Source: Pseudomonadota bacterium (GTDB lineage: Bacteria; Pseudomonadota; Gammaproteobacteria; Steroidobacterales; Steroidobacteraceae). Taken from it: 54,119 bases of DNA. A program made the position numbers and the translations under genes. Shown here piece after piece: positions 1 to 54,119 of this stretch. How positions within the stretch are numbered: the first letter of the stretch is position 1; each line of letters starts with the position of its first letter. Location of the stretch: positions 1 through 54,119 of the forward strand of contig JAKARC010000015.1 of assembly GCA_021822385.1 (NCBI GenBank). The letters are read 5' to 3'. The notes beneath the pieces are model-generated. The model did no database searches and had not been told where the DNA came from. It worked only from the letters and a program-made list of their open reading frames with translations.

Positions 1-22
1 GGCGCCGCGCAGGGTCGGGACA

Positions 23-2503
23 TCAAAAGCGTGCCGAGATCGTGGCGTAAAGCGCGCGCGGCGGACCGCCGTAGGCGAGCGGATAGCCGGCCGTCGCGGT
101 GCCGTACAGGCCGCCGGCTGAGATGTACTCGAAGAAATTGTAGCGCTTATCGAGGGCGTTCATCACTTCGAGCTTCACCCGTACCGACTTTGCCGCGCCG
201 GCATACCAGGATTGCGGCAGAGTTACGGCCAGCGCCAGATTGAGCAGTCCGTAGCCTGCGATCTGCTGATTGGTCGGAGCGCCGGTGTTGTTGTTGAATA
301 TGTATTGTGGTCCGTCGTACTGATACCAGGCGCGGGGTTTTACCGCAACGCCGTCAGCAAAGTGATAGGTCCAGTAGGCCCCGATGTTGAAGGTGTTCTG
401 CGGCGTGTCGGACACCGGTAAACCGGAGTAATCGGTCGTGCCGCCGCCTGCGGCGGCGAACGAGTACGAGTTGAAATACGCCTTTTCAACGTTGAGGTTG
501 GTAAACATCTTCAATGCGTGCCAGTTGGCCTCGGCCGAGAAATTCATGCCGTGGTAGACCGAGTCACCAGTGCCGAGCCCGAGGAAATCGCCACCGGAGC
601 TGTTCACGCCGATGATCTGATTGCTCAAGTGATCGTGATAGTAGTTCAGATTGACGAGCACTCGAGTCAGGCCGCCGATCCGATGCCAGAACAGCTTCAC
701 TCCCGCCTGGTACTCGAGGCTGCGCTGCAGGATGTCCCCGCCCACCGGTTCGCTCTGATACAGGCCGCCGCCGCCGCCCACCTGTGGCAGGCGGTATGCG
801 CTCGCCCAGTTCGCATAGAGCGCGAGCCAGCGCAGCGGCTGCCAGCGCAGGCTCACCGACGGCTCGGTCTTGCTGTAATTGGTCTGGCTCGCCGGCAACT
901 CGCCCTGATCGTGCCCGCTGAACAGACCAAGCGCGTTGGGGTTAGACTCGGTCGGCTGGCCGAGGATGTCGGCGAGCTGGAAATAGGTCGTTCCGTAAGG
1001 ATAGTAGTCGGTATGGAAATTCACCACCCGAATTCCCGGGGTGATGGTCAGGCCGGCGATCGGAGTGATGGCATCCTGAACAAATGCGGCCAGATCGGTG
1101 ACATTCCAATAGTCGCTGCGGCGATTCGCATTCGGCACGCTGGCGGAGCCGCATACGCTGGTGCCGGCCGGCACACTCGCGCCGCCATCGAGAGTGATCG
1201 CGCTCGGCGTTACGACGCACACGCCCGGGTTGTAGAAGGCGTTGCGGGAATTATAGACGCTGTTGATGAAATAGCCGCCAACCCCGACCGTGTTGTACGG
1301 CAGATACATATCACTCCAGAGCTTGTCTCCATACATGTGCGAAGTCGGATTGTTGTGCTCGTAGAGGTTGCCTGCCCCCGGGGTGCCAAGACCGAAGTCG
1401 TTGTAATGATTGTGCAGTCGCGCACCGGCCCGGTACCAGAGCTGATTGTGCAGGATCGAGCGAGACGCGATGCGGATGTTCTGGCGTGCGTACACCAGCC
1501 AGGTGCGGTTATAGTCGTCCTTGCGCCAGATGTTCTGGTTGACGGTACTGTAATAACCCGTGGTGGCTTCGCTCAATAGCGGTCCGCTCGCACCGATGCC
1601 GTTGACGCTGAGGCCCGCAATTGGGGTGAGCGGAATCGGCACCGGGCGCCAGCCGTGACCGTCGGCGAGGTAGGCGCCGAAGCTGATGCTGCTGCCGTCG
1701 TCGAATTGCCGGCGAGTCTTGAGGAAACCGGCGAAATTGCGCGTCGGCCAGGCAAATCCGTCGGGCGAGGTATGGAAGCTGTTCGCCCGGCCGCCGCCGC
1801 CGGCGATGACCGTGTCCCAGCCATCGATGTCGCCGGTCTGGACGATCAGGTCGGCATTCTCGGTGCTGAAGCTGCCGCCGGTTAGCTGCACATACGCGCT
1901 CGGTGTGGCCGCCGGCTGCACGGGCACGAAGTTCACACCGCCGCCCATGTTGTTGTACCAGCGGCTCTGGGGATTGCCGGGGCCGTAGCTGATGCGTGCG
2001 CCCTGCAGCAGCGCGGTCTGAGGTATCTCCGGTGTTTCCCACAGACCCGTGGCAGGATTGACCATGGGAATGCCATCGAAACTGATCGCGAGGTTGCCAT
2101 TATCGACCGTTCCGGGAGAAACCCCGGCCCAGCCCTGGTTCAGACCATTGATGCTGATGCTCGCCTTGGTGCCACCGGTCTGGCCGTACCCGGTTACGGC
2201 AATGCCGGGCGCAAAGGAGAGAGCCTGGGCCGCACCGCCAACGACGCCAGCGGATTTCAGCTGCTGCCGGTCGAGTGCCTTGTCACCGTACGCCGACTCG
2301 TATATGGAACGTTGCTTGAGACTTTTCAGCTGCATCGCCTTGGCAGTCACCACGACGGGCTGCAGCGTGAGCGTCTGGTTGCCCGGGTCGGGTGCAGGGA
2401 GCGGACTTGGCGTTGCGTGCGCCGCCGTTGCAGCCAGCGCGGCCGCAACGGTGCACGCAATACTTGCGCTGGCGGTACGGCGGGAACGGGAAACTGGGAA
2501 CAT
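23..2503 (-). CDS. TonB-dependent outer-membrane receptor
   Basis: An 826-residue protein with an N-terminal signal peptide ending near an AHA motif at about residue 29. A TonB-box-like stretch (PVVVTA, about 49-54) follows. The plug domain includes the segment SINGLNQGWAG. A long beta-barrel ends in the aromatic C-terminus ISARF that is typical of outer-membrane proteins. The family imports chelated metals, cobalamin or other scarce ligands across the outer membrane using TonB energy. The ligand cannot be read from the sequence. The ATG has a strong GAGGAG ribosome binding site 7 bases upstream. No TonB/ExbBD or periplasmic binding protein lies beside it, so it appears to be a single-gene unit. 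A hairpin with a T-run lies about 180 bases upstream on its coding strand. Confidence 0.93.
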   Translation of the reverse strand: MFPVSRSRRTASASIACTVAAALAATAAHATPSPLPAPDPGNQTLTLQPVVVTAKAMQLKSLKQRSIYESAYGDKALDRQQLKSAGVVGGAAQALSFAPGIAVTGYGQTGGTKASISINGLNQGWAGVSPGTVDNGNLAISFDGIPMVNPATGLWETPEIPQTALLQGARISYGPGNPQSRWYNNMGGGVNFVPVQPAATPSAYVQLTGGSFSTENADLIVQTGDIDGWDTVIAGGGGRANSFHTSPDGFAWPTRNFAGFLKTRRQFDDGSSISFGAYLADGHGWRPVPIPLTPIAGLSVNGIGASGPLLSEATTGYYSTVNQNIWRKDDYNRTWLVYARQNIRIASRSILHNQLWYRAGARLHNHYNDFGLGTPGAGNLYEHNNPTSHMYGDKLWSDMYLPYNTVGVGGYFINSVYNSRNAFYNPGVCVVTPSAITLDGGASVPAGTSVCGSASVPNANRRSDYWNVTDLAAFVQDAITPIAGLTITPGIRVVNFHTDYYPYGTTYFQLADILGQPTESNPNALGLFSGHDQGELPASQTNYSKTEPSVSLRWQPLRWLALYANWASAYRLPQVGGGGGLYQSEPVGGDILQRSLEYQAGVKLFWHRIGGLTRVLVNLNYYHDHLSNQIIGVNSSGGDFLGLGTGDSVYHGMNFSAEANWHALKMFTNLNVEKAYFNSYSFAAAGGGTTDYSGLPVSDTPQNTFNIGAYWTYHFADGVAVKPRAWYQYDGPQYIFNNNTGAPTNQQIAGYGLLNLALAVTLPQSWYAGAAKSVRVKLEVMNALDKRYNFFEYISAGGLYGTATAGYPLAYGGPPRALYATISARF

Positions 2504-3122
2504 GCGGCGGCTCCTCTGGTTATGCGGTGACGGCGCAAGGGTTGGCCCTTGGCTTCGTCGGTGCGCACATTAGAGGGTGTCGATGACGTCGCTATTGCGG
2601 ATTCATGACAGTTTTATGGCAGCGCGTGGCGGCTGCTCGGTGCGCTCCCGGTAAATTCGATCGCGCGGGAAAAGCATGGCAACGCCCCTGCAACAGAGGG
2701 GTGCGTTGCAAGCTCTTGATACCCGACTCGAGGTCGGGCGGGCGGGTGAGGCAAACGCGCGCGTAGACGTGCCGGTGGCGAACCCTTGGCATCACTGCCC
2801 AGTCGCAGTGCGGCGAGGATATGACCGTAAGGCAACGGTTCTGGCCGGGATGCGCATGCCGCCCGCCGGGCTTGTGGGGGCGGGTGCCGGCTCCGTTTTG
2901 AGCCGGGCGTAGCGCGCGTCCGGTTGTGAGCCGGCTGGAGAACGATCGGAGTCATGCACGCGCGTCGCGCGGCGGGACCCTCGAGCTCGAGTCGGCCGCG
3001 GCGGGGGGAACTCCCCGGGCAGCTGGAAAACCGCACCGCAGCGGCACATGCTGCCATCGTGTGATTCCACAATGGCCTGTGGTCAATGCGCATGGACGGT
3101 GCGGACGGTGGTCGGCAGGATT
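2504..3122. other. Divergent intergenic region between the receptor and the Crp/Fnr gene
   Basis: About 620 bases without a convincing gene. It holds the leader of the receptor gene on the minus strand and the promoter region of the Crp/Fnr gene on the plus strand. A small perfect dyad (CCCGAC, five bases, GTCGGG) sits at 2722-2738 beside the larger hairpin at 2679-2709. The cobalamin riboswitch consensus boxes could not be matched on either strand. Confidence 0.6.
2679..2709 (-). terminator. Hairpin followed by TTTT in the receptor leader (attenuator or terminator)
   Basis: Read on the minus strand, GCAACGCACCCCT pairs with AGGGGCGTTGC around a loop of about 7 bases, with a two-base bulge. 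The stem is followed by CATGCTTTTCC. This looks like an intrinsic terminator with a short T-run. It lies about 180 bases upstream of the TonB-receptor start and in the same direction. With no gene recognised upstream on that strand, attenuation of the receptor transcript is possible. That role is inferred. Confidence 0.45.
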
Positions 3123-3851
3123 ATGCGAATGACACCGGTATGTACGATCAGGCACAGCCCGCTGCTCGCGGGCGTCGATGCGGCGCTCGCACAGCGCATG
3201 GCGATCGCAATGACCGAGGAGTCCTGGCCGCTCGGGGCACAGATCATGGGCCCGCACGATTCGGTCGAGCGGTTCCGCATCATCGTTTCCGGCCGTGTCA
3301 AGATCGTCAGTTCGAACTCCCACAGCGGTCGCGAGCTCACGCTCTGGCTGCTTGGGGCTGGTGATGGATTTGATATCGTGAGTCTGCTTGATGGTAAGCC
3401 GCACGCCGTAAGCGCTTGGGCGCTCACGCCGGTGCACTCCGTGGCCGCGCCGCAGTCGGCCTGGGCCGAGTGGATGCAGCACTCCGCGGCCCTCGAACTG
3501 GCCCTGCATCGCTACGTGGGCGGCAAGCTCCGCGAGCTCACCGCGCTCGCCACCGATCTCGCCGTGCACGACACGGTGACACGCCTGTCGCACCTGCTGC
3601 TGCGCCATTTCGATGGGTCACGACCGAATCTGCTGCGGGACCTGCCGCAGAGCGAACTCGCCGCCATGATCGGATCGGTGCGGGTGGTGCTCAGCCGAGC
3701 GCTCACCCATCTGCGCGAGGCGGGCGTCGTCGGACTGCGCCGCGGCGCGATTGACTCGGTTGATCTGAAACGGCTGCTGGCGCACGCCGAAACGGAAGCG
3801 GCTCACCGTGCTCCCCGCACGACCGGCGCGCCCGGGGAGCGCCGGTCGTGA
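3123..3851 (+). CDS. Crp/Fnr-family transcriptional regulator
   Basis: A 242-residue protein. An N-terminal cyclic-nucleotide-binding-like beta-roll (VERFRIIVSGRVKIV, then GAGDGFDIVSLLDG) is followed by a dimerisation helix and a C-terminal winged helix. The recognition region is LPQSELAAMIGSVRVVLSRA, where the Fnr/Crp type normally reads LxxxELAxxxGxxRExVSR. Only one cysteine is near the N-terminus, so the Fe-S ligand set of Fnr is absent and the signal is unknown. The ATG at 3123 is preferred because AGGA lies about 5 bases upstream; earlier in-frame starts have no such site. It stands upstream of a PAS protein with a degenerate kinase core and may share its regulation. Confidence 0.88.
   Translation: MRMTPVCTIRHSPLLAGVDAALAQRMAIAMTEESWPLGAQIMGPHDSVERFRIIVSGRVKIVSSNSHSGRELTLWLLGAGDGFDIVSLLDGKPHAVSAWALTPVHSVAAPQSAWAEWMQHSAALELALHRYVGGKLRELTALATDLAVHDTVTRLSHLLLRHFDGSRPNLLRDLPQSELAAMIGSVRVVLSRALTHLREAGVVGLRRGAIDSVDLKRLLAHAETEAAHRAPRTTGAPGERRS
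3818..3850 (+). terminator. Perfect 12-bp hairpin overlapping the end of the Crp/Fnr gene
   Basis: CACGACCGGCGC (3818-3829) pairs perfectly with GCGCCGGTCGTG (3839-3850) around a 9-base GC-rich loop. The right arm includes the first two bases of the stop codon. No T-tract follows, so it may act as a Rho-assisted terminator, an mRNA 3' stabiliser or an attenuator before the next gene. Confidence 0.55.
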
Positions 3852-3922
3852 TCGAACTGTAACCTGAGTGACACCTGTTCCGGCGGCTCGACATTAGAAT
3901 CGAGGCCCTGCGCGGAGGTGAC

Positions 3923-4993
3923 ATGCTCTGCATCCCCGTCCTGGCCCGTGTGCTCGAAGGGGCGCCGGATGCCATCGTGGTCAGCGACGCGGACGGTGCG
4001 ATCGTCTATGCGAATCGCGCCGCCGAGGCCCTGTTCGGACCTGCAGCGGCACAACTCTCCGGCAATGTCATCACGTCGCTGGTGCGCCGCGGGCGGGACT
4101 TGGCACCCGCTGCGGCCTTATTCGAGGACGCGGGCGGACAGGCGCTCGAGGCGCATCGCAGTGAGCTGCGTGCAGGGCAGAGCGTGTTGACGATCGTGGC
4201 CCTGCGGGCGCGCAATGCGCACCGGCCTCGCCAGGCCCGCATCGCACTGCAGGACCCCCAGCACCGGGACCCGCAAGACGCCTGGATCGTCGCGACTCGC
4301 GCCCTGCGCGCGCCGCTGCAGATTCTGCGGCTTGCGTGCGCCATGCTACGCCAGCAACTGCGTGCGCCCGAGGCCCTCGAGGCGCTGGGATATCAGGAGC
4401 GAGCGCTCGCGGCGATGAGCGCTCTCGTGCACGCTCTGCTTGATCTCGGCAAGCTTGCAGCAGGCATGGTCGAGCCGCAGTGCAGCGAGTTCGATGTCGC
4501 CGAACTGTCGGCGGCGCTGCACGCGGAATTCGTCGCCCGAGCGGGCGCGCAAGGCCTTGCCCTGTGCTTTGAGTGCGACGCTGGCGTGCTGCGCAGCGAT
4601 CGCGTCCTGCTTGAGCAGTTGTTGCGAAATCTTTTCCTGCACGCGCTCGATTGCACCCACCAGGGCCGTATTGGCCTACGTTGCCGGTTCGGTACGAGCG
4701 GGGCGCGGCTTGAACTCTCTGCGACAGCGGACAGCGCCCTGGTGAGCAGCCTCGACGCGTCGCTCGCGGCGGCGCGTGCGGGTACGGAGCAATCGCCGAT
4801 GAACGGTACCGGACTCGAGCTGAGCATCGCGCAGTGGATCGCGCACCTGCTCGGTCACGAGCTGACGGCACAGTGGGATGCGGTACTCGGCTCATGCTTC
4901 GGGCTCACGATCCCGGGCCGATCCTCAAGCCCGCTCGGGGCGCTGCAGATGCCGACGCGGTGCGATCCGCGATCTGCAGCACGGTCCGACTGA
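3923..4993 (+). CDS. PAS-domain protein with degenerate histidine-kinase core
   Basis: A 356-residue protein with no membrane segment. A PAS domain occupies about residues 5-100 (DAIVVSDADGAIVYANRAAE). A region resembling the HisKA and ATPase domains follows. The expected phospho-acceptor box reads ATRALRAPLQ at about 124-133, with Arg126 where histidine is normally found. The N-box reads NLFLHALDCT, with His240 where the Mg-binding Asn is expected. The last glycine box, GTGLELSIA (about 295-303), is kept. The protein therefore looks like a cytoplasmic pseudo-kinase or sensor. The start has a strong GGAGGTGAC ribosome binding site. No response-regulator gene is adjacent. Confidence 0.75.
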   Translation: MLCIPVLARVLEGAPDAIVVSDADGAIVYANRAAEALFGPAAAQLSGNVITSLVRRGRDLAPAAALFEDAGGQALEAHRSELRAGQSVLTIVALRARNAHRPRQARIALQDPQHRDPQDAWIVATRALRAPLQILRLACAMLRQQLRAPEALEALGYQERALAAMSALVHALLDLGKLAAGMVEPQCSEFDVAELSAALHAEFVARAGAQGLALCFECDAGVLRSDRVLLEQLLRNLFLHALDCTHQGRIGLRCRFGTSGARLELSATADSALVSSLDASLAAARAGTEQSPMNGTGLELSIAQWIAHLLGHELTAQWDAVLGSCFGLTIPGRSSSPLGALQMPTRCDPRSAARSD

Positions 4994-5111
4994 CCCGGTC
5001 TGTCGATAATTACATCGGTCCGGGCCGCTGTGCCCGCCCGACGCTGCGCCCAGGATGCTTGCGCGTGCCAATTGCGGCATCATGGAAACACATTCTCATC
5101 GGAGCTGGCGC

Positions 5112-5510
5112 ATGCCGCACTTCGATCGATCGAGCCACAGGTCAGCCGCGCCCGGTGCGGGCGTGCCGGCGCGGCGCATCTTCAGGCTCGTGTGGCTCGC
5201 GCCAGCGCTGCTCGTGACAGGGTGTGCGAGCACCGCGCCGCATTATCCGGCACAGACTGCGCAGCGTTTCATTGGCAAGCCGCTGTTCGCCCTTGAGATG
5301 CACTGGAGCATTCCCATTGCACGGCGCCATGGTCACACGCGTGGCAGTCGCCTGGCGATCTGGAAGTTCAACCAGTACAATTTCGACGGCTGCAGCGTCA
5401 CTGTGCACTTGGATCGGCGCGGTATCATCCGCGCCATCACCTGGACCCGCGGCTGCGGGCCGAAGAAGGCCATCCCGCGCGCGCAGCACTCCGCGGCGCC
5501 TGCACACTGA
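5112..5510 (+). CDS. Small predicted lipoprotein
   Basis: A 132-residue protein. A basic N-terminus leads to a hydrophobic stretch and a lipobox, LLVTGCAST, with the modified Cys at about residue 38. The mature part (about 95 residues) contains a short basic stretch and LAIWKFNQYNFDGCSVTVHL, then a lysine/arginine-rich tail. I do not recognise the family. The start at 5112 is chosen for GGAG seven bases upstream; ATG 5082 is an alternative. It is convergent with the CBS-domain gene. Confidence 0.65.
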   Translation: MPHFDRSSHRSAAPGAGVPARRIFRLVWLAPALLVTGCASTAPHYPAQTAQRFIGKPLFALEMHWSIPIARRHGHTRGSRLAIWKFNQYNFDGCSVTVHLDRRGIIRAITWTRGCGPKKAIPRAQHSAAPAH

Positions 5511-5546
5511 CCAGCGCTCGATGACACCCGCCGCCGCGACGCCGGC

Positions 5547-5996
5547 TCAGCGCCGTTGGCGGTGCTCACGGTTCTGCTCGCGCGCGACGATCTCGGCGAT
5601 GGCAACAGCATCGCTCGCAAGCTGCTTGAGCAGATCATCGAGAGTGAGAATTCCAATCAGCTGGTCGTGCTCGTCCACGACCGGAATACGTCGCACGCCA
5701 TGGGCGCTCATCCGCTCGATTGCGTGCGAGATCTGTTCGGAAGCGCGCGCCAGGATCACCGGCGTGCGCATGATCGAGCGCACGCTCACCGTGGCGGGAT
5801 CGCGCTCTGCGGCCAATACTTCGATCACGATATCCCGGTCGGTGATCAATCCGACGGGAACCGGTCCGTCATCGGTCGTGTCAACGATGACCAGAGCGCC
5901 CACATGGTGCGTACGCATCAGGCGGGCGGCGGCAAGCACGCTCGTCTCCGCTGTGCATTGCGCGACCTCAGGTGTGCAGATCTCTTGCAATAACAT
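5547..5996 (-). CDS. CBS-domain-pair protein
   Basis: A 149-residue protein made almost entirely of two CBS motifs. The first is at about residues 7-65 (GALVIVDTTDDGPVPVGLIT, DRDIVIEVLA). The second is at about 75-130 (MSAHGVRRIPVVDEHDQLIG, LTLDDLL). Such stand-alone pairs bind adenine nucleotides and often modulate partner enzymes. The ATG has a consensus AGGAGGT ribosome binding site. The 18-base gap after the phosphofructokinase stop implies co-transcription, so a link to energy or glycolytic control is a reasonable inference. Confidence 0.88.
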   Translation of the reverse strand: MLLQEICTPEVAQCTAETSVLAAARLMRTHHVGALVIVDTTDDGPVPVGLITDRDIVIEVLAAERDPATVSVRSIMRTPVILARASEQISHAIERMSAHGVRRIPVVDEHDQLIGILTLDDLLKQLASDAVAIAEIVAREQNREHRQRR

Positions 5997-6014
5997 GCCG
6001 TTACCTCCTGGCGT

Positions 6015-6998
6015 TCACTGCGCAAGCACGTGGGCCAGACGAATGAGCCGCGGATCGAGTGTCTTGTGCATGCCGGCGAGTGCGCCGAGCGGCGTCGCGC
6101 TGATCTGTCCACCGGTGAGCCCGAGCAGCACGCCGTGGGCACCGGTCTGCAAGTGCTCGATGGCGGCCGCACCCAAATTGGAGGCGTAGATCCGGTCGAA
6201 GATGTGCGGCGCGCCGCCGCGCTGAACGTGGCCGAGTTTGGTGATGCGCAGCTCGAACCCGAGCCGTTCGACATGCTCGGTAAAATAACGGGCGAGGGCA
6301 TCGGCGTCGTGGCGGGCCCCCTCGGCCACGAGCACGACCGCGTGACTCTTGCCGCGCCGGTAAGCGGCGTGGATCGCGGTTGCGACGTCTTCTGGACTTA
6401 GCTCGTCCTCGGGAATCACGATTGCTTCCGCGCCGCCGGCGATACCGGCGAGCAGCGCAAGGTAGCCGCACCTTCGTCCCATGACTTCAACCAGAAATAC
6501 CCGTCCATGCGCGCTCGCGGTCACCCGCAGCCGGTCGATGGCCTCAAGCGCGATGTCGAGTGCGGTGGTGGCCCCGAGGGTCACGTCCGAGCCCGCCAGA
6601 TCATTGTCTATGGTGGAAGCGATGCCGATGACCCGCACACCGTGCTGCGCCAGTGCCAGGGCTCCGGCTTGCGATCCATTGCCGCCGATGACGATCAGAC
6701 CATCGATTCGCATTGCCTTGAGGCGCCCCACGGCCTGCGCCTGGCCGGCTTCGGTGCGAAACGGTTCGCAGCGGCTGGTCCCGAGAACGGTACCGCCGCG
6801 CTCGATGATGCCGCCAACTTCACGCGCGCCAAGCGGTATGAAATCACCTGCCATCAAGCCCTTGTAGCCATGGCGCACACCGAACATTTCCATGCCAGCG
6901 GCGATGCCGGCACGGACCACGGCGCGCACCGCGGCATTCATCCCGGGAGCATCTCCGCCACTGGTCAGTACGGCGATTCTTGCCTTGGTCTCGGACAT
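6015..6998 (-). CDS. pfkA: 6-phosphofructokinase
   Basis: A 327-residue protein matching the PfkA fold. It has the N-terminal nucleotide loop LTSGGDAPGMNAAVRA, the catalytic motif STIDNDLAGSD and the substrate motif EVMGRRCGYLA. C-terminal segments include KLGHVQRGGAP. It phosphorylates fructose 6-phosphate in glycolysis. The usual GGDGS motif reads GGNGS, so the Asp that normally helps bind Mg-nucleotide is Asn. The lysine pattern of PPi-dependent enzymes before TIDND is absent (Ser there). ATP use is favoured but not proven. The start at 6998 matches the usual N-terminus; the 43 upstream in-frame codons are not conserved. It forms an operon with the CBS gene. Confidence 0.93.
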   Translation of the reverse strand: MSETKARIAVLTSGGDAPGMNAAVRAVVRAGIAAGMEMFGVRHGYKGLMAGDFIPLGAREVGGIIERGGTVLGTSRCEPFRTEAGQAQAVGRLKAMRIDGLIVIGGNGSQAGALALAQHGVRVIGIASTIDNDLAGSDVTLGATTALDIALEAIDRLRVTASAHGRVFLVEVMGRRCGYLALLAGIAGGAEAIVIPEDELSPEDVATAIHAAYRRGKSHAVVLVAEGARHDADALARYFTEHVERLGFELRITKLGHVQRGGAPHIFDRIYASNLGAAAIEHLQTGAHGVLLGLTGGQISATPLGALAGMHKTLDPRLIRLAHVLAQ

Positions 6999-7179
6999 GT
7001 TTCTCAGATCGCAGAGCGCTTGGCGCATTCCACCGCGCGCCGATCCGCAATGCGCGTATGGGTTGGCAGCTGAGGCAGCTTCGCACCACCGGTTGGGGTC
7101 GCACAGTCGTAGTGTATGCAGCGGCATACGTACTGGCCGAGCCGCCCGCTTGCCTGCGCTCGCTCATGAAGCAACCCGC

Positions 7180-7641
7180 TCAGGCGTGCACCGCGCCCAA
7201 CTGCGCTGCGAGCGCCTGCGCGAGCGCCCCGATCGCCGCCTGCACCGCTTGCGAGGGGCGCTCGCCGAGAGCAAAGCCGGTGCCCTCGATGAGGTACACA
7301 ATGCAGCGCGGTGGCAGAACCTGCAGCGCCCGCGCCAGTTCCACGGCCGCGCCGAGGCCAAGACCGTGCGTGGAATGAGTGCGCAACTCTGCGGGCAGCG
7401 GTCGGGCGGCATCGAAGCGCAGAATCGTCCCGGCCGGTGCGCCACTCACGCAGACGTCGATGAGCGTGACGTCGCGTACGTTCTGCAACACCGTCAGCAG
7501 ATCCATCATGTTCCCATCGTGTTCGAGCAACACCGTAGAGTGGCCCACCCGCCCGCGCAGGCGCGCGAGAACCTCGTGACCGGCGGCATCGTCGCCGCGC
7601 GCCGGGTTGCCGATGCCCACGATGACGCACGAGTTCGACAT
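7180..7641 (-). CDS. [NiFe] hydrogenase maturation endopeptidase
   Basis: A 153-residue protein starting SNSCVIVGIGNPARGDDAAG, the HybD/HycI-type signature. Further conserved segments are LIDVCVSGAPAGTILRF and STHGLGLGAAVELARAL. The family removes the C-terminal peptide of the large subunit after nickel insertion. It lies two bases beyond the stop of the large-subunit gene, whose C-terminus carries the cleavable tail. It is therefore almost certainly the dedicated protease for this enzyme. No hypABCDEF genes occur in the window, so cofactor assembly must be encoded elsewhere. Confidence 0.93.
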   Translation of the reverse strand: MSNSCVIVGIGNPARGDDAAGHEVLARLRGRVGHSTVLLEHDGNMMDLLTVLQNVRDVTLIDVCVSGAPAGTILRFDAARPLPAELRTHSTHGLGLGAAVELARALQVLPPRCIVYLIEGTGFALGERPSQAVQAAIGALAQALAAQLGAVHA

Positions 7642-7643
7642 GG

Positions 7644-8930
7644 CTAGCGCGAGAGGACCTCGAGCTTGAGAAAATGTGCCGCGCAGGAAATGCACGGATC
7701 ATGATTGCGTACCAAGTGTTCGCAGTGCTGCCGCAGCTCGAATTGCGGCAGACTGAGATGCCCGCGCAGAAACTCCGCCAGATCGGCCTCGATCGACCCC
7801 TGGTTCTGAGAGGTCGGGGCAACAATGCGGGCTGCCTGGATGATGCCATCGCCATCGAGAGTGTACCTGTGATAAAGCAGGCCCCGAGGTGCTTCCGTGG
7901 CGGCGCACGCACGCGCGGCACGCGGTTCGAGCGGCACAGTGCAGCGCGGCGGCGGCTCATAGGCGGTGATGATGCGCAGCGCCTCATCGCAGGCGTACAG
8001 CACCTCGATGCAGCGCACCATGATGCTGCGATATGGATTGCGACACACCGGACCGAGCCCGGCGCTGGCGGCGGCCTCGCGGGCAATGGGCGAGAGACGG
8101 TCGCTATTGAGAGTGTAGCGGGCCAGGGGGCCGGTGAGATACGTCGCGCCGTCGAGGTGGCAATGTAATGCGCTCGAGTGGTGTACCTGACATTCCTCGA
8201 AGCAGCTCTCATATTCATCCGCTGTGATATCCAGTCCGCGGTTCGAGACGATCCGCCCGGAGTTGAGCGGATACTCTTGCGGGTGGCGCAGCGCGACAAA
8301 CGTGTAGTCGCGCTCGAAGTCCGGGTAGGGCAAGGTGGCGCTCCAGCGTACGAGCTCGAGGGCCGCCTCGCGCGCGGCCGTGACCGGGGCCCGCAGTTCG
8401 CGCACCTCGTTCTTGGTCGGCACGCGGTAAAAGCCCCCGATGCGCACGTTGATCGGGTGGATCGCACGACCGGCGAGTACCGCGACGATCTGATTGCCCA
8501 CCTTCTTCAACTCAAGTCCCTGCTGCAGCAGCGGGGCATGCTCGCGCGCCAGTTCGATTGCGCTCTGACAGCCGAGAAAGTCGGGGGCATGCAGCATGAC
8601 GATGTGCAGCACGTGGCTGCTGATCCACTCGCCGCAGTAAAGCAACCGGCGCAGTTCGCGCACTGCTCCGTCGATCTGCACGCCGAGGGCATTTTCCATC
8701 GCGTGAATCGCACTCATCTGATAGGCCACCGGACAGATGCCGCAGATGCGCGCGGTGATGTCGGGAGCCTCACTGAAGTGGCGCCCGCGCAGCAGAGCCT
8801 CGAAGAAACGTGGTGGCTCGAAGATGCGCAGCTGCGCGCTCTCGAGGGCGCCGTCCCGCATGAGGACCTGCAGACCGCCGTCGCCTTCGACGCGTGCCAA
8901 CGAGTCGACCTTGATCGTCTTACGCGCCAT
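7644..8930 (-). CDS. hydA: [NiFe] hydrogenase large (alpha) subunit, group 3b type
   Basis: A 428-residue cytoplasmic subunit that carries the Ni-Fe(CN)2CO site. The first cysteine pair is in [14 protein letters not shown] (Cys63, Cys66). The second is in DPCISCAAH (Cys413, Cys416). A 9-residue tail after His419 is the expected target of the adjacent protease. The N-terminal segment [11 protein letters not shown] is the usual RxEG motif. Length and partner genes match the bidirectional NADP-linked group 3b (sulfhydrogenase) class. The ATG at 8930 is chosen because conservation begins there. It overlaps the end of the small-subunit gene by 11 bases, which suggests translational coupling. Confidence 0.95.
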
Positions 8931-9699
8931 GGCGCTCGCTCTCGGCGCGAAACGCGGCCGCCTCCGCCGTGAACGTGCGGTACAGTCGCCGCATCGTTTG
9001 TGCGCCGACACCGAGCGCACCGAGACGTGCGCTGAGTGCCGCCGGGTTTGGAGCTTCCTGCGGTCCATAACAGCCATAGCAGCCGCGGCCATAGGCGGGG
9101 CAGAGCGCACCGCAGCCGGCCTGCGTGACCGGTCCGAGGCAGGCGCTGCCACGGCTCACCATCACGCACGCGCTACTGCGGGCTTTGCACTCGATGCAGA
9201 CGCTGTGGTGAGGGAGCACCGGTTGGCGACCTGCCTGCAGTGCCGCGAGCACCTCGAGGAGCGCTTGTTTGTCGATCGGGCAGCCGCGCAGTTCGAAATC
9301 AACGGGCACATGTTCAGCGATTGGCGTCGAGGTGGCGAGCGTGCGCAGATACTCGGGCTGCGGATAGACCGCTGCGGCGAATTCGGCGGCATCGGCGAAG
9401 TTGCGCAGCGCCTGGATACCCCCGGCGGTGGCGCAGGCGCCGATCGCCACGAGGTGTGTCGAGCGGCGCCGTATGGCGCGGATGTGCTCGAGCGCCGCCG
9501 GAGTTGAAATAGAGCCCTCCACGAGCGAGACGTCGTAGTGGCCCGAGTTCATCGGTCCGGCCTCCGGGAAATAGGCGATCTCGACTGTCGCGGCGAGTGC
9601 GAGCAGGTCGTCCTCGCAATCGAGCAATGTCAGCTGACAGCCGTCGCAGGAGGCGAATTTCCACACCGCCAAGCGGCTCTTGCGCGTAACCGTCCGCAT
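8920..9699 (-). CDS. hydD: [NiFe] hydrogenase small (delta) subunit
   Basis: A 259-residue protein of the NADH:ubiquinone oxidoreductase 20-kDa family, the electron-relay subunit. Fe-S ligands are seen in [11 protein letters not shown] (proximal cluster, about residues 16-24), [10 protein letters not shown] and RGCPIDK. A cysteine-rich C-terminal region ([12 protein letters not shown], then [17 protein letters not shown]) fits additional 4Fe-4S clusters. It has no twin-arginine signal, which fits a cytoplasmic group 3 enzyme. Its start codon overlaps the stop of the gamma-subunit gene (TAATG) and its end overlaps the large-subunit start. Confidence 0.94.
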
Positions 9700-10559
9700 T
9701 ACAACTCCCGAATGGCGAGCGCGGGGCGAAGGCGAGCATAGGGCAGTATCGGACCGTCGCGGCAGATGAACGCGGCGCCGAGCTGACAGTGTCCACATAC
9801 ACCCACGGCGCATTTCATATTGCGCTCCAGCGACAGATGGATCGAAGTATCGGGAAGACCGGCGGCCTCGAGCGCGGCGGCGGCGAAGCGCATCATGACT
9901 TCCGGACCGCAAACGAAGGCAAGGGTGTGCACCGGATCCAGCCCCATTCGTCCAATCAGCGTAGTGACCACCCCCACATGCCCATGCCAGCCGGCTCCGG
10001 CATGATCGACGGTGATCTCGATGTCCAGTTCAAGATGACGACGCCAAGCCTCGAGTTGATGCATGAACAGCACCTCCGCGGGCGAGCGTGTGCCATAGAG
10101 CAGCATGATCCGTCCGTAGCGTGGGCGTTCGGCGAGGAGCTGGTAGATCACCGGCCGCAACGGCGCCAGGCCGAGGCCGCCGGCGAGCAGCAACACATCG
10201 TGACCGCGAGCGGCGTGCATTGGCCAGCCGGTGCCAAAGGGCCCGCGTATCCCGATGGGGGCGCCCTGCGGCAGCTTGGCGAGGGCACGCGAGACCGCGC
10301 CGACGGCGCGGACGGTATGGATCAGGCGTGTGCCATCGCGCGGGTCCCCGGAGAGACTGATCGGGACCTCGCCGATCCCGAATGCGGTCAGCATGTTGAA
10401 TTGACCGGCAGCGCAGGGCACAACGCCGGGATCGGTCTCCCCGATCTCGACAGTCCATACCCCGGGGGCGTCCCGGTGCCGCCGCAAAATGCGACCAATG
10501 CGCGGAACCATCGCTGCGGAGGCGAGTCTTGTGCCGGAGTCCTCAGAGGAGAGTGCCAT
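9699..10559 (-). CDS. hydG: Hydrogenase gamma subunit, FAD/NAD(P)-binding
   Basis: A 286-residue member of the ferredoxin-NADP reductase-like family, as in sulfhydrogenase gamma subunits and dihydroorotate dehydrogenase electron-transfer subunits. It has a flavin-binding barrel, the NAD(P)-binding segment [20 protein letters not shown], and [11 protein letters not shown]. The C-terminal [20 protein letters not shown] supplies cysteines for a 2Fe-2S cluster. It should pass electrons between the Fe-S subunits and NAD(P)H. It overlaps the upstream CNB gene by 17 bases and the small-subunit gene by one base. Confidence 0.93.
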
Positions 10560-11004
10560 AAACGTCCAGGAGCTGCAGCCGCGCCGCCTGCAGGCGTTGG
10601 AGCAACACCGGCATAAAGCATTGCATCAGCTCGTAACCAAAGTCGTGGTCGGCGCCGCACAGCGCACGCAAGCGGGCGGCGTCGAAAGCTATGGCACGTA
10701 TCGGTTCGAAGGCCTGAGCATCGTAGCTCGAGCGATATGGCCGAATCAGCCAGGAGAGGCCGACGATCTCACCGGGCTGCAGCGTCTGCACGCGGCGTGC
10801 GCCGCAGCCCGGAACGTGAACCTGCAGGGCGAGGCGCCCTTGTTGCAAGAGATAGAAGCGATCCTCCGGCGCGTTCTCGTGCAGCAGGTATGCGCCGGGC
10901 GGGAACTGTGCAGGCTCGGCGTAGCGGGTCAGCGCGGCTCGGTGCGCGCTATCGAGGGGGGTGAAGAACGGCTGTTCCATCAAGACGCGCTCGAGAGATT
11001 CCAC
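10543..11004 (-). CDS. CNB-domain-only protein within the hydrogenase operon
   Basis: A 153-residue protein with one cyclic-nucleotide-binding beta-roll ([20 protein letters not shown], then [20 protein letters not shown]) and a C-terminal helix. It ends at YGTLL with no helix-turn-helix. It therefore cannot be a Crp-type DNA-binding regulator by itself. A GTG start at 11004 is preferred because AGGAG lies about 6 bases upstream; the upstream in-frame extension is not conserved. Its place between the beta and gamma genes, with an 8-base gap on one side and a 17-base overlap on the other, suggests an accessory or regulatory subunit of the enzyme. That role is inferred. Confidence 0.82.
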
Positions 11005-11012
11005 CCGTGCTC

Positions 11013-12140
11013 CTATCCGGCCGGTGGAGCGGCGATGGCCCGCACTTGCTCGGTCAGATCGATGCCGACCGGACACCAGGTGATGCAGCGACCACAGCCG
11101 ACACAGCCGGAACTGCCATATTGATCGTGCCAAGTCGCAAGCTTATGCGTCAGCCATTGGCGATAGCGTGCCGCAGTGCTATGGCGCACGCTGCCACCAT
11201 GCAAATACGAGAATTCGGACGTATAGCAAGAATCCCATCGTCGCGAGCGCGAGATGCGCTCACCGCTAAGATCACTGACGTCTGCGACAGAAGTGCACAT
11301 GCAAGTCGGGCACACCATGGTGCAGTTGCCGCAGGCAAGGCAACGTTCGCCGACTTCGGTCCAGCTCGGGTGCTGCAAATTACCAAGCAGCAGGTCATGA
11401 AGATTGGTGCTCGAGATCTTTCGGCCCATGCTGGCGCGAGTGTGGGCGAGGATGGTTTGCTCCGCCGCGATCTGCGCGGCATTGGCCGGTGCGCTCGGCA
11501 CGGCGGCGAGGACAGCGCTGCCGGCGGTGGTGCCGCTGTGCACCAAAAACACCGGCGGACTCTGGTCAGACAGCTCGGTGAGCGCCAGATCGAAGCCGGC
11601 GGTGACCTGCGGTCCGGCGTGCATCGAGTCGCAGAAGCAGGTACCGCCGGCAACAGAACAATTTACGGCAATGATGAATACCTGCGCACGGCGTGCACGA
11701 TAATAAGGATCACCGGGTCCGGTGCCGAGCAATGCCCGATCCATCAGCGCGATGGCGTGCAGTTCGCACGCGCGTGCTCCGACGAAAGCCATGCGCTCGC
11801 TCGGTGGCGGCTCCGGTTGGATCTGCACGGCATCACCGCGCATCCGGGCGCTCCACAGACGTTGCCCAGGTGGGTGCAGAAACGGTTTCCACGACTGTGC
11901 ACTCACAGCGTAGCCGAAGAGCGCATCGTCACCGCGACGTTGCAGTCGGTAGTGACCGCCGTCTTGCACGTCCGTCCAGCCTCGCGGCAGGTCGGCAGTG
12001 GACTCGATGTCATCGTAAACGACGACATCGTCGCGCACGATCGGGCCGAGCAGGCGGTGCCCGCTACGCTTCAGCTCCGCGAGCAGGGCGTCAAAGCCGG
12101 CATGAGTCAGCACTTGCGGCGGTGCGAGTGCGCTAGTCAT
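11013..12140 (-). CDS. hydB: Hydrogenase beta subunit, 4Fe-4S dicluster protein
   Basis: A protein of about 375 residues matching the sulfhydrogenase beta-subunit / anaerobic sulfite reductase A type. Two ferredoxin motifs lie in the C-terminal third: [16 protein letters not shown] and [17 protein letters not shown]. It should carry two 4Fe-4S clusters linking the flavin subunit to the small subunit. ATG 12140 is chosen because the family begins near [20 protein letters not shown] 12203 and TTG 12242 are alternatives. None has a strong ribosome binding site. It is the first gene of the hydrogenase operon. Confidence 0.93.
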
Positions 12141-13011
12141 TAGCGGCTCGGGACCGGCACTCTGCGGCGGCGCGACGGGGTACAGCCCGGGGTACGCTTG
12201 CATGAGCGTCGCGGCAATCGGGGCGCACGGACAATACCGCAAGTGTGCACGGTGATCGCGGATATCGGCTCGCTGGGTTCATTGCCGCACACTCTGCAAG
12301 ATCGTTGTTCTATGGTTACAAGTCGTCAACCATTTAGGCATGCGCAGATATACCTACGGCACGCGCGCCGGTACGCTTGGATATACCATCGACCAGTCGC
12401 GCCGCGCATGCTGCCGGTGCACGGTGCTCATCCGAAATTGAGTGAATCGCGCCAATCCGCCGCGCGCTGTTGTGAATCTGCACCGGCCCGCCGTGAGTTT
12501 CGAGGTACCCGCCGCAGGGTGGGGTCTGGTGCGCTCGAGTGCGCTCAGTTTGGACACTGGGAGCACTCGTCATCACGCTAGTCGCGCCATCGACAACCCG
12601 TGTGCCACGCGGGGGCCGCCGCAGTGCTGAACGTCGAAAGCTTGTCCGGGCGTTCCTTGCTCGCGGCAACTGCAGGGACGGAACCCGTCGTTTCGAACCT
12701 GAGCCTCAGAACAGAGCATCCGGTCGAACGGAAGCGGACATCGCGCAGCGTGTTGCGCGACGGCCCGTCGCTAGCGGATACTGAGACCGGGGCACGGTGT
12801 GGAGTCCAGGCGGTGGGCGCGAATTGCATGACACGGACAACGTGCGACGCGCCGTGGCCGCGTGCGACCGTGTCGAAGCCGACCGCGGAGTCCTGCGGCT
12901 CTGGGACGCGATCGTGTCGCCGTCCTTAACCGGTGGTCAGGGGCCGCGTTCCACGCGGTCGGCAGGTGAGTGTCCAGCGCCTCGGCGCGCACCGAAGTGC
13001 ATGCGAGCGGA
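12141..13011. other. Long divergent intergenic region upstream of the hydrogenase operon
   Basis: About 870 bases between the hydrogenase beta gene (minus) and the b-type cytochrome (plus), presumably holding both promoters. A 22-base dyad, ATGGTT-N10-AACCAT, lies at 12312-12333. A perfect 15-base palindrome, GCGACGGCCCGTCGC, lies at 12757-12771. No open frame here has a recognisable product or a good ribosome binding site. Confidence 0.55.
12312..12333. promoter_or_regulatory. Dyad ATGGTT-N10-AACCAT upstream of the hydrogenase operon
   Basis: Two perfect 6-base inverted arms separated by 10 bases, about 170 bases upstream of the proposed hydB start. The size fits a dimeric regulator site, but the arms do not match Fnr (TTGAT-N4-ATCAA). 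A TTGACG on the minus strand overlaps it and could be a -35 element; the matching -10 (AACGAT) is poor. Confidence 0.3.
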
Positions 13012-13686
13012 ATGATGACTCGTTTCGAGCCTCGGAATACGACTTCTCAGAGGAACGCCGTACTGGTGAAGACGTGGGATCCGCTCATGCGGATACTGCA
13101 TTGGTGGCTGGCAGTCACGTTGCTGCTGCAGTTCGGCACCGGCACGATCTTCTGGATGTGGGGCGATGATCTCACGAACCGTATGATGTTTGCGCTGAAC
13201 CTTCCCCATTTTTACTGTGGCTATGCGTTCGCAACAGCTTTGTGCATCAGAGTCGCCCTGCTGTTCGTGGGGCCGGAACGGTATCGGTGGCGCGACCTGG
13301 TACCGTTGACTGAAGCGCAACAGCGCAACTGGCGCAGAACGGTTTTTTATTATGCGAGCTTGGGTCGCCGTCCCTGTCCGCGAAGCCTCGGGCATAATGC
13401 CTTTGCAGGACCGTTTTATCTCATGTTCTTCCTCATTGCCGCGGCGCAGGTCGCTGTGGGCATGTATCTGTCCTTCCTGCCCGGTGGTTCGCTGCAGATG
13501 GACTCCGGGTGGATGCTCCTGCACAGGTACTTGTTCCTCGCACTGGCGAGTTTCGTTCTGGCACACATCGCTGCTGTGGTCATGAGGGAAATTCACGGTA
13601 AGAGCAACATTGCGTCAGCGATGCTGCACGGCTACAAGGAGTACTCCGAAGAGGAATATCGGGACCTTGTCTCGCAGCGGGAGTAG
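13012..13686 (+). CDS. Cytochrome b561-type membrane protein (Ni/Fe-hydrogenase/thiosulfate-reductase cytochrome b family)
   Basis: About 224 residues with four predicted membrane helices. Likely haem-ligand histidines sit in MRILHWWLAVTLLLQFG (helix 1), HFYCGYAFATALC (helix 2), LLHRYLFLALASFVLAH and the following helix. The motif VKTWDPLMRILHW is typical of the family. It would pass electrons between quinones and a periplasmic or membrane partner. Although it is divergent from the hydrogenase operon, a group 3b enzyme is soluble and does not need a cytochrome b, so a functional link is uncertain. ATG 13012 follows GAGCGG; GTG 12970 is an alternative. Confidence 0.85.
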   Translation: MMTRFEPRNTTSQRNAVLVKTWDPLMRILHWWLAVTLLLQFGTGTIFWMWGDDLTNRMMFALNLPHFYCGYAFATALCIRVALLFVGPERYRWRDLVPLTEAQQRNWRRTVFYYASLGRRPCPRSLGHNAFAGPFYLMFFLIAAAQVAVGMYLSFLPGGSLQMDSGWMLLHRYLFLALASFVLAHIAAVVMREIHGKSNIASAMLHGYKEYSEEEYRDLVSQRE

Positions 13687-13880
13687 TGCGGCGCGCAGGG
13701 ACCGGATGCCGTAGCCGACTGCGCTGCTGATCACGGTGGAGCTGATCGCGTGTGCCAACTCTCTTAAGCGCTGCAGCATTGCCGCATCCGGATGCAACGG
13801 GCGGCGCGTGACCGATACACTTACAGATGCTGGACGCGGAATGTTCTGGCGAGGTGGAGCCCGAGAGGTTATTGAGTGCA

Positions 13881-14570
13881 ATGAACGATGATCGTGTTCG
13901 CATGGCCGGCCGGGCGCACATGCCTTCGCCACCGCGCACCCGTGGGCTCAATTATGCGGTCTGTCGGTGTAGTTTCGTCTTCTGGGCGCTGGTTTTAGGT
14001 GGCGTTCTCGCGACGAGCGCGCCGGCCCGCGTCGCTCGCATTGACGGCTGGCAGGTCAGTGGTTTAACGCCGAACGTCGTACGCATCGTTGCAGCGCAAA
14101 AGCCGGCGCGCACTGCGGAGTTTGCCGACCTCGTCCACGAGCTGAATGCGGCAGCCATCCAGCGTGGCTACACCGATGCACATGTGAGTCGGCTTGCAGG
14201 ACGCGACGCGCACTCGAGTCTTGAAACGATCGCAGAAGATGACCGCGCGGGTCTGTGGTTGCTGCAATACAATGGCTTGGTCGCGGCGGGAGTCATCGTT
14301 GTGTCGCTTGTGGTCGAGTTCGCGCTGAGGCCGACGCGAGCCGCCGGGTCGGGAAAACGCACAGCCGGTTTCGTTCGCCTGCTCAGAGTGGTGCCGATGG
14401 TGCTCGGGGCGATCATGGTGATCGCAGGGTATCTGCATGCCGTAAACTCGGTGCACTGGGCGCGAGCCAGTGCCGAAGTGCGCAAGCGGCAGCCCTTTCT
14501 TGCGGGGTCATCTGTCGTGGCGCTGGCGCTGATGGGGGTGATCGCCTTAAGCAAGCAGCCTCAGCGCTGA
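13881..14570 (+). CDS. Hypothetical membrane protein
   Basis: About 229 residues. An N-terminal hydrophobic segment (FVFWALVLGGVLATSAPARV) resembles a signal or anchor. A soluble stretch of roughly 90 residues rich in Ala, Arg and Asp follows, then three membrane helices near YNGLVAAGVIVVSLVVEFAL, VPMVLGAIMVIAGYLHAV and VVALALMGVIAL. The family is not recognised. ATG 13881 is used because a GAGTG precedes it; ATG 13827 would add 18 residues. It is convergent with the PAP2 genes. Confidence 0.55.
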   Translation: MNDDRVRMAGRAHMPSPPRTRGLNYAVCRCSFVFWALVLGGVLATSAPARVARIDGWQVSGLTPNVVRIVAAQKPARTAEFADLVHELNAAAIQRGYTDAHVSRLAGRDAHSSLETIAEDDRAGLWLLQYNGLVAAGVIVVSLVVEFALRPTRAAGSGKRTAGFVRLLRVVPMVLGAIMVIAGYLHAVNSVHWARASAEVRKRQPFLAGSSVVALALMGVIALSKQPQR

Positions 14571-14743
14571 CTCCCGGAATTGTCCCATCACAGCGGTGCG
14601 GACTGCGATCATGCCCAGGGTGTCGGCGCACGGCACGGCCGCACGCTCCGCGCCGCGGGATTGCGCTGCGCGTGCGAACTGCGTCGATCGAGCCGTGGCA
14701 CTGTGGGCAGCGGGCGCATTCTTGAGGCACACCGCAATGCCCG

Positions 14744-15565
14744 TCAATGGCGGCCGCCGAAGGTCATTGCGACGGTGAGCACGCCGCCGCCCGGCAACGG
14801 CGAGAACCCGATCATGCGCCGTGGCGTGTTCAATCCCATGAACGCGCGCGTGAAGAAGTCGGCGCAGAAATCACCGAGCGCCATGCCGAAGAGCGTATCG
14901 GATGGATAATGCCAGCCGCCCTCGACCCGTGCCCAGGCGGTGGCGAAGGTGAGTCCATGCAAACCGGCATCGAGCGCGATGCGCACGCCCGGGCGCATTG
15001 GAATCTGGGCAAGATTGAGCATGGCGAGGCGGGTATAGACTGCTGATGTGGTGGTGTGGTTCGAGGGAAAACTGTGATCGTTGGCACGATTCGGTCGTTC
15101 GCGGCGGACCGCCCGGCTGATCAGACTGTTTGTTTCGATTGCGGTGGTGGCGGCAACGAGGTTGACCAGGTATCCCTTGGCCTTGTCCCCGAGCCATGTG
15201 GCGCCGAAACGCCCGCTCGGGGCAAATAACAGTGCCGCGATATCCATTCCAACCGAGGCGCTGCGCAACCGATAACTCCACCGTGTGGCATTGGCGTTCG
15301 AGCCGAAAATGGGGGTGTGTGTTCGCCCCCAGTGCGAGAGGCGGTGATCGAGATTGTCGACCTGCAGAGCGCCGGCGGCAGCGAGCGGACCCCAGACCCA
15401 CGGGTCCGTTGCAGCCGCATAGGCCGCTCGGCGCACGCGCGCCCAGCCCGGGGTCACCGTTACGTTGTGACCCCACTGGTGCGCGTACGGCAGCGCGGCG
15501 CAGCCGGCAAGCGCCAGCAGCACCAGTGCTGCCATCAACCATCGGGCGCGGAGCAGCGTGCTCAC
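14744..15565 (-). CDS. PAP2-superfamily phosphatase with lipoprotein signal
   Basis: About 273 residues. A lipoprotein signal (MAALVLLALAGCAAL) precedes a PAP2 core. The three-part signature reads RAVRRERPNRAND, SFPSNHTTT (PSGH-like, catalytic His kept) and ARVEGGWHYPSDTLFG. The family dephosphorylates lipid or other phosphoesters at the cell envelope. GTG 15565 is favoured because GAGG lies 9 bases upstream within the end of the previous gene; ATG 15535 is the alternative. It follows the second PAP2 gene by 14 bases, so the two form a tandem operon. Substrate unknown. Confidence 0.8.
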   Translation of the reverse strand: MSTLLRARWLMAALVLLALAGCAALPYAHQWGHNVTVTPGWARVRRAAYAAATDPWVWGPLAAAGALQVDNLDHRLSHWGRTHTPIFGSNANATRWSYRLRSASVGMDIAALLFAPSGRFGATWLGDKAKGYLVNLVAATTAIETNSLISRAVRRERPNRANDHSFPSNHTTTSAVYTRLAMLNLAQIPMRPGVRIALDAGLHGLTFATAWARVEGGWHYPSDTLFGMALGDFCADFFTRAFMGLNTPRRMIGFSPLPGGGVLTVAMTFGGRH

Positions 15566-15579
15566 CCGCGGGGACCTCG

Positions 15580-16599
15580 TCAGAAGCGCTTGTAGATACC
15601 GACTGAAAGTCCGTGCGGAAGAATCTCGACCAGCAACGGGATCTTGCGGCGCGAGGCCCAGTAACCGAATGCAGTCCCCAGTATCCAGCCGGCAAGGACG
15701 TCCGACTGCCAATGCCCTTGGCTTCGCATCCGTCCGTACGCGTCGTAGATCGGCAGGAGCTCCGCGGCCCAGATCCACGGATACCGATGGCGATAATGCA
15801 GGATGAAAGGCGTGACGAAACTCGCCTGCAACGTGACCTCTCCGCTCGGGAAGCTCCGCGATCCGCCATCGAAAAATGCATTAGGGCCCTTGCCCTGATA
15901 GGGCCGGGCGCGAGCAAAAACGATCTTCATGGCATCGGCGGCAAATCCGGCAAACACCGACGCGTCGGCTGCCTGCCAGAACACATGGCCGATGCCCTTG
16001 TGATTGCCGAAAAACAATGCTCCGGCTGCCTCAAACGCGACGGTACCGTATTCCAGACCCAGTTGGTTCGAGCGGGACAGAATGCCATTCTTGTCCTGTC
16101 GGGTCAGCCGGTAATCGATGCCGAACGGTCCGTGGCTCGTACCTTCATGAATTCTCATGGCAGCGAGGAACGCCGTGAGGCCAATCGCCGGCAGCGCCCA
16201 TGGGTGCTGCTTCCACCAGACTTTCGGGTGCACGCGCTTTTTCGCAGTTCCGGCACCTCGCTGCACGGACGGCGGGGCGGCGGTTGCAAGGGCGGGAGTC
16301 TGCGCTTGGGTTGGGTACCAGTGTGCGGATCTGGTTGGCCGGATGGCCGCGGCGAGGTCACGCGTCTGCCGCGGAAATCGGCGGGTGCGCGCGGCATCTT
16401 GCCACTGCAGGTGCAGCGTCGGTGCGCGGATCGATGTGAACATGCTGCCGGAAGTCGAGGCGGCAATCGCGGCAAGAGGTTGCGGTAACGCGAGTTCGGT
16501 GGCCTGCGCAAGCGGCGGCAGGCAGGCCACAAGAGTCACCACCGCGGCCGCCAGCGGGTGCGCGCGCGGATTGCGTCCGGATCTGCTGGTATGCGTCAT
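15580..16599 (-). CDS. PAP2-superfamily phosphatase with atypical PSGE motif
   Basis: A 339-residue protein. A signal peptide (LAAAVVTLVACLPPLAQA) and an Ala/Pro-rich linker of about 80 residues precede the PAP2 core. The motifs are KIVFARARPYQG, SFPSGEVT and RMRSQGHWQSDVLAG. The second motif has Glu where the general-acid His of PSGH is usual. The other signature residues are kept, so activity may be altered or the family may differ. It is the first gene of the PAP2 pair. Upstream lie a perfect 13-base hairpin and an ACTTT-N7-AAAGT dyad that may control it. Confidence 0.8.
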   Translation of the reverse strand: MTHTSRSGRNPRAHPLAAAVVTLVACLPPLAQATELALPQPLAAIAASTSGSMFTSIRAPTLHLQWQDAARTRRFPRQTRDLAAAIRPTRSAHWYPTQAQTPALATAAPPSVQRGAGTAKKRVHPKVWWKQHPWALPAIGLTAFLAAMRIHEGTSHGPFGIDYRLTRQDKNGILSRSNQLGLEYGTVAFEAAGALFFGNHKGIGHVFWQAADASVFAGFAADAMKIVFARARPYQGKGPNAFFDGGSRSFPSGEVTLQASFVTPFILHYRHRYPWIWAAELLPIYDAYGRMRSQGHWQSDVLAGWILGTAFGYWASRRKIPLLVEILPHGLSVGIYKRF

Positions 16600-16646
16600 G
16601 AGCTGCGAAGACTCCCATTGGACGGATCAGCGTGATTCGGCGGCGC

Positions 16647-16677
16647 GCAGCGCCGGTGTAACAGACACCGGCGCTGC
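16647..16677 (-). terminator. Perfect 13-bp hairpin between the regulator operon and the PAP2 operon
   Basis: GCAGCGCCGGTGT (16647-16659) pairs perfectly with ACACCGGCGCTGC (16665-16677) around AACAG. It lies about 190 bases after the regulator stop and 48 bases before the PAP2 start. There is no T-tract. It could end the regulator transcript or act as a leader hairpin for the PAP2 mRNA. Confidence 0.55.
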
Positions 16678-16704
16678 CCACCCACTCGACACCTGTGATC
16701 TTAA

Positions 16705-16721
16705 ACTTTCTATCGCAAAGT
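16705..16721. promoter_or_regulatory. Operator-like dyad ACTTT-N7-AAAGT, copy 1
   Basis: ACTTTCTATCGCAAAGT lies about 105 bases upstream of the PAP2 operon start and just downstream of a winged-helix regulator gene. The same pattern, with the shared core AAACTTTCYAYYGCAAAGT, recurs at 36635-36651 upstream of the GT9 gene. Two such copies in noncoding DNA suggest a common regulator, possibly the neighbouring winged-helix protein. That pairing is inferred. Confidence 0.45.
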
Positions 16722-16865
16722 ACAAGCACGTCGCATTGCATCGGATGTGGGCCGCAGAGCGCGTACGGGCTGTGCGGCGCCGCGCGCGTGCACGCTTGCG
16801 CAGCAGCTTACGCTCCCGCGCGCCGTACGGACCGCCGCCAATGCGGAAAACTCCGCCGTGGCGGG

Positions 16866-17255
16866 TCAAGTTCGCGCGGGTGCCGGCCGCGGTGCCGGCG
16901 GCACGTCGGCTTGCCTGGCGTGGCTGGCGTCGCGCAGTACTTGTTCGAGGACTTCGAGATATTCAAGCAGACGTTTGCGACCGGCAGCGGTGAGTCGGCA
17001 GGTTGTTTGCGGACGGCCCGGTCCGAGCGCCCGGGTTACGGTTACCAGTCGGGCGAGCTGCAGCACCTGCAGATGGCGATTGAGATTGCCGTCGGTGAGC
17101 GCGCACAGCTGCAGCAATTCGCGAAACGTTAGGCCCTGTGGATGTGCCAGCAACGAGGCGAGGATGCTGAGGCGCGCGCGTTCGTGAATAACCCGGTCAA
17201 GACCCGCATACGAAAATCGGTGCGGCGGTGCCCGTTCCGCGTTACGCGATTTCAT
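16866..17255 (-). CDS. Winged-helix transcriptional regulator
   Basis: A 129-residue protein consisting of a winged helix (ILASLLAHPQGLTFRELLQL, TDGNLNRHLQVLQLARLVTV, then GPGRPQTTCRLTAAGRKRLL) and a C-terminal helix. It resembles ArsR/MarR-like regulators that are paired with small membrane proteins. The ATG at 17255 starts MKSRNAERAP; longer frames overlap the next gene and are not conserved. It overlaps the 3' end of the upstream membrane-protein gene by 14 bases, so the two are probably translationally coupled. The effector is unknown. Confidence 0.85.
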   Translation of the reverse strand: MKSRNAERAPPHRFSYAGLDRVIHERARLSILASLLAHPQGLTFRELLQLCALTDGNLNRHLQVLQLARLVTVTRALGPGRPQTTCRLTAAGRKRLLEYLEVLEQVLRDASHARQADVPPAPRPAPART

Positions 17256-17859
17256 GATGTTCCCGATAAGCAGTCCACAGCACTGCGGCAACCACGGTCT
17301 GACCGATGCCGAAGGGAATGCCCATCGCCCAGGGCGAAAGTGTGCACGGACAGCTCGCATGGGCGAGCAGCACCAGGCCGCTGGCGAGGTACCATAACCC
17401 GGCGCCAAACATCGGGCGCGGCAGCAGGCGGCAGGAGGCGAACACACCAAGGCTGAAGAGCACTTGCCATAGTCCGGGCAGTATCCAAATATCCTGCGGC
17501 GCTCCTCGCCAGATCACCACCGTGACGAGCAGGCCGGCGACGATCGCCGGCAGGAATTCCTCGCCCGCCGAGCGCAGCATGGGCAGCGCCAGCGCGCTCT
17601 GACTGCGTCGCACGCGGGAGACTGCTTCCAGACTGATCAGCGCCAACGAAAGCGCAGCCGTGGCCACCCATAGCTTAAGATACGTGCCGGGGTGCCGCGC
17701 AGGCTGCCTGATCAGCATGCCCTGCAGCGCGGCGGCGAGGACCGCGAGGAGGCCGGTGGCTGCGAGCGTTGCCGGTCCGTAGCCACGAAACTCGAGGACG
17801 CTCGCGATCTGACTGCGGATGGTCTCGAGTTCCGCGAGCGCCTTGTGCACGTCCGTCAT
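17242..17859 (-). CDS. Membrane protein coupled to the winged-helix regulator
   Basis: A 205-residue protein. A soluble N-terminus (HKALAELETIRSQIASVLEF) precedes about six membrane helices. The helix and loop region near HASCPCTLSPWAMGIPFGIG contains two cysteines and may be a sensing site. The protein is not assigned to a named family here. Pairing with an overlapping winged-helix gene suggests that it senses a membrane signal or is the regulator's main target. It is divergent from the pabBC gene with only about 70 bases between starts. Confidence 0.72.
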   Translation of the reverse strand: MTDVHKALAELETIRSQIASVLEFRGYGPATLAATGLLAVLAAALQGMLIRQPARHPGTYLKLWVATAALSLALISLEAVSRVRRSQSALALPMLRSAGEEFLPAIVAGLLVTVVIWRGAPQDIWILPGLWQVLFSLGVFASCRLLPRPMFGAGLWYLASGLVLLAHASCPCTLSPWAMGIPFGIGQTVVAAVLWTAYREHHEIA

Positions 17860-17928
17860 GTTCTGGTCCGCGACTGTTTGCCAATTTAGAGTGTGCTACC
17901 GTAACAGGAAATCGCACTGAACGACGCT

Positions 17929-19965
17929 ATGCACATGTGGGCAGCGGCCGGCGCAGGTGCGGGTCTACAAGCAGGAGCATATGGAAGTTTTGCGACGGCG
18001 CTCTCTGTTGTCAATGGCGCAGGTGCGCGCACACGGAAACGGCTCGGCACGTGCCGGCGCGCGCTCGACGGCAGCACCAGAGGAGATCGTGGGCTGCTCG
18101 AGTGCGGCACGGGCCGACCCGCGGGTAACCGAGTGATCGCCGCAGATGGTGCGGGCGGCGCAATCGCCGCGGAGGCATTGAGCGTCGTGCTGCAGGAGAG
18201 CGCCGCGGGCACGCCGCGCTGGCTCGCGTTCAGGCGGCCGCAGGAAGTGCTGCAGGCAAGGACGGCTGCGCAAGTGATGGACTGTCTCGAGCAGGTGCAG
18301 GCGCGCGTTGGGCAGGGCATGTACGCGGCCGGGTTCGTGACGTATGAGGCGGGCGCGGCCATGGATCCGGCACTGTTGACGCACGCACCGGGATCCCTGC
18401 CCCTCGTCTGGTTCGGCATCTACGCGCGCCCCGAGGCTGTGTCCCCAGAGCTGTTCACCGCGGCCGCGCAGCAGGCATGTCGATGGCACCCGTCAGTTTC
18501 GGCGCGCGCCTACCGTCAGGCGATCGCGCGCATCCAGCGGCACATTACCGCGGGCAACACCTATCAGGTCAATTACACGTTCCGGCTCGACAGCGCCTTT
18601 CATGGTGATCCCTGGTCATTGTTCCTGGCGCTCGAAGCGGCTCAGCATGGCAACTTCGCGGCATACTTGAATCTCGGGCGTTTCCATATCTGCTCGGCCT
18701 CGCCTGAATTGTTTTTCAAAGTGCGCGACGGTCGCGTGCTATGCAAACCAATGAAGGGAACCTGCGCACGCGGGGCGACGGCGGCGGAGGATCTCGAATT
18801 TGCCGCGACCCTGCGGGCGAGCGCGAAGAACCGCGCGGAAAACGTCATGATCGTAGACGTGCTGCGCAACGATCTCGGTAAAATTGCAGTTCCCGGCTCC
18901 GTTCGAGTCACGGACCTGTTCGCGATCGAGAAATTTCCGACGGTGCTGCAGATGACCTCGACAGTCGAGGCGGAAGTGGCGACCGATGTTGTCGGGATCT
19001 TCACCGGCATGTTTCCATGCGCCTCCGTAACCGGCGCGCCGAAAGCGCGTGCGATGCAGCTGATCAGACAGCTCGAAACGCGGCCGCGCGAGATCTACAC
19101 CGGCGCTATCGGCTGCCTGTGCCCCGACGGCACGAGTCAATTCAACGTCGCGATCAGAACGGTGTTGGTGGATACGGTGGCGCATGTCGCGACCTACGGG
19201 GTCGGGGGAGGAATTGTCGCCGATTCCAGCGCCGCGGAAGAGCATGCGGAGTGTGCGGCGAAAGCGCGCGTGTTGCGTGGACAAATTCCGCCATTTGAGA
19301 TCGTTGAGACGATGCTCTGGGATGTGCGCACCGGATACTATCTGCTCGAGTATCACCTGGACAGGCTGGTCGCGGCTGCAACCTATTTTGGCCGCGAGTG
19401 TCCGCTTGCGCGCGTGCGTGCGGCGCTCGCGGATTGCACGCGGAGCCGGAGTGAGTCCCGCCTGCGGGTGCGGGTGCTCCTTGACAGATGGGGAGAGGTC
19501 CGCATCGAGGTGGCGCCGCTGGCGAGCCTCAAGGGTGGACGCGTCGCGCTCGCGACGCGGGCAATCCGCAGCCATGACCCGTTTGTCTATCACAAGACGA
19601 CGCACCGGGAGGTTTATCGGCACTGCGCGCCGGCGAACAATGGCGCGGCAGCTGCCGTGGCCGACGTCATACTCTGGAACGATGCGGGCTACGTGACCGA
19701 GTCGTGCAACGCAAACGTCGTGGCCAGAATCAACGGCCAACTGTGCACACCGTCGAGCGCGCAGGGACTATTGCCCGGCGTGTTCCGTCGCGCTCTGCTT
19801 GTGTCAGGTGCAATCAGGGTGGAGGATTTCACGGTGGCGACGCTGCGCGCCGCCGCCCAACTCTATCTCGTGAACTCGGTTCGCGGCTGGATGCGCTTGC
19901 GACGATCGAGCCCTGCGGATGAATGGCTGATTGACGCCGAGGGCTGCTTCGATGGCGGATGCTGA
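17929..19965 (+). CDS. pabB: Bifunctional aminodeoxychorismate synthase I / aminodeoxychorismate lyase (PabB-PabC fusion)
   Basis: The protein has up to 678 residues. PabB spans about residues 85-420. Its motifs are PMKGTCARG, RAENVMIVDVLRNDLGK, SVTGAPKARAMQ and GVGGGIVADSS. The Lys in PMKGT marks aminodeoxychorismate synthase rather than anthranilate synthase, which has Ala there. PabC (class IV aminotransferase) spans about 440-678. It has HKTTHREVY with the PLP lysine and NDAGYVTESCNANV. Together they make p-aminobenzoate for folate; a PabA glutaminase is not in the window. The first roughly 70 residues are low-complexity and probably not real. GTG 18133 is a plausible true start. Confidence 0.9.
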   Translation: MHMWAAAGAGAGLQAGAYGSFATALSVVNGAGARTRKRLGTCRRALDGSTRGDRGLLECGTGRPAGNRVIAADGAGGAIAAEALSVVLQESAAGTPRWLAFRRPQEVLQARTAAQVMDCLEQVQARVGQGMYAAGFVTYEAGAAMDPALLTHAPGSLPLVWFGIYARPEAVSPELFTAAAQQACRWHPSVSARAYRQAIARIQRHITAGNTYQVNYTFRLDSAFHGDPWSLFLALEAAQHGNFAAYLNLGRFHICSASPELFFKVRDGRVLCKPMKGTCARGATAAEDLEFAATLRASAKNRAENVMIVDVLRNDLGKIAVPGSVRVTDLFAIEKFPTVLQMTSTVEAEVATDVVGIFTGMFPCASVTGAPKARAMQLIRQLETRPREIYTGAIGCLCPDGTSQFNVAIRTVLVDTVAHVATYGVGGGIVADSSAAEEHAECAAKARVLRGQIPPFEIVETMLWDVRTGYYLLEYHLDRLVAAATYFGRECPLARVRAALADCTRSRSESRLRVRVLLDRWGEVRIEVAPLASLKGGRVALATRAIRSHDPFVYHKTTHREVYRHCAPANNGAAAAVADVILWNDAGYVTESCNANVVARINGQLCTPSSAQGLLPGVFRRALLVSGAIRVEDFTVATLRAAAQLYLVNSVRGWMRLRRSSPADEWLIDAEGCFDGGC

Positions 19966-20446
19966 GCGATGGCGCAACTGGGTGGCGGCGGAGGCGAGGA
20001 CGGGATGTCCAGTGCACTGCGCGATCGGCTGCGGCCCGTGCGCAGGCGCACCGGCGGACTTGACCTTTCGCTGCGCCTGCGCGCGAGCCCCGGACACGGC
20101 AGCCGCGGGCTGCGGTCGATCCCGACAAGGGTCATGGACCGGAGCCCAAGGTGTAAAGCAATCTCTTGAAAGTTATTACAATATGTTGATAATAATAGAA
20201 AACTCTTGTGCACATACTGTCGGTCGCAGTGCGACGCCTGTCACCGGTGCTGTGCGGTCGATCGGGTGCCGGTGATGCCGTAAGTACGGCGGTGGGCCTT
20301 GCAGAGCGAGGAATGGCCGATGCGAGGCGTGCCTGTGGTAAAAGGGCCGTCGAGATTTAGGGCCGGCGCGTGCACGGTGTGATCGCCGCGGAAGCGCGCG
20401 GCCTTGATCCCGAACCGCCCGGCATGTCACGTGAGGAAAAATTGCA
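19966..20446. other. Intergenic region upstream of uppP
   Basis: About 480 bases with no supported gene; short frames continuing from the pabBC end lack recognisable products. A small perfect hairpin (GCAGCC, GCG, GGCTGC) lies at 20099-20113 and may mark the end of the pabBC transcript. An AT-rich island at about 20160-20215 contains a good promoter candidate. Confidence 0.5.
20166..20193 (+). promoter_or_regulatory. Candidate sigma-70 promoter for uppP
   Basis: TTGAAA at 20166-20171 and GATAAT at 20188-20193 are separated by 16 bases. Each matches the consensus in five of six positions. They lie in a strikingly AT-rich patch of otherwise GC-rich DNA, about 250 bases upstream of the uppP start and in the same direction. 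Confidence 0.45.
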
Positions 20447-21307
20447 ATGTCGATTGTGCACGTCATCATTCTTGCCATCGTTCAGGGATTCGCCGAGCTG
20501 TTGCCGATATCGAGTTCCGCGCATGTGATCGTCGCGGAGGAATTGATGGGCATGAATCCCGCCGCGCCGCGCATGACGCTGCTGCTGGTCATGCTGCACA
20601 CCGGAACGATGCTCGCCGTAATCGTTTATTTCTGGCAGCGCTGGCGGCGCACATTTTTCAATTCCAAGGCGGAGTTCAAGAATTTCGCCATCGCGCTGGT
20701 GATCGCGACGTTTCTCACCGGCGTGGTCGGCGGCGGTTTGATCGAGTTCATCGAACACGTGCTTATGCGCAATCCGCGGCACGCCTGGATCGAACAGCTG
20801 TTCAGTCACCTTGGGTTGATTGCCATCGCGTTGGCGGTCGGCGGCGTTTTCATCCTGGTCGCGGGTCTGTTCGAAAACCGCCGACATAGCACGGCGAGCA
20901 CGCATGAGATGACGCCGCGACAATATGGCTGGATTGGGGCGATCCAGGGCCTGTGCGTTCCGTTCCGCGGCTTTTCCCGCTCCGGAGCAACCATTTCAAC
21001 GGGGTTGCTCTCGGGCGTGACCCGCGCCTGCGCCGAGGATTTCAGTTTTGCGCTCGCCGTGGTGCTGACGCCGCCGGCCGTGGCGCGCGAGCTGTGGCGG
21101 CTGTATCGGGCGCACCATGATCATCTGGCGGCCATGCTTCCGGCCGCCGAGCCGAGTATCCTTGGGGTTATCTTTGCCTTCCTCGCGGGCCTGCTTGCGC
21201 TGAAGTGGTTGAGCCGCTGGCTGGAGCGGGGCCGCTGGCACTTCTTCGGCATTTATTGTCTCGTGGCCGCGGGTGTTGTCGGCTATTTGAGCCTGCACGG
21301 ATTCTGA
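20447..21307 (+). CDS. uppP: Undecaprenyl-diphosphatase (UppP/BacA)
   Basis: A 286-residue polytopic membrane protein. It has the glutamate-rich first motif QGFAELLPISSSAH (about residues 14-27) and the second motif PFRGFSRSGATIS, which retains the catalytic SRSG. It removes a phosphate from undecaprenyl diphosphate to recycle the carrier lipid for peptidoglycan and other envelope polymers, and confers bacitracin resistance. A GAGGAAA ribosome binding site precedes the ATG. It is followed after 73 bases by an HPP-like membrane protein on the same strand. Confidence 0.95.
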   Translation: MSIVHVIILAIVQGFAELLPISSSAHVIVAEELMGMNPAAPRMTLLLVMLHTGTMLAVIVYFWQRWRRTFFNSKAEFKNFAIALVIATFLTGVVGGGLIEFIEHVLMRNPRHAWIEQLFSHLGLIAIALAVGGVFILVAGLFENRRHSTASTHEMTPRQYGWIGAIQGLCVPFRGFSRSGATISTGLLSGVTRACAEDFSFALAVVLTPPAVARELWRLYRAHHDHLAAMLPAAEPSILGVIFAFLAGLLALKWLSRWLERGRWHFFGIYCLVAAGVVGYLSLHGF

Positions 21308-21380
21308 TGCATCAGCAAGGCGCAAGGGATGCGCAGGGGCGTACTCGGCCCGATGCGCCGGATCGTGTGCTGCAGAGCGC

Positions 21381-22364
21381 ATGAGGGGCGGCGGCGTGGG
21401 GGGCGGTAAGGAGCGACCGCAGTGGATCACCGAGGCGGCCACCGCAGCATACATCGGGTTGATTGCCCTCATCGCCTGGACCAGCGGCTACGTCTACATC
21501 TTGTTTCCCGAGCTCGGCGCGCTCGGCCACGATATCTTGCAACGTCCGCGCGGAACGTGGGCCGGAGCGCCCGTGATGCTGATGGGCACGCCGCTGCTGA
21601 CGGCCGTGGCCGGCACGCTGATCACCCGGCATTTACCTTATGGCATGCCGGCGGTTCTGCTCGATGTCGGCTTTTCGGTGCTGGCGATCAGGACACTGCA
21701 ATCACCCATTGCGCCGGCCCTCAGCGCCGGTCTCCTACCGCTCACCCTCGGTATCCGCAGCTTCTGGTACCCACCGGCGCTGCTCATCGGCACGGGCGTG
21801 CTCGCAGGCATTGCGGTGCTGCGCAAGCGCTGGGCGCCGGCATCCGCACCGCTCGGTCAGTCCGTCGAGGACAGGGTGGACGATGCCGTGGAGCGGGCAC
21901 CGGCAGGTCTCAGCTGGGTACCGTTTTTTGTTCTGTTTCTGCTGCTGGCAGTTGCCGTCGGCGATCTCACCGGATGGCGCTTGGTGCTGTTTCCGCCGCT
22001 TGTTGTCATCGGTTTCGAGGCCTTTGCACATACGACGCTCTGTCCGTGGGCGCGCCGGCCGGTGGCACTCGGGCTGGCGTGCGGTCTTACGGCATGCATC
22101 GGGGTGGCGTGTGTCAAGCTGCTGGGGGTGGACCCTCTCGGGGCAATGTGCAGCATTCTGATGAGCGCCTTCATCGTGCGGATTCTCGACCTGCATGTGC
22201 CGCCAGCGCTCGCCGTGGGCCTGTTACCGTTTGTCATGGCACATCCGAACTTCCAGTTCCCGCTGGCGGTACTGCTTGGTACCGCGATCGAGACGGCGCT
22301 GTTTCTCCTTTGGCGCCGGCTCGTGCGGCTGGCCCACGCACGCCGCGTACCCTTGCGGGAATAA
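21381..22364 (+). CDS. HPP-family-like membrane protein with internal duplication
   Basis: A 327-residue protein with about 8-10 hydrophobic helices. Two halves align with each other: PALSAGLLPLTLGIRSFWYP with HVPPALAVGLLPFVMAHPNF, and ILFPELGALGHD with LFPPLVVIGFEA. The repeated unit resembles the four-helix HPP domain, some members of which act in nitrite transport. Function here is unassigned. It is probably co-transcribed with uppP and is convergent with the HpnL-like gene, with only 20 bases between stops. Confidence 0.7.
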   Translation: MRGGGVGGGKERPQWITEAATAAYIGLIALIAWTSGYVYILFPELGALGHDILQRPRGTWAGAPVMLMGTPLLTAVAGTLITRHLPYGMPAVLLDVGFSVLAIRTLQSPIAPALSAGLLPLTLGIRSFWYPPALLIGTGVLAGIAVLRKRWAPASAPLGQSVEDRVDDAVERAPAGLSWVPFFVLFLLLAVAVGDLTGWRLVLFPPLVVIGFEAFAHTTLCPWARRPVALGLACGLTACIGVACVKLLGVDPLGAMCSILMSAFIVRILDLHVPPALAVGLLPFVMAHPNFQFPLAVLLGTAIETALFLLWRRLVRLAHARRVPLRE

Positions 22365-22384
22365 GGAACGTCGGTCCGGGCGCG

Positions 22385-23359
22385 TCAATCCCGGGCAACC
22401 CCTGTCAAGGCGTGCCTGCTTTCAAGGACGTGCCACAGCGCCAACCCGGGCGTCCCGAGCAGGAACTCGCGTACGCGGCGGACTAGGGACAGGGCAACAG
22501 CCGGAGCAGCGGGAACGCCGACCAGTGCGCACACCAGCACGTAACCGACTTCCTGCACACCGAGAGCGGCGGGAATTGCAAATCCAAGTGTGCGCAATCC
22601 GCAAAAGAGACTGTCGATGATGAATGCCTGTGTTGCCGACACGGGCACTCCCATCAGATGCAGAGCGACCCACGTCTCGAAGGCACCCAGCATCCAGGCG
22701 GCCGCGTGCGCGGCAAACGCAGTCAGGGTCCGTCGGTTCACCGTAAAGAGTCGATCCAGCGCCAGAGGAAAGTCGGCCGCCGACCCCAGCCGCAGGCCCG
22801 GCAGCCGGTGCGCGAGCCGTTGTGCAGCGCGCTCGAGCAAAGACAAGACGCGCTCCCGCCACAACAGCACGGCACAGATGAGCCCGAGCGCCGGCACCAG
22901 CGCATAGGCAATCAGGGAGAGCGAGGCGGTGCGCCACCCGACCGCCAGAAGAATCGCGCCGGTGAGCACGTACGGTAGTTTCGCCGCCTGCTCGACCACG
23001 AGGTCGGCGAGCAGCGACGCGCTCGCCGGCATCGCGCCGATGCCGTTCACCGCCAGCACCCGTGCGCCCGCGACAATGCCACCGAGTTGAGAAAACGGCA
23101 GCACATCCGCGCTGGATTCACGGATATAGCGGGCTTGCACATACTGCCAGGGAGGGGCATTGCTCAGCGCGGCGCCGAGTTCCGCCCACGCATAGCCGGT
23201 CAGCGCGATGAGCGGCAGATGCAGCACCGCAAGGAGGGCAATGCCGGAAAACCCGATCCGCTGTGCGACGTGTCCGACGGCATCGAACCCCGCGTAACCG
23301 ATTGCTGCGACGAGCCCCGCGGCGCCGAGCAGGGCGGCCAGGATCTTCCAACGATTCAT
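22385..23359 (-). CDS. HpnL-like / lysylphosphatidylglycerol-synthase-TM-type flippase-like protein
   Basis: A 324-residue protein with about eight membrane helices. The family signature region reads RESSADVLPFSQLGGIVAGA. A further conserved stretch is DSLFCGLRTLGFAIPAALGV, followed by QEVGYVLVCALVG. The family includes HpnL of hopanoid clusters and other proposed lipid flippases. Its ATG overlaps the sulfotransferase stop (ATGA), so the two are translationally coupled. A shared role in making and moving a sulfated or otherwise modified lipid is an inference; hopanoid synthesis genes are not in the window. Confidence 0.8.
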   Translation of the reverse strand: MNRWKILAALLGAAGLVAAIGYAGFDAVGHVAQRIGFSGIALLAVLHLPLIALTGYAWAELGAALSNAPPWQYVQARYIRESSADVLPFSQLGGIVAGARVLAVNGIGAMPASASLLADLVVEQAAKLPYVLTGAILLAVGWRTASLSLIAYALVPALGLICAVLLWRERVLSLLERAAQRLAHRLPGLRLGSAADFPLALDRLFTVNRRTLTAFAAHAAAWMLGAFETWVALHLMGVPVSATQAFIIDSLFCGLRTLGFAIPAALGVQEVGYVLVCALVGVPAAPAVALSLVRRVREFLLGTPGLALWHVLESRHALTGVARD

Positions 23360-24792
23360 GCGCTGTCCGTCATCACCTGCGCGGTATCGGCACGGGCCCG
23401 CTCTGCAGGACGCACGTCGAACGTCTGCATGTAGCGGGCGAAGCGCTCGCGCAGTTGCCCCGCATCGAGTCCGAAGGACTCGAGCCGGTGGGCATGCACT
23501 GCGTACCCGCCGCGCGGTCGGGCGCGCAGCGCTGCGCGCATGCGCATCTCGGCCGCGGCGCTGAGCGGCATGCCGCAATGCCGATACAGAGTTGCAATCG
23601 TGTCCATCGGCGCGGACACGAGATCACTGTAATGCAGGTGCAGGATATTCGTATCCGCCGCTCGGGTCGCCACCATGCGCTCGGCGCCCTCGGCCCAGCG
23701 CGCGCTGATCTCCGCGCCGATCTGCACGGGATCGAGATGACGGGTGAACGGCCGCCGCAGGATCTCGGTCAGTTTGGCCACCGAGGCGAGTACACTCAGC
23801 GGATCGCGATGCAGCATCACGATATGCGCGTCCGGGTAGACCTTGCGCAGCGCCGCCAGCGCAAATACGTGATCGGGGCTCTTCAGCACCCAGCGTTGCG
23901 CGCCTGGGTGCTGCGCATCGAGGTGTTGCAGGAAGCGGCGATGAAATCGATACGCGTACTCGTGTCCATACACGTCCAGCCAGTCGCGATACATCGGTAT
24001 GCGATAAATGGTATCGAAGCGCAAGCTTTGAAAGACCTGCGCGGTGATGTCGGTGCACTCCTGGGGTGCATCGGCTGCGAGCGGATGCATGCCGCTGAGC
24101 TGCGGGGAGAGCAAGCGAAAAAACGCGAACTGGCGCGCGACCCGGGCGCGGCGGGTCTCGATGCGGCTGCGCAGACCGGGGAGCGGATATGGATACATGA
24201 CCTGCCAGCTGTGCGGCACGGCCACCGCCGGATCGAGTGCGATCAGGGAGTGCAGAAACGTGGAGCCGCAACGCGGCAATCCAGTGATGAAGATCGGACG
24301 CACGAGATCGCGGCGCGTAATGCTCGCATCAACCCGCTCAGCGCTCGCCAGCGCCAACTGGTTGTCAAGGCACCGCAGGGCGTCAAAGCGTGTCGCGAGT
24401 TGGCCAAAAGTCGACAGTTCCGCTTGCGCATGCAATGCGTGCAGGAGTTCCTGCAGCGGCGTGACAAAGGCACGCTCGGAGAAGTCCTCGGCCCGGCGCC
24501 GGTCAAGGGCCGTAGCGATCAATGCATTCGCCTCGAGCGGGGCGAAGCGCTCGATCAGGCGCGTGCGCGCTCCTCGCGCCCCAGGCCCGGGCGTCGCGGT
24601 GCGCTCCAGTGGGCCGGCCGACTGCGCGGCGATGCTCGAAAATGGCTGGCGCATGGTGGGCGGTAACTCACGCACATCGCGCCGCTGTGGTGCGACGAAG
24701 CGGGTAAAATCCACCATCCGCCGCAGCAGCTGCATGCCGGGCAGAAGCAACAAGGCAAGCACGAGGACCGTGATCAGCGGACCGTATGTCAT
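23356..24792 (-). CDS. Sulfotransferase-family protein with N-terminal membrane anchor
   Basis: A 478-residue protein. An N-terminal hydrophobic helix (LITVLVLALLLLPGMQLL) precedes a PAPS-dependent sulfotransferase core. The 5'-phosphosulfate loop is ITGLPRCGSTFLHSL at about residues 169-183. The 3'-phosphate motif is VMLHRDPLSVLASVAKL, and RWVLKSPDHVFAL lies before it. The enzyme transfers sulfate from PAPS to a hydroxyl; the membrane anchor and coupling to a flippase-like protein favour a lipid or glycolipid acceptor. The substrate is not readable from the sequence. Confidence 0.87.
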   Translation of the reverse strand: MTYGPLITVLVLALLLLPGMQLLRRMVDFTRFVAPQRRDVRELPPTMRQPFSSIAAQSAGPLERTATPGPGARGARTRLIERFAPLEANALIATALDRRRAEDFSERAFVTPLQELLHALHAQAELSTFGQLATRFDALRCLDNQLALASAERVDASITRRDLVRPIFITGLPRCGSTFLHSLIALDPAVAVPHSWQVMYPYPLPGLRSRIETRRARVARQFAFFRLLSPQLSGMHPLAADAPQECTDITAQVFQSLRFDTIYRIPMYRDWLDVYGHEYAYRFHRRFLQHLDAQHPGAQRWVLKSPDHVFALAALRKVYPDAHIVMLHRDPLSVLASVAKLTEILRRPFTRHLDPVQIGAEISARWAEGAERMVATRAADTNILHLHYSDLVSAPMDTIATLYRHCGMPLSAAAEMRMRAALRARPRGGYAVHAHRLESFGLDAGQLRERFARYMQTFDVRPAERARADTAQVMTDSA

Positions 24793-25112
24793 ACCGTATT
24801 ATCCTTTCACCATCCAGTCTCCCGCGGCGTGGGTCAGCCTCGAGCCCGGCACAGAACTGCGCCGCTGTTGCGCCAACAGCCGGTCGTACTCGCCACGCGC
24901 ACCGGTCATACATTGGCCGCTCGCTCCGCGCTCGTCAACCCTGTGGTCGCGTGTGCGCATAGGAAACAGGAGTAATCACAGGGTCACAATAAGCAGTTGT
25001 CACGCGTCTGCGTCCGCAATCGTGCGCAGCTTGCTCCGTTGCGTATTGGATGCAACGAACCGGCGCCAACGGTGGACGGGCGTATGGCGGAAATTGGAAT
25101 TGGATGGCGGTT
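24793..25112. other. Intergenic region between the radical SAM and sulfotransferase genes
   Basis: About 320 bases that should contain the promoter of the sulfotransferase operon (minus strand). No open frame with a recognisable product is seen. No strong sigma-70 pair was found on either strand. Confidence 0.5.
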
Positions 25113-25141
25113 GTCGGACTGCGAACATTCCGCAGTCCGAC
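25113..25141 (-). terminator. Perfect 11-bp hairpin directly after the radical SAM stop
   Basis: GTCGGACTGCG (25113-25123) pairs perfectly with CGCAGTCCGAC (25131-25141) around a 7-base loop. One arm shares a base with the stop codon of the radical SAM gene. The position immediately after the gene on its own strand makes it a likely terminator, although no T-tract follows. Confidence 0.65.
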
Positions 25142-26742
25142 TAGCGCGCCGCTGAGCGCTGCGCCGGTGGCGCTGCCCGCGACGAATAATACGACGCATT
25201 GTGCTTGCCGGCGAGCGCCTCACGCGTAAACGTGATCAGATGATGCGCGACCAGCCCCACATGAATCACTTCCTCGATCCGGCCTTGCTGCAGCAGCGGC
25301 CAGGCCGTGCGCCAGAACGTGGTGCGATAATCCGAGGCAATACCAATCTTGACGAGAATATTGGCCATGATGCGCATGCCGCGACCGATGTTTGACCAGG
25401 AGACACGGGCCGAGTTCCGCGGCCGCGGTGCGCGGTTCGGATAGGTGTGGGTCAGGTTCCATGCAAAGCGCTCATACACCGCCTCCGGACTGTACGCGGT
25501 GGCGATGAGCTGCTTCCACGCCGAGATCACCGTTTCGTAGGGACGCATAAAGCGCACGTTCGATTCGAGGTCGGGATCCTCGCAGATGCGATCAGCGGCC
25601 GCGAGCCGTTCATAAAGCTTCGTGCGTGGCAGCGCTTGCAGCAAATTCACGGTGAGCAGTGGGATGTGGCTGCGGCGGATGAACTCGGCGATACGGCTCG
25701 GCGTCTCGGGTGTGTCGGTATCGAGGCCGAGAATGATCCCGGAGACGACCTCAAGCCCGTAATCGTTCAACGTCCTGACTGCATCGAGTATCGGCACTGA
25801 AGTGTTGTGGTTCTTGTGCATTGCCGCCAGCGCGTCGAGCTCCGGTGTCTCAATGCCACAGAACACGGTCGTGAAGCAGGCCGAGCGCATCAACGCCAAA
25901 ATATCTGGATATTTGGCGATGTTCAGCGTGGCTTCGCAGGCAAACTCAACGGGATAGCCGTTGCGCTGCTGCCAATCGAGCAGCGTGTGCAGCAACTGGC
26001 GCGCAGCTTTGCGGTTGGCGATGAAATTGTCGTCGACGAAATAGATGGCCGCGGCCACGCCGTGGGCCAGCTGAACGTCGAGTTCGTGCAGCACCTGTTG
26101 TGGGCTCTTCAGACGCGGCACCCGGCCGTAGAGCGCCGGGATGTCGCAGAACTCGCACCGGTAGGGGCAGCCGCTCGAGGCCTGCACGCTGCCGATGAAG
26201 TAACGCTCGAGCTTGGCCAAGGCGTAGGCTGGCGGAGGGAATTGATCGAGGGGACGGCGTATCTGCGTCTGCAGGCGCACTTGCCGCTGCGGCCGATCGG
26301 GACAGGCGTCAAGCTGTGCGAATAATTGCTCGGTGGCATCGCCGAGCTCGCCGATGTGCAGATAATCGAAGTCAGGATACTGCTGAGGACTGGCTGATAC
26401 TGCCGGCCCGCCGAGCACCGTCGTTTTGCCCGCCCGGTGTGCCCGCCGATTGATGCCGTCGATCGCCGCGCGCTGGACGTGCATCCCGCTCACGAGTACC
26501 GCCTCCGCCCAGGCGAAGTCCGCGGCTGTTGCGGGCGCTATATTCTCGTCCCGGAAGCGCACCTCCCAGTCGCGGGGGACGGCCGCCGCGATGGTGAGAA
26601 TTCCCTGCGGCGGCATGAAGGCACGAATGTGTCCGCACAGGGCGTAGGCATACTCGAAAGTGCCGAAAGACGGGGTGTAGCGTGGAAAAATGCACAGAAT
26701 CCGACGTCGCAATGGTCTGCTCCCGCAGCGCTGCTTCTGCAC
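25141..26742 (-). CDS. B12-binding-domain radical SAM protein (possible HpnP type)
   Basis: A 533-residue protein. The N-terminal B12-binding-like domain starts RRILCIFPRYTPSFGTFEYA and contains MPPQGILTIAAAVP. The radical SAM cluster motif is SSGCPYRCEFCDIPALYGR at about residue 185. IYFVDDNFIANRKAARQLL follows, then a long DUF4070-like C-terminus with SDYRTTFWRTAWPLLQQGRI. The architecture is that of class B methylases, which include the hopanoid C-2 methylase HpnP. Assignment to HpnP itself is tentative. The GTG at 26742 is preferred since GGAG lies 7 bases upstream; TTG 26778 lacks one. It is divergent from the MFS gene. Confidence 0.8.
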   Translation of the reverse strand: MQKQRCGSRPLRRRILCIFPRYTPSFGTFEYAYALCGHIRAFMPPQGILTIAAAVPRDWEVRFRDENIAPATAADFAWAEAVLVSGMHVQRAAIDGINRRAHRAGKTTVLGGPAVSASPQQYPDFDYLHIGELGDATEQLFAQLDACPDRPQRQVRLQTQIRRPLDQFPPPAYALAKLERYFIGSVQASSGCPYRCEFCDIPALYGRVPRLKSPQQVLHELDVQLAHGVAAAIYFVDDNFIANRKAARQLLHTLLDWQQRNGYPVEFACEATLNIAKYPDILALMRSACFTTVFCGIETPELDALAAMHKNHNTSVPILDAVRTLNDYGLEVVSGIILGLDTDTPETPSRIAEFIRRSHIPLLTVNLLQALPRTKLYERLAAADRICEDPDLESNVRFMRPYETVISAWKQLIATAYSPEAVYERFAWNLTHTYPNRAPRPRNSARVSWSNIGRGMRIMANILVKIGIASDYRTTFWRTAWPLLQQGRIEEVIHVGLVAHHLITFTREALAGKHNASYYSSRAAPPAQRSAAR

Positions 26743-27162
26743 ATCGGTACTCCGATGCGTGGCGCTGGCGGGAATCAAGCGGACACACTACGCCGACCCT
26801 CGTGCGGGTCTACCCACCAGTGCTTCGATCGCAGTCTGGCCAAGCGCCCGCGCGCGAATATTGGGATAATTACGTATATTGCCGTGTAATATGCTCCAGG
26901 GCAGTGCGCGGCGGCGGGCCATCGCATGCCGAGGACGGGTCTGCAGTGCGGACGCGGACGGACCGCGGCGGTCCTTGCGCCATGGCGTTCGCGCAGGATT
27001 GATCCGGTGTAAGCTGACTATGCATACAGCGCAACCCGACGGCCGCGCAACCGGAGCCCATGCGCGACACCGTGGGCGCCCGAGCTGCTGCCGGCAGCGG
27101 ATCTGTTCGGCACTGACACACCATGACGCAGCGCCGCGGAGACTTCGACAGGACGCCCGTGA
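26743..27162. other. Divergent intergenic region between the radical SAM and MFS genes
   Basis: About 420 bases. An AT-rich patch at 26858-26892 includes TTGGGA, an 18-base gap and TGTAAT on the plus strand, a possible weak promoter for the MFS gene. It also includes the small inverted repeat ATATT-N7-AATAT (26876-26892). Nothing else is recognised. Confidence 0.45.
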
Positions 27163-28545
27163 ATGTCAACTGCAGACGACCGCCTGCTCGATACGCTATC
27201 GACCGTGCGTTGGAACCGGTTTCATACGGTTGCCGTTGCCCTGTTCGGACTCGGCTGGGCGCTGGATGCATTCGAGGTCACGCTGATCGGCAATGTGCTG
27301 GCGGCATTGCGCCAGCATTTTTTTCTCGGCCGCAATGCGATGTCGATCATCCTGGCGGCCTGGTTCGTCGGCCTGATGATCGGAGCGGCGGGCTTTGGCA
27401 CCTTGTCGGACCGGTTCGGCCGGCGCCGAGTGTTTTTGACAAGCCTGGTGCTTTATGGTGTGGCGACGCTGGCGACTGCGTTCGCGCCGAATATTGCTGT
27501 TCTGCTCGTCTTGCGCGTGCTCGCCGGCATCGGCGTAGGTGCAGAATACTCGGCGATCAACGCGGCGATCACTGAACTCGTGCCGAGCCGCTCGCGGGGT
27601 CGAGCCGCGGCGATCGTGCTGAATTTCTGGCCGATCGGCAGCTTCATGGCGGCGCTGCTCGCGTGGCTGGTACTCTCGACGCTGCCGGCCGATATCGGCT
27701 GGCGGGTGGTGTTCGGCATCGGTGGATTGATTGCGCTGTCGGCCGCCTGGTTCAGGCGTCACCTACCGGAGAGTCCGCGCTGGCTGATCAATGCGGGACG
27801 GACCGAGGATGCGCGTGCCATCATCGGCGCGATCGAGGCTGGAGTGACCTCGCTGCCGCCTGCCACCACGACGCCGATAGCACACCGCATCCGGCGCGAA
27901 ACGGGGCATTTCCGCAGGCTCCTGCGTCACTATCCGGGGCGCCTCCTGCTCGGTGCGGCGCTCGATTTTGCGGAGGCCTCGGGTTACTATGGTTTGTTCG
28001 CATTTCTGCCGCTTGTGGTCGTGCCGGCGCTGCATTTGCCGCCGGCGCGCTTGCCGTTGTTCTATCTCGCCGGCAGCGTGGGTGCCGCGATCGGCGGTCT
28101 CGTTGCCGCGGCGTTGCTTGACCGGCTCGGACGCAGCTGGACCGTGGGCGGATTTTATCTCGCCACCGCGCTTGCTCTCGTCGGCTTCGCCATGATCACC
28201 CGCTTCGGCGCCGGCCCCATCATGCTCGGTTTCGCACTCGTCAATCTGCTGGCGACCGGTAGTTGGATTGCGGCCTATCCGACCTTCTCCGAGCTGTTTC
28301 CGACGGCGCTCAGGGCGAGCGGCATCGGGGCATCCGTTGCCGTCGGCCGGATCGGTGCGGCACTCGCGCCCTTCCTGGTCGGTTATGTGGGTGCACGAAG
28401 CATGCCAGCGGCACTGTTGATGCTCGCTCTGTTCTGGGCGCTCGGTGCGGTCGCGATCCTGATCTGGCGGTTGCGCGGGGGCATTGAGGGCTGTGGTCTT
28501 GCGCTTGAACAGATCAGCGCGACGCGCCCGGTCAGCGAGGTGTGA
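27163..28545 (+). CDS. Major facilitator superfamily transporter
   Basis: A 460-residue protein with 12 predicted membrane helices. The cytoplasmic loop motif is FGTLSDRFGRRRVFLTSLVL between helices 2 and 3. A sugar-porter/AAHS-like motif, HLPESPRWLINAGR, is in the central loop. Helix 1 carries WALDAFEVTLIG, as in organic-acid/H+ symporters. The substrate is unknown. The next gene begins 11 bases after its stop on the same strand, so this transporter probably moves the substrate or product of the phosphoesterase-radical SAM protein. That link is inferred from position. Confidence 0.9.
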   Translation: MSTADDRLLDTLSTVRWNRFHTVAVALFGLGWALDAFEVTLIGNVLAALRQHFFLGRNAMSIILAAWFVGLMIGAAGFGTLSDRFGRRRVFLTSLVLYGVATLATAFAPNIAVLLVLRVLAGIGVGAEYSAINAAITELVPSRSRGRAAAIVLNFWPIGSFMAALLAWLVLSTLPADIGWRVVFGIGGLIALSAAWFRRHLPESPRWLINAGRTEDARAIIGAIEAGVTSLPPATTTPIAHRIRRETGHFRRLLRHYPGRLLLGAALDFAEASGYYGLFAFLPLVVVPALHLPPARLPLFYLAGSVGAAIGGLVAAALLDRLGRSWTVGGFYLATALALVGFAMITRFGAGPIMLGFALVNLLATGSWIAAYPTFSELFPTALRASGIGASVAVGRIGAALAPFLVGYVGARSMPAALLMLALFWALGAVAILIWRLRGGIEGCGLALEQISATRPVSEV

Positions 28546-28556
28546 GGAGTCGCAGG

Positions 28557-30281
28557 ATGCTCGAGCGGATCACTGCCCATTCTGCCGTTCCCTGTATCGT
28601 TGCCGAGGAATCGGTCCTCGTCTTCGGCGGCTGCTATAGCAATCTTGCCGCGACACGTGCTTTATTCGATGTCGCTCGGCACCATCGGATCCCGGCCGAG
28701 CGAATGATCTGCACCGGGGACGTTGTCGCCTATGGCGCCCATCCGCAGGAGTGCGTCGATCTGATCCGCGGGCACGGCATTGCCACAGTGATGGGCAATT
28801 GCGAGGAACAGCTGGCAGCGCGGGCCACCGACTGCGGCTGCGGCTTTGTTCCGGGCTCATCGTGCGACCGTCTCGCCACGGCGTGGTTCGCCTACGCCGA
28901 TCAGCGGATCGATGCGGATGCGCGCCTGTGGATGGCCTCACTCCCCCGACGGATCGACCTCGTGATCGGGGCAGCGCGATTTGCGGTCGTGCATGGCGCA
29001 CCGAGCCGCATCAACCGATTTCTGTTCGCTTCAGACACCGACAGCATCTTCGCCGAGGAAATCGCGCTCACAGGATGCGAGGGTGTCATTGCGGGACACA
29101 CCGGCATTGGCTTCACCCGCAGGATCGGGCAGCAGCTCTGGCACAATGCCGGCGCAATCGGCATGCCGGCCAATGATGGCACGCCGCGCTGTTGGTACTC
29201 GCTGGTGCGATGCGCCGACGAGGGTCCGGTCTTCGAGCTGCACCCGCTCGAATACGATTACCGCTCCGCCGCGCGCGCCATGCGGCGTGCCGGCCTGCCC
29301 GCCGAATACGCCGCGACACTCGAGAGCGGAATTTGGCCGAATCTTGACATCCTGCCCCATCCGGAACGGGCCGCAACCGCCACGGCACTGGAAAAGACCC
29401 CGGGGACCGACGCCGAGGTCGCGCTCGAGACGCTTGAAACGCTCTGGTTCAACACCGGAACATTGTGCAACCTGGCCTGCAGCGGCTGCTACATCGAGAG
29501 CAGTCCGAGCAATGATCGGCTTGCCTGGCTGCCAGTTCAGACGGTGCGCCGCATCCTCGATGAGGCGGCCGAACGTCATCCGCAGCTGCGCGAGATTGGC
29601 TTCACCGGTGGGGAGCCGTTCATGAACCCGGATATCGAAGCATTGATCGATCTTGGTCTTGAACGTGGCTATCGAGTACTGGTGCTGACCAACGCGATGA
29701 GACCACTGCGCCATCATTTCGCGACCCTCGCTGCATGGCGCGACCGTGATCTGCATCTGCGCGTCTCGCTCGATCATTACACAGAGGCGGGCCACGCTGC
29801 GTTGCGGGGTCCGCGTGCATGGGCGGCGGCGCTGTCAGGGATCGACGCGCTCGTTGCTGCCGGATTTATGCCGTCGATCGCCGCACGATTCGATCCCGCG
29901 GCGGAGAATGAAGCTGAGACTCGTGCCGGATTTGCCAGGTTGTTCGCGACGCGGAACTGGCCGATCGATGCCTCCGATCCTCAGCATCTTGTGCTATTTC
30001 CCGAAATGAATGTACCGGCGGAAGTACGCGGCGTCAGTGCCGCCGCCTGGGCGGCGCTGCGCGCGCGCGGGGCCGACGCAATGTGCCGCACTGCGCGCAT
30101 GGTGGTGCAGCGCAAAGGTGACCTCGAGGCCTCTGTCGTTGCCTGCACGTTACTGCCGTACGAGGCGCGATTCGACCTCGGCAGCACTCTGGCCGAGGCG
30201 TCCCGATCCGTCACTCTGGACCATCCGCACTGCGCGCGATTCTGCGTTTTCGGTGCCTCCTCCTGTATGAGCGCGCGATAA
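28557..30281 (+). CDS. Fusion of atypical calcineurin-like phosphoesterase and radical SAM domain
   Basis: A 574-residue, two-domain protein. Residues 20-265 follow a YfcE-like metallophosphoesterase layout: GGCYSN (24-29), TGDVVAYGAHP (53-63), MGNCEEQ (79-85), VVHGAPS and AGHTGIG (179-185). The usual ligands are changed: DxH reads GxY, GNH reads GNC and GHTH reads GHTG. A cysteine cluster lies at 93-103 (CGCG...SSC). Residues 290-574 form a radical SAM domain with TLCNLACSGCYIES (Cys304, 308, 311) and FTGGEPFMNP. Three more cysteines end the protein (HCARFCVFGASSC). The ATG at 28557 has GAGGAG eight bases upstream. The reaction is unknown. Confidence 0.85.
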   Translation: MLERITAHSAVPCIVAEESVLVFGGCYSNLAATRALFDVARHHRIPAERMICTGDVVAYGAHPQECVDLIRGHGIATVMGNCEEQLAARATDCGCGFVPGSSCDRLATAWFAYADQRIDADARLWMASLPRRIDLVIGAARFAVVHGAPSRINRFLFASDTDSIFAEEIALTGCEGVIAGHTGIGFTRRIGQQLWHNAGAIGMPANDGTPRCWYSLVRCADEGPVFELHPLEYDYRSAARAMRRAGLPAEYAATLESGIWPNLDILPHPERAATATALEKTPGTDAEVALETLETLWFNTGTLCNLACSGCYIESSPSNDRLAWLPVQTVRRILDEAAERHPQLREIGFTGGEPFMNPDIEALIDLGLERGYRVLVLTNAMRPLRHHFATLAAWRDRDLHLRVSLDHYTEAGHAALRGPRAWAAALSGIDALVAAGFMPSIAARFDPAAENEAETRAGFARLFATRNWPIDASDPQHLVLFPEMNVPAEVRGVSAAAWAALRARGADAMCRTARMVVQRKGDLEASVVACTLLPYEARFDLGSTLAEASRSVTLDHPHCARFCVFGASSCMSAR

Positions 30282-30314
30282 ATTTGCCTGTGATCGCGGA
30301 TCGCATGCCACGTC

Positions 30315-30331
30315 GGCGCGCGTAGCGCGCC
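30315..30331. terminator. Hairpin between two convergent genes
   Basis: GGCGCGC and GCGCGCC form a perfect 7-bp stem with a GTA loop in the 60-base gap between the fusion-protein gene and the GGDEF-EAL gene. It probably serves both directions. No T-tract is present. Confidence 0.5.
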
Positions 30332-30341
30332 AGGGCTGATT

Positions 30342-32045
30342 TCAAAGTGGGGGCGCCAGAGGAGGCCAGTCCTCCTCGCGGTAGAAGTCGCCACTGCCAA
30401 AGGTACAGCCCAAGGCAAGCAGGGTGGCACGCGACTCGACCGTATCGACTCCACTGGCAATCGGCTCCACGCCCAAGGCATTGGCCAACGCAATACCAGC
30501 GCGGCAGATCGTGGCTGCGATCGGGTCGGTGTGCAGTACCGTGACCCAGGCGCGGTCGAGCTGCAAACCGGACAGAGGGGCGCGGGCGAGTGCGGGCAGG
30601 GATCCGAGGTCCCGGCCCACTTCATCAACGACCAGACGCACGCCGAGGCGCTTCAGCGCCTCGGCGTGTTCAGGCGGGCGCGTCACGAACACTTTCTCGG
30701 CAATGCGCAACTCGAGGCGGGCGGCCGGTATGCCGCCGGCGGCGACGAGCTGCGCGACATCGCACAGAAACAGATCATCGAGCACATGGTGTTGCAGTGC
30801 GGCAAATGAGATGCATCCCTCGAGCGCACCGCGACCGGTAAGTCGCGCGAAATCCTCGCGCAATTGCTCGAGAACCGAGCGCGACAGCGCGCTCGCAAGT
30901 CCCGTCGCTGCAGCGACCCGGATGAATTCCGCGGGTCGGATCTGCCCACGCTGCGGGTGAATCCAGTGCAGTGAGCCGACCCAGCCCACGAGGCGATCGG
31001 TCCGCAGATCGTGGCGACCGCGGTAACGCAGGCGGATCTCGCCATTGTCGATGGCGCGGCGCAGCTCGGCGCGCAGGTCGATACGCGCCAAGGCACGCAG
31101 TTGCACACTGTCGGTGAAGAAATGAATGTCGCGGGTGCGTCCCGATCGACGCGCCTGCAGCGAGGCGGCGCGTGCCCGCTCGAGCAACAGCTGTGGTGAG
31201 TCGGTATCGCGACCCGCGATGGCAACTCCGACATAGGGCGTCAGATGAAAATCGGCCTCAGCGCAATGAATAGGCGCGCGCAAGCTGGCACAAATGTCGT
31301 TCACGCACGCCTCGATCGCTGCCCGCTCGTCGCTGTCGATGACGACCGCAAGCAGGCTCGCGCTCAACAGTCCAAGATATGCGCACGGTCCACCGCGCGC
31401 GGATGCCGGGTCTTCGCGTTGCGGCGGAAGTCGGCGCCGCGCCGCGCCGATGACCTGCTCGGAGACCTCGGCCGCGAGCACCGCCGAAATATCGGCGAAC
31501 CCATCGATGTGAATGATGGCCAGCGCAAGCGGCGTTTCGCGCACCGTCGCCCACGCCAAAGATTCCCGCAACCGCTGCAGGAAGGTGCCTCGCTCGAATT
31601 CCGGAGGGGGCTCGCTGACGGCGACGTCGCGCAACGGGCGGATGACGCACACGACGCGATCGGTACCCTGGGGCGAGGCGTGCACGACATATTCGACGCC
31701 GCAGCTCGTAAAGCGTGCGGCTGCGGCTTCATGCTGAGCGCTGACCGTACGCGCGAGCTGCTTCAGGAGGCTCGAAAGACGTGCGGGCCAGATGGCATCG
31801 ACCGATTTGCCGATGCTGCCGGGGCGGGGATTGAGCGCGGATGTGGTGCCGCCACCCCCGTGGGCCAGCAAAGTGCCATCCCGACCGACCCAGAGAACAA
31901 GGTCGGGCAGGGAATCAATGATTAATTCCGCAGCGAACCGCGCGCCGGAGTGTGGCACGACTTCGTGTGGAACTGGGGCATCGACAGGATTGAGCACGGT
32001 AGGGAGCGGAACGGGACAGGACCGACGAGGGAATCTGATCGCCAT
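30342..32045 (-). CDS. PAS-GGDEF-EAL protein with degenerate catalytic motifs
   Basis: A 567-residue protein with no membrane segment. A PAS-like region (LPDLVLWVGRDGTLL, about 46-60) precedes a GGDEF-like domain (about 155-310) and an EAL-like domain (about 320-560). The GGDEF signature position reads YLGLLSA. The EAL signature reads GWVGSLHW, so EAL is VGS at 356-358. LExxE reads LELRIAE, DDFG reads DEVG and AEGVE reads ASGVD. Loss of all these residues argues against cyclase or phosphodiesterase activity. A c-di-GMP-binding or protein-interaction role is more likely. It is divergent from the trans-sulfuration gene. Confidence 0.82.
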   Translation of the reverse strand: MAIRFPRRSCPVPLPTVLNPVDAPVPHEVVPHSGARFAAELIIDSLPDLVLWVGRDGTLLAHGGGGTTSALNPRPGSIGKSVDAIWPARLSSLLKQLARTVSAQHEAAAARFTSCGVEYVVHASPQGTDRVVCVIRPLRDVAVSEPPPEFERGTFLQRLRESLAWATVRETPLALAIIHIDGFADISAVLAAEVSEQVIGAARRRLPPQREDPASARGGPCAYLGLLSASLLAVVIDSDERAAIEACVNDICASLRAPIHCAEADFHLTPYVGVAIAGRDTDSPQLLLERARAASLQARRSGRTRDIHFFTDSVQLRALARIDLRAELRRAIDNGEIRLRYRGRHDLRTDRLVGWVGSLHWIHPQRGQIRPAEFIRVAAATGLASALSRSVLEQLREDFARLTGRGALEGCISFAALQHHVLDDLFLCDVAQLVAAGGIPAARLELRIAEKVFVTRPPEHAEALKRLGVRLVVDEVGRDLGSLPALARAPLSGLQLDRAWVTVLHTDPIAATICRAGIALANALGVEPIASGVDTVESRATLLALGCTFGSGDFYREEDWPPLAPPL

Positions 32046-32246
32046 CGGCTCGGTGCGTGCCGAGCCGGACAGGCTGCGCGTGAGGCTACCGACTTATGGC
32101 CCTAAAAAGCGTGCGTAACGTCATGAAATCGACCGATAAGCACTCAGTATGGCCCACGCCTTACCCCTGCCGGCAGTGCCGGGCACGTGCTGCCGTCCAT
32201 TGATCGGACTGGGAGCCTGATAAGGCAGATCGGCTACCATTGCGCC

Positions 32247-33404
32247 ATGACATCGTACAAAGCAAGTGCACCCAATGGGGTGGGCCCAGGCTCGATTGAC
32301 TCGTGGCTGGTTTCGGCCGGTCGGGACCGTCGTCCAGGTGCACCCCTGAACGTGCCACCATGGCCAGCATCGAACTTCGTGATGGGCGAACCCCGAACCT
32401 ACTCCCGCAGTCATGGTCTGCCGGGCTGGGAGGCTCTTGAGGAAATCGTGGGTGGTCTGGAAGGGGGTATCGCGGTGGCATTCGCCTCGGGCATGGCGGC
32501 AGTCGCGGCTGTGCTCGATCAGCTGCCGACCGGCTCGATCATCGCCCTGGCTGATGACGGCTATCAGGGTGTTGCGGGTCTCGCCGAGGCGGGCCAGGGC
32601 CGCGGTCGCTGGAGCGTGCGGCGCATTGCCGCGACCGACACCCAGCGCTGGATCGAAGCCTGCAGCACGGCCGATCTGATCTGGCTCGAGTCCCTGTCAA
32701 ATCCGCTGCTGGCGGTACCGGACCTCGAGGTCATCTGCGCTGCGCCGCGCAAGCCGGGAGCGATCCTAGCCGTTGACAGCACCTTTGCCACTCCGCTCAA
32801 TCAACGTCCGCTCGCGCTCGGTGCGGACGTGGCGGTGCAGTCGGTCACCAAGTTCATCGGCGGCCATTCGGATCTGCTCGGTGGGCTGGTGAGCGTGCGT
32901 GCCGCCGAGCTTGGCGCGGCGTTGCGACGGTCTCGGGAGCTCTCGGGCGCGACGCCGGGCACACTCGAGACGTTCCTGGCCGTACGCGGCGCCCGCACAC
33001 TGGCCTTGCGGCTCGAGCGCGCGCAAGCGAACGCCATGCAGCTGGCCGAGCGCCTTGCACGCCATGCACAGGTCCTGCAGACGCGGTATCCGGGCCTCGC
33101 GAGCCATCCGACTCATGCGGTGGCGCGCCGTGTCCTCGCGGGCTTCGGCACCATCATCTCGTTCGATGTGCGGGGGGGGGCTGCGGCGGCCGACGCGTTG
33201 TGTGCCGGCCTGCGCCTGATTCAGCATGCCACCAGTCTGGGTGCGGTCGAGTCGACGATCGAACGGCGGGCCCGGGTGCCCGGACAGGAACATCTGCCGG
33301 CTTCGCTGTTGCGCCTGAGCGTGGGCATCGAGGCCATCGAGGATCTGTGGGCCGACCTCGATCAGGCGCTGTGCGCGACGGGCGCTGCAGTGCGGCCCGG
33401 GTGA
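32247..33404 (+). CDS. Cystathionine gamma-synthase-family PLP enzyme
   Basis: A 385-residue protein of the Cys/Met metabolism PLP family. The PLP-binding lysine lies in SVTKFIGGHSDLLGG. The phosphate-binding region is AFASGMAAVAAVLDQL, and the cofactor Asp lies in LAVDSTFATPLNQRP. The C-terminal TSLGAVESTIERRARV is typical. Members catalyse gamma-replacement or elimination on homoserine esters, cystathionine or methionine; motifs do not separate these. The ATG at 32247 gives the conserved N-terminus. An earlier ATG at 32187 adds 20 unconserved residues. No other methionine-pathway gene lies beside it. Confidence 0.88.
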   Translation: MTSYKASAPNGVGPGSIDSWLVSAGRDRRPGAPLNVPPWPASNFVMGEPRTYSRSHGLPGWEALEEIVGGLEGGIAVAFASGMAAVAAVLDQLPTGSIIALADDGYQGVAGLAEAGQGRGRWSVRRIAATDTQRWIEACSTADLIWLESLSNPLLAVPDLEVICAAPRKPGAILAVDSTFATPLNQRPLALGADVAVQSVTKFIGGHSDLLGGLVSVRAAELGAALRRSRELSGATPGTLETFLAVRGARTLALRLERAQANAMQLAERLARHAQVLQTRYPGLASHPTHAVARRVLAGFGTIISFDVRGGAAAADALCAGLRLIQHATSLGAVESTIERRARVPGQEHLPASLLRLSVGIEAIEDLWADLDQALCATGAAVRPG

Positions 33405-33460
33405 GGCGAGTGTCAGAGGCGATAAAGAGTCGATTTACACCGCATAGCGGCAGCGTTGGT

Positions 33461-34300
33461 TCATTTGCGCCGAGGGGGCGGAAAGTCCGGCGCATGCCCG
33501 ATGATCATCACCGGTGGCCCGTTCGCGAGCAAGTGAAAGCCGCCCGTGCCGTGGTGCGGCGCAATCGCCCACTTGAACAATCTGCGCGCATCCTCCAGGA
33601 TCGGGTGGCGGGGCTGACCGTAGTACTCCCTTTGCATCCGCTCGTCATAAAGTCCTACGCATCCATGCGAGGCGGCGTAGCCCGGCACATCGCGTCCGTG
33701 GATCCAGTCGGCAATGCCGTTGGCGCTGACGAAAAACCGCAGCGCGTAGTGCATGGGATAGGGCTTGTCCGTGCCCTCGAGGTCATACAGCGACGAGCTG
33801 TGCCGGCGATCGTAGGCGGTCACCTTGAACAGACCCACTGGTGTGGGTTTGGTGCGGCTGCCGGAAGTGATGGGGAAGGACATGACGCGCCTGCCGTTGG
33901 CGTATGCCCCAAGGAACTGCTCGGTGAGATCCACGAGGATGAATTTTGGCGTGCCGAGCGCCGGTGGGTAGAGTGTCGGCAGGGGTGTGAAGTGATCCAC
34001 CTGGTGCAAATGCCGCGGAACCTTGATCCGTACGCCCGGGTAGATGTGGCGCCGGTCGATACGGTTGAAGCGCAGGACCGCCTGCCATTGCGAGCCGAAC
34101 AGGCCGTGCAGCGTCTCCCCGCGCCTGATGCGCAGGCACGTCCAGGCGATGCGGGCATCGCTCGGATAATGGATTGCGCAAGTGTCGGGCACAGGCTGTG
34201 CAAATGCCGGTGTAGCGAGTGCGAGCGTGAGCCCGAGCACCAGCCAGCGGATATCGTGCGGACGGATCGGTTGCTTCGCCGCGCAGGGCCGGTTTGTCAT
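33461..34300 (-). CDS. L,D-transpeptidase (YkuD) with LysM domain
   Basis: A 279-residue exported protein. A signal peptide (WLVLGLTLALATPAFAQ) is followed by a LysM-like module (RIRRGETLHGLFGSQW, IYPGVRIKVP). The YkuD catalytic domain has IHGRDVPGYAASHGCVGLYD with the active-site Cys. The usual SHGCVRL reads SHGCVGL. The enzyme cross-links peptidoglycan stems or attaches proteins to the wall in the periplasm. ATG 34300 is chosen because the signal peptide follows it directly. It is convergent with the PLP-enzyme gene. Confidence 0.9.
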   Translation of the reverse strand: MTNRPCAAKQPIRPHDIRWLVLGLTLALATPAFAQPVPDTCAIHYPSDARIAWTCLRIRRGETLHGLFGSQWQAVLRFNRIDRRHIYPGVRIKVPRHLHQVDHFTPLPTLYPPALGTPKFILVDLTEQFLGAYANGRRVMSFPITSGSRTKPTPVGLFKVTAYDRRHSSSLYDLEGTDKPYPMHYALRFFVSANGIADWIHGRDVPGYAASHGCVGLYDERMQREYYGQPRHPILEDARRLFKWAIAPHHGTGGFHLLANGPPVMIIGHAPDFPPPRRK

Positions 34301-34796
34301 CGTGTGCTCGTCACGGCGGTGTGCTGCGCACTCGCCCAGAGCGCGCCCGGCGGCGCACCTGTGCAATCGGACTTAAGAGTGTGCAATGGGCAGTATTTCC
34401 TGCAGCAACAATAGGGCAGTGGAGTTCAGCGCTTACGCGCTCGAGTGCCGTTCGGAGGTACATTGGGACGCGCAACTGAGGAGCGATCCCGACACTGTCT
34501 GGCCGGTGACAACAACTTCGGCACCGAAGTTACGATCCCAATACACGCACAAAATCGTCCATAAATACTAGCGGATGTGTGCAATGGGGCGATTAGGGTA
34601 TGTACCTAAGCGACTGCGTAACTGCCCCGCTCGGCGAATCCTCAGCTTCTCGCCGCACATCGGTGCCGCCAGGGAGCCGCCGGAGTTCTCCTGCTACGCA
34701 TAACGACTGCTCGGATACGCAGATCTACTAATATTCGCTGCGGATCGCGCAACCGTATCGTTGTTCCTGTCATCGGCAGATCCAGATACCCCAGCG
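34301..34796. other. Divergent intergenic region between the L,D-transpeptidase and PAS genes
   Basis: About 500 bases. It contains the perfect 18-base palindrome at 34514-34531, a looser inverted repeat (ATTGGGA near 34463 and TCCCAAT near 34535) flanking it, and TTAGG-N7-CCTAA near 34595. No gene is supported. Confidence 0.5.
34514..34531. promoter_or_regulatory. Perfect palindrome AACTTCGG-CA-CCGAAGTT
   Basis: Two exact 8-base arms around CA. The short loop favours a protein-binding operator over an RNA hairpin. It is about 215 bases upstream of the L,D-transpeptidase start and about 265 bases upstream of the PAS-protein start. No regulator gene is adjacent, so the binding protein is unknown. 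Confidence 0.45.
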
Positions 34797-35204
34797 ATGC
34801 ATCAACCCGAACGTCCACGGGTGGACGACTTACTTGCGCAATTCACCGGCGCGATCCTGCTCGTCGATGAAATGGGCAACATTCGCGCGCTCTCCGCGCA
34901 AGCCTGCGCCATGCTGAAGTATGCGCCCCAGGAACTCATGGGTCAGAGCATCGAGACCCTCGTGCCCAGGCGTTGCCGCATGGCTCACATTGGCCATCGC
35001 TTGCGGTTCACGGACGACCAACGGACCCGACCGATGGGCGCGGGCCTCGCGCTGTTCGCGCTCTGCAAGGATGAGAGCGAAATTCCCGTCGATATCAGTC
35101 TCGCCCCGCTGCGACGCGGCCTGGAAGCGCTCACCGTCGTGACGATGCAGCCGCGGGCCGCGCAGCCCCTGCGCCCGAGCGCCGGAAATCCGTCGCCTGC
35201 CTGA
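34797..35204 (+). CDS. Stand-alone PAS-domain protein
   Basis: A 135-residue protein that is essentially one PAS domain (TGAILLVDEMGNIRALSAQA, ELMGQSIETLVPRRCRMAH, then EIPVDISLAPLRRGLEALTV) with a short Pro/Ala tail. It has no output domain, so it may sense a ligand and act through another protein. ATG 34797 is used; a TTG at 34761 would add 12 residues. A terminator-like hairpin starts immediately after its stop. Confidence 0.8.
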   Translation: MHQPERPRVDDLLAQFTGAILLVDEMGNIRALSAQACAMLKYAPQELMGQSIETLVPRRCRMAHIGHRLRFTDDQRTRPMGAGLALFALCKDESEIPVDISLAPLRRGLEALTVVTMQPRAAQPLRPSAGNPSPA

Positions 35205-35227
35205 GGCGCTGCTGCGCCGGCAGCGCC
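35205..35227. terminator. Hairpin between PAS and GT9 genes
   Basis: GGCGCTGC and GCAGCGCC form a perfect 8-bp stem with a 7-base loop, starting at the base after the PAS stop codon. It lies in the 46-base gap between convergent genes and probably works in both directions. No T-tract. Confidence 0.55.
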
Positions 35228-35250
35228 GCTCGTGGCGATGGGCTCAAACC

Positions 35251-36504
35251 TCACATCTCCGCTGCGGCGGGCGGGGTGTCGTCCAGCTCGTCGGCCATGA
35301 GCGCCTCAAGCGCTTGGACGACCGGCTCGACGCCCAGCGATGCGAGCGATCGCGCCGGTGTCGCCACCACTGTCCCGGCGGTAGCGTATGGACCCCAGTG
35401 CGAGCCGCCAACCCCGGCGAACAGTGCGACAACCGGCTTGCCAAATGCGGAAGCAACGTGAGTCACCGCGGTGTCGGGCGTCAGAACGTAGTCGCAGGTG
35501 GCAACGAGTGCCATCATCTCGCGGGCGCTCGCCGTCTCGTCGATGCGGACCGCACATGCCGCACCGATGGTACGCTTGCGGCTCTCATCGACGGGGGCTC
35601 CGAGGATGAGAACCCGCAGGTCCGGAAATCGCTGCCGCAGCCGCTGTATCGCGGCAATGTAGCGTTCCTCCGGCCACTGGCGCCAGGGCGACTCCGCCGA
35701 GATATTGACCGCGAGCCTGCGGCGCGGAGCCATTCCGCCGGGCGTCTGCACCGAGTCCTCCCCGCATTGCCAGAACGCTTCCGCTGCTGCGATCTCTTCC
35801 GGTCGCAACCAAATCCGCGGCGGCCACCGCCCCGCGGGTCTGTGCGCCATCGCGTCGAGCGAGGGTTCACCGCGCGCGCCGCCTGCGTCCGCGCGCGGCA
35901 GGGGAGTAATGCCGAAGGGCTGCAGGAGCGCGGCGCTGTGCTCGACATAATGCGTCGCGCCGGCGATTCTGGGTACCGGCACCGTGAGCGCGAAGTCATT
36001 GCCACGGTGGGCCACCCCGATGCGGTTGCGGGCCCCACTGGCCCACATGATGAGCGCCGACGTCAGTGATGGCCCGGTGACCATGGAATCGAGCACGGCG
36101 TCATAATGCATGCGCCGTATGCGCGCGAGCGCCACCAGGAACGTCCACGGCCGGTTTTTGGTCACCCGATAGACGATCTGCACATCGGGATTGCCGTCGA
36201 GCACCGAAGCATTGCGCCGCGACGCCAGTACATCGATGGTGAGCGTGGGCTGGGCCTGTTTGATGGCATGTAGAATGCCCGTGACCAGGATCATGTCGCC
36301 GATGTGGTCGTAGCGCAGGAAGAGAATGCGATGGGGGCGCTGCGTCCAGTCCGGCACCGGCGCTACGGGCGGCGGCCGTATGAGCCGCCGCAGCAGCCCG
36401 ATCGTGCGCCGCTTCAATCCGCGCTCCAGCGGTCGAAACATATCGCGCCAGCGCCGCTGCGGCGCACGGTCCTTAGTGTGGAGTGCAGACACCCTTAGGC
36501 TCAC
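35251..36504 (-). CDS. Glycosyltransferase family 9 (heptosyltransferase-like)
   Basis: A protein of up to 417 residues. The GT9 N-terminal motif RILFLRYDHIGDMILVTGIL lies at about 59-78. The C-terminal donor-binding region contains SAESPWRQWPEERYIAAI and TPDTAVTHVASAFGKPVVAL. GT9 enzymes add heptose or other sugars to lipopolysaccharide core or related glycans on the inner face of the membrane. The GTG start at 36504 is uncertain; ATG 36441 is an alternative with no better ribosome binding site. An ACTTT-N7-AAAGT dyad lies about 130 bases upstream. Confidence 0.87.
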   Translation of the reverse strand: MSLRVSALHTKDRAPQRRWRDMFRPLERGLKRRTIGLLRRLIRPPPVAPVPDWTQRPHRILFLRYDHIGDMILVTGILHAIKQAQPTLTIDVLASRRNASVLDGNPDVQIVYRVTKNRPWTFLVALARIRRMHYDAVLDSMVTGPSLTSALIMWASGARNRIGVAHRGNDFALTVPVPRIAGATHYVEHSAALLQPFGITPLPRADAGGARGEPSLDAMAHRPAGRWPPRIWLRPEEIAAAEAFWQCGEDSVQTPGGMAPRRRLAVNISAESPWRQWPEERYIAAIQRLRQRFPDLRVLILGAPVDESRKRTIGAACAVRIDETASAREMMALVATCDYVLTPDTAVTHVASAFGKPVVALFAGVGGSHWGPYATAGTVVATPARSLASLGVEPVVQALEALMADELDDTPPAAAEM

Positions 36505-36634
36505 TCATGCGGGCGGCGCAGCCCGCTCTATGGAGCGCACTGCAATCGCACCACGAGGACTTCTCATCGAAGTTCGGTCCACCGCAAACGCGTCCCCGGC
36601 ATGTTCAGCGGATCATTGCGCCATCATACCTGAA

Positions 36635-36651
36635 ACTTTCCACTGCAAAGT
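36635..36651. promoter_or_regulatory. Operator-like dyad ACTTT-N7-AAAGT, copy 2
   Basis: ACTTTCCACTGCAAAGT lies about 130 bases upstream of the GT9 gene. It shares the core AAACTTTCYAYYGCAAAGT with 16705-16721. On the minus strand a TATGAT follows it with -10-like spacing, so the dyad would cover the -35 region of a GT9 promoter. Confidence 0.45.
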
Positions 36652-36721
36652 GGATCAAGCGCGCAGTCGCTGCCCGCCGTGGGCTGCCCCGCAGGCGGGA
36701 GCCGACATACCGGGGGAAACA

Positions 36722-36764
36722 GCCCGCGACCGCGTTCGCGGGCGAGCACGGCCCATGCGGGCCG
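36722..36764 (-). terminator. Two tandem hairpins downstream of the DoxX-like gene
   Basis: GCCCGCGA-N6-TCGCGGGC (36722-36743) and CGGCCC-ATGC-GGGCCG (36749-36764) are both perfect stems within 70 bases downstream of the DoxX-like stop on its strand. They would end that transcript before the GT9 promoter. No T-tract. Confidence 0.5.
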
Positions 36765-36787
36765 GCACGCCGCAAGACCGGTATGTG

Positions 36788-37756
36788 CTATTGCTGCGGC
36801 GAGCGCGCACGCAATGTGCCCACCCACAGGAACATGAACGGCACCAGATACATCAGGACATTGCCGAGCACATTGCCGCGAACCCCCGTGCCGGCCGTCG
36901 AGTACGGACCGCCGAAAGTCTCCGGCGTCGTCCACACGAACAGGGAGTATGCGATGCCGAATAGAATCAGCAGGCGCTGCCATTTTCCGTTCAGGCGATT
37001 CGCGCTGAGCAGGCCGACCGCTATCGTGGTTTCGGCAAGACCGACCAGAACTGCCACCAGTACCGGGCCGATCAGGTGGATGATGTCGGCAACGAATCGC
37101 AACCAGGCGTCGATCCAAGCCGGTTGGCCCGCCATGACGCCGGTGATCTGACTGGTGAAGTGAAACATGAAGGCCGGCAGCCATTTGAGCGCCGCATCGA
37201 ACAGCCACAGCAGACCGAAACTCACCCGCGCCGCCTCCCACAGGCGAGCGCGATTTCGAGCAATTCCTGTCGCTCCGCCATTCAGATCGGGAGCCGTGGC
37301 GAGGACGAAGAGGAACCCGATCGCATAGACGATCATGACGCCTGGGTCGGTTTGTCCGCCGCTGTAGGGGTATCCGAAGCCGAGCAGGAATACCCAGCAG
37401 AACAGGCTGTAGCCGATACCAACGCGTGCCGCCAGAGCAACTTTCCGTCCGGTCAACAGGCACAGGCCGAGCGCTACGGCGATGACGACCAGGCACGCGG
37501 CGACGAACTGGGGGCCTACGGCCTCGGTGACATGCAGTCCAGCCATCAGCAGGGGTCTGAGCGCAGTGGGCACTTTGCCGGCGGGCTTCGCGAGCGCATG
37601 CAGGAAATTGGTCTTTGCTGCCGGTACGAGGAGCCATGCCATGGCCTGGAAGGCGGCGTTCACAAGCCAGACAGCACCAAAAATCTGCCTCAGCAGCCGC
37701 AATCGCGAGTCTTGCCGCGAGTCGAAATCAGCCGTCAATTGCATGCTCAACTCCAT
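36788..37756 (-). CDS. DoxX-like membrane protein, internally duplicated
   Basis: A 322-residue protein with about eight membrane helices in two similar halves. GIGYSLFCWVFLLGFGYPYS in the first half matches GIAYSLFVWTTPETFGGPYS in the second. The unit resembles DoxX/DoxD-type four-helix proteins, some of which are subunits of thiosulfate:quinone oxidoreductase; others are uncharacterised. No DoxA partner is nearby, so function is not assigned. ATG 37756 is used; an in-frame ATG at 37744 is possible. Confidence 0.7.
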   Translation of the reverse strand: MELSMQLTADFDSRQDSRLRLLRQIFGAVWLVNAAFQAMAWLLVPAAKTNFLHALAKPAGKVPTALRPLLMAGLHVTEAVGPQFVAACLVVIAVALGLCLLTGRKVALAARVGIGYSLFCWVFLLGFGYPYSGGQTDPGVMIVYAIGFLFVLATAPDLNGGATGIARNRARLWEAARVSFGLLWLFDAALKWLPAFMFHFTSQITGVMAGQPAWIDAWLRFVADIIHLIGPVLVAVLVGLAETTIAVGLLSANRLNGKWQRLLILFGIAYSLFVWTTPETFGGPYSTAGTGVRGNVLGNVLMYLVPFMFLWVGTLRARSPQQ

Positions 37757-37877
37757 AGGTTTTCAGCGTGGATTGCCCCCGCCATCCGCGACGCCTAAAG
37801 CCGCGGGGCCGCGCCAGTATACCGACGGTCGAACGGCAGTGCGTCCTCTATCAACCGGAAGCCGGGCGCCCCTTGAG

Positions 37878-37897
37878 GACACGCTGTCGCGCGTGTC
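37878..37897 (-). terminator. Weak hairpin downstream of the DUF1499 gene
   Basis: GACACGC-N6-GCGTGTC is a perfect 7-bp stem 20 bases after the DUF1499 stop on its strand. There is no T-tract, so the terminator call is tentative. Confidence 0.35.
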
Positions 37898-37917
37898 GCG
37901 CTCGAGCGACGGCAAAC

Positions 37918-38757
37918 TCATTGCTGCGCGGTTTGTCGCAACGGTGGCGCGTGCAAGCCGAGCTGCCGGTACAACATCGCACGGAAGCGCACGATGCGCG
38001 CGGCGTTGCGGCCGAAATCGCTGATTCCAATACGGGACTCCGAGCGGATATCGAGCCGGCTGCCGCCGCTTCGGGGTTCGATCCTGATCACGATGTCATC
38101 GGTAAATCCAAACCAGAAGGTGGTACTGCTCGCTTCGATGATGCCCATGTGAGGATGCTGCGAATCGAGCTTCCAGCCCATGGCTTTGACCGTGCGCAAA
38201 GCGGCAGCGAACACCGTGCGCGGCGGCAGGGAAAAGAAAAGGGGACGGATGTATGGATAGAACTTCTTCTGCAGCGCCGCGACCTTTGCGCCCCCATAGA
38301 CCGTCGAATTGGTGGCATGCGCGGCCGCCCGCAGAGCGATCACATCCGGCAGGAACTGTGGCGGATTGCGCGTGTCGGTCGTGATGTCGTGGATCGGGGG
38401 TACTGATTCACCCTTCTTCAGCCACATGTAGGGCACGCCCCAGGCGATCCCACCCAATATGATCACGAGCGCGACCGTGATGAAACGCCGCGTGCTGCGG
38501 TGCGTGATCCAGACCACCGGCACCAGCAGCACACCCAAGATCGCGGCGATCATGCCGCCGTAGGCGCCGTAAGTGATCGAGTGAAATGCGCCGCCCAGGG
38601 TCAATATCTTCAGGCGATACAGGGGCCCGGGCAGCAGCATCGCGAGAAAAGCAAGAATCGCCACTCCGAGCGCGATGTAAAGCGCCCACTGTGCGAGTCC
38701 ATCGGCGGGACTTCGGCTTGAGCGCTCCGGCGCGGATCCAGACTTCGTTTGTGACAT
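37918..38757 (-). CDS. DUF1499 membrane protein
   Basis: A 279-residue protein. Three membrane helices (ALYIALGVAILAFLAMLLPG, YGGMIAAILGVLLVPVVWIT and FITVALVIILGGIAWGVPYM) occupy the first 125 residues. A soluble DUF1499 domain follows, with PPIHDITTDTRNPPQF, EASSTTFWFGFTDDIVIRI and SESRIGISDFGRNAARI. The domain's role is unknown. ATG 38757 is chosen because the earlier frame (from 38844) adds 29 unconserved residues. No obvious functional partner is adjacent. Confidence 0.83.
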   Translation of the reverse strand: MSQTKSGSAPERSSRSPADGLAQWALYIALGVAILAFLAMLLPGPLYRLKILTLGGAFHSITYGAYGGMIAAILGVLLVPVVWITHRSTRRFITVALVIILGGIAWGVPYMWLKKGESVPPIHDITTDTRNPPQFLPDVIALRAAAHATNSTVYGGAKVAALQKKFYPYIRPLFFSLPPRTVFAAALRTVKAMGWKLDSQHPHMGIIEASSTTFWFGFTDDIVIRIEPRSGGSRLDIRSESRIGISDFGRNAARIVRFRAMLYRQLGLHAPPLRQTAQQ

Positions 38758-39184
38758 AGGCTGAACTCTCAGGTAGTTGTCGGGCGACCGCCCCGAAGTT
38801 GGAGAATGTCCGTATGCAGAGGATACAAACTCTTGATTTTTCAATATGATCCCGATGGGTCCGTCCTGTCAAGGAGAATTGCTCCCGCGGGCGAAGGTTG
38901 CAGGCCGCAAGCCGGGTGTTTGTCGAGGAGATATCGTATGTTGGCGTGATCTGCGGCCGCCGCCGCGGCACCGCTCGCAGCGGCAACTGCGCTGTTTAGG
39001 ACGAGAACAAAGCGGTCGATCCCGCCGGGAAATGCCAGGGCGCGAGCGGTCTTGCCCGCAGACATGTATCGGTCGCAGCGCGCCGCCCCAGCCTCGATCG
39101 GCGGCGCACCTCCGCGCACCGGACATCAGATGCGGCATCGCGGTGGCTGGGCGGCGCAGGCGCCAGGCCGCAAGTATGAGCCAG
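38758..39184. other. Intergenic region between DUF1499 and ClC genes
   Basis: About 430 bases on the leader side of the DUF1499 gene and downstream of the ClC gene. No supported gene, strong dyad or clear promoter was seen. Confidence 0.5.
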
Positions 39185-40987
39185 TCAGTCCGCGCGTGAC
39201 GGGGCGGGGTCGGCTGTTCGAAGCGGTGCCGCGTAATCCCGCTCCAGAGCGTTCGCCTGCGCGCGAGTGCGCAACAGATCGCCGCGCGTCACGATACCGA
39301 GCAGCGCGCCCGTGTGCCGATCGACGATCGGCACACGGGCGATGCGGGCCTCGAGCATGCGATCGGCGAGCTGACCGACCGTTTCGTCGGGATAACCGAC
39401 GCAACGGTTACTGCCCGCTAGGCATTGCGCGAGCGTTGTACTGCACCGCACGCCGGTGCCTGACCGGTGCGCGATATCAGCCCATGACAGCATCCCTATC
39501 AGGCCGCCATCCGCATCGAGCACTGCAACGCTTCTGTTGTGCCGGAAACGGGCGTGACGCGTGAGGAGTGCAAGGGCTTCGGCACACGATTGGCACGCGG
39601 GGAGTGTGCGACCGGGTTTCCGCATGATCTCGCCAACCCGCGTCGTCGAGAACGAATCAACGCTGTACTCGCACGACAGATGGCGTCCCCGGCGGGCCAG
39701 ACGCTCGGTCAAAATCGATCGGCGCAGCAGCAGGACCGAAACCGCGAAAGACGCACCGCAGGCGATTGCAATCGCGGGCATCACGCGCAGGTTACCGGTC
39801 AGCTCGACGGCAAACAAAATCGCGGTCAGGGGGCAGCGCAACGTCCCACCGAGCACGGCCGCCATCGCGATCAGAGCCCAGAACCCGCCGTCGCCGCAGG
39901 GCAGGATGTGCGCCTCGAGCGCACCGACCGCGCCTCCCATCAATAGGAGCGGTGCGAGGGTACCGCCGGCAGTGCCGGAGGCAAGTGATACCAACCAGAT
40001 GATCGATTTGACGACAAGTAGCGTCAGCGCGGCGGACCACAAAACCGTGCCATGGATCAGGGCGCCAATCGTGTCGTAGCCGATACCGAGGGCGGCCGGA
40101 TCGATGAGTCCCCCGATACCGACGATGATACCGCCGAGCGCCGGCCACCACATCCAATGAATGGGCAGCTTCTCGTAGCGCTCCTCGACCCAATACAATG
40201 CGCGGGTCGTCAGTACCGACTGCAATCCAGCGGTGAGCCCTACGGCCGCGCACGCCGCAAGTCCCCACCACGGCATGACCGGCATGCCCATCTGCCGAAA
40301 GAGTGGCCAGGGGCCGATCAGCCACGGTCGCCAGGCGATGGCGGCGACGACGGAAACGATGACAGGCACCACGCTGCGGGGTTTCCATTCGAAGAGCATC
40401 ACTTCGATGGCCAGCAGGACCGCGGCCACCGGCGTGCCGAACACGCCGGTCATTCCCGCCGCCGCACCGGCAGCGAGCACTGTCTTACGCTCGGCGGAGC
40501 TCAGGCGGATCAACTGCGCGCACAGTGCCGCGAGGGCACCCCCCGTCATGATGATCGGGCCCTCGGCACCAAAGGGCCCGCCGGTTCCGATGGCAATGGC
40601 CGAGGCGAGCGGCTTCCAGAACGCCACCCTCGGCTCGATGCGGCTCTTCTGGACGAGAATGGCCTCGAGCATCTCCGGGATGCCGTGACCACGGACCTTC
40701 TGCGAGCCGTAACGGGCGATGAATCCGACGAGAATGCCACCGAAGACGGGAATGAATATGGAACCGAGCCCAAGCTGGGCATTGGCGAGGTCGGGGGCAG
40801 AGAGCGAAAAGACATGGAAATAGGCGAGATTCGTGATGAGCGCAATCAGGCGCAACAGTGCCCAGGCCGCAACGGCGCCGAGGGTGCCCGTGACGAGTCC
40901 CAGGGCCGCGAGCAGCAGCAGCCGCCGGTCCGCGGTAAAGTCGCGCAACCTGTCACGCATCTCGGGGGTGCAAGGGGGCGATTTCAT
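39185..40987 (-). CDS. ClC-family chloride channel/antiporter with C-terminal CBS pair
   Basis: A 600-residue protein with the ClC fold in residues 1-430. The selectivity motifs read RGHGIPEML (GSGIP type), GTGGPFGAEGPIIMTGG and GTAGGTLAPLLLMGG. The Glu in GAEGP corresponds to the gating glutamate of ClC proteins. Two CBS motifs occupy about residues 450-575 and may bind nucleotides. The protein moves chloride or another anion, perhaps in exchange for protons. ATG 40987 gives the normal N-terminus. It is divergent from a MarR regulator with a perfect palindrome between them, suggesting direct control. Confidence 0.92.
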   Translation of the reverse strand: MKSPPCTPEMRDRLRDFTADRRLLLLAALGLVTGTLGAVAAWALLRLIALITNLAYFHVFSLSAPDLANAQLGLGSIFIPVFGGILVGFIARYGSQKVRGHGIPEMLEAILVQKSRIEPRVAFWKPLASAIAIGTGGPFGAEGPIIMTGGALAALCAQLIRLSSAERKTVLAAGAAAGMTGVFGTPVAAVLLAIEVMLFEWKPRSVVPVIVSVVAAIAWRPWLIGPWPLFRQMGMPVMPWWGLAACAAVGLTAGLQSVLTTRALYWVEERYEKLPIHWMWWPALGGIIVGIGGLIDPAALGIGYDTIGALIHGTVLWSAALTLLVVKSIIWLVSLASGTAGGTLAPLLLMGGAVGALEAHILPCGDGGFWALIAMAAVLGGTLRCPLTAILFAVELTGNLRVMPAIAIACGASFAVSVLLLRRSILTERLARRGRHLSCEYSVDSFSTTRVGEIMRKPGRTLPACQSCAEALALLTRHARFRHNRSVAVLDADGGLIGMLSWADIAHRSGTGVRCSTTLAQCLAGSNRCVGYPDETVGQLADRMLEARIARVPIVDRHTGALLGIVTRGDLLRTRAQANALERDYAAPLRTADPAPSRAD

Positions 40988-41032
40988 GCGCCACGCGACG
41001 CCGGCCCGAGGTGTGGGTTCGATTTGGCTTTC

Positions 41033-41049
41033 ATATCGTAGTACGATAT
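41033..41049. promoter_or_regulatory. Perfect palindrome ATATCGTA-G-TACGATAT between clc and marR
   Basis: Two exact 8-base arms flank a single G. The site lies 45 bases upstream of the ClC start and 21 bases upstream of the MarR start. It is AT-rich in a GC-rich genome and positioned to overlap both promoters. Regulators of the MarR family bind such palindromes, commonly next to their own genes, so autoregulation plus control of clc is the simplest reading. Confidence 0.75.
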
Positions 41050-41070
41050 TAATACCCGAGGATGTGCTGC

Positions 41071-41529
41071 ATGTCCAGCAGAGGCAAGAACGCGCACCGA
41101 CCGCTTCGTCAGCGCGAGACACTCGCGCCGCACGATTACGAGGTCCTCGCCGAGTTTCGTTATGTGCTGATGCGATTCCTGGCGTTCAGCGAGCAAGCCG
41201 CGGCGGCAGCCGGTCTTGCGCCCCGTCAACACCAGGCTCTGCTCGCGATCAAGGGTTATCCCGGTGGCCGGGGAGTGAGCGTCGGGGATCTCGCCGAGCG
41301 GCTCGGCATCCGTCACCACAGCGCGGTGGGGCTGGTCGACCGGTTAGTGAGTCATGGCTATCTGGTGCGCCGGGAGGATCCGCGCGACCGCAGGCGCATG
41401 CACTTATCCCTCACGAGCGCCGGTGAGCAAGCGCTCGGAGAACTTTCCGCCGCGCATCGGCAAGAGCTGCGCCGCGTCGCCCCGCTGCTGAACAGCCTGC
41501 TGACCCAGCTCGGTCCGCCGCCGAGCTGA
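41071..41529 (+). CDS. MarR-family transcriptional regulator
   Basis: A 152-residue protein with the MarR winged helix. Dimerisation helices flank the DNA-binding part VGDLAERLGIRHHSAVGLVD and the wing REDPRDRRRMHLSLTSAGEQ, which has the family's DxRDxR motif. ATG 41071 is preferred to ATG 41062 because GAGG at 41058-41061 is correctly spaced only for the former. It probably binds the adjacent palindrome and controls both itself and the ClC gene. The ligand is unknown. Confidence 0.92.
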   Translation: MSSRGKNAHRPLRQRETLAPHDYEVLAEFRYVLMRFLAFSEQAAAAAGLAPRQHQALLAIKGYPGGRGVSVGDLAERLGIRHHSAVGLVDRLVSHGYLVRREDPRDRRRMHLSLTSAGEQALGELSAAHRQELRRVAPLLNSLLTQLGPPPS

Positions 41530-41652
41530 GACCACAACGCGCTCAACCGCTGCTCCGGCAGAATGACACGCGGCAGCCGCGCGGATAGTCCGGGCGCGGT
41601 GCAGGGCCAGGCAGATGCACTTGAGAAGCGACATCAATAAGCCATCGCTGTC

Positions 41653-42176
41653 AATTAAATTCAGACCTCCTGACATAGCCCCTTTCCGCGGCTGAAATCC
41701 GGGGATTTGTCCGCCGGGGGTGCGAACCAATACCTGTCCGGTTTTTTGGCCCAGCGCGCGTAACCGGCTGAGGTGGCAGGATTTTCGCGGGGGAGCTTGC
41801 GGACCAATACCTGTCCGGTTCTGACTGGCAGGCATGAACAGCCAACTTGCCCTGGGGCTGCACGAACTTTTTGCCGCCTCCGGCGACATCCGCGTCACCG
41901 CCGAGCAGTTGCAGATCACCCTGGCACCCTTGAGCTCTCCGCATCGCACCCGCGCCGTGCAGGCGCTTTGCGAGCTCCTCGATCAGACCGCCACCGTGTT
42001 CCCCGGAACTCGCCTACGGATGCGCTTCGCCGTCCGATCGCCGCCAGTCCTCGGACTCGCCTTCCCAGGCACCCCGGCCCACCGCAGCCATACCGGAGAG
42101 GCTCCCCCGGCATCCTGATCGCCCGAAAACCGGACATTTTCAAAAGAGGCTATGTCAGGAGGTCTGAAATTGACAA
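41653..42176. mobile_element. Decayed mobile-element remnant bounded by inverted repeats
   Basis: An exact 20-base inverted repeat bounds this segment: TCAGACCTCCTGACATAGCC at 41661-41680 and its complement at 42149-42168. Imperfect outer extension (TGTCAATT, with AAAT inserted on the left) lengthens each end. Inside lie two direct copies of ACCAATACCTGTCCGGTT (41726-41743 and 41803-41820) and a third related TGTCCGGTTTT at the right end in inverse orientation. The only open frame is a short fragment. No target-site duplication was identified. Confidence 0.6.
41834..42118 (+). pseudogene. Possible transposase C-terminal remnant
   Basis: A 94-residue open frame inside the inverted-repeat element. 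The stretch RAVQALCELLDQTATVFPGT followed by RLRMRFAV resembles the end of some DDE-type transposases. No catalytic DDE residues are present. The assignment is a weak resemblance only; the frame could equally be noncoding. Confidence 0.3.
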
Positions 42177-42182
42177 GTCTTT

Positions 42183-42731
42183 TTAGCTCGCAACGATGCG
42201 ACATCGAGGATGACCCTACCGGCACGCGCAACGGTGTCGCACTCCAGTCTCCTCATCGCTGGCCTGGCCGATGTGTTGGCAATTGAGCGCTTGCGATCGC
42301 GCAGCACCGCGGCTGAGCGCATGGACTCGGACAAGGCGGAACAGGATGGAGGCAGACATGGATGTCGACAGTGCGTTCGACACATCTGCGGGCTGACGCT
42401 ACTCAGTTTTTTCGCCCGGCCACGCGTCGATGAGCGGCAGGTGACGTTCGCGGTGACTGAACGTTCACGGCATAGACGCCGACAGCGGGCGCCGCCTGCA
42501 GTTTGCCTGTGGATATGCGCGTCGTCACAGGAGGGTACGCGCCGGGCGAGATCTCGCGCTCGCAGTCGTCATGTTTCACTTTAAACCGCCGGCACAGCGT
42601 CCCAGTCGCGTGCGCCACGCCATACCACCCGAGCCAGACAGGGCCGATGTGTGCCTGAGTGCTGTGTGGGGTGCGGCAGGAGACGGCTGCAAGCGGATAT
42701 GTTTACCCTATGATCTGCCCGGAAAGAAGAC
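42183..42731. other. Gene-poor stretch beside the mobile remnant
   Basis: About 550 bases downstream of the patatin gene (minus strand). Short frames exist on both strands but none has a recognisable product or a ribosome binding site. It may be further decayed insertion-derived DNA. Confidence 0.4.
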
Positions 42732-44060
42732 TTACCTCACGAAGACAGACGGACCGGGCTGCGGGCACTGCACCCGGGTGCCGGGCAGCGCATACGGCAT
42801 TTCGGCGAGCCGATTCAGTACTTGCAGCGGATGTCCCCAGACCCGCCCTGCGGCAGCGCAGCGTTCGCCATAGTGGAACAGTTTGCGCATGCGCGAGGGC
42901 TCGAGGCCCGAGACGAGTCCGCCGAGCGGATAGCTGGTGGGAATCTCCGTGACTTCCAGGTGCATCCCATGGCGTTTGGCGAAGGAATAGGCGAGTTCGA
43001 CGCGGGCGCGCTCATCGCTGGTCAGAGCAGTATCGACGCTACGCTCGAGAATCGGAATGGTCCGCGTTGAGGTGGTGATCGGCTTCTCGATCAGCTGGCC
43101 ATTGATGACCAGGTACACGTGTGCGCCGTGCAGGGGCTTCAGCCGGTTGGGTAGCACAGAGACGATTTCCGGCGCGAACAGGATGGAGGCGGCCGTGGAG
43201 CCATCGACGTACATCTCATCGAAGCGCCGGCCGGAAGCGTCGACCGGGATCAGCATCGGCGGGAAGAAGCCGGGAATGCTGGCCGAAGCAATCAGCACCC
43301 GGCGGAAGAGCTGCAGAGCCTTCGGTCCGCCCTGTGCGGCAATGGCGCCCATGTTCCAGACCACGACCTGCTCGCTGTCGAGATCGGTTGTGGCCACGAG
43401 CAACAGAGCGCCCGTGGCCGCCCGGCGCGCAACGGCGCGCAGCAGTTGCGGCGTGACGAATCGATCGACGCGCCGGCGCAGCGGTCCGCCCTGGAACACA
43501 CTCACGCCGAACAATCCGCTCAGCCATCCCAGGAAGCGATATCGCAGCAGCGGATGCGCTGTGATGCCGTCGAACGCTTGTGACAGACGCGCGTTCCACT
43601 TGGGCCCGAGAAAGGCGAACGGGGCGATCAGCGCTCCCACGCTCACGCCCGTGACCACTTGAAACGGGGGCCGTGTGCCGTAGCGGCTCCAGCCGATCAA
43701 GACGCCGGCGCCAAAGGCGCCGGCGCCCCCGCCACCGGAGAGCACGAGGACATTCACCGGACCGCCGTGCGCGGCGCGCTCCACTCCGCCGAGGTGAGCG
43801 GCAGCCCAGTGCGTGAATTGCCGCTGCGACATCTCACCGGACCATCGAATCGTCGGTGGAAAGCCGGCCGGCGTGGCGTTTGGGTATTCGGGCAGCGGCG
43901 AAGGCCTGCGCGTCAATGTCGCGCAACTGGCGAGCATCGCGCCACAGACGAGGCACGTGCTCAGTTGAGCGAATGCACGCAGCGAGCGCCCGTTCCGCCA
44001 GCGGCAGCGGACGCGAGCGACATGTGCGCTGACAAGAGCGTTCAGCCCGGTACGCCACAT
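42732..44060 (-). CDS. Patatin-like phospholipase lipoprotein
   Basis: A 442-residue protein. A lipobox-like segment (CLVCGAMLASCATL) follows a basic N-terminus. The patatin domain has the oxyanion loop SGGGGAGAFGAG, the nucleophile motif GVSVGA and the catalytic Asp in YVDGSTAAS. The Ser-Asp dyad is complete, so lipid acyl hydrolase activity is expected at the envelope. ATG 44060 has GAGGAG ten bases upstream; the GTG at 44087 does not. It stands between the mobile remnant and the ABC export operon. Confidence 0.9.
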   Translation of the reverse strand: MWRTGLNALVSAHVARVRCRWRNGRSLRAFAQLSTCLVCGAMLASCATLTRRPSPLPEYPNATPAGFPPTIRWSGEMSQRQFTHWAAAHLGGVERAAHGGPVNVLVLSGGGGAGAFGAGVLIGWSRYGTRPPFQVVTGVSVGALIAPFAFLGPKWNARLSQAFDGITAHPLLRYRFLGWLSGLFGVSVFQGGPLRRRVDRFVTPQLLRAVARRAATGALLLVATTDLDSEQVVVWNMGAIAAQGGPKALQLFRRVLIASASIPGFFPPMLIPVDASGRRFDEMYVDGSTAASILFAPEIVSVLPNRLKPLHGAHVYLVINGQLIEKPITTSTRTIPILERSVDTALTSDERARVELAYSFAKRHGMHLEVTEIPTSYPLGGLVSGLEPSRMRKLFHYGERCAAAGRVWGHPLQVLNRLAEMPYALPGTRVQCPQPGPSVFVR

Positions 44061-44289
44061 GGCAATGCGTCTCCTCGGTGCCGTCACAGGTGCGGAACGA
44101 TTGCGGCGAGGGGTGCGAGCGCTCGCCTCCCCACACTGGCGGCGATCAGTGCAGGCCTCGGACCTCGGCCGGAGGTCATGTCCGGGTTCGATGTCGATGC
44201 GCAGTTCACCTCGGCACCATGGCCACCGGTCATGTGGGTGAGTATGCGGTCATTGTCGATCATCCTGTCGGTCCCGGCATCGATTCTTG

Positions 44290-45399
44290 TCACGTCGCAC
44301 GCTTACGGAACAGCCAGCCCGCGATCGTCAACGTCGCGAGTGCAATCAGCGCCATTGGCCACAGTTGTGCCGCGATGACCGGGAGCCCGCCGCCCTCGAG
44401 AAACACGCTGCGCACGATCACCAGACAATAGCGCATCGGGTTGACGAGCGTCAGCGTCTGAATCCACTGCGGCATGTTGGCGATCGGCGTAGCGAAACCC
44501 GAGAGGATGATCGAGGGCACGAGAAACAGAAACGCGCCGAGCAGGGCTTGCTGCTGGGTCGCAACCAGCGAGGAGATCGCGAGTCCTATACCGGTAATAG
44601 CCAATATGAACAATGCCAGGCCGACATAGAGGGCGAGCAGATCTCCACGCAACGGCACATCAAACCAGAACACGGCGGCGGCAATGACAACGGAGGCCTC
44701 GGCAAGCCCAATGATCAGTCCGGGCAAGCCTTTGCCGATCAGGATGTCGAGGGGTCGCAGCGGGGTCACCAGGAGCTGATCGAAAGTGCCCATCTCACGC
44801 TCACGAGCCACTGAAAGTCCAACGACCAACAGCGTTTCCACTTCCGTCAGCAGTGCGACGATCCCCGGCACGATGAACCAGGTTGAACTCAAAGTGGGAT
44901 TGTAAAGTGCGCGCATGTCGAGGGTGGCCGGTGGCGCCCGTATACCGTGCTGCTCCGCCCAGTGCAGCGCGAACCGGCTGACGATGGAGTTGGCATAGCC
45001 TTCGATCAGCAACGCCGTATTGGAGTTGCGGCCATCGAGGATGATCTGTATCGGTGCCGGTTGGTGCGTGAGCAGGTCGCGCGCGAAGCGCGGGTCGACC
45101 ACCAGAACCATCTGCACGGCGCGGGAGTCGATCAGTTCGTTGACACGCCGAGCGCTGTCGAGCACGTCCTTGACTGTGAAGGTTGGCGAGCCGGTAAAGC
45201 GCGCAATCAGGTCCCGCGAGGCGAGGCTGTGATCCTGATCATAGATGGCGATTGGCACATGATTGAGGTTGAAGGTAGCCGCATAGCCGAACACCATGAG
45301 CTGGATCAGCGGCGGGCCGATCAGCACCATCCGACTGCGCGGATCACGCAGCACGGCGAGCAATTCCTTCACGAGCAGCGCCAGAATTTGTCGCCACAT
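44290..45399 (-). CDS. ABC-2 type permease (YhhJ-like), second of two
   Basis: A 369-residue protein. One N-terminal membrane helix (VLIGPPLIQLMVFGYAATF), a periplasmic domain of about 150 residues, and five C-terminal helices are seen. The motif AREREMGTFDQLLVTPLRPL is typical of ABC-2 permeases. ATG 45399 (MWRQILALLVKELLAVLRD) is preferred to a TTG at 45408 that overlaps the previous stop, because the family normally begins near MWR. It is the last gene of the export operon. Confidence 0.92.
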   Translation of the reverse strand: MWRQILALLVKELLAVLRDPRSRMVLIGPPLIQLMVFGYAATFNLNHVPIAIYDQDHSLASRDLIARFTGSPTFTVKDVLDSARRVNELIDSRAVQMVLVVDPRFARDLLTHQPAPIQIILDGRNSNTALLIEGYANSIVSRFALHWAEQHGIRAPPATLDMRALYNPTLSSTWFIVPGIVALLTEVETLLVVGLSVAREREMGTFDQLLVTPLRPLDILIGKGLPGLIIGLAEASVVIAAAVFWFDVPLRGDLLALYVGLALFILAITGIGLAISSLVATQQQALLGAFLFLVPSIILSGFATPIANMPQWIQTLTLVNPMRYCLVIVRSVFLEGGGLPVIAAQLWPMALIALATLTIAGWLFRKRAT

Positions 45400-45404
45400 G
45401 ATGA

Positions 45405-46523
45405 TCAATCGAGCCGCTTGCGCGCGTTGGCGCGGGCGAGGCCAAGGAAAATGGCGGCCATGACGGCGAGTGCCAGGGCATTGGGTAGAATCACGGACCA
45501 GATATTCCCGGCCAGGAATATCGATTGCAGGATCGCCACGAAGTAGCGCGCGGCGACGATGTGAGTGATGACCTGAACTGCGCGCGGCATGCTATTGATA
45601 TCAAAGACGAATCCTGAAAGAATGAAGGCGGGCAGAAACGTCGTGATGATGGCGATCTGCCCGGCGACGAACTGATTGCGTGCGACACCGGAAATCAGCA
45701 ATCCCATCCCGAGCGCCGCCAGCATGAACAAGGTCGAGGTCGCCGTGAGAACGAGCAGAGATCCGTGGAGCGGAACACCAAAGAGAAAGACCGCGAGGCT
45801 CACCGAGACGGCCATCCCGCCCATGCCCAGAATGAAATAGGGGACGAGCTTGGCGAGCAGTATCTCGCGCATCTGTACGCGGGTGACCATCAGCGCCTCC
45901 ATGGTGCCGCGCTCCCATTCCCGCGCGATCACAAGCGCAGTGAGCAGAGCGCCGGTGAGCGTCATGATCATCGCGATAAGACCGGGTATCAGGTAGTTCC
46001 TGCTGATCACGGCGGGGTTGAACCATACGCGCGGCGTCAGCGCGATCGTGGGCGCGTAGGGTCGGGTTCCGAGCTCGGAGGTAAGCCATTGCTCCCAGAC
46101 CTCCTGTACATAGCCTTCCACGATCCGCGCGTTGTTGGCATCGACCCCATTGACGATGACGCCGATCGGAGCGGTTGCGCCAGTGAGGGCCTGGCGAGTG
46201 AAATTGTTGCGTAGCCACACGATGCCGGTCACGGTGCGCGCGGTCATGGCGCGCTCGGCGGCCTGGATCGTTAGGTAGCGATGGATCTTGAAATACGGAG
46301 AATGCTCGAACTGGCTGGTGAAGCTTGCGCTGAGCGCATCCGGCTGCTCGACGACCAGCGCGAGTGGCACGTTGCGGGCGTCGAGCGACACGCCGTAGCC
46401 GAAGATCAATAGCAGCACGGCCGGAAGGACGAATGCCACGGCGAGCGCCGATGGGTCGCGGCCGATCTGCACGAATTCCTTGCGCATCAACCCGAACAAT
46501 CGTTGCAGGGCCGGAGTTCTCAT
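45405..46523 (-). CDS. ABC-2 type permease, first of two
   Basis: A 372-residue protein with the same layout as its neighbour: an N-terminal helix (VAFVLPAVLLLIFGYGVSLD), a large periplasmic domain and five C-terminal helices. The motif is AREWERGTMEALMVTRVQMR. The two permeases are distantly similar and probably form a heterodimer. Its ATG overlaps the stop of the ATPase gene (ATGA), indicating translational coupling. Confidence 0.93.
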   Translation of the reverse strand: MRTPALQRLFGLMRKEFVQIGRDPSALAVAFVLPAVLLLIFGYGVSLDARNVPLALVVEQPDALSASFTSQFEHSPYFKIHRYLTIQAAERAMTARTVTGIVWLRNNFTRQALTGATAPIGVIVNGVDANNARIVEGYVQEVWEQWLTSELGTRPYAPTIALTPRVWFNPAVISRNYLIPGLIAMIMTLTGALLTALVIAREWERGTMEALMVTRVQMREILLAKLVPYFILGMGGMAVSVSLAVFLFGVPLHGSLLVLTATSTLFMLAALGMGLLISGVARNQFVAGQIAIITTFLPAFILSGFVFDINSMPRAVQVITHIVAARYFVAILQSIFLAGNIWSVILPNALALAVMAAIFLGLARANARKRLD

Positions 46524-48313
46524 GCGGCCGCCCGGGCACTCGCAGCCTCAATCACACCAATGAAGGCGTCTTCCATCGTCGGGTCGGGATGATCGGTCCG
46601 GCGAGCGGAGGCCTTGATCGCCTCGGGCGTGCCTTCCGTGAGCACACGACCCTGTGCCATGATCACCAAGCGATCACAGTATTCGGCCTCCTCCATGAAA
46701 TGGGTGGTCACGAGCACGGTGACGCCGGATTCCGCCAGGGCGTTGATGCGCTGCCAGAACTCGCGCCTCGCCAACGGGTCCACACCCGAAGTCGGCTCAT
46801 CTAGAAAGAGAATGTCAGGCTCATGCATCAACGCGCAGGCAAGCGCCAGTCGCTGCTTGTAACCGAGGGGCAGGTCACGCGCGGACGCCTCGAGCAGGTT
46901 CGCCAGATCGAACTCGCCGATCGCCCAGTCGATGCGCACGTTCTGCTGGGCGCCGTGCAGGTGATACGCGCTGCTGAAGAAGCGCAAGTTCTGTTGCACC
47001 GACAGATCCGCATAGAGCGAAAACTTCTGCGCCATGTAGCCGATGCGTCCCCGCGCGGGCGCCGCTGCCGTGCGCAGGTCGAAGCCCGAGACGCGCAGCT
47101 CCCCTTCCGTCGGCGGCAAGAGCCCGCAGAGCATCCGGAACGTGGTCGATTTGCCGGCACCATTCGCCCCGAGCAGCCCGAATATTTCCCCGCGCGCGAC
47201 GGCGAATGTCACATCATCGACGGCGACGAAATCCCCGAAGCGGCGCGTCAAGTGCGTGACAGTGATCACCGCTCCCGCATCGGTCTTGCTGCGCGGCCTC
47301 AGATCCGCGTGCGGTGTTTGTGCGCCGGAGGCAACCGGCGCAGTTGCGCTGGACATCTGCGGCGGGACGGGCCGGGTTCGCAGGCGCGCGACAAAGCTGT
47401 CCTCGAAGCGCGGCGCGGTCGGGATCAGCGCGAGGTCCGGCAGATCGGCCAGAAGCGATGCGGGCTCCGGGGGGGTGGCTTGCGCGGTGACCACCCGCAC
47501 GTGACTGCCCTGAATGACGGCATCGATCACACCGGGGACCGCGGCGAGTCGCTCTTGCAGACGACGCCGTCCAATGCCGGATGTGGCGTAAAAACTGCGG
47601 CCGGTCATCTCGGCGGTGAACGTCCCAGGCGGACCGCTGCCAAGGAGCCGTCCCTCGTGCACCAGCAACACCGCATCACACCGCTCGGCCTCATCGAGAT
47701 AAGCCGTGCTGAACAGAACCGTGGTGTGCGCCTCGCGGGTGAGATGTCCAATGATTTCCCACAGCTCACGGCGCGAGACCGGATCGACCCCCACCGTCGG
47801 CTCATCGAGCAGCAGCAATTGCGGGGGTTGCACCAGCGTGCAGGCGAGTCCGAGCTTCTGCTTCATGCCGCCCGAGAGACGACCCGCCATGCGGGCAGTA
47901 AAGGGGCCGAGTCCCGTCATGTGCAGCAGTTCGCTATAGCGGCGCTTGCGATCCGCGTGCGGGACGCCTTGCAAATCCGCATAGAGGTTCAAATTCTCTT
48001 GCACGGTGAGGTCCTCGTACAAGCCGAAGTGCTGGGGCATGTAGCCGAGCTGCGCCTGCACGGCGAGCGGATCCCGGCCGACATCGATGCCCAATACCTC
48101 GATCCGGCCTGCGTCGACTCTCAGCAGGCCTGCCACGAGGCGCATCAGCGTGGTCTTACCGGCGCCGTCGGGCCCAATGAGACCGGTGACCGCGCCATGA
48201 GCGGCAGCCGCGGTAATGCCATCGAGAGCCGTGATCGTGCGCTTGCCGGAACGGAACATGCGGCGCACATTCTCAAGCCGCACTGCCGCCGCAGGTTCAG
48301 GGATGTCCGGCAT
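46520..48313 (-). CDS. Double ABC ATPase (RbbA-like, without permease domain)
   Basis: A 597-residue protein with two nucleotide-binding domains. Domain 1 has GPDGAGKTTLMRLVAG, LSGGMKQKLGLA and LLLLDEPTVGVD. Domain 2 has GANGAGKSTTFRMLCG, the atypical signature LPLGYKQRLALA and ILFLDEPTSGVD. In the E. coli YhiI-RbbA-YhhJ system the double ATPase is fused to a permease; here two permeases are separate genes. ATG 48313 overlaps the end of the membrane-fusion gene by 17 bases. It powers the export of an unknown substrate. Confidence 0.93.
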   Translation of the reverse strand: MPDIPEPAAAVRLENVRRMFRSGKRTITALDGITAAAAHGAVTGLIGPDGAGKTTLMRLVAGLLRVDAGRIEVLGIDVGRDPLAVQAQLGYMPQHFGLYEDLTVQENLNLYADLQGVPHADRKRRYSELLHMTGLGPFTARMAGRLSGGMKQKLGLACTLVQPPQLLLLDEPTVGVDPVSRRELWEIIGHLTREAHTTVLFSTAYLDEAERCDAVLLVHEGRLLGSGPPGTFTAEMTGRSFYATSGIGRRRLQERLAAVPGVIDAVIQGSHVRVVTAQATPPEPASLLADLPDLALIPTAPRFEDSFVARLRTRPVPPQMSSATAPVASGAQTPHADLRPRSKTDAGAVITVTHLTRRFGDFVAVDDVTFAVARGEIFGLLGANGAGKSTTFRMLCGLLPPTEGELRVSGFDLRTAAAPARGRIGYMAQKFSLYADLSVQQNLRFFSSAYHLHGAQQNVRIDWAIGEFDLANLLEASARDLPLGYKQRLALACALMHEPDILFLDEPTSGVDPLARREFWQRINALAESGVTVLVTTHFMEEAEYCDRLVIMAQGRVLTEGTPEAIKASARRTDHPDPTMEDAFIGVIEAASARAAA

Positions 48314-49343
48314 GGCTCGGGCCGCATCCAGACGCCGTCCGCGCGCCTTTCCGGGCAAGATCAATGTGAACGGTGGCCGGCATGCCGAGACGTAGCTCAT
48401 CGCGTGCATTGCAGACGTAGACGCGCAGCTGATACACCAGCGCGGTGCGCAATTGTGGAGTCTCAATGTTCTTCGGGGTGAATTCCGCGGTCGGCGACAG
48501 ATAGCCCACCCAGCCGCGGTAAACCCGTCCGGGATAACTGTCCGTGCTCACCGTCGCCGGCATACCGAGGCGGATGCGGCCGAGGTCGATTTCCGGAACG
48601 TAGGCGCGGACCCACAGGGGATTGTTCAGCGCAATGGTATACACGGGCGTTTCGGGTGAGGCCATATCTCCCGGCTCGAGGATCCGATCCTCGATGACGC
48701 CATTGACGGGCGAATAGAGCCTCGTGTCGATGTACTCCTGACGTGCGTAGGCAACCGCAGCGACCGCAGCCTGGTAGGCATGCCGTGCCGAAATGATGTC
48801 CTCTCGTCGAGGGCCCTGAACGGCAAGTGCATATGTATGTCGGGCGGCGAGGTAATTCTCACGGGCTGCGCGCACAGTCGCCTGCGCGTTGTCCCGGTCC
48901 TGTGTCGAGACGACGCCATGTGGTAACAGGTTCATGGTGCGCGCGTAATTGATCTGCGCGTTGGCATACACCGCCTTCAGTCCTTCCATGGTGGCTTTGT
49001 CGCGTGCGATCTCATCCGGCCGCGTACCGTGCAGCAGACGGGTCAGTACGGCCTTGAGATTTGCGGCTTGCTGGCGTGCCTCGGCGAGCGCCGCGGCATA
49101 TCGCGAGTCATCGATACGCGCGATCAGTTCGCCTTGGGTGACCTGGGCACCTTCCGAGACCAGCAGCTGTGTCACCGGTCCAGTATCGTAGAACGCCGGC
49201 TGGGACTGGCGAATATCCACGTCACCATAGAGCGTCAGCACACCGCTCGGCGCGGGGCGATGTAGCAGCAGATAGAGCAGGCCGCCAACCACCCCCGCGG
49301 CAATGAGCAGGGCCAGCGCGGCACGGCGAGGCTTGATCTTCAT
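48297..49343 (-). CDS. HlyD-type membrane fusion protein
   Basis: A 348-residue protein. An N-terminal anchor (ALALLIAAGVVGGLLYLLL) leads to a biotinyl-lipoyl-like half-motif (GPVTQLLVSEGAQVTQGELI), an alpha-helical hairpin of about 120 residues, and the second half (YSPVNGVIEDRILEPGDMAS). A beta-barrel domain follows. It bridges the inner-membrane ABC exporter and the outer-membrane channel. GGAG seven bases before the ATG is a good ribosome binding site. It follows the outer-membrane factor gene by 30 bases. Confidence 0.94.
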   Translation of the reverse strand: MKIKPRRAALALLIAAGVVGGLLYLLLHRPAPSGVLTLYGDVDIRQSQPAFYDTGPVTQLLVSEGAQVTQGELIARIDDSRYAAALAEARQQAANLKAVLTRLLHGTRPDEIARDKATMEGLKAVYANAQINYARTMNLLPHGVVSTQDRDNAQATVRAARENYLAARHTYALAVQGPRREDIISARHAYQAAVAAVAYARQEYIDTRLYSPVNGVIEDRILEPGDMASPETPVYTIALNNPLWVRAYVPEIDLGRIRLGMPATVSTDSYPGRVYRGWVGYLSPTAEFTPKNIETPQLRTALVYQLRVYVCNARDELRLGMPATVHIDLARKGARTASGCGPSHAGHP

Positions 49344-49373
49344 TCAGGATCTCCGTTTCGGCCGGCGCGACGG

Positions 49374-50927
49374 TCACTGATCGTCATGTACGGCGGGAAC
49401 TCGAGTCGGGATGGATTTCGGGCGCCCACAGGCGACGCAGATCTTGGGATTGCGCCACCAGCCGCCGCCCAGCGCGACGAGCAACTGGGCGCTGTCCACG
49501 TAGCGCGCGGCAGTTGCACGCGCGTCTGCGAGCCGAGCCTGCTCAACGCTGCGCTCGGCATCGAGCAGCTGCAGCAGATCGCTGCGCCCGGCCGAGTAGC
49601 TTGCCCGCTGCATGCGCAGCGAGGCTTGCGCCACCTCGAGCGCCTGATGTTCGGCCGCGGCAAGCTCGGTGTCGTGGCCAAGAGCCCGCAATGTATCGGC
49701 CACTTGGCCAAATGCGGCCAAAACCGTTTGGCGGTAAACCGCTACTGATACGCGGTAGGCATCGATGGCGCGGCGCTTGCCGGCCTCCAGTGCGCCTCCA
49801 TGGAAGATCGGCGCCGTGAGGCCAGCGGCTGCCGACCACACGTCACTCGATGCGCCAAAAAGAGAGCCGACGCTCAGGGCGGCGGTTGCGATTGAACCGG
49901 AAAGCACGATGTTCGGGTACATCTGCGCGGTGGCTACGCCTATGGCGGCGCTACGGGCATGAACTTGTGCTTCGGCGGCGAGAATATCGGGGCGTTGGCG
50001 CACCAGCGTCGACGGCAGGCTGAGCGGCAGCACTGCCGGCAGCGTGAACTGCGAGAGCGTAAACGATGGGGGCGCCCAAGCACCGGGCGGCCGGCCGGCG
50101 AGCACCGCAAGGGCATCCTCGGCCACGGCTTGCTGCTGAGCAAGTGGCGGCAGCAGGGCGCGATCGGTGGCGAGCTGCGTTTCAGCGATGAGCACATCGC
50201 TGCGCGGCGCCAACCCACCCGCGACTTTGAGCTTGACCAAGGCGAGATTGCGCTCATCATCGGCGATTATGTGTCGAACTGCGGTGATTTGAAACCGAAT
50301 AGAGGCCAAGGTCAATGCGTCGGTAACCACATTCCCACTGATGGTCAGGTAGGCTGCCGCAAGCTGGTCGTCTTCGATCTCGGCCACCGCTTGACTTTCC
50401 TCGACCTCGCGCCGCGTGAGGCCGAAGACATCGAGCGAATAGCTGACCGTCGGTCCCAGCGAGTACAGGTCGAATTCCGGTAAGCCCGGCTTCGCCGGCA
50501 GCAACCCAAGGGCAAATGCTGGACCGCGCTGACGTTCCGCCGATGCGCCAAGATCGATCTGGGGGTAATAGCCCCCGCGCGCCTCGAGCACCGACTCTCG
50601 AGCTTCGGCAAGCGTGTCCTGGGCGGCGCTGAGCGTGGGATTGCGTGCGAGCGCTTGACGAATCACCCGATCAAGCTCGGGCGAGTGAAAAAGATGCCAC
50701 CACTGGGTCGGAATGCGCTGCCCGATCGCCAGACGCTGGACAGGCTGTCCGCGGATCGCCAGTTTCGGCGCGGCGGTGGTATACGCTCTCACCGACGGTG
50801 GGGCAGGACGAACAAAGGTCGGACCCACAGCGCAGCCGGACAGCATCGCGTAGACCGTGAGCACGGCCCATCGCCCCCACAATCCTCTACCGGGTCCGCC
50901 GTGCACAGAGTGCGGACGGACGCTCAT
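49374..50927 (-). CDS. Outer-membrane efflux lipoprotein (NodT/TolC type)
   Basis: A 517-residue protein. A lipobox, MLSGCAVGPTF, lies near residue 31. Two outer-membrane-efflux repeats follow, with LARNPTLSAAQDTLAEARES and TVSYSLDVFGLTRREVEESQ in the first and LTAPIFHGGALEAGKRRAID in the second. It forms the trimeric outer-membrane duct. As the first gene of the operon with a membrane fusion protein, a double ATPase and two permeases, it completes an ABC-driven tripartite exporter. No regulator is adjacent. Confidence 0.94.
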   Translation of the reverse strand: MSVRPHSVHGGPGRGLWGRWAVLTVYAMLSGCAVGPTFVRPAPPSVRAYTTAAPKLAIRGQPVQRLAIGQRIPTQWWHLFHSPELDRVIRQALARNPTLSAAQDTLAEARESVLEARGGYYPQIDLGASAERQRGPAFALGLLPAKPGLPEFDLYSLGPTVSYSLDVFGLTRREVEESQAVAEIEDDQLAAAYLTISGNVVTDALTLASIRFQITAVRHIIADDERNLALVKLKVAGGLAPRSDVLIAETQLATDRALLPPLAQQQAVAEDALAVLAGRPPGAWAPPSFTLSQFTLPAVLPLSLPSTLVRQRPDILAAEAQVHARSAAIGVATAQMYPNIVLSGSIATAALSVGSLFGASSDVWSAAAGLTAPIFHGGALEAGKRRAIDAYRVSVAVYRQTVLAAFGQVADTLRALGHDTELAAAEHQALEVAQASLRMQRASYSAGRSDLLQLLDAERSVEQARLADARATAARYVDSAQLLVALGGGWWRNPKICVACGRPKSIPTRVPAVHDDQ

Positions 50928-51416
50928 GGCGGCATCGCTCCCACAGGCGCGACCCGCGGGGCATCATCGCCGCAGATGTCACGCTCTGTGCATAGGAAAA
51001 CATCGCTGCGAAACTGCCCTGTCATCGCGCTTCGCCTCCACCTCTCGGGGTAGTATCTTTGCAGAGTGCGCACTGCCGCCAAATACGCATAGGTGCCTAC
51101 CGCGGCCTCGGTTTGCCGCCGCACTTGTCCCGAGCATTACGCGCTGTCCGGAATCCGCGCGCAACCCAGCTTTGCACGTCGGCATTATGCACAGGATCTG
51201 TGTTTCCATCGGTTCCCTGCGTTGGCGAGCGTTTTAGCACACGATCACCTTGAGCAGCACGATTTCCTCATGCGGCGCGCTCGCGACGTGCGCCGAGTCT
51301 TTCCGCCGCTCTTCCCCTCTGCGGTCGGCTGGCAGGGTTGACCCTAAAATAACGCACATGATCACTCAATCTGCTGTGTGAAGCGAACCACGCGCACAGC
51401 ACGCTGGGAGATATCG
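50928..51416. other. Divergent intergenic region between exporter and OsmC genes
   Basis: About 490 bases that should hold the promoters of the export operon (minus) and the OsmC gene (plus). A TAAAAT near 51345 could be a -10 element for OsmC, but no good -35 is placed before it. No gene or strong dyad was found. Confidence 0.45.
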
Positions 51417-51854
51417 ATGACAATGCTCGAGTGCCACGTCGAGGCTCAGCGGATCGATTCCCATAAAAGCCGAGCAACCTGCAAGAACGCCGCACTCGTT
51501 CTGGATACCGAGATGCGCGCACGAGCGGACACGTTCAACCCGGCCGAACTGCTCCTCGCGGCCATTGCCGCCTGCATGCTCAAAGGGACGGAGCGGGTGA
51601 CCCCCGCGCTCGGATTTCGCCTGCGCGGCTGTGAAGTGCAGGTGCGCGGCGTACGCAGTGAGAAGCCGCCGAAGATGACCTCAATCGAAGACAAACTCAT
51701 TGTCGATTCCGACGCGACCGACCATCGTCTGGAACTCCTGCGCACCAACGTTCGCAAGTACGGTACGGTCTTTAACACCGTGGCGCTCGGAACGTCTCTG
51801 TCGCGCAGCGTCAGCCGTTTCTCGAATGCTGCCGATCGGCATCAGGACGCCTGA
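51417..51854 (+). CDS. OsmC-family protein
   Basis: A 145-residue protein with an OsmC/Ohr-like fold. FNPAELLLAAIAACMLKGTE carries the first conserved Cys, and LELLRTNVRKYGTVFNTVAL is the region of the second. Where OsmC proteins usually have HCP or HCT, this one has YGT, so the resolving cysteine appears to be missing. Peroxidase activity of the usual two-Cys kind is therefore doubtful. ATG 51417 has GGGAG six bases upstream. PPK2 follows after about 250 bases. Confidence 0.85.
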   Translation: MTMLECHVEAQRIDSHKSRATCKNAALVLDTEMRARADTFNPAELLLAAIAACMLKGTERVTPALGFRLRGCEVQVRGVRSEKPPKMTSIEDKLIVDSDATDHRLELLRTNVRKYGTVFNTVALGTSLSRSVSRFSNAADRHQDA

Positions 51855-52059
51855 ACGTCAGCCGAGGCGACCTTTTCAGTCACCACAGCCGGTATCTTGC
51901 GCTCGCAGGCAAAGGCACGCCGATGCGCATCTATGTGCATACTGTGGATTTCCAACCACGGTAGAACACAACGCCTGTCCGCGTACCGACGTTACCGCAA
52001 CAAGCGGGCGCGACTCCGCTGCTGCGACTACCGGACCTAATCGACGCTGCGGCGAGTGC

Positions 52060-52074
52060 TTATCGACGCGATAA
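52060..52074. promoter_or_regulatory. Palindrome TTATCG-ACG-CGATAA upstream of PPK2
   Basis: Two perfect 6-base arms around ACG, 27 bases upstream of the PPK2 start. They lie at the edge of an AT-rich segment that probably contains the promoter. An operator role is possible but unsupported by a neighbouring regulator. Confidence 0.35.
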
Positions 52075-52101
52075 CATGAGATATATAAAAGAAACATAAT
52101 T

Positions 52102-52929
52102 ATGAGTTACCTATCACAATTCAAGATTGCTCCGGGCGCACGGGTGAAGCTCGCGCAATTCGACCCTACATGCAAAGGCCATCACGAAAATCATGCGGCC
52201 GCGGCTGCGGAAATCGCACACTACAGCGAGCGGTTGCGTGCGCTGCAGGATTTGCTGTATGCCGAAGACAATCGCTCGCTGCTGATTTGCCTGCAGGCGA
52301 TGGATACCGGCGGCAAGGATGGCGTCATCAATCATGTACTCGCCGCCATGAATCCGCAGGGCTGCCGAGTGGCACATTTTCGCCAACCGTCACGCGAGGA
52401 GGCTGCGCATGATTTTCTCTGGCGCGCACATCGGGCAGCGCCGGCGCGTGGCGAGGTCGTCATCTTCAATCGGTCCCACTATGAGGACGTGCTCGTGGTG
52501 CGCGTGCATGATTTGGTGCCGAAGCAGGTGTGGTCGGACCGTTATGAGCAGATCAACGAGTTCGAGCGCCTGCTCGCCGACCAAGGCACACAGATTTTGA
52601 AATTTTATTTGCACATCTCGAGCGACGAGCAGCTGTCGCGCTTCAAGGACCGACTCGAAGATCCGACGAAACAATGGAAGATCAGCGAAGCGGACTATGC
52701 CGAACGTAAACGCTGGTCGCAATATATGACGGCATATGAGGACGCCCTGTCGCGTTGTAGTACCGCCGCCGCACCCTGGTTCGTGATTCCTTCCGCTCAT
52801 AAATGGTTCCGCAACCTCGCCGTGGCACAGATTGTGGTCGAGCATCTCGAGGGGCTGGGGTTGCAATATCCGCGCGCTACGGCCGACCTAGAGCGCATCC
52901 GTCACGAATACCACGCTGCATCCAAGTAG
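52102..52929 (+). CDS. ppk2: Polyphosphate kinase 2 family protein
   Basis: A 275-residue protein. It has the PPK2 Walker A motif LQAMDTGGKDGVINHV, a Walker B-like VVIFNRSHYEDVLVVRVHD, and a lid region rich in basic residues (RFKDRLEDPTKQWKISEADY). The C-terminus contains APWFVIPSAHKWFRNLAV. The enzyme uses polyphosphate to phosphorylate nucleoside mono- or diphosphates, or the reverse; the subclass cannot be set from these motifs. The start lacks a strong ribosome binding site, with only AAGAAA upstream. It is the last convincing gene of the window. Confidence 0.93.
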   Translation: MSYLSQFKIAPGARVKLAQFDPTCKGHHENHAAAAAEIAHYSERLRALQDLLYAEDNRSLLICLQAMDTGGKDGVINHVLAAMNPQGCRVAHFRQPSREEAAHDFLWRAHRAAPARGEVVIFNRSHYEDVLVVRVHDLVPKQVWSDRYEQINEFERLLADQGTQILKFYLHISSDEQLSRFKDRLEDPTKQWKISEADYAERKRWSQYMTAYEDALSRCSTAAAPWFVIPSAHKWFRNLAVAQIVVEHLEGLGLQYPRATADLERIRHEYHAASK

Positions 52930-54119
52930 CGTCGACCCGTGCGCGGTTCTTGCCACAGTCGCCGACAGCGCTGTGCCGGCATGGGTGCACTGCAGCACGC
53001 AACAGCGCCGGCGCAATTCGATCTGTGCCGAACTCACCGCGAGGACTGATGCGACAGTTCTCCGTGCACGAGGGAATGACAGCGTCTGTCATACAAACCG
53101 CAACGTTGACGGGGTTGGTCCTCTGTGCTGCTTTTACGCAACTGCAGCGCAGGTCGCGCAAGCGGCAGAGGTGAGGGCCGGGGTAACGCGCGCGCGTGGA
53201 CCCATGGTTGCCGCAATGCCGGACGACTCGAATTACCGAGTACCATCGGAGTGCCGTCGCGAATGCCCACTCCTCATTTGCGCCACATTATTTCGCACAC
53301 GCTGCGGGTGAGCAATGCAGTGACGGCGTTTCGAGCGGAATATCATGCACCCTCCGTGAGCCGAACGGTAGACATCGGCGCACGCCATCAATATCCGCGG
53401 GGTACGTGCTCGCTTCGCATTGACACTGAGAATCCCGCCAAGCCGCACATGCTCGACACTGACTTGCGCGACGTCGCCAGGCCGCGCTGAGCTGAGACTT
53501 GCTCCCGTAGGGCATCGGGCGGATGACAGTCTCTATAAGCAGGGAGTCGGACTAAAGCAGCGCGAGATTGCTGTGCTCCTCTATGAAAAGACACAGTTCG
53601 TCCGACGATGCACCGGGTCGCACCGGTGCCGGCGGAGAGCCTCCACGAGCAGACTCGCGGCTTTGCAAAGAAGCCGATGCACCCGCTCAGGCTGCTCGAC
53701 AAGCAGGGGCACGTCAGGGTTTTGATCAGAGACCATAGTCGACAAGAGGTACCCTGTCTGGTGAGCCGCATCGCCAGTGACTGAAATCGGCGTCAATATC
53801 GCCGCTCAGCGAAGAGCACTGCCGGCATACCACCGCAATCGTGTAGCACCACAACCTTACATCGGTAGAGAGCCCGTACGGCATGTCGATGATGTGGCGG
53901 GACCACAACAGACGCGGGCGCGGGCAACGGGAATGTTGCGTCGTAACGACGTGATAATCATAAGCAATTCGCACCAATCCTGCGGCCCAGAGGGGCATCA
54001 GGACACGCCGGACATATAAGTGCAAACAAAAGTGCCTCATTAAGACGCTTGCGCTTCTCGGACCGGGCAATTGCCAGGGCGAGACGCGCCGTCTGATAGC
54101 GATTTTTACGTATGGCTAG
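52930..54119. other. Gene-poor right end of the window
   Basis: About 1.2 kb with no frame that I can support; the open frames on both strands lack recognisable products and ribosome binding sites. It contains a perfect 17-base palindrome at 53076-53092. A partial gene running off the right edge was not identified. Confidence 0.5.
53076..53092. promoter_or_regulatory. Perfect palindrome ATGACAG-CGT-CTGTCAT
   Basis: Two exact 7-base arms around CGT, similar in layout to TetR-type operators. It lies about 150 bases after the PPK2 stop in DNA without a recognised gene. Its partner regulator and target are unknown. Confidence 0.35.

Follow-up and report, generated by a model that had tools for sequence, protein, structure and literature searches.

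The locus examined here raises the question of what a calcineurin-type phosphoesterase fold does when it is fused to a radical SAM domain and has lost part of the metal site of its family. It lies in a 54,119-nucleotide stretch of DNA (the window; contig JAKARC010000015.1) from a bacterium of the family Steroidobacteraceae, in which a gene for an MFS transporter is followed, 11 bases on, by a gene for such a two-domain protein, just as the initial annotation had described (Table 1). Translation of the fusion gene could also begin at a GTG at 28542. A plasmid search returned no records with at least 80% query coverage, and no empty insertion site was established within the genus among four relative stretches, two of them just 5 and 8 kb long, in which the genes of the right flank are partly present and those of the left flank are absent.

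Table 1 Features of the transporter–fusion locus, in window coordinates.
Feature	Position	Strand	Details
MFS transporter gene	27163..28545	+	460 aa; stop TGA at 28543-28545
GAGGAG, likely Shine-Dalgarno sequence of the fusion ATG	28544..28549	+	judged from the sequence
Metallophosphoesterase-like / radical SAM fusion gene	28557..30281	+	574 aa; ATG 28557; stop 30279-30281
Calcineurin-fold domain	28614..29342	+	residues 20-262
Gly25-Cys26-Tyr27, replacing the DxH ligands of M1	28629..28637	+	alignment; DxH kept in L144, L145, L146, L148
Asp55, retained bridging/M2 ligand	28719..28721	+	67/67 rows
Asn81, retained (M2), and Cys82, replacing the catalytic His of GNH	28797..28802	+	N 67/67; C 62, V 5 of 67
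CGC...C insert, Cys93/Cys95/Cys103	28833..28865	+	66, 67, 66 of 67; absent from L144, L145, L146, L148
His146, retained M2 ligand	28992..28994	+	67/67 rows
His181, retained (M2), Thr182 and Gly183, replacing the last His of GHTH (M1)	29097..29105	+	H, G 66/67 each, one row unreadable
Radical SAM domain	29424..30278	+	residues 290-574
CxxxCxxC motif, Cys304/308/311	29466..29489	+	41/41 rows with letters there
C-terminal Cys510, 530, 559, 563, 570, candidate auxiliary cluster	30084..30266	+	41, 41, 40, 40, 40 rows, all those with letters there

The N-terminal half of the fusion belongs to the calcineurin-like phosphoesterases both by family model (PF12850/PF00149) and by fold, the structure model of the fusion having a mean pLDDT of 89.6. 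Its motifs read FGGCYSN (residues 23-29), CTGD (52-55), GNCEE (80-84), CGC...C (93-103), VHG (145-147) and GHTG (180-183). The M1 ligands, which we take to be the DxH pair and the last His of GHTH after MJ0936-type enzymes, are gone: none of the readable rows in an alignment of 67 has Asp at position 25 or His at positions 27 and 183. The Gly and Tyr found in place of DxH, the Cys that substitutes for the catalytic His of GNH and the Gly at the end of GHTH had been recognized in the single sequence, and they prove to be family-wide (G25 in 66 rows, Y27 in 64, C82 in 62). The description of this metal site as rewritten stands for M1 and the GNH His but not for M2, all four ligands of which (D, N, H, H) remain in every readable row. 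Judged from the alignment, the site is half altered, not wholly rewritten.

The CGC...C cluster, also noted earlier, is near-invariant. All four cysteines, C82, C93, C95 and C103, are present together in 61 of the 67 rows. Because C82 is replaced by Val in five rows, one of which also lacks C103, it is dispensable, and the steadier set is therefore CGC...C. Conservation in 67 aligned rows excludes a chance origin of the altered residues, and on the same ground we rejected sequencing error and decay of a single gene.

Comparison of the GGCYSN, GNCE and CGC positions across relatives, which the initial annotation had called for, gives the altered pattern in most of the 67 aligned rows. Canonical DxH, GNH and GHTH at the same columns, the finding that would have spoken against a remodelled site, occur in ordinary relatives (L144, L145, L146 and L148) of the Spr1479/SapH–PH1004–3rqz group. 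The fusion family departs from this group in that M1 and the GNH His have disappeared and CGC...C has been added. No half-changed intermediate was found among the few next-best matches compared, a set that leaves out L147 and L149 (matches on the other strand) and lower-scoring matches; the same four relatives and L211 have canonical ligands. A further locus, L002, has canonical motifs by eye but is distant.

The C-terminal half matches the radical SAM superfamily model PF04055 (62.5 bits against a cut-off of 29.5), with invariant CxxxCxxC and GGEP columns; the former is the standard motif already reported. Three C-terminal cysteines had been counted where there are actually five, all invariant. 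These cysteines and structural matches underlie a comparison with the SPASM/twitch enzymes, although the spacing of the five presumably differs from the classical seven-Cys SPASM pattern. The nearest solved relative is the cytosylglucuronate decarboxylase BlsE, and identity to BlsE and to SPASM/twitch enzymes is about 20%. Among NCBIfam models the best score, for this protein and also for its relatives L113, L061 and L115, comes from the Rv1681 (MoeX) family NF049973, yet at 96.8 bits this protein falls below the cut-off of 380; among the literature matches listed, the accessible text gave no function for Rv1681. The score against TIGR04167, the model of ArsS, is likewise far below the cut-off (60.9-62.4 bits against 300). 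The core of the radical SAM fold is nevertheless homologous to that of ArsS (hhalign probability 97.8 over 145 columns), the C-terminal part being unaligned. ArsS is the C-As bond-forming enzyme of arsenosugar synthesis.

The fusion is not peculiar to the window, a possibility that we rejected since one scan, which kept the best 80 of 344 relatives, found it in 40 of the 80 kept loci; because of that selection more fusions may exist. Being fused to a calcineurin-fold domain also sets this radical SAM protein apart from ArsS. Elsewhere the accessory domain is a separate protein, as in 22 of the 24 Alphaproteobacteria that have it. In nine cases an unfused domain gene directly adjoins that of the radical SAM protein (L065 and eight pairs separated by 28-70 bp), and in all of these the radical SAM gene comes first, in contrast to the 40 fusions and L151, in which the phosphoesterase part leads. 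This opposite order argues against a fusion that arose through nothing more than the loss of an intervening stop codon. A tree of fused and unfused members needs seven label changes, two of them forced by starred branches; L060, in fact a fusion split over two frames, was entered in it as unfused.

The functional tie to radical chemistry that had been proposed for the calcineurin half is supported by fusion, by adjacency and by co-occurrence. Among 385 sampled Alphaproteobacteria, the accessory domain is present in 24 (at least 264 bits; next match 57) and this radical SAM protein in 115, including genomes of 1.2-1.3 Mb. The two occur together in 21 of the 24 against 7.2 expected, a statistic that counts related genomes as independent and rests on a few best first-look candidates per genome. 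Conversely, the domain is missing from 94 of the 115 genomes with the radical SAM protein, and it is therefore not needed for the radical chemistry as such. The domain-bearing genomes number 27 when the window's own and two others of its class (G674 and G689, both left out of the new radical SAM search) are added to the 24 Alphaproteobacteria: 22 have this radical SAM protein, four have a genuine ArsS above the TIGR04167 cut-off, and one (G227) has neither. ArsS was searched for in these 27 genomes; it partners the domain in genomes of two classes and is absent from all 22 that combine the domain with the new radical SAM protein.

The gene context, the main new information beyond the initial annotation, is of an arsenosugar type. 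At L163 and L164 the order is TIGR04282–TVP38–FAD reductase–ArsS–MTAP–TIGR04283, followed on the other strand by the stand-alone domain, 1.5-1.6 kb from ArsS. At L178 the radical SAM gene and TIGR04282-, TIGR04283-, MTAP- and ArsM-like genes, all below curated cut-offs, stand side by side. Of the 115 genomes with the radical SAM protein, 109 have TIGR04283, against 146 of the 385 overall. At least one of TIGR04282 and TIGR04283 accompanies 23 of the 40 fused loci, MTAP 2 of 40 and ArsM none of 40; within the window none of these kinds is adjacent, partner genes lying on other contigs of the genome. More generally, the neighbourhoods repeatedly contain TIGR04282/TIGR04283 transferases, TVP38 and a MerA-like flavoprotein, and sometimes ArsM-like and MTAP genes. 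The 'arsenosugar' names of TIGR04282 and TIGR04283 are, we assume, neighbourhood-based, and glycosyltransferase names alone were not counted as proof of arsenic.

The ArsM-like proteins score below NCBIfam cut-offs. This radical SAM protein is present wherever close ArsM-like genes occur, in ten of ten genomes, G290 having just a weaker, 206-bit form. The window's genome has no close ArsM, nor do 24 of the 25 further fusion genomes that were searched, any of the 24 Alphaproteobacteria with the domain, or G188 and G321, both of which have a genuine ArsS. Among these Alphaproteobacteria, G267, G368, G461 and G487 have weaker ArsM-like matches (69-81 bits, with an in-frame TGA).

The transporter matches PF07690 (MFS_1) at 148 bits and, among NCBIfam models, scores best against the aromatic acid/H+ symport model TIGR00895, at 201.1 bits below its cut-off of 418.55. 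It is 85-86% identical to the MFS proteins preceding the nearest fusions, L022 and L023. As for the proposal that it moves the substrate of the fusion, the two genes are linked in 23 to 25 of the 40 fused loci, and an MFS gene is absent from all 37 radical SAM-only loci; on these counts the link is not family-wide.

Combining these findings, we on balance favour the following model, in which the fusion joins an ArsS-type radical SAM protein that lies outside the ArsS model to an accessory domain of an arsenosugar-type pathway. Membership in such a pathway is suggested by the gene partners across many bacteria. The radical SAM half would stand in for ArsS, and its most likely reaction is the attachment of a 5'-deoxyadenosyl moiety to a soft atom, which is probably trivalent arsenic. 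Trimming, reduction and glycosylation of the product would fall to MTAP, the flavin disulfide reductase, TVP38 and the TIGR04282/TIGR04283 transferases, and in the clade of acidophiles transport by the MFS protein would follow. The calcineurin-fold half would be an accessory dedicated to this pathway, in which M1 and the catalytic histidine were given up, M2 was preserved and three or four cysteines were gained. It would bind a pathway intermediate at a thiol-rich site with one metal, at M2 and presumably near these cysteines, and hand this intermediate over to the radical SAM domain or receive it from there. Within the arsenosugar-type reading, binding of an arsenical by the cysteines and a metal or Fe-S site of structural or redox function are about equally probable, each less likely than not, and retention of hydrolytic activity is only slightly less probable.

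The nearest known relative of the proposed pathway is ArsS itself, with its neighbours of the TIGR04282, TIGR04283, MTAP and ArsM kinds and, in four genomes, the same accessory domain. The arsinothricin cluster arsQML likewise pairs C-As bond formation by a radical SAM enzyme with an efflux permease encoded in the operon, ArsL transferring a 3-amino-3-carboxypropyl group, and the available text of that report (PMC8552651) mentions no calcineurin-fold protein. The ArsL model is not among the best 25 NCBIfam matches of the window protein. Among the open-access literature matches listed, to which this comparison is confined (subscription papers lying outside its scope), no accessible text described a phosphoesterase–radical SAM fusion or partnership.

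Three of the four alternatives concern the role of the domain and may hold within the model above. The calcineurin half may still be catalytic, as a phosphatase or nucleotide hydrolase with one metal. Its substrate would be a phosphorylated intermediate (for instance, a 5-substituted ribose-1-phosphate made by MTAP) or an adenosine nucleotide. The retained M2 ligands, the presence of the Ap4A hydrolase SapH among the fold neighbours and the MTAP genes near 5 of the 80 loci and others agree with this, as do precedents in the accessible text of PMC8102628, where a HAD-type phosphatase of Synechococcus elongatus removes the phosphate from 5-deoxyribose-1-phosphate and the phosphoesterase FdrA of Streptomyces sp. 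MA37 does so from 5-fluoro-5-deoxyribose-1-phosphate. The replacement of the general-acid His by Cys or Val and the loss of all M1 ligands nevertheless make such an enzyme doubtful.

Along the lines of the initial annotation, the added cysteines could instead hold a structural zinc ion or an Fe-S cluster, which perhaps passes electrons on to the cluster of the radical SAM half, in line with the joint presence of the four cysteines in most rows and with the fusion or close pairing of the two genes. We hold this to be somewhat improbable considering (i) the rows with Val at position 82, one of them also without C103, and (ii) the many radical SAM genomes without the domain.

One alternative opposes the pathway itself: the same gene set may serve another element or substrate, the radical SAM protein adenosylating or otherwise modifying a non-arsenic substrate and the transferases and MTAP processing the product. 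Absence of close ArsM from most domain-bearing genomes, a score below the ArsS cut-off and the relationship to BlsE speak for it. Against it stand the four genomes, from two classes, in which the domain is partnered with genuine ArsS, the confinement of close ArsM-like genes to radical SAM-bearing genomes and the whole arsenosugar-type set at L178, and we regard it as unlikely. A degenerate, non-catalytic scaffold without ligand, serving protein-protein contact as in the Vps29-like proteins, would fit the loss of M1 and the catalytic His and the appearance of Vps29 among the weaker Foldseek matches, but is very improbable given that every readable row preserves the four M2 ligands and 66-67 of 67 the three cysteines, which argues for a bound ligand.

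Returning to the arsenosugar-type pathway, its boldest form, that a rebuilt, arsenical-binding calcineurin fold serves both genuine ArsS and a second ArsS-type family and, in acidophiles and rhizobia, has become part of one protein with the latter, is a speculation that we would not bet on. If true, an unrecognized arsenosugar-type route would be common in Alphaproteobacteria, at the frequency of the radical SAM protein (115 of 385). If the pathway assignment is right, a missing component of organoarsenical biosynthesis has been named, as a partner of two radical SAM families, and the capacity would be commoner in Alphaproteobacteria than a count by the ArsS model alone suggests. The domain also offers a clean case of an enzyme fold in which exactly one of two metal sites was lost and the replacement chemistry is testable. 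Even without arsenic, a half-erased phosphoesterase paired with a radical SAM protein would be a strong handle on whichever pathway it serves.

We follow the naming used for MJ0936-type enzymes, in which we take the M1 ligands to be the Asp and His of DxH and the last His of GHTH, and the M2 ligands to be the Asn of GNH, the HG-motif His and the first His of GHTH, with the Asp of GD as the bridge. The window protein was aligned with 43 domain-holding sequences among the 80 kept loci and 23 from other Alphaproteobacteria (67 rows, 66 distinct). The M1 ligands are missing from all readable rows, and those of M2 are retained: D55, N81 and H146 in 67/67 and H181 in 66/67, the remaining row being unreadable. 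The His of GNH is replaced by Cys in 62 rows and by Val in five, and three cysteines are added, C93 (66/67), C95 (67/67) and C103 (66/67); the joint four-cysteine patterns are CCCC (61), VCCC (4), VCCA (1) and CRCC (1). In the ordinary relatives L144, L145, L146 and L148, DIHxN, GD, GNH, HG and GHTH are intact at the same columns, and the CGC...C insert is absent. The change is thus a selective loss in which one site was erased, the other retained and cysteines gained. The initial annotation was correct, beyond chance, in observing an altered phosphoesterase–radical SAM fusion, but its interpretation is half right: the metal site it called rewritten proves to be one erased site beside a retained one; the canonical ligands it set against its own reading occur in these distant relatives and are absent within the family. 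A putative thiolate site in the calcineurin-fold domain is possible.

The best 80 of 344 relatives from one scan of genome contigs comprise 40 fused loci, 37 with the radical SAM only and three others, namely a fusion divided between two frames (L060), a domain and radical SAM as separate neighbouring genes (L065) and a domain without radical SAM within the sequence examined (L071). Against 385 Alphaproteobacteria genomes, the domain profile A2 gives 24 matches of at least 264 bits, the next being at 57 bits, and the domain is unfused in 22 of the 24. The 24th bearer, G164, carries the fused BTAi1 gene; among the 23 loci retrieved from the others, one is fused (L151), eight adjoin a gene for this radical SAM with gaps of 28–70 bp, two are located where an ArsS operon ends, and 12 show neither arrangement within the DNA examined. 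Each of the nine close unfused pairs seen (L065, L156, L157, L159, L160, L162, L166, L167, L168) begins with the radical SAM gene, the reverse of the fusions, where the phosphoesterase part leads. The window's class has the domain in three of 203 genomes (G000, the window's own, G674 and G689); a fourth match (G743, 78 bits) is an ordinary phosphoesterase and not a family member. For 150 genomes of the window's family, the matches listed include no further full-length one. As the tree groups the window's domain among acidophilic Acetobacterales, it was likely gained horizontally.

Profile A3, for the radical SAM domain, finds matches in 115 of the 385 genomes; 114 score at least 384 bits, and G290 scores 206. 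This radical SAM is present in 21 of the 24 domain-bearing genomes, compared to 7.2 expected (hypergeometric p = 2e-9, uncorrected for kinship of genomes). The calcineurin-fold part is dispensable for the radical SAM as such, as 94 of the 115 genomes lack it. Three domain-bearing genomes are without this radical SAM; in two of them (G188, G321) the domain ends a row TIGR04282–TVP38–FAD reductase–radical SAM–MTAP–TIGR04283 whose radical SAM is a genuine ArsS (TIGR04167; 434.5 bits for L163 against a cut-off of 300). ArsS is reportedly the enzyme of Cheng et al. 2021. A TIGR04167 search of the 27 domain-bearing genomes found ArsS above cut-off in four, G188, G321, G674 and G689, on a different contig from the domain in the latter two, and in 0/22 of those carrying the new radical SAM. 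Thus, 26 of the 27 have one or the other family, and G227 has neither. This association of one domain with either family, seen in two classes, is the best indication that the new radical SAM and ArsS do the same job. The literature searched yielded no description of the family or of its pairing with both kinds of radical SAM.

Neighbours of the 40 fused loci, many of which are truncated at contig ends, include an FAD disulfide reductase, TVP38 and TIGR04283 (22/40 each) and TIGR04282 (20/40), all four together in 17; an MFS homologue is near 23 (25 counting cut genes), MTAP near two and ArsM near none. NCBIfam names both TIGR04282 and TIGR04283 'arsenosugar biosynthesis glycosyltransferase'; at L034 the former scores above cut-off (151.7 vs 134) and the latter slightly under (180.8 vs 182). 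The 37 radical SAM-only loci have TIGR04282 in 12, the FAD reductase in 10, TIGR04283 in nine, ArsM-like genes in eight, MTAP in three and TVP38 in two. At L178, the radical SAM adjoins TIGR04282-like (126.3/134), TIGR04283-like (130.8/182), MTAP-like (267.7/274.85) and ArsM-like genes (201.9 vs 263 for arsenite methyltransferase, 131.2 vs 400 for the arsenosugar model), all under curated cut-offs. TIGR04283 matches 146/385 genomes at E ≤ 1e-28 (125 above cut-off); of the 115 genomes carrying this radical SAM, 109 have it.

A TIGR03169-like flavoprotein, whose domain is elsewhere joined to SelD, is near 8/40 fused loci (L029 (scanned), L032, L033, L035, L042, L043, L049, L055) and 0/37 radical SAM-only loci. 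ORFs that we take to be DUF692-like (at 11 loci) and DUF2063-like (at 10) also neighbour fusions (L024, L026, L027, L028, L037, L038, L046, L051, L055, L067, L096). In L113 and L114, from the window's genus, homologues of the FAD reductase, TIGR04283 and TIGR04282 accompany a more distant radical SAM (~36%), so a third group of radical SAM proteins may also use this gene set. In the window's own genome, homologues of TIGR04283, TIGR04282, the FAD reductase and TVP38 lie apart from the fusion, on contigs C77 and C85.

Coordinates of partner-gene homologues and other features
Feature	Location	Coordinates	Strand	Remarks
FAD reductase, TIGR04283, TIGR04282	C77 (L110)	3085–4140 and 9198–12014		TVP38 homologue also on contig
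FAD reductase, TIGR04283	C85 (L111)	3290–6472		TVP38 homologue also on contig; TIGR04282 on C77 only
Radical SAM-like ORF (by CxxxCxxC)	C77 (L110)	15614–16909		No NCBIfam match at E ≤ 1e-10; ABC-transporter-like ORFs (by eye) follow
B12-binding radical SAM protein with DUF4070	Window	25141–26778	−	Adjoins sulfotransferase and lysylphosphatidylglycerol-synthase-TM protein; top NCBIfam score, a P-methyltransferase model, under every cut-off listed
Second, partial radical SAM homologue	L055 (Ancylobacter)	7034–7969		Directly upstream of fusion
Stand-alone domain adjoining photolyase-like ORFs (by eye)	L170	8857–10020		Genomes of L170 and L172, 1.2–1.3 Mb
Stand-alone domain adjoining photolyase-like ORFs (by eye)	L172	7456–7896

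PMC12159101 and PMC8552651 attribute the formation of C-As bonds in the synthesis of oxo-arsenosugars and arsinothricin to radical SAM enzymes. Close ArsM-like genes (at least 256 bits) occur in 10/385 genomes, all ten with this radical SAM. Among 26 genomes examined, the window's own and 25 that hold fused loci, 25 lack a close ArsM; weaker matches of 41–43% identity occur in five of them. All 24 domain-bearing Alphaproteobacteria lack one too, and in four of these the sole ArsM-like matches are weaker ones with an in-frame TGA. G188 and G321 also lack a close ArsM despite their genuine ArsS, so its absence cannot separate the two radical SAM families. The new radical SAM scores far under the ArsS cut-off and aligns to ArsS only over the core. 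Given these points, and the location of the partners on other contigs in the window's genome, we infer arsenic as the pathway element from the company the genes keep. ArsM-like matches with one in-frame TGA were seen in G267, G368, G370, G382, G455, G461, G487 and G174; these are perhaps selenoprotein ArsM genes.

In the likely order of an arsenosugar-type pathway, the radical SAM would transfer adenosyl, MTAP would cleave the adenosine product, and the TIGR04282 and TIGR04283 proteins would activate and transfer, with the flavoprotein giving redox help. Within such a pathway, the calcineurin-fold part might tentatively be assigned the holding of an arsenical or, with equal reserve, a structural or Fe-S centre. 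Hydrolysis of a phosphate, for which PMC8102628 offers FdrA as a comparison case, is only slightly less likely than either. For the accessory domain of an arsenosugar-type pathway, we think that its putative role is to bind an intermediate at the single remaining metal site and the cysteines.
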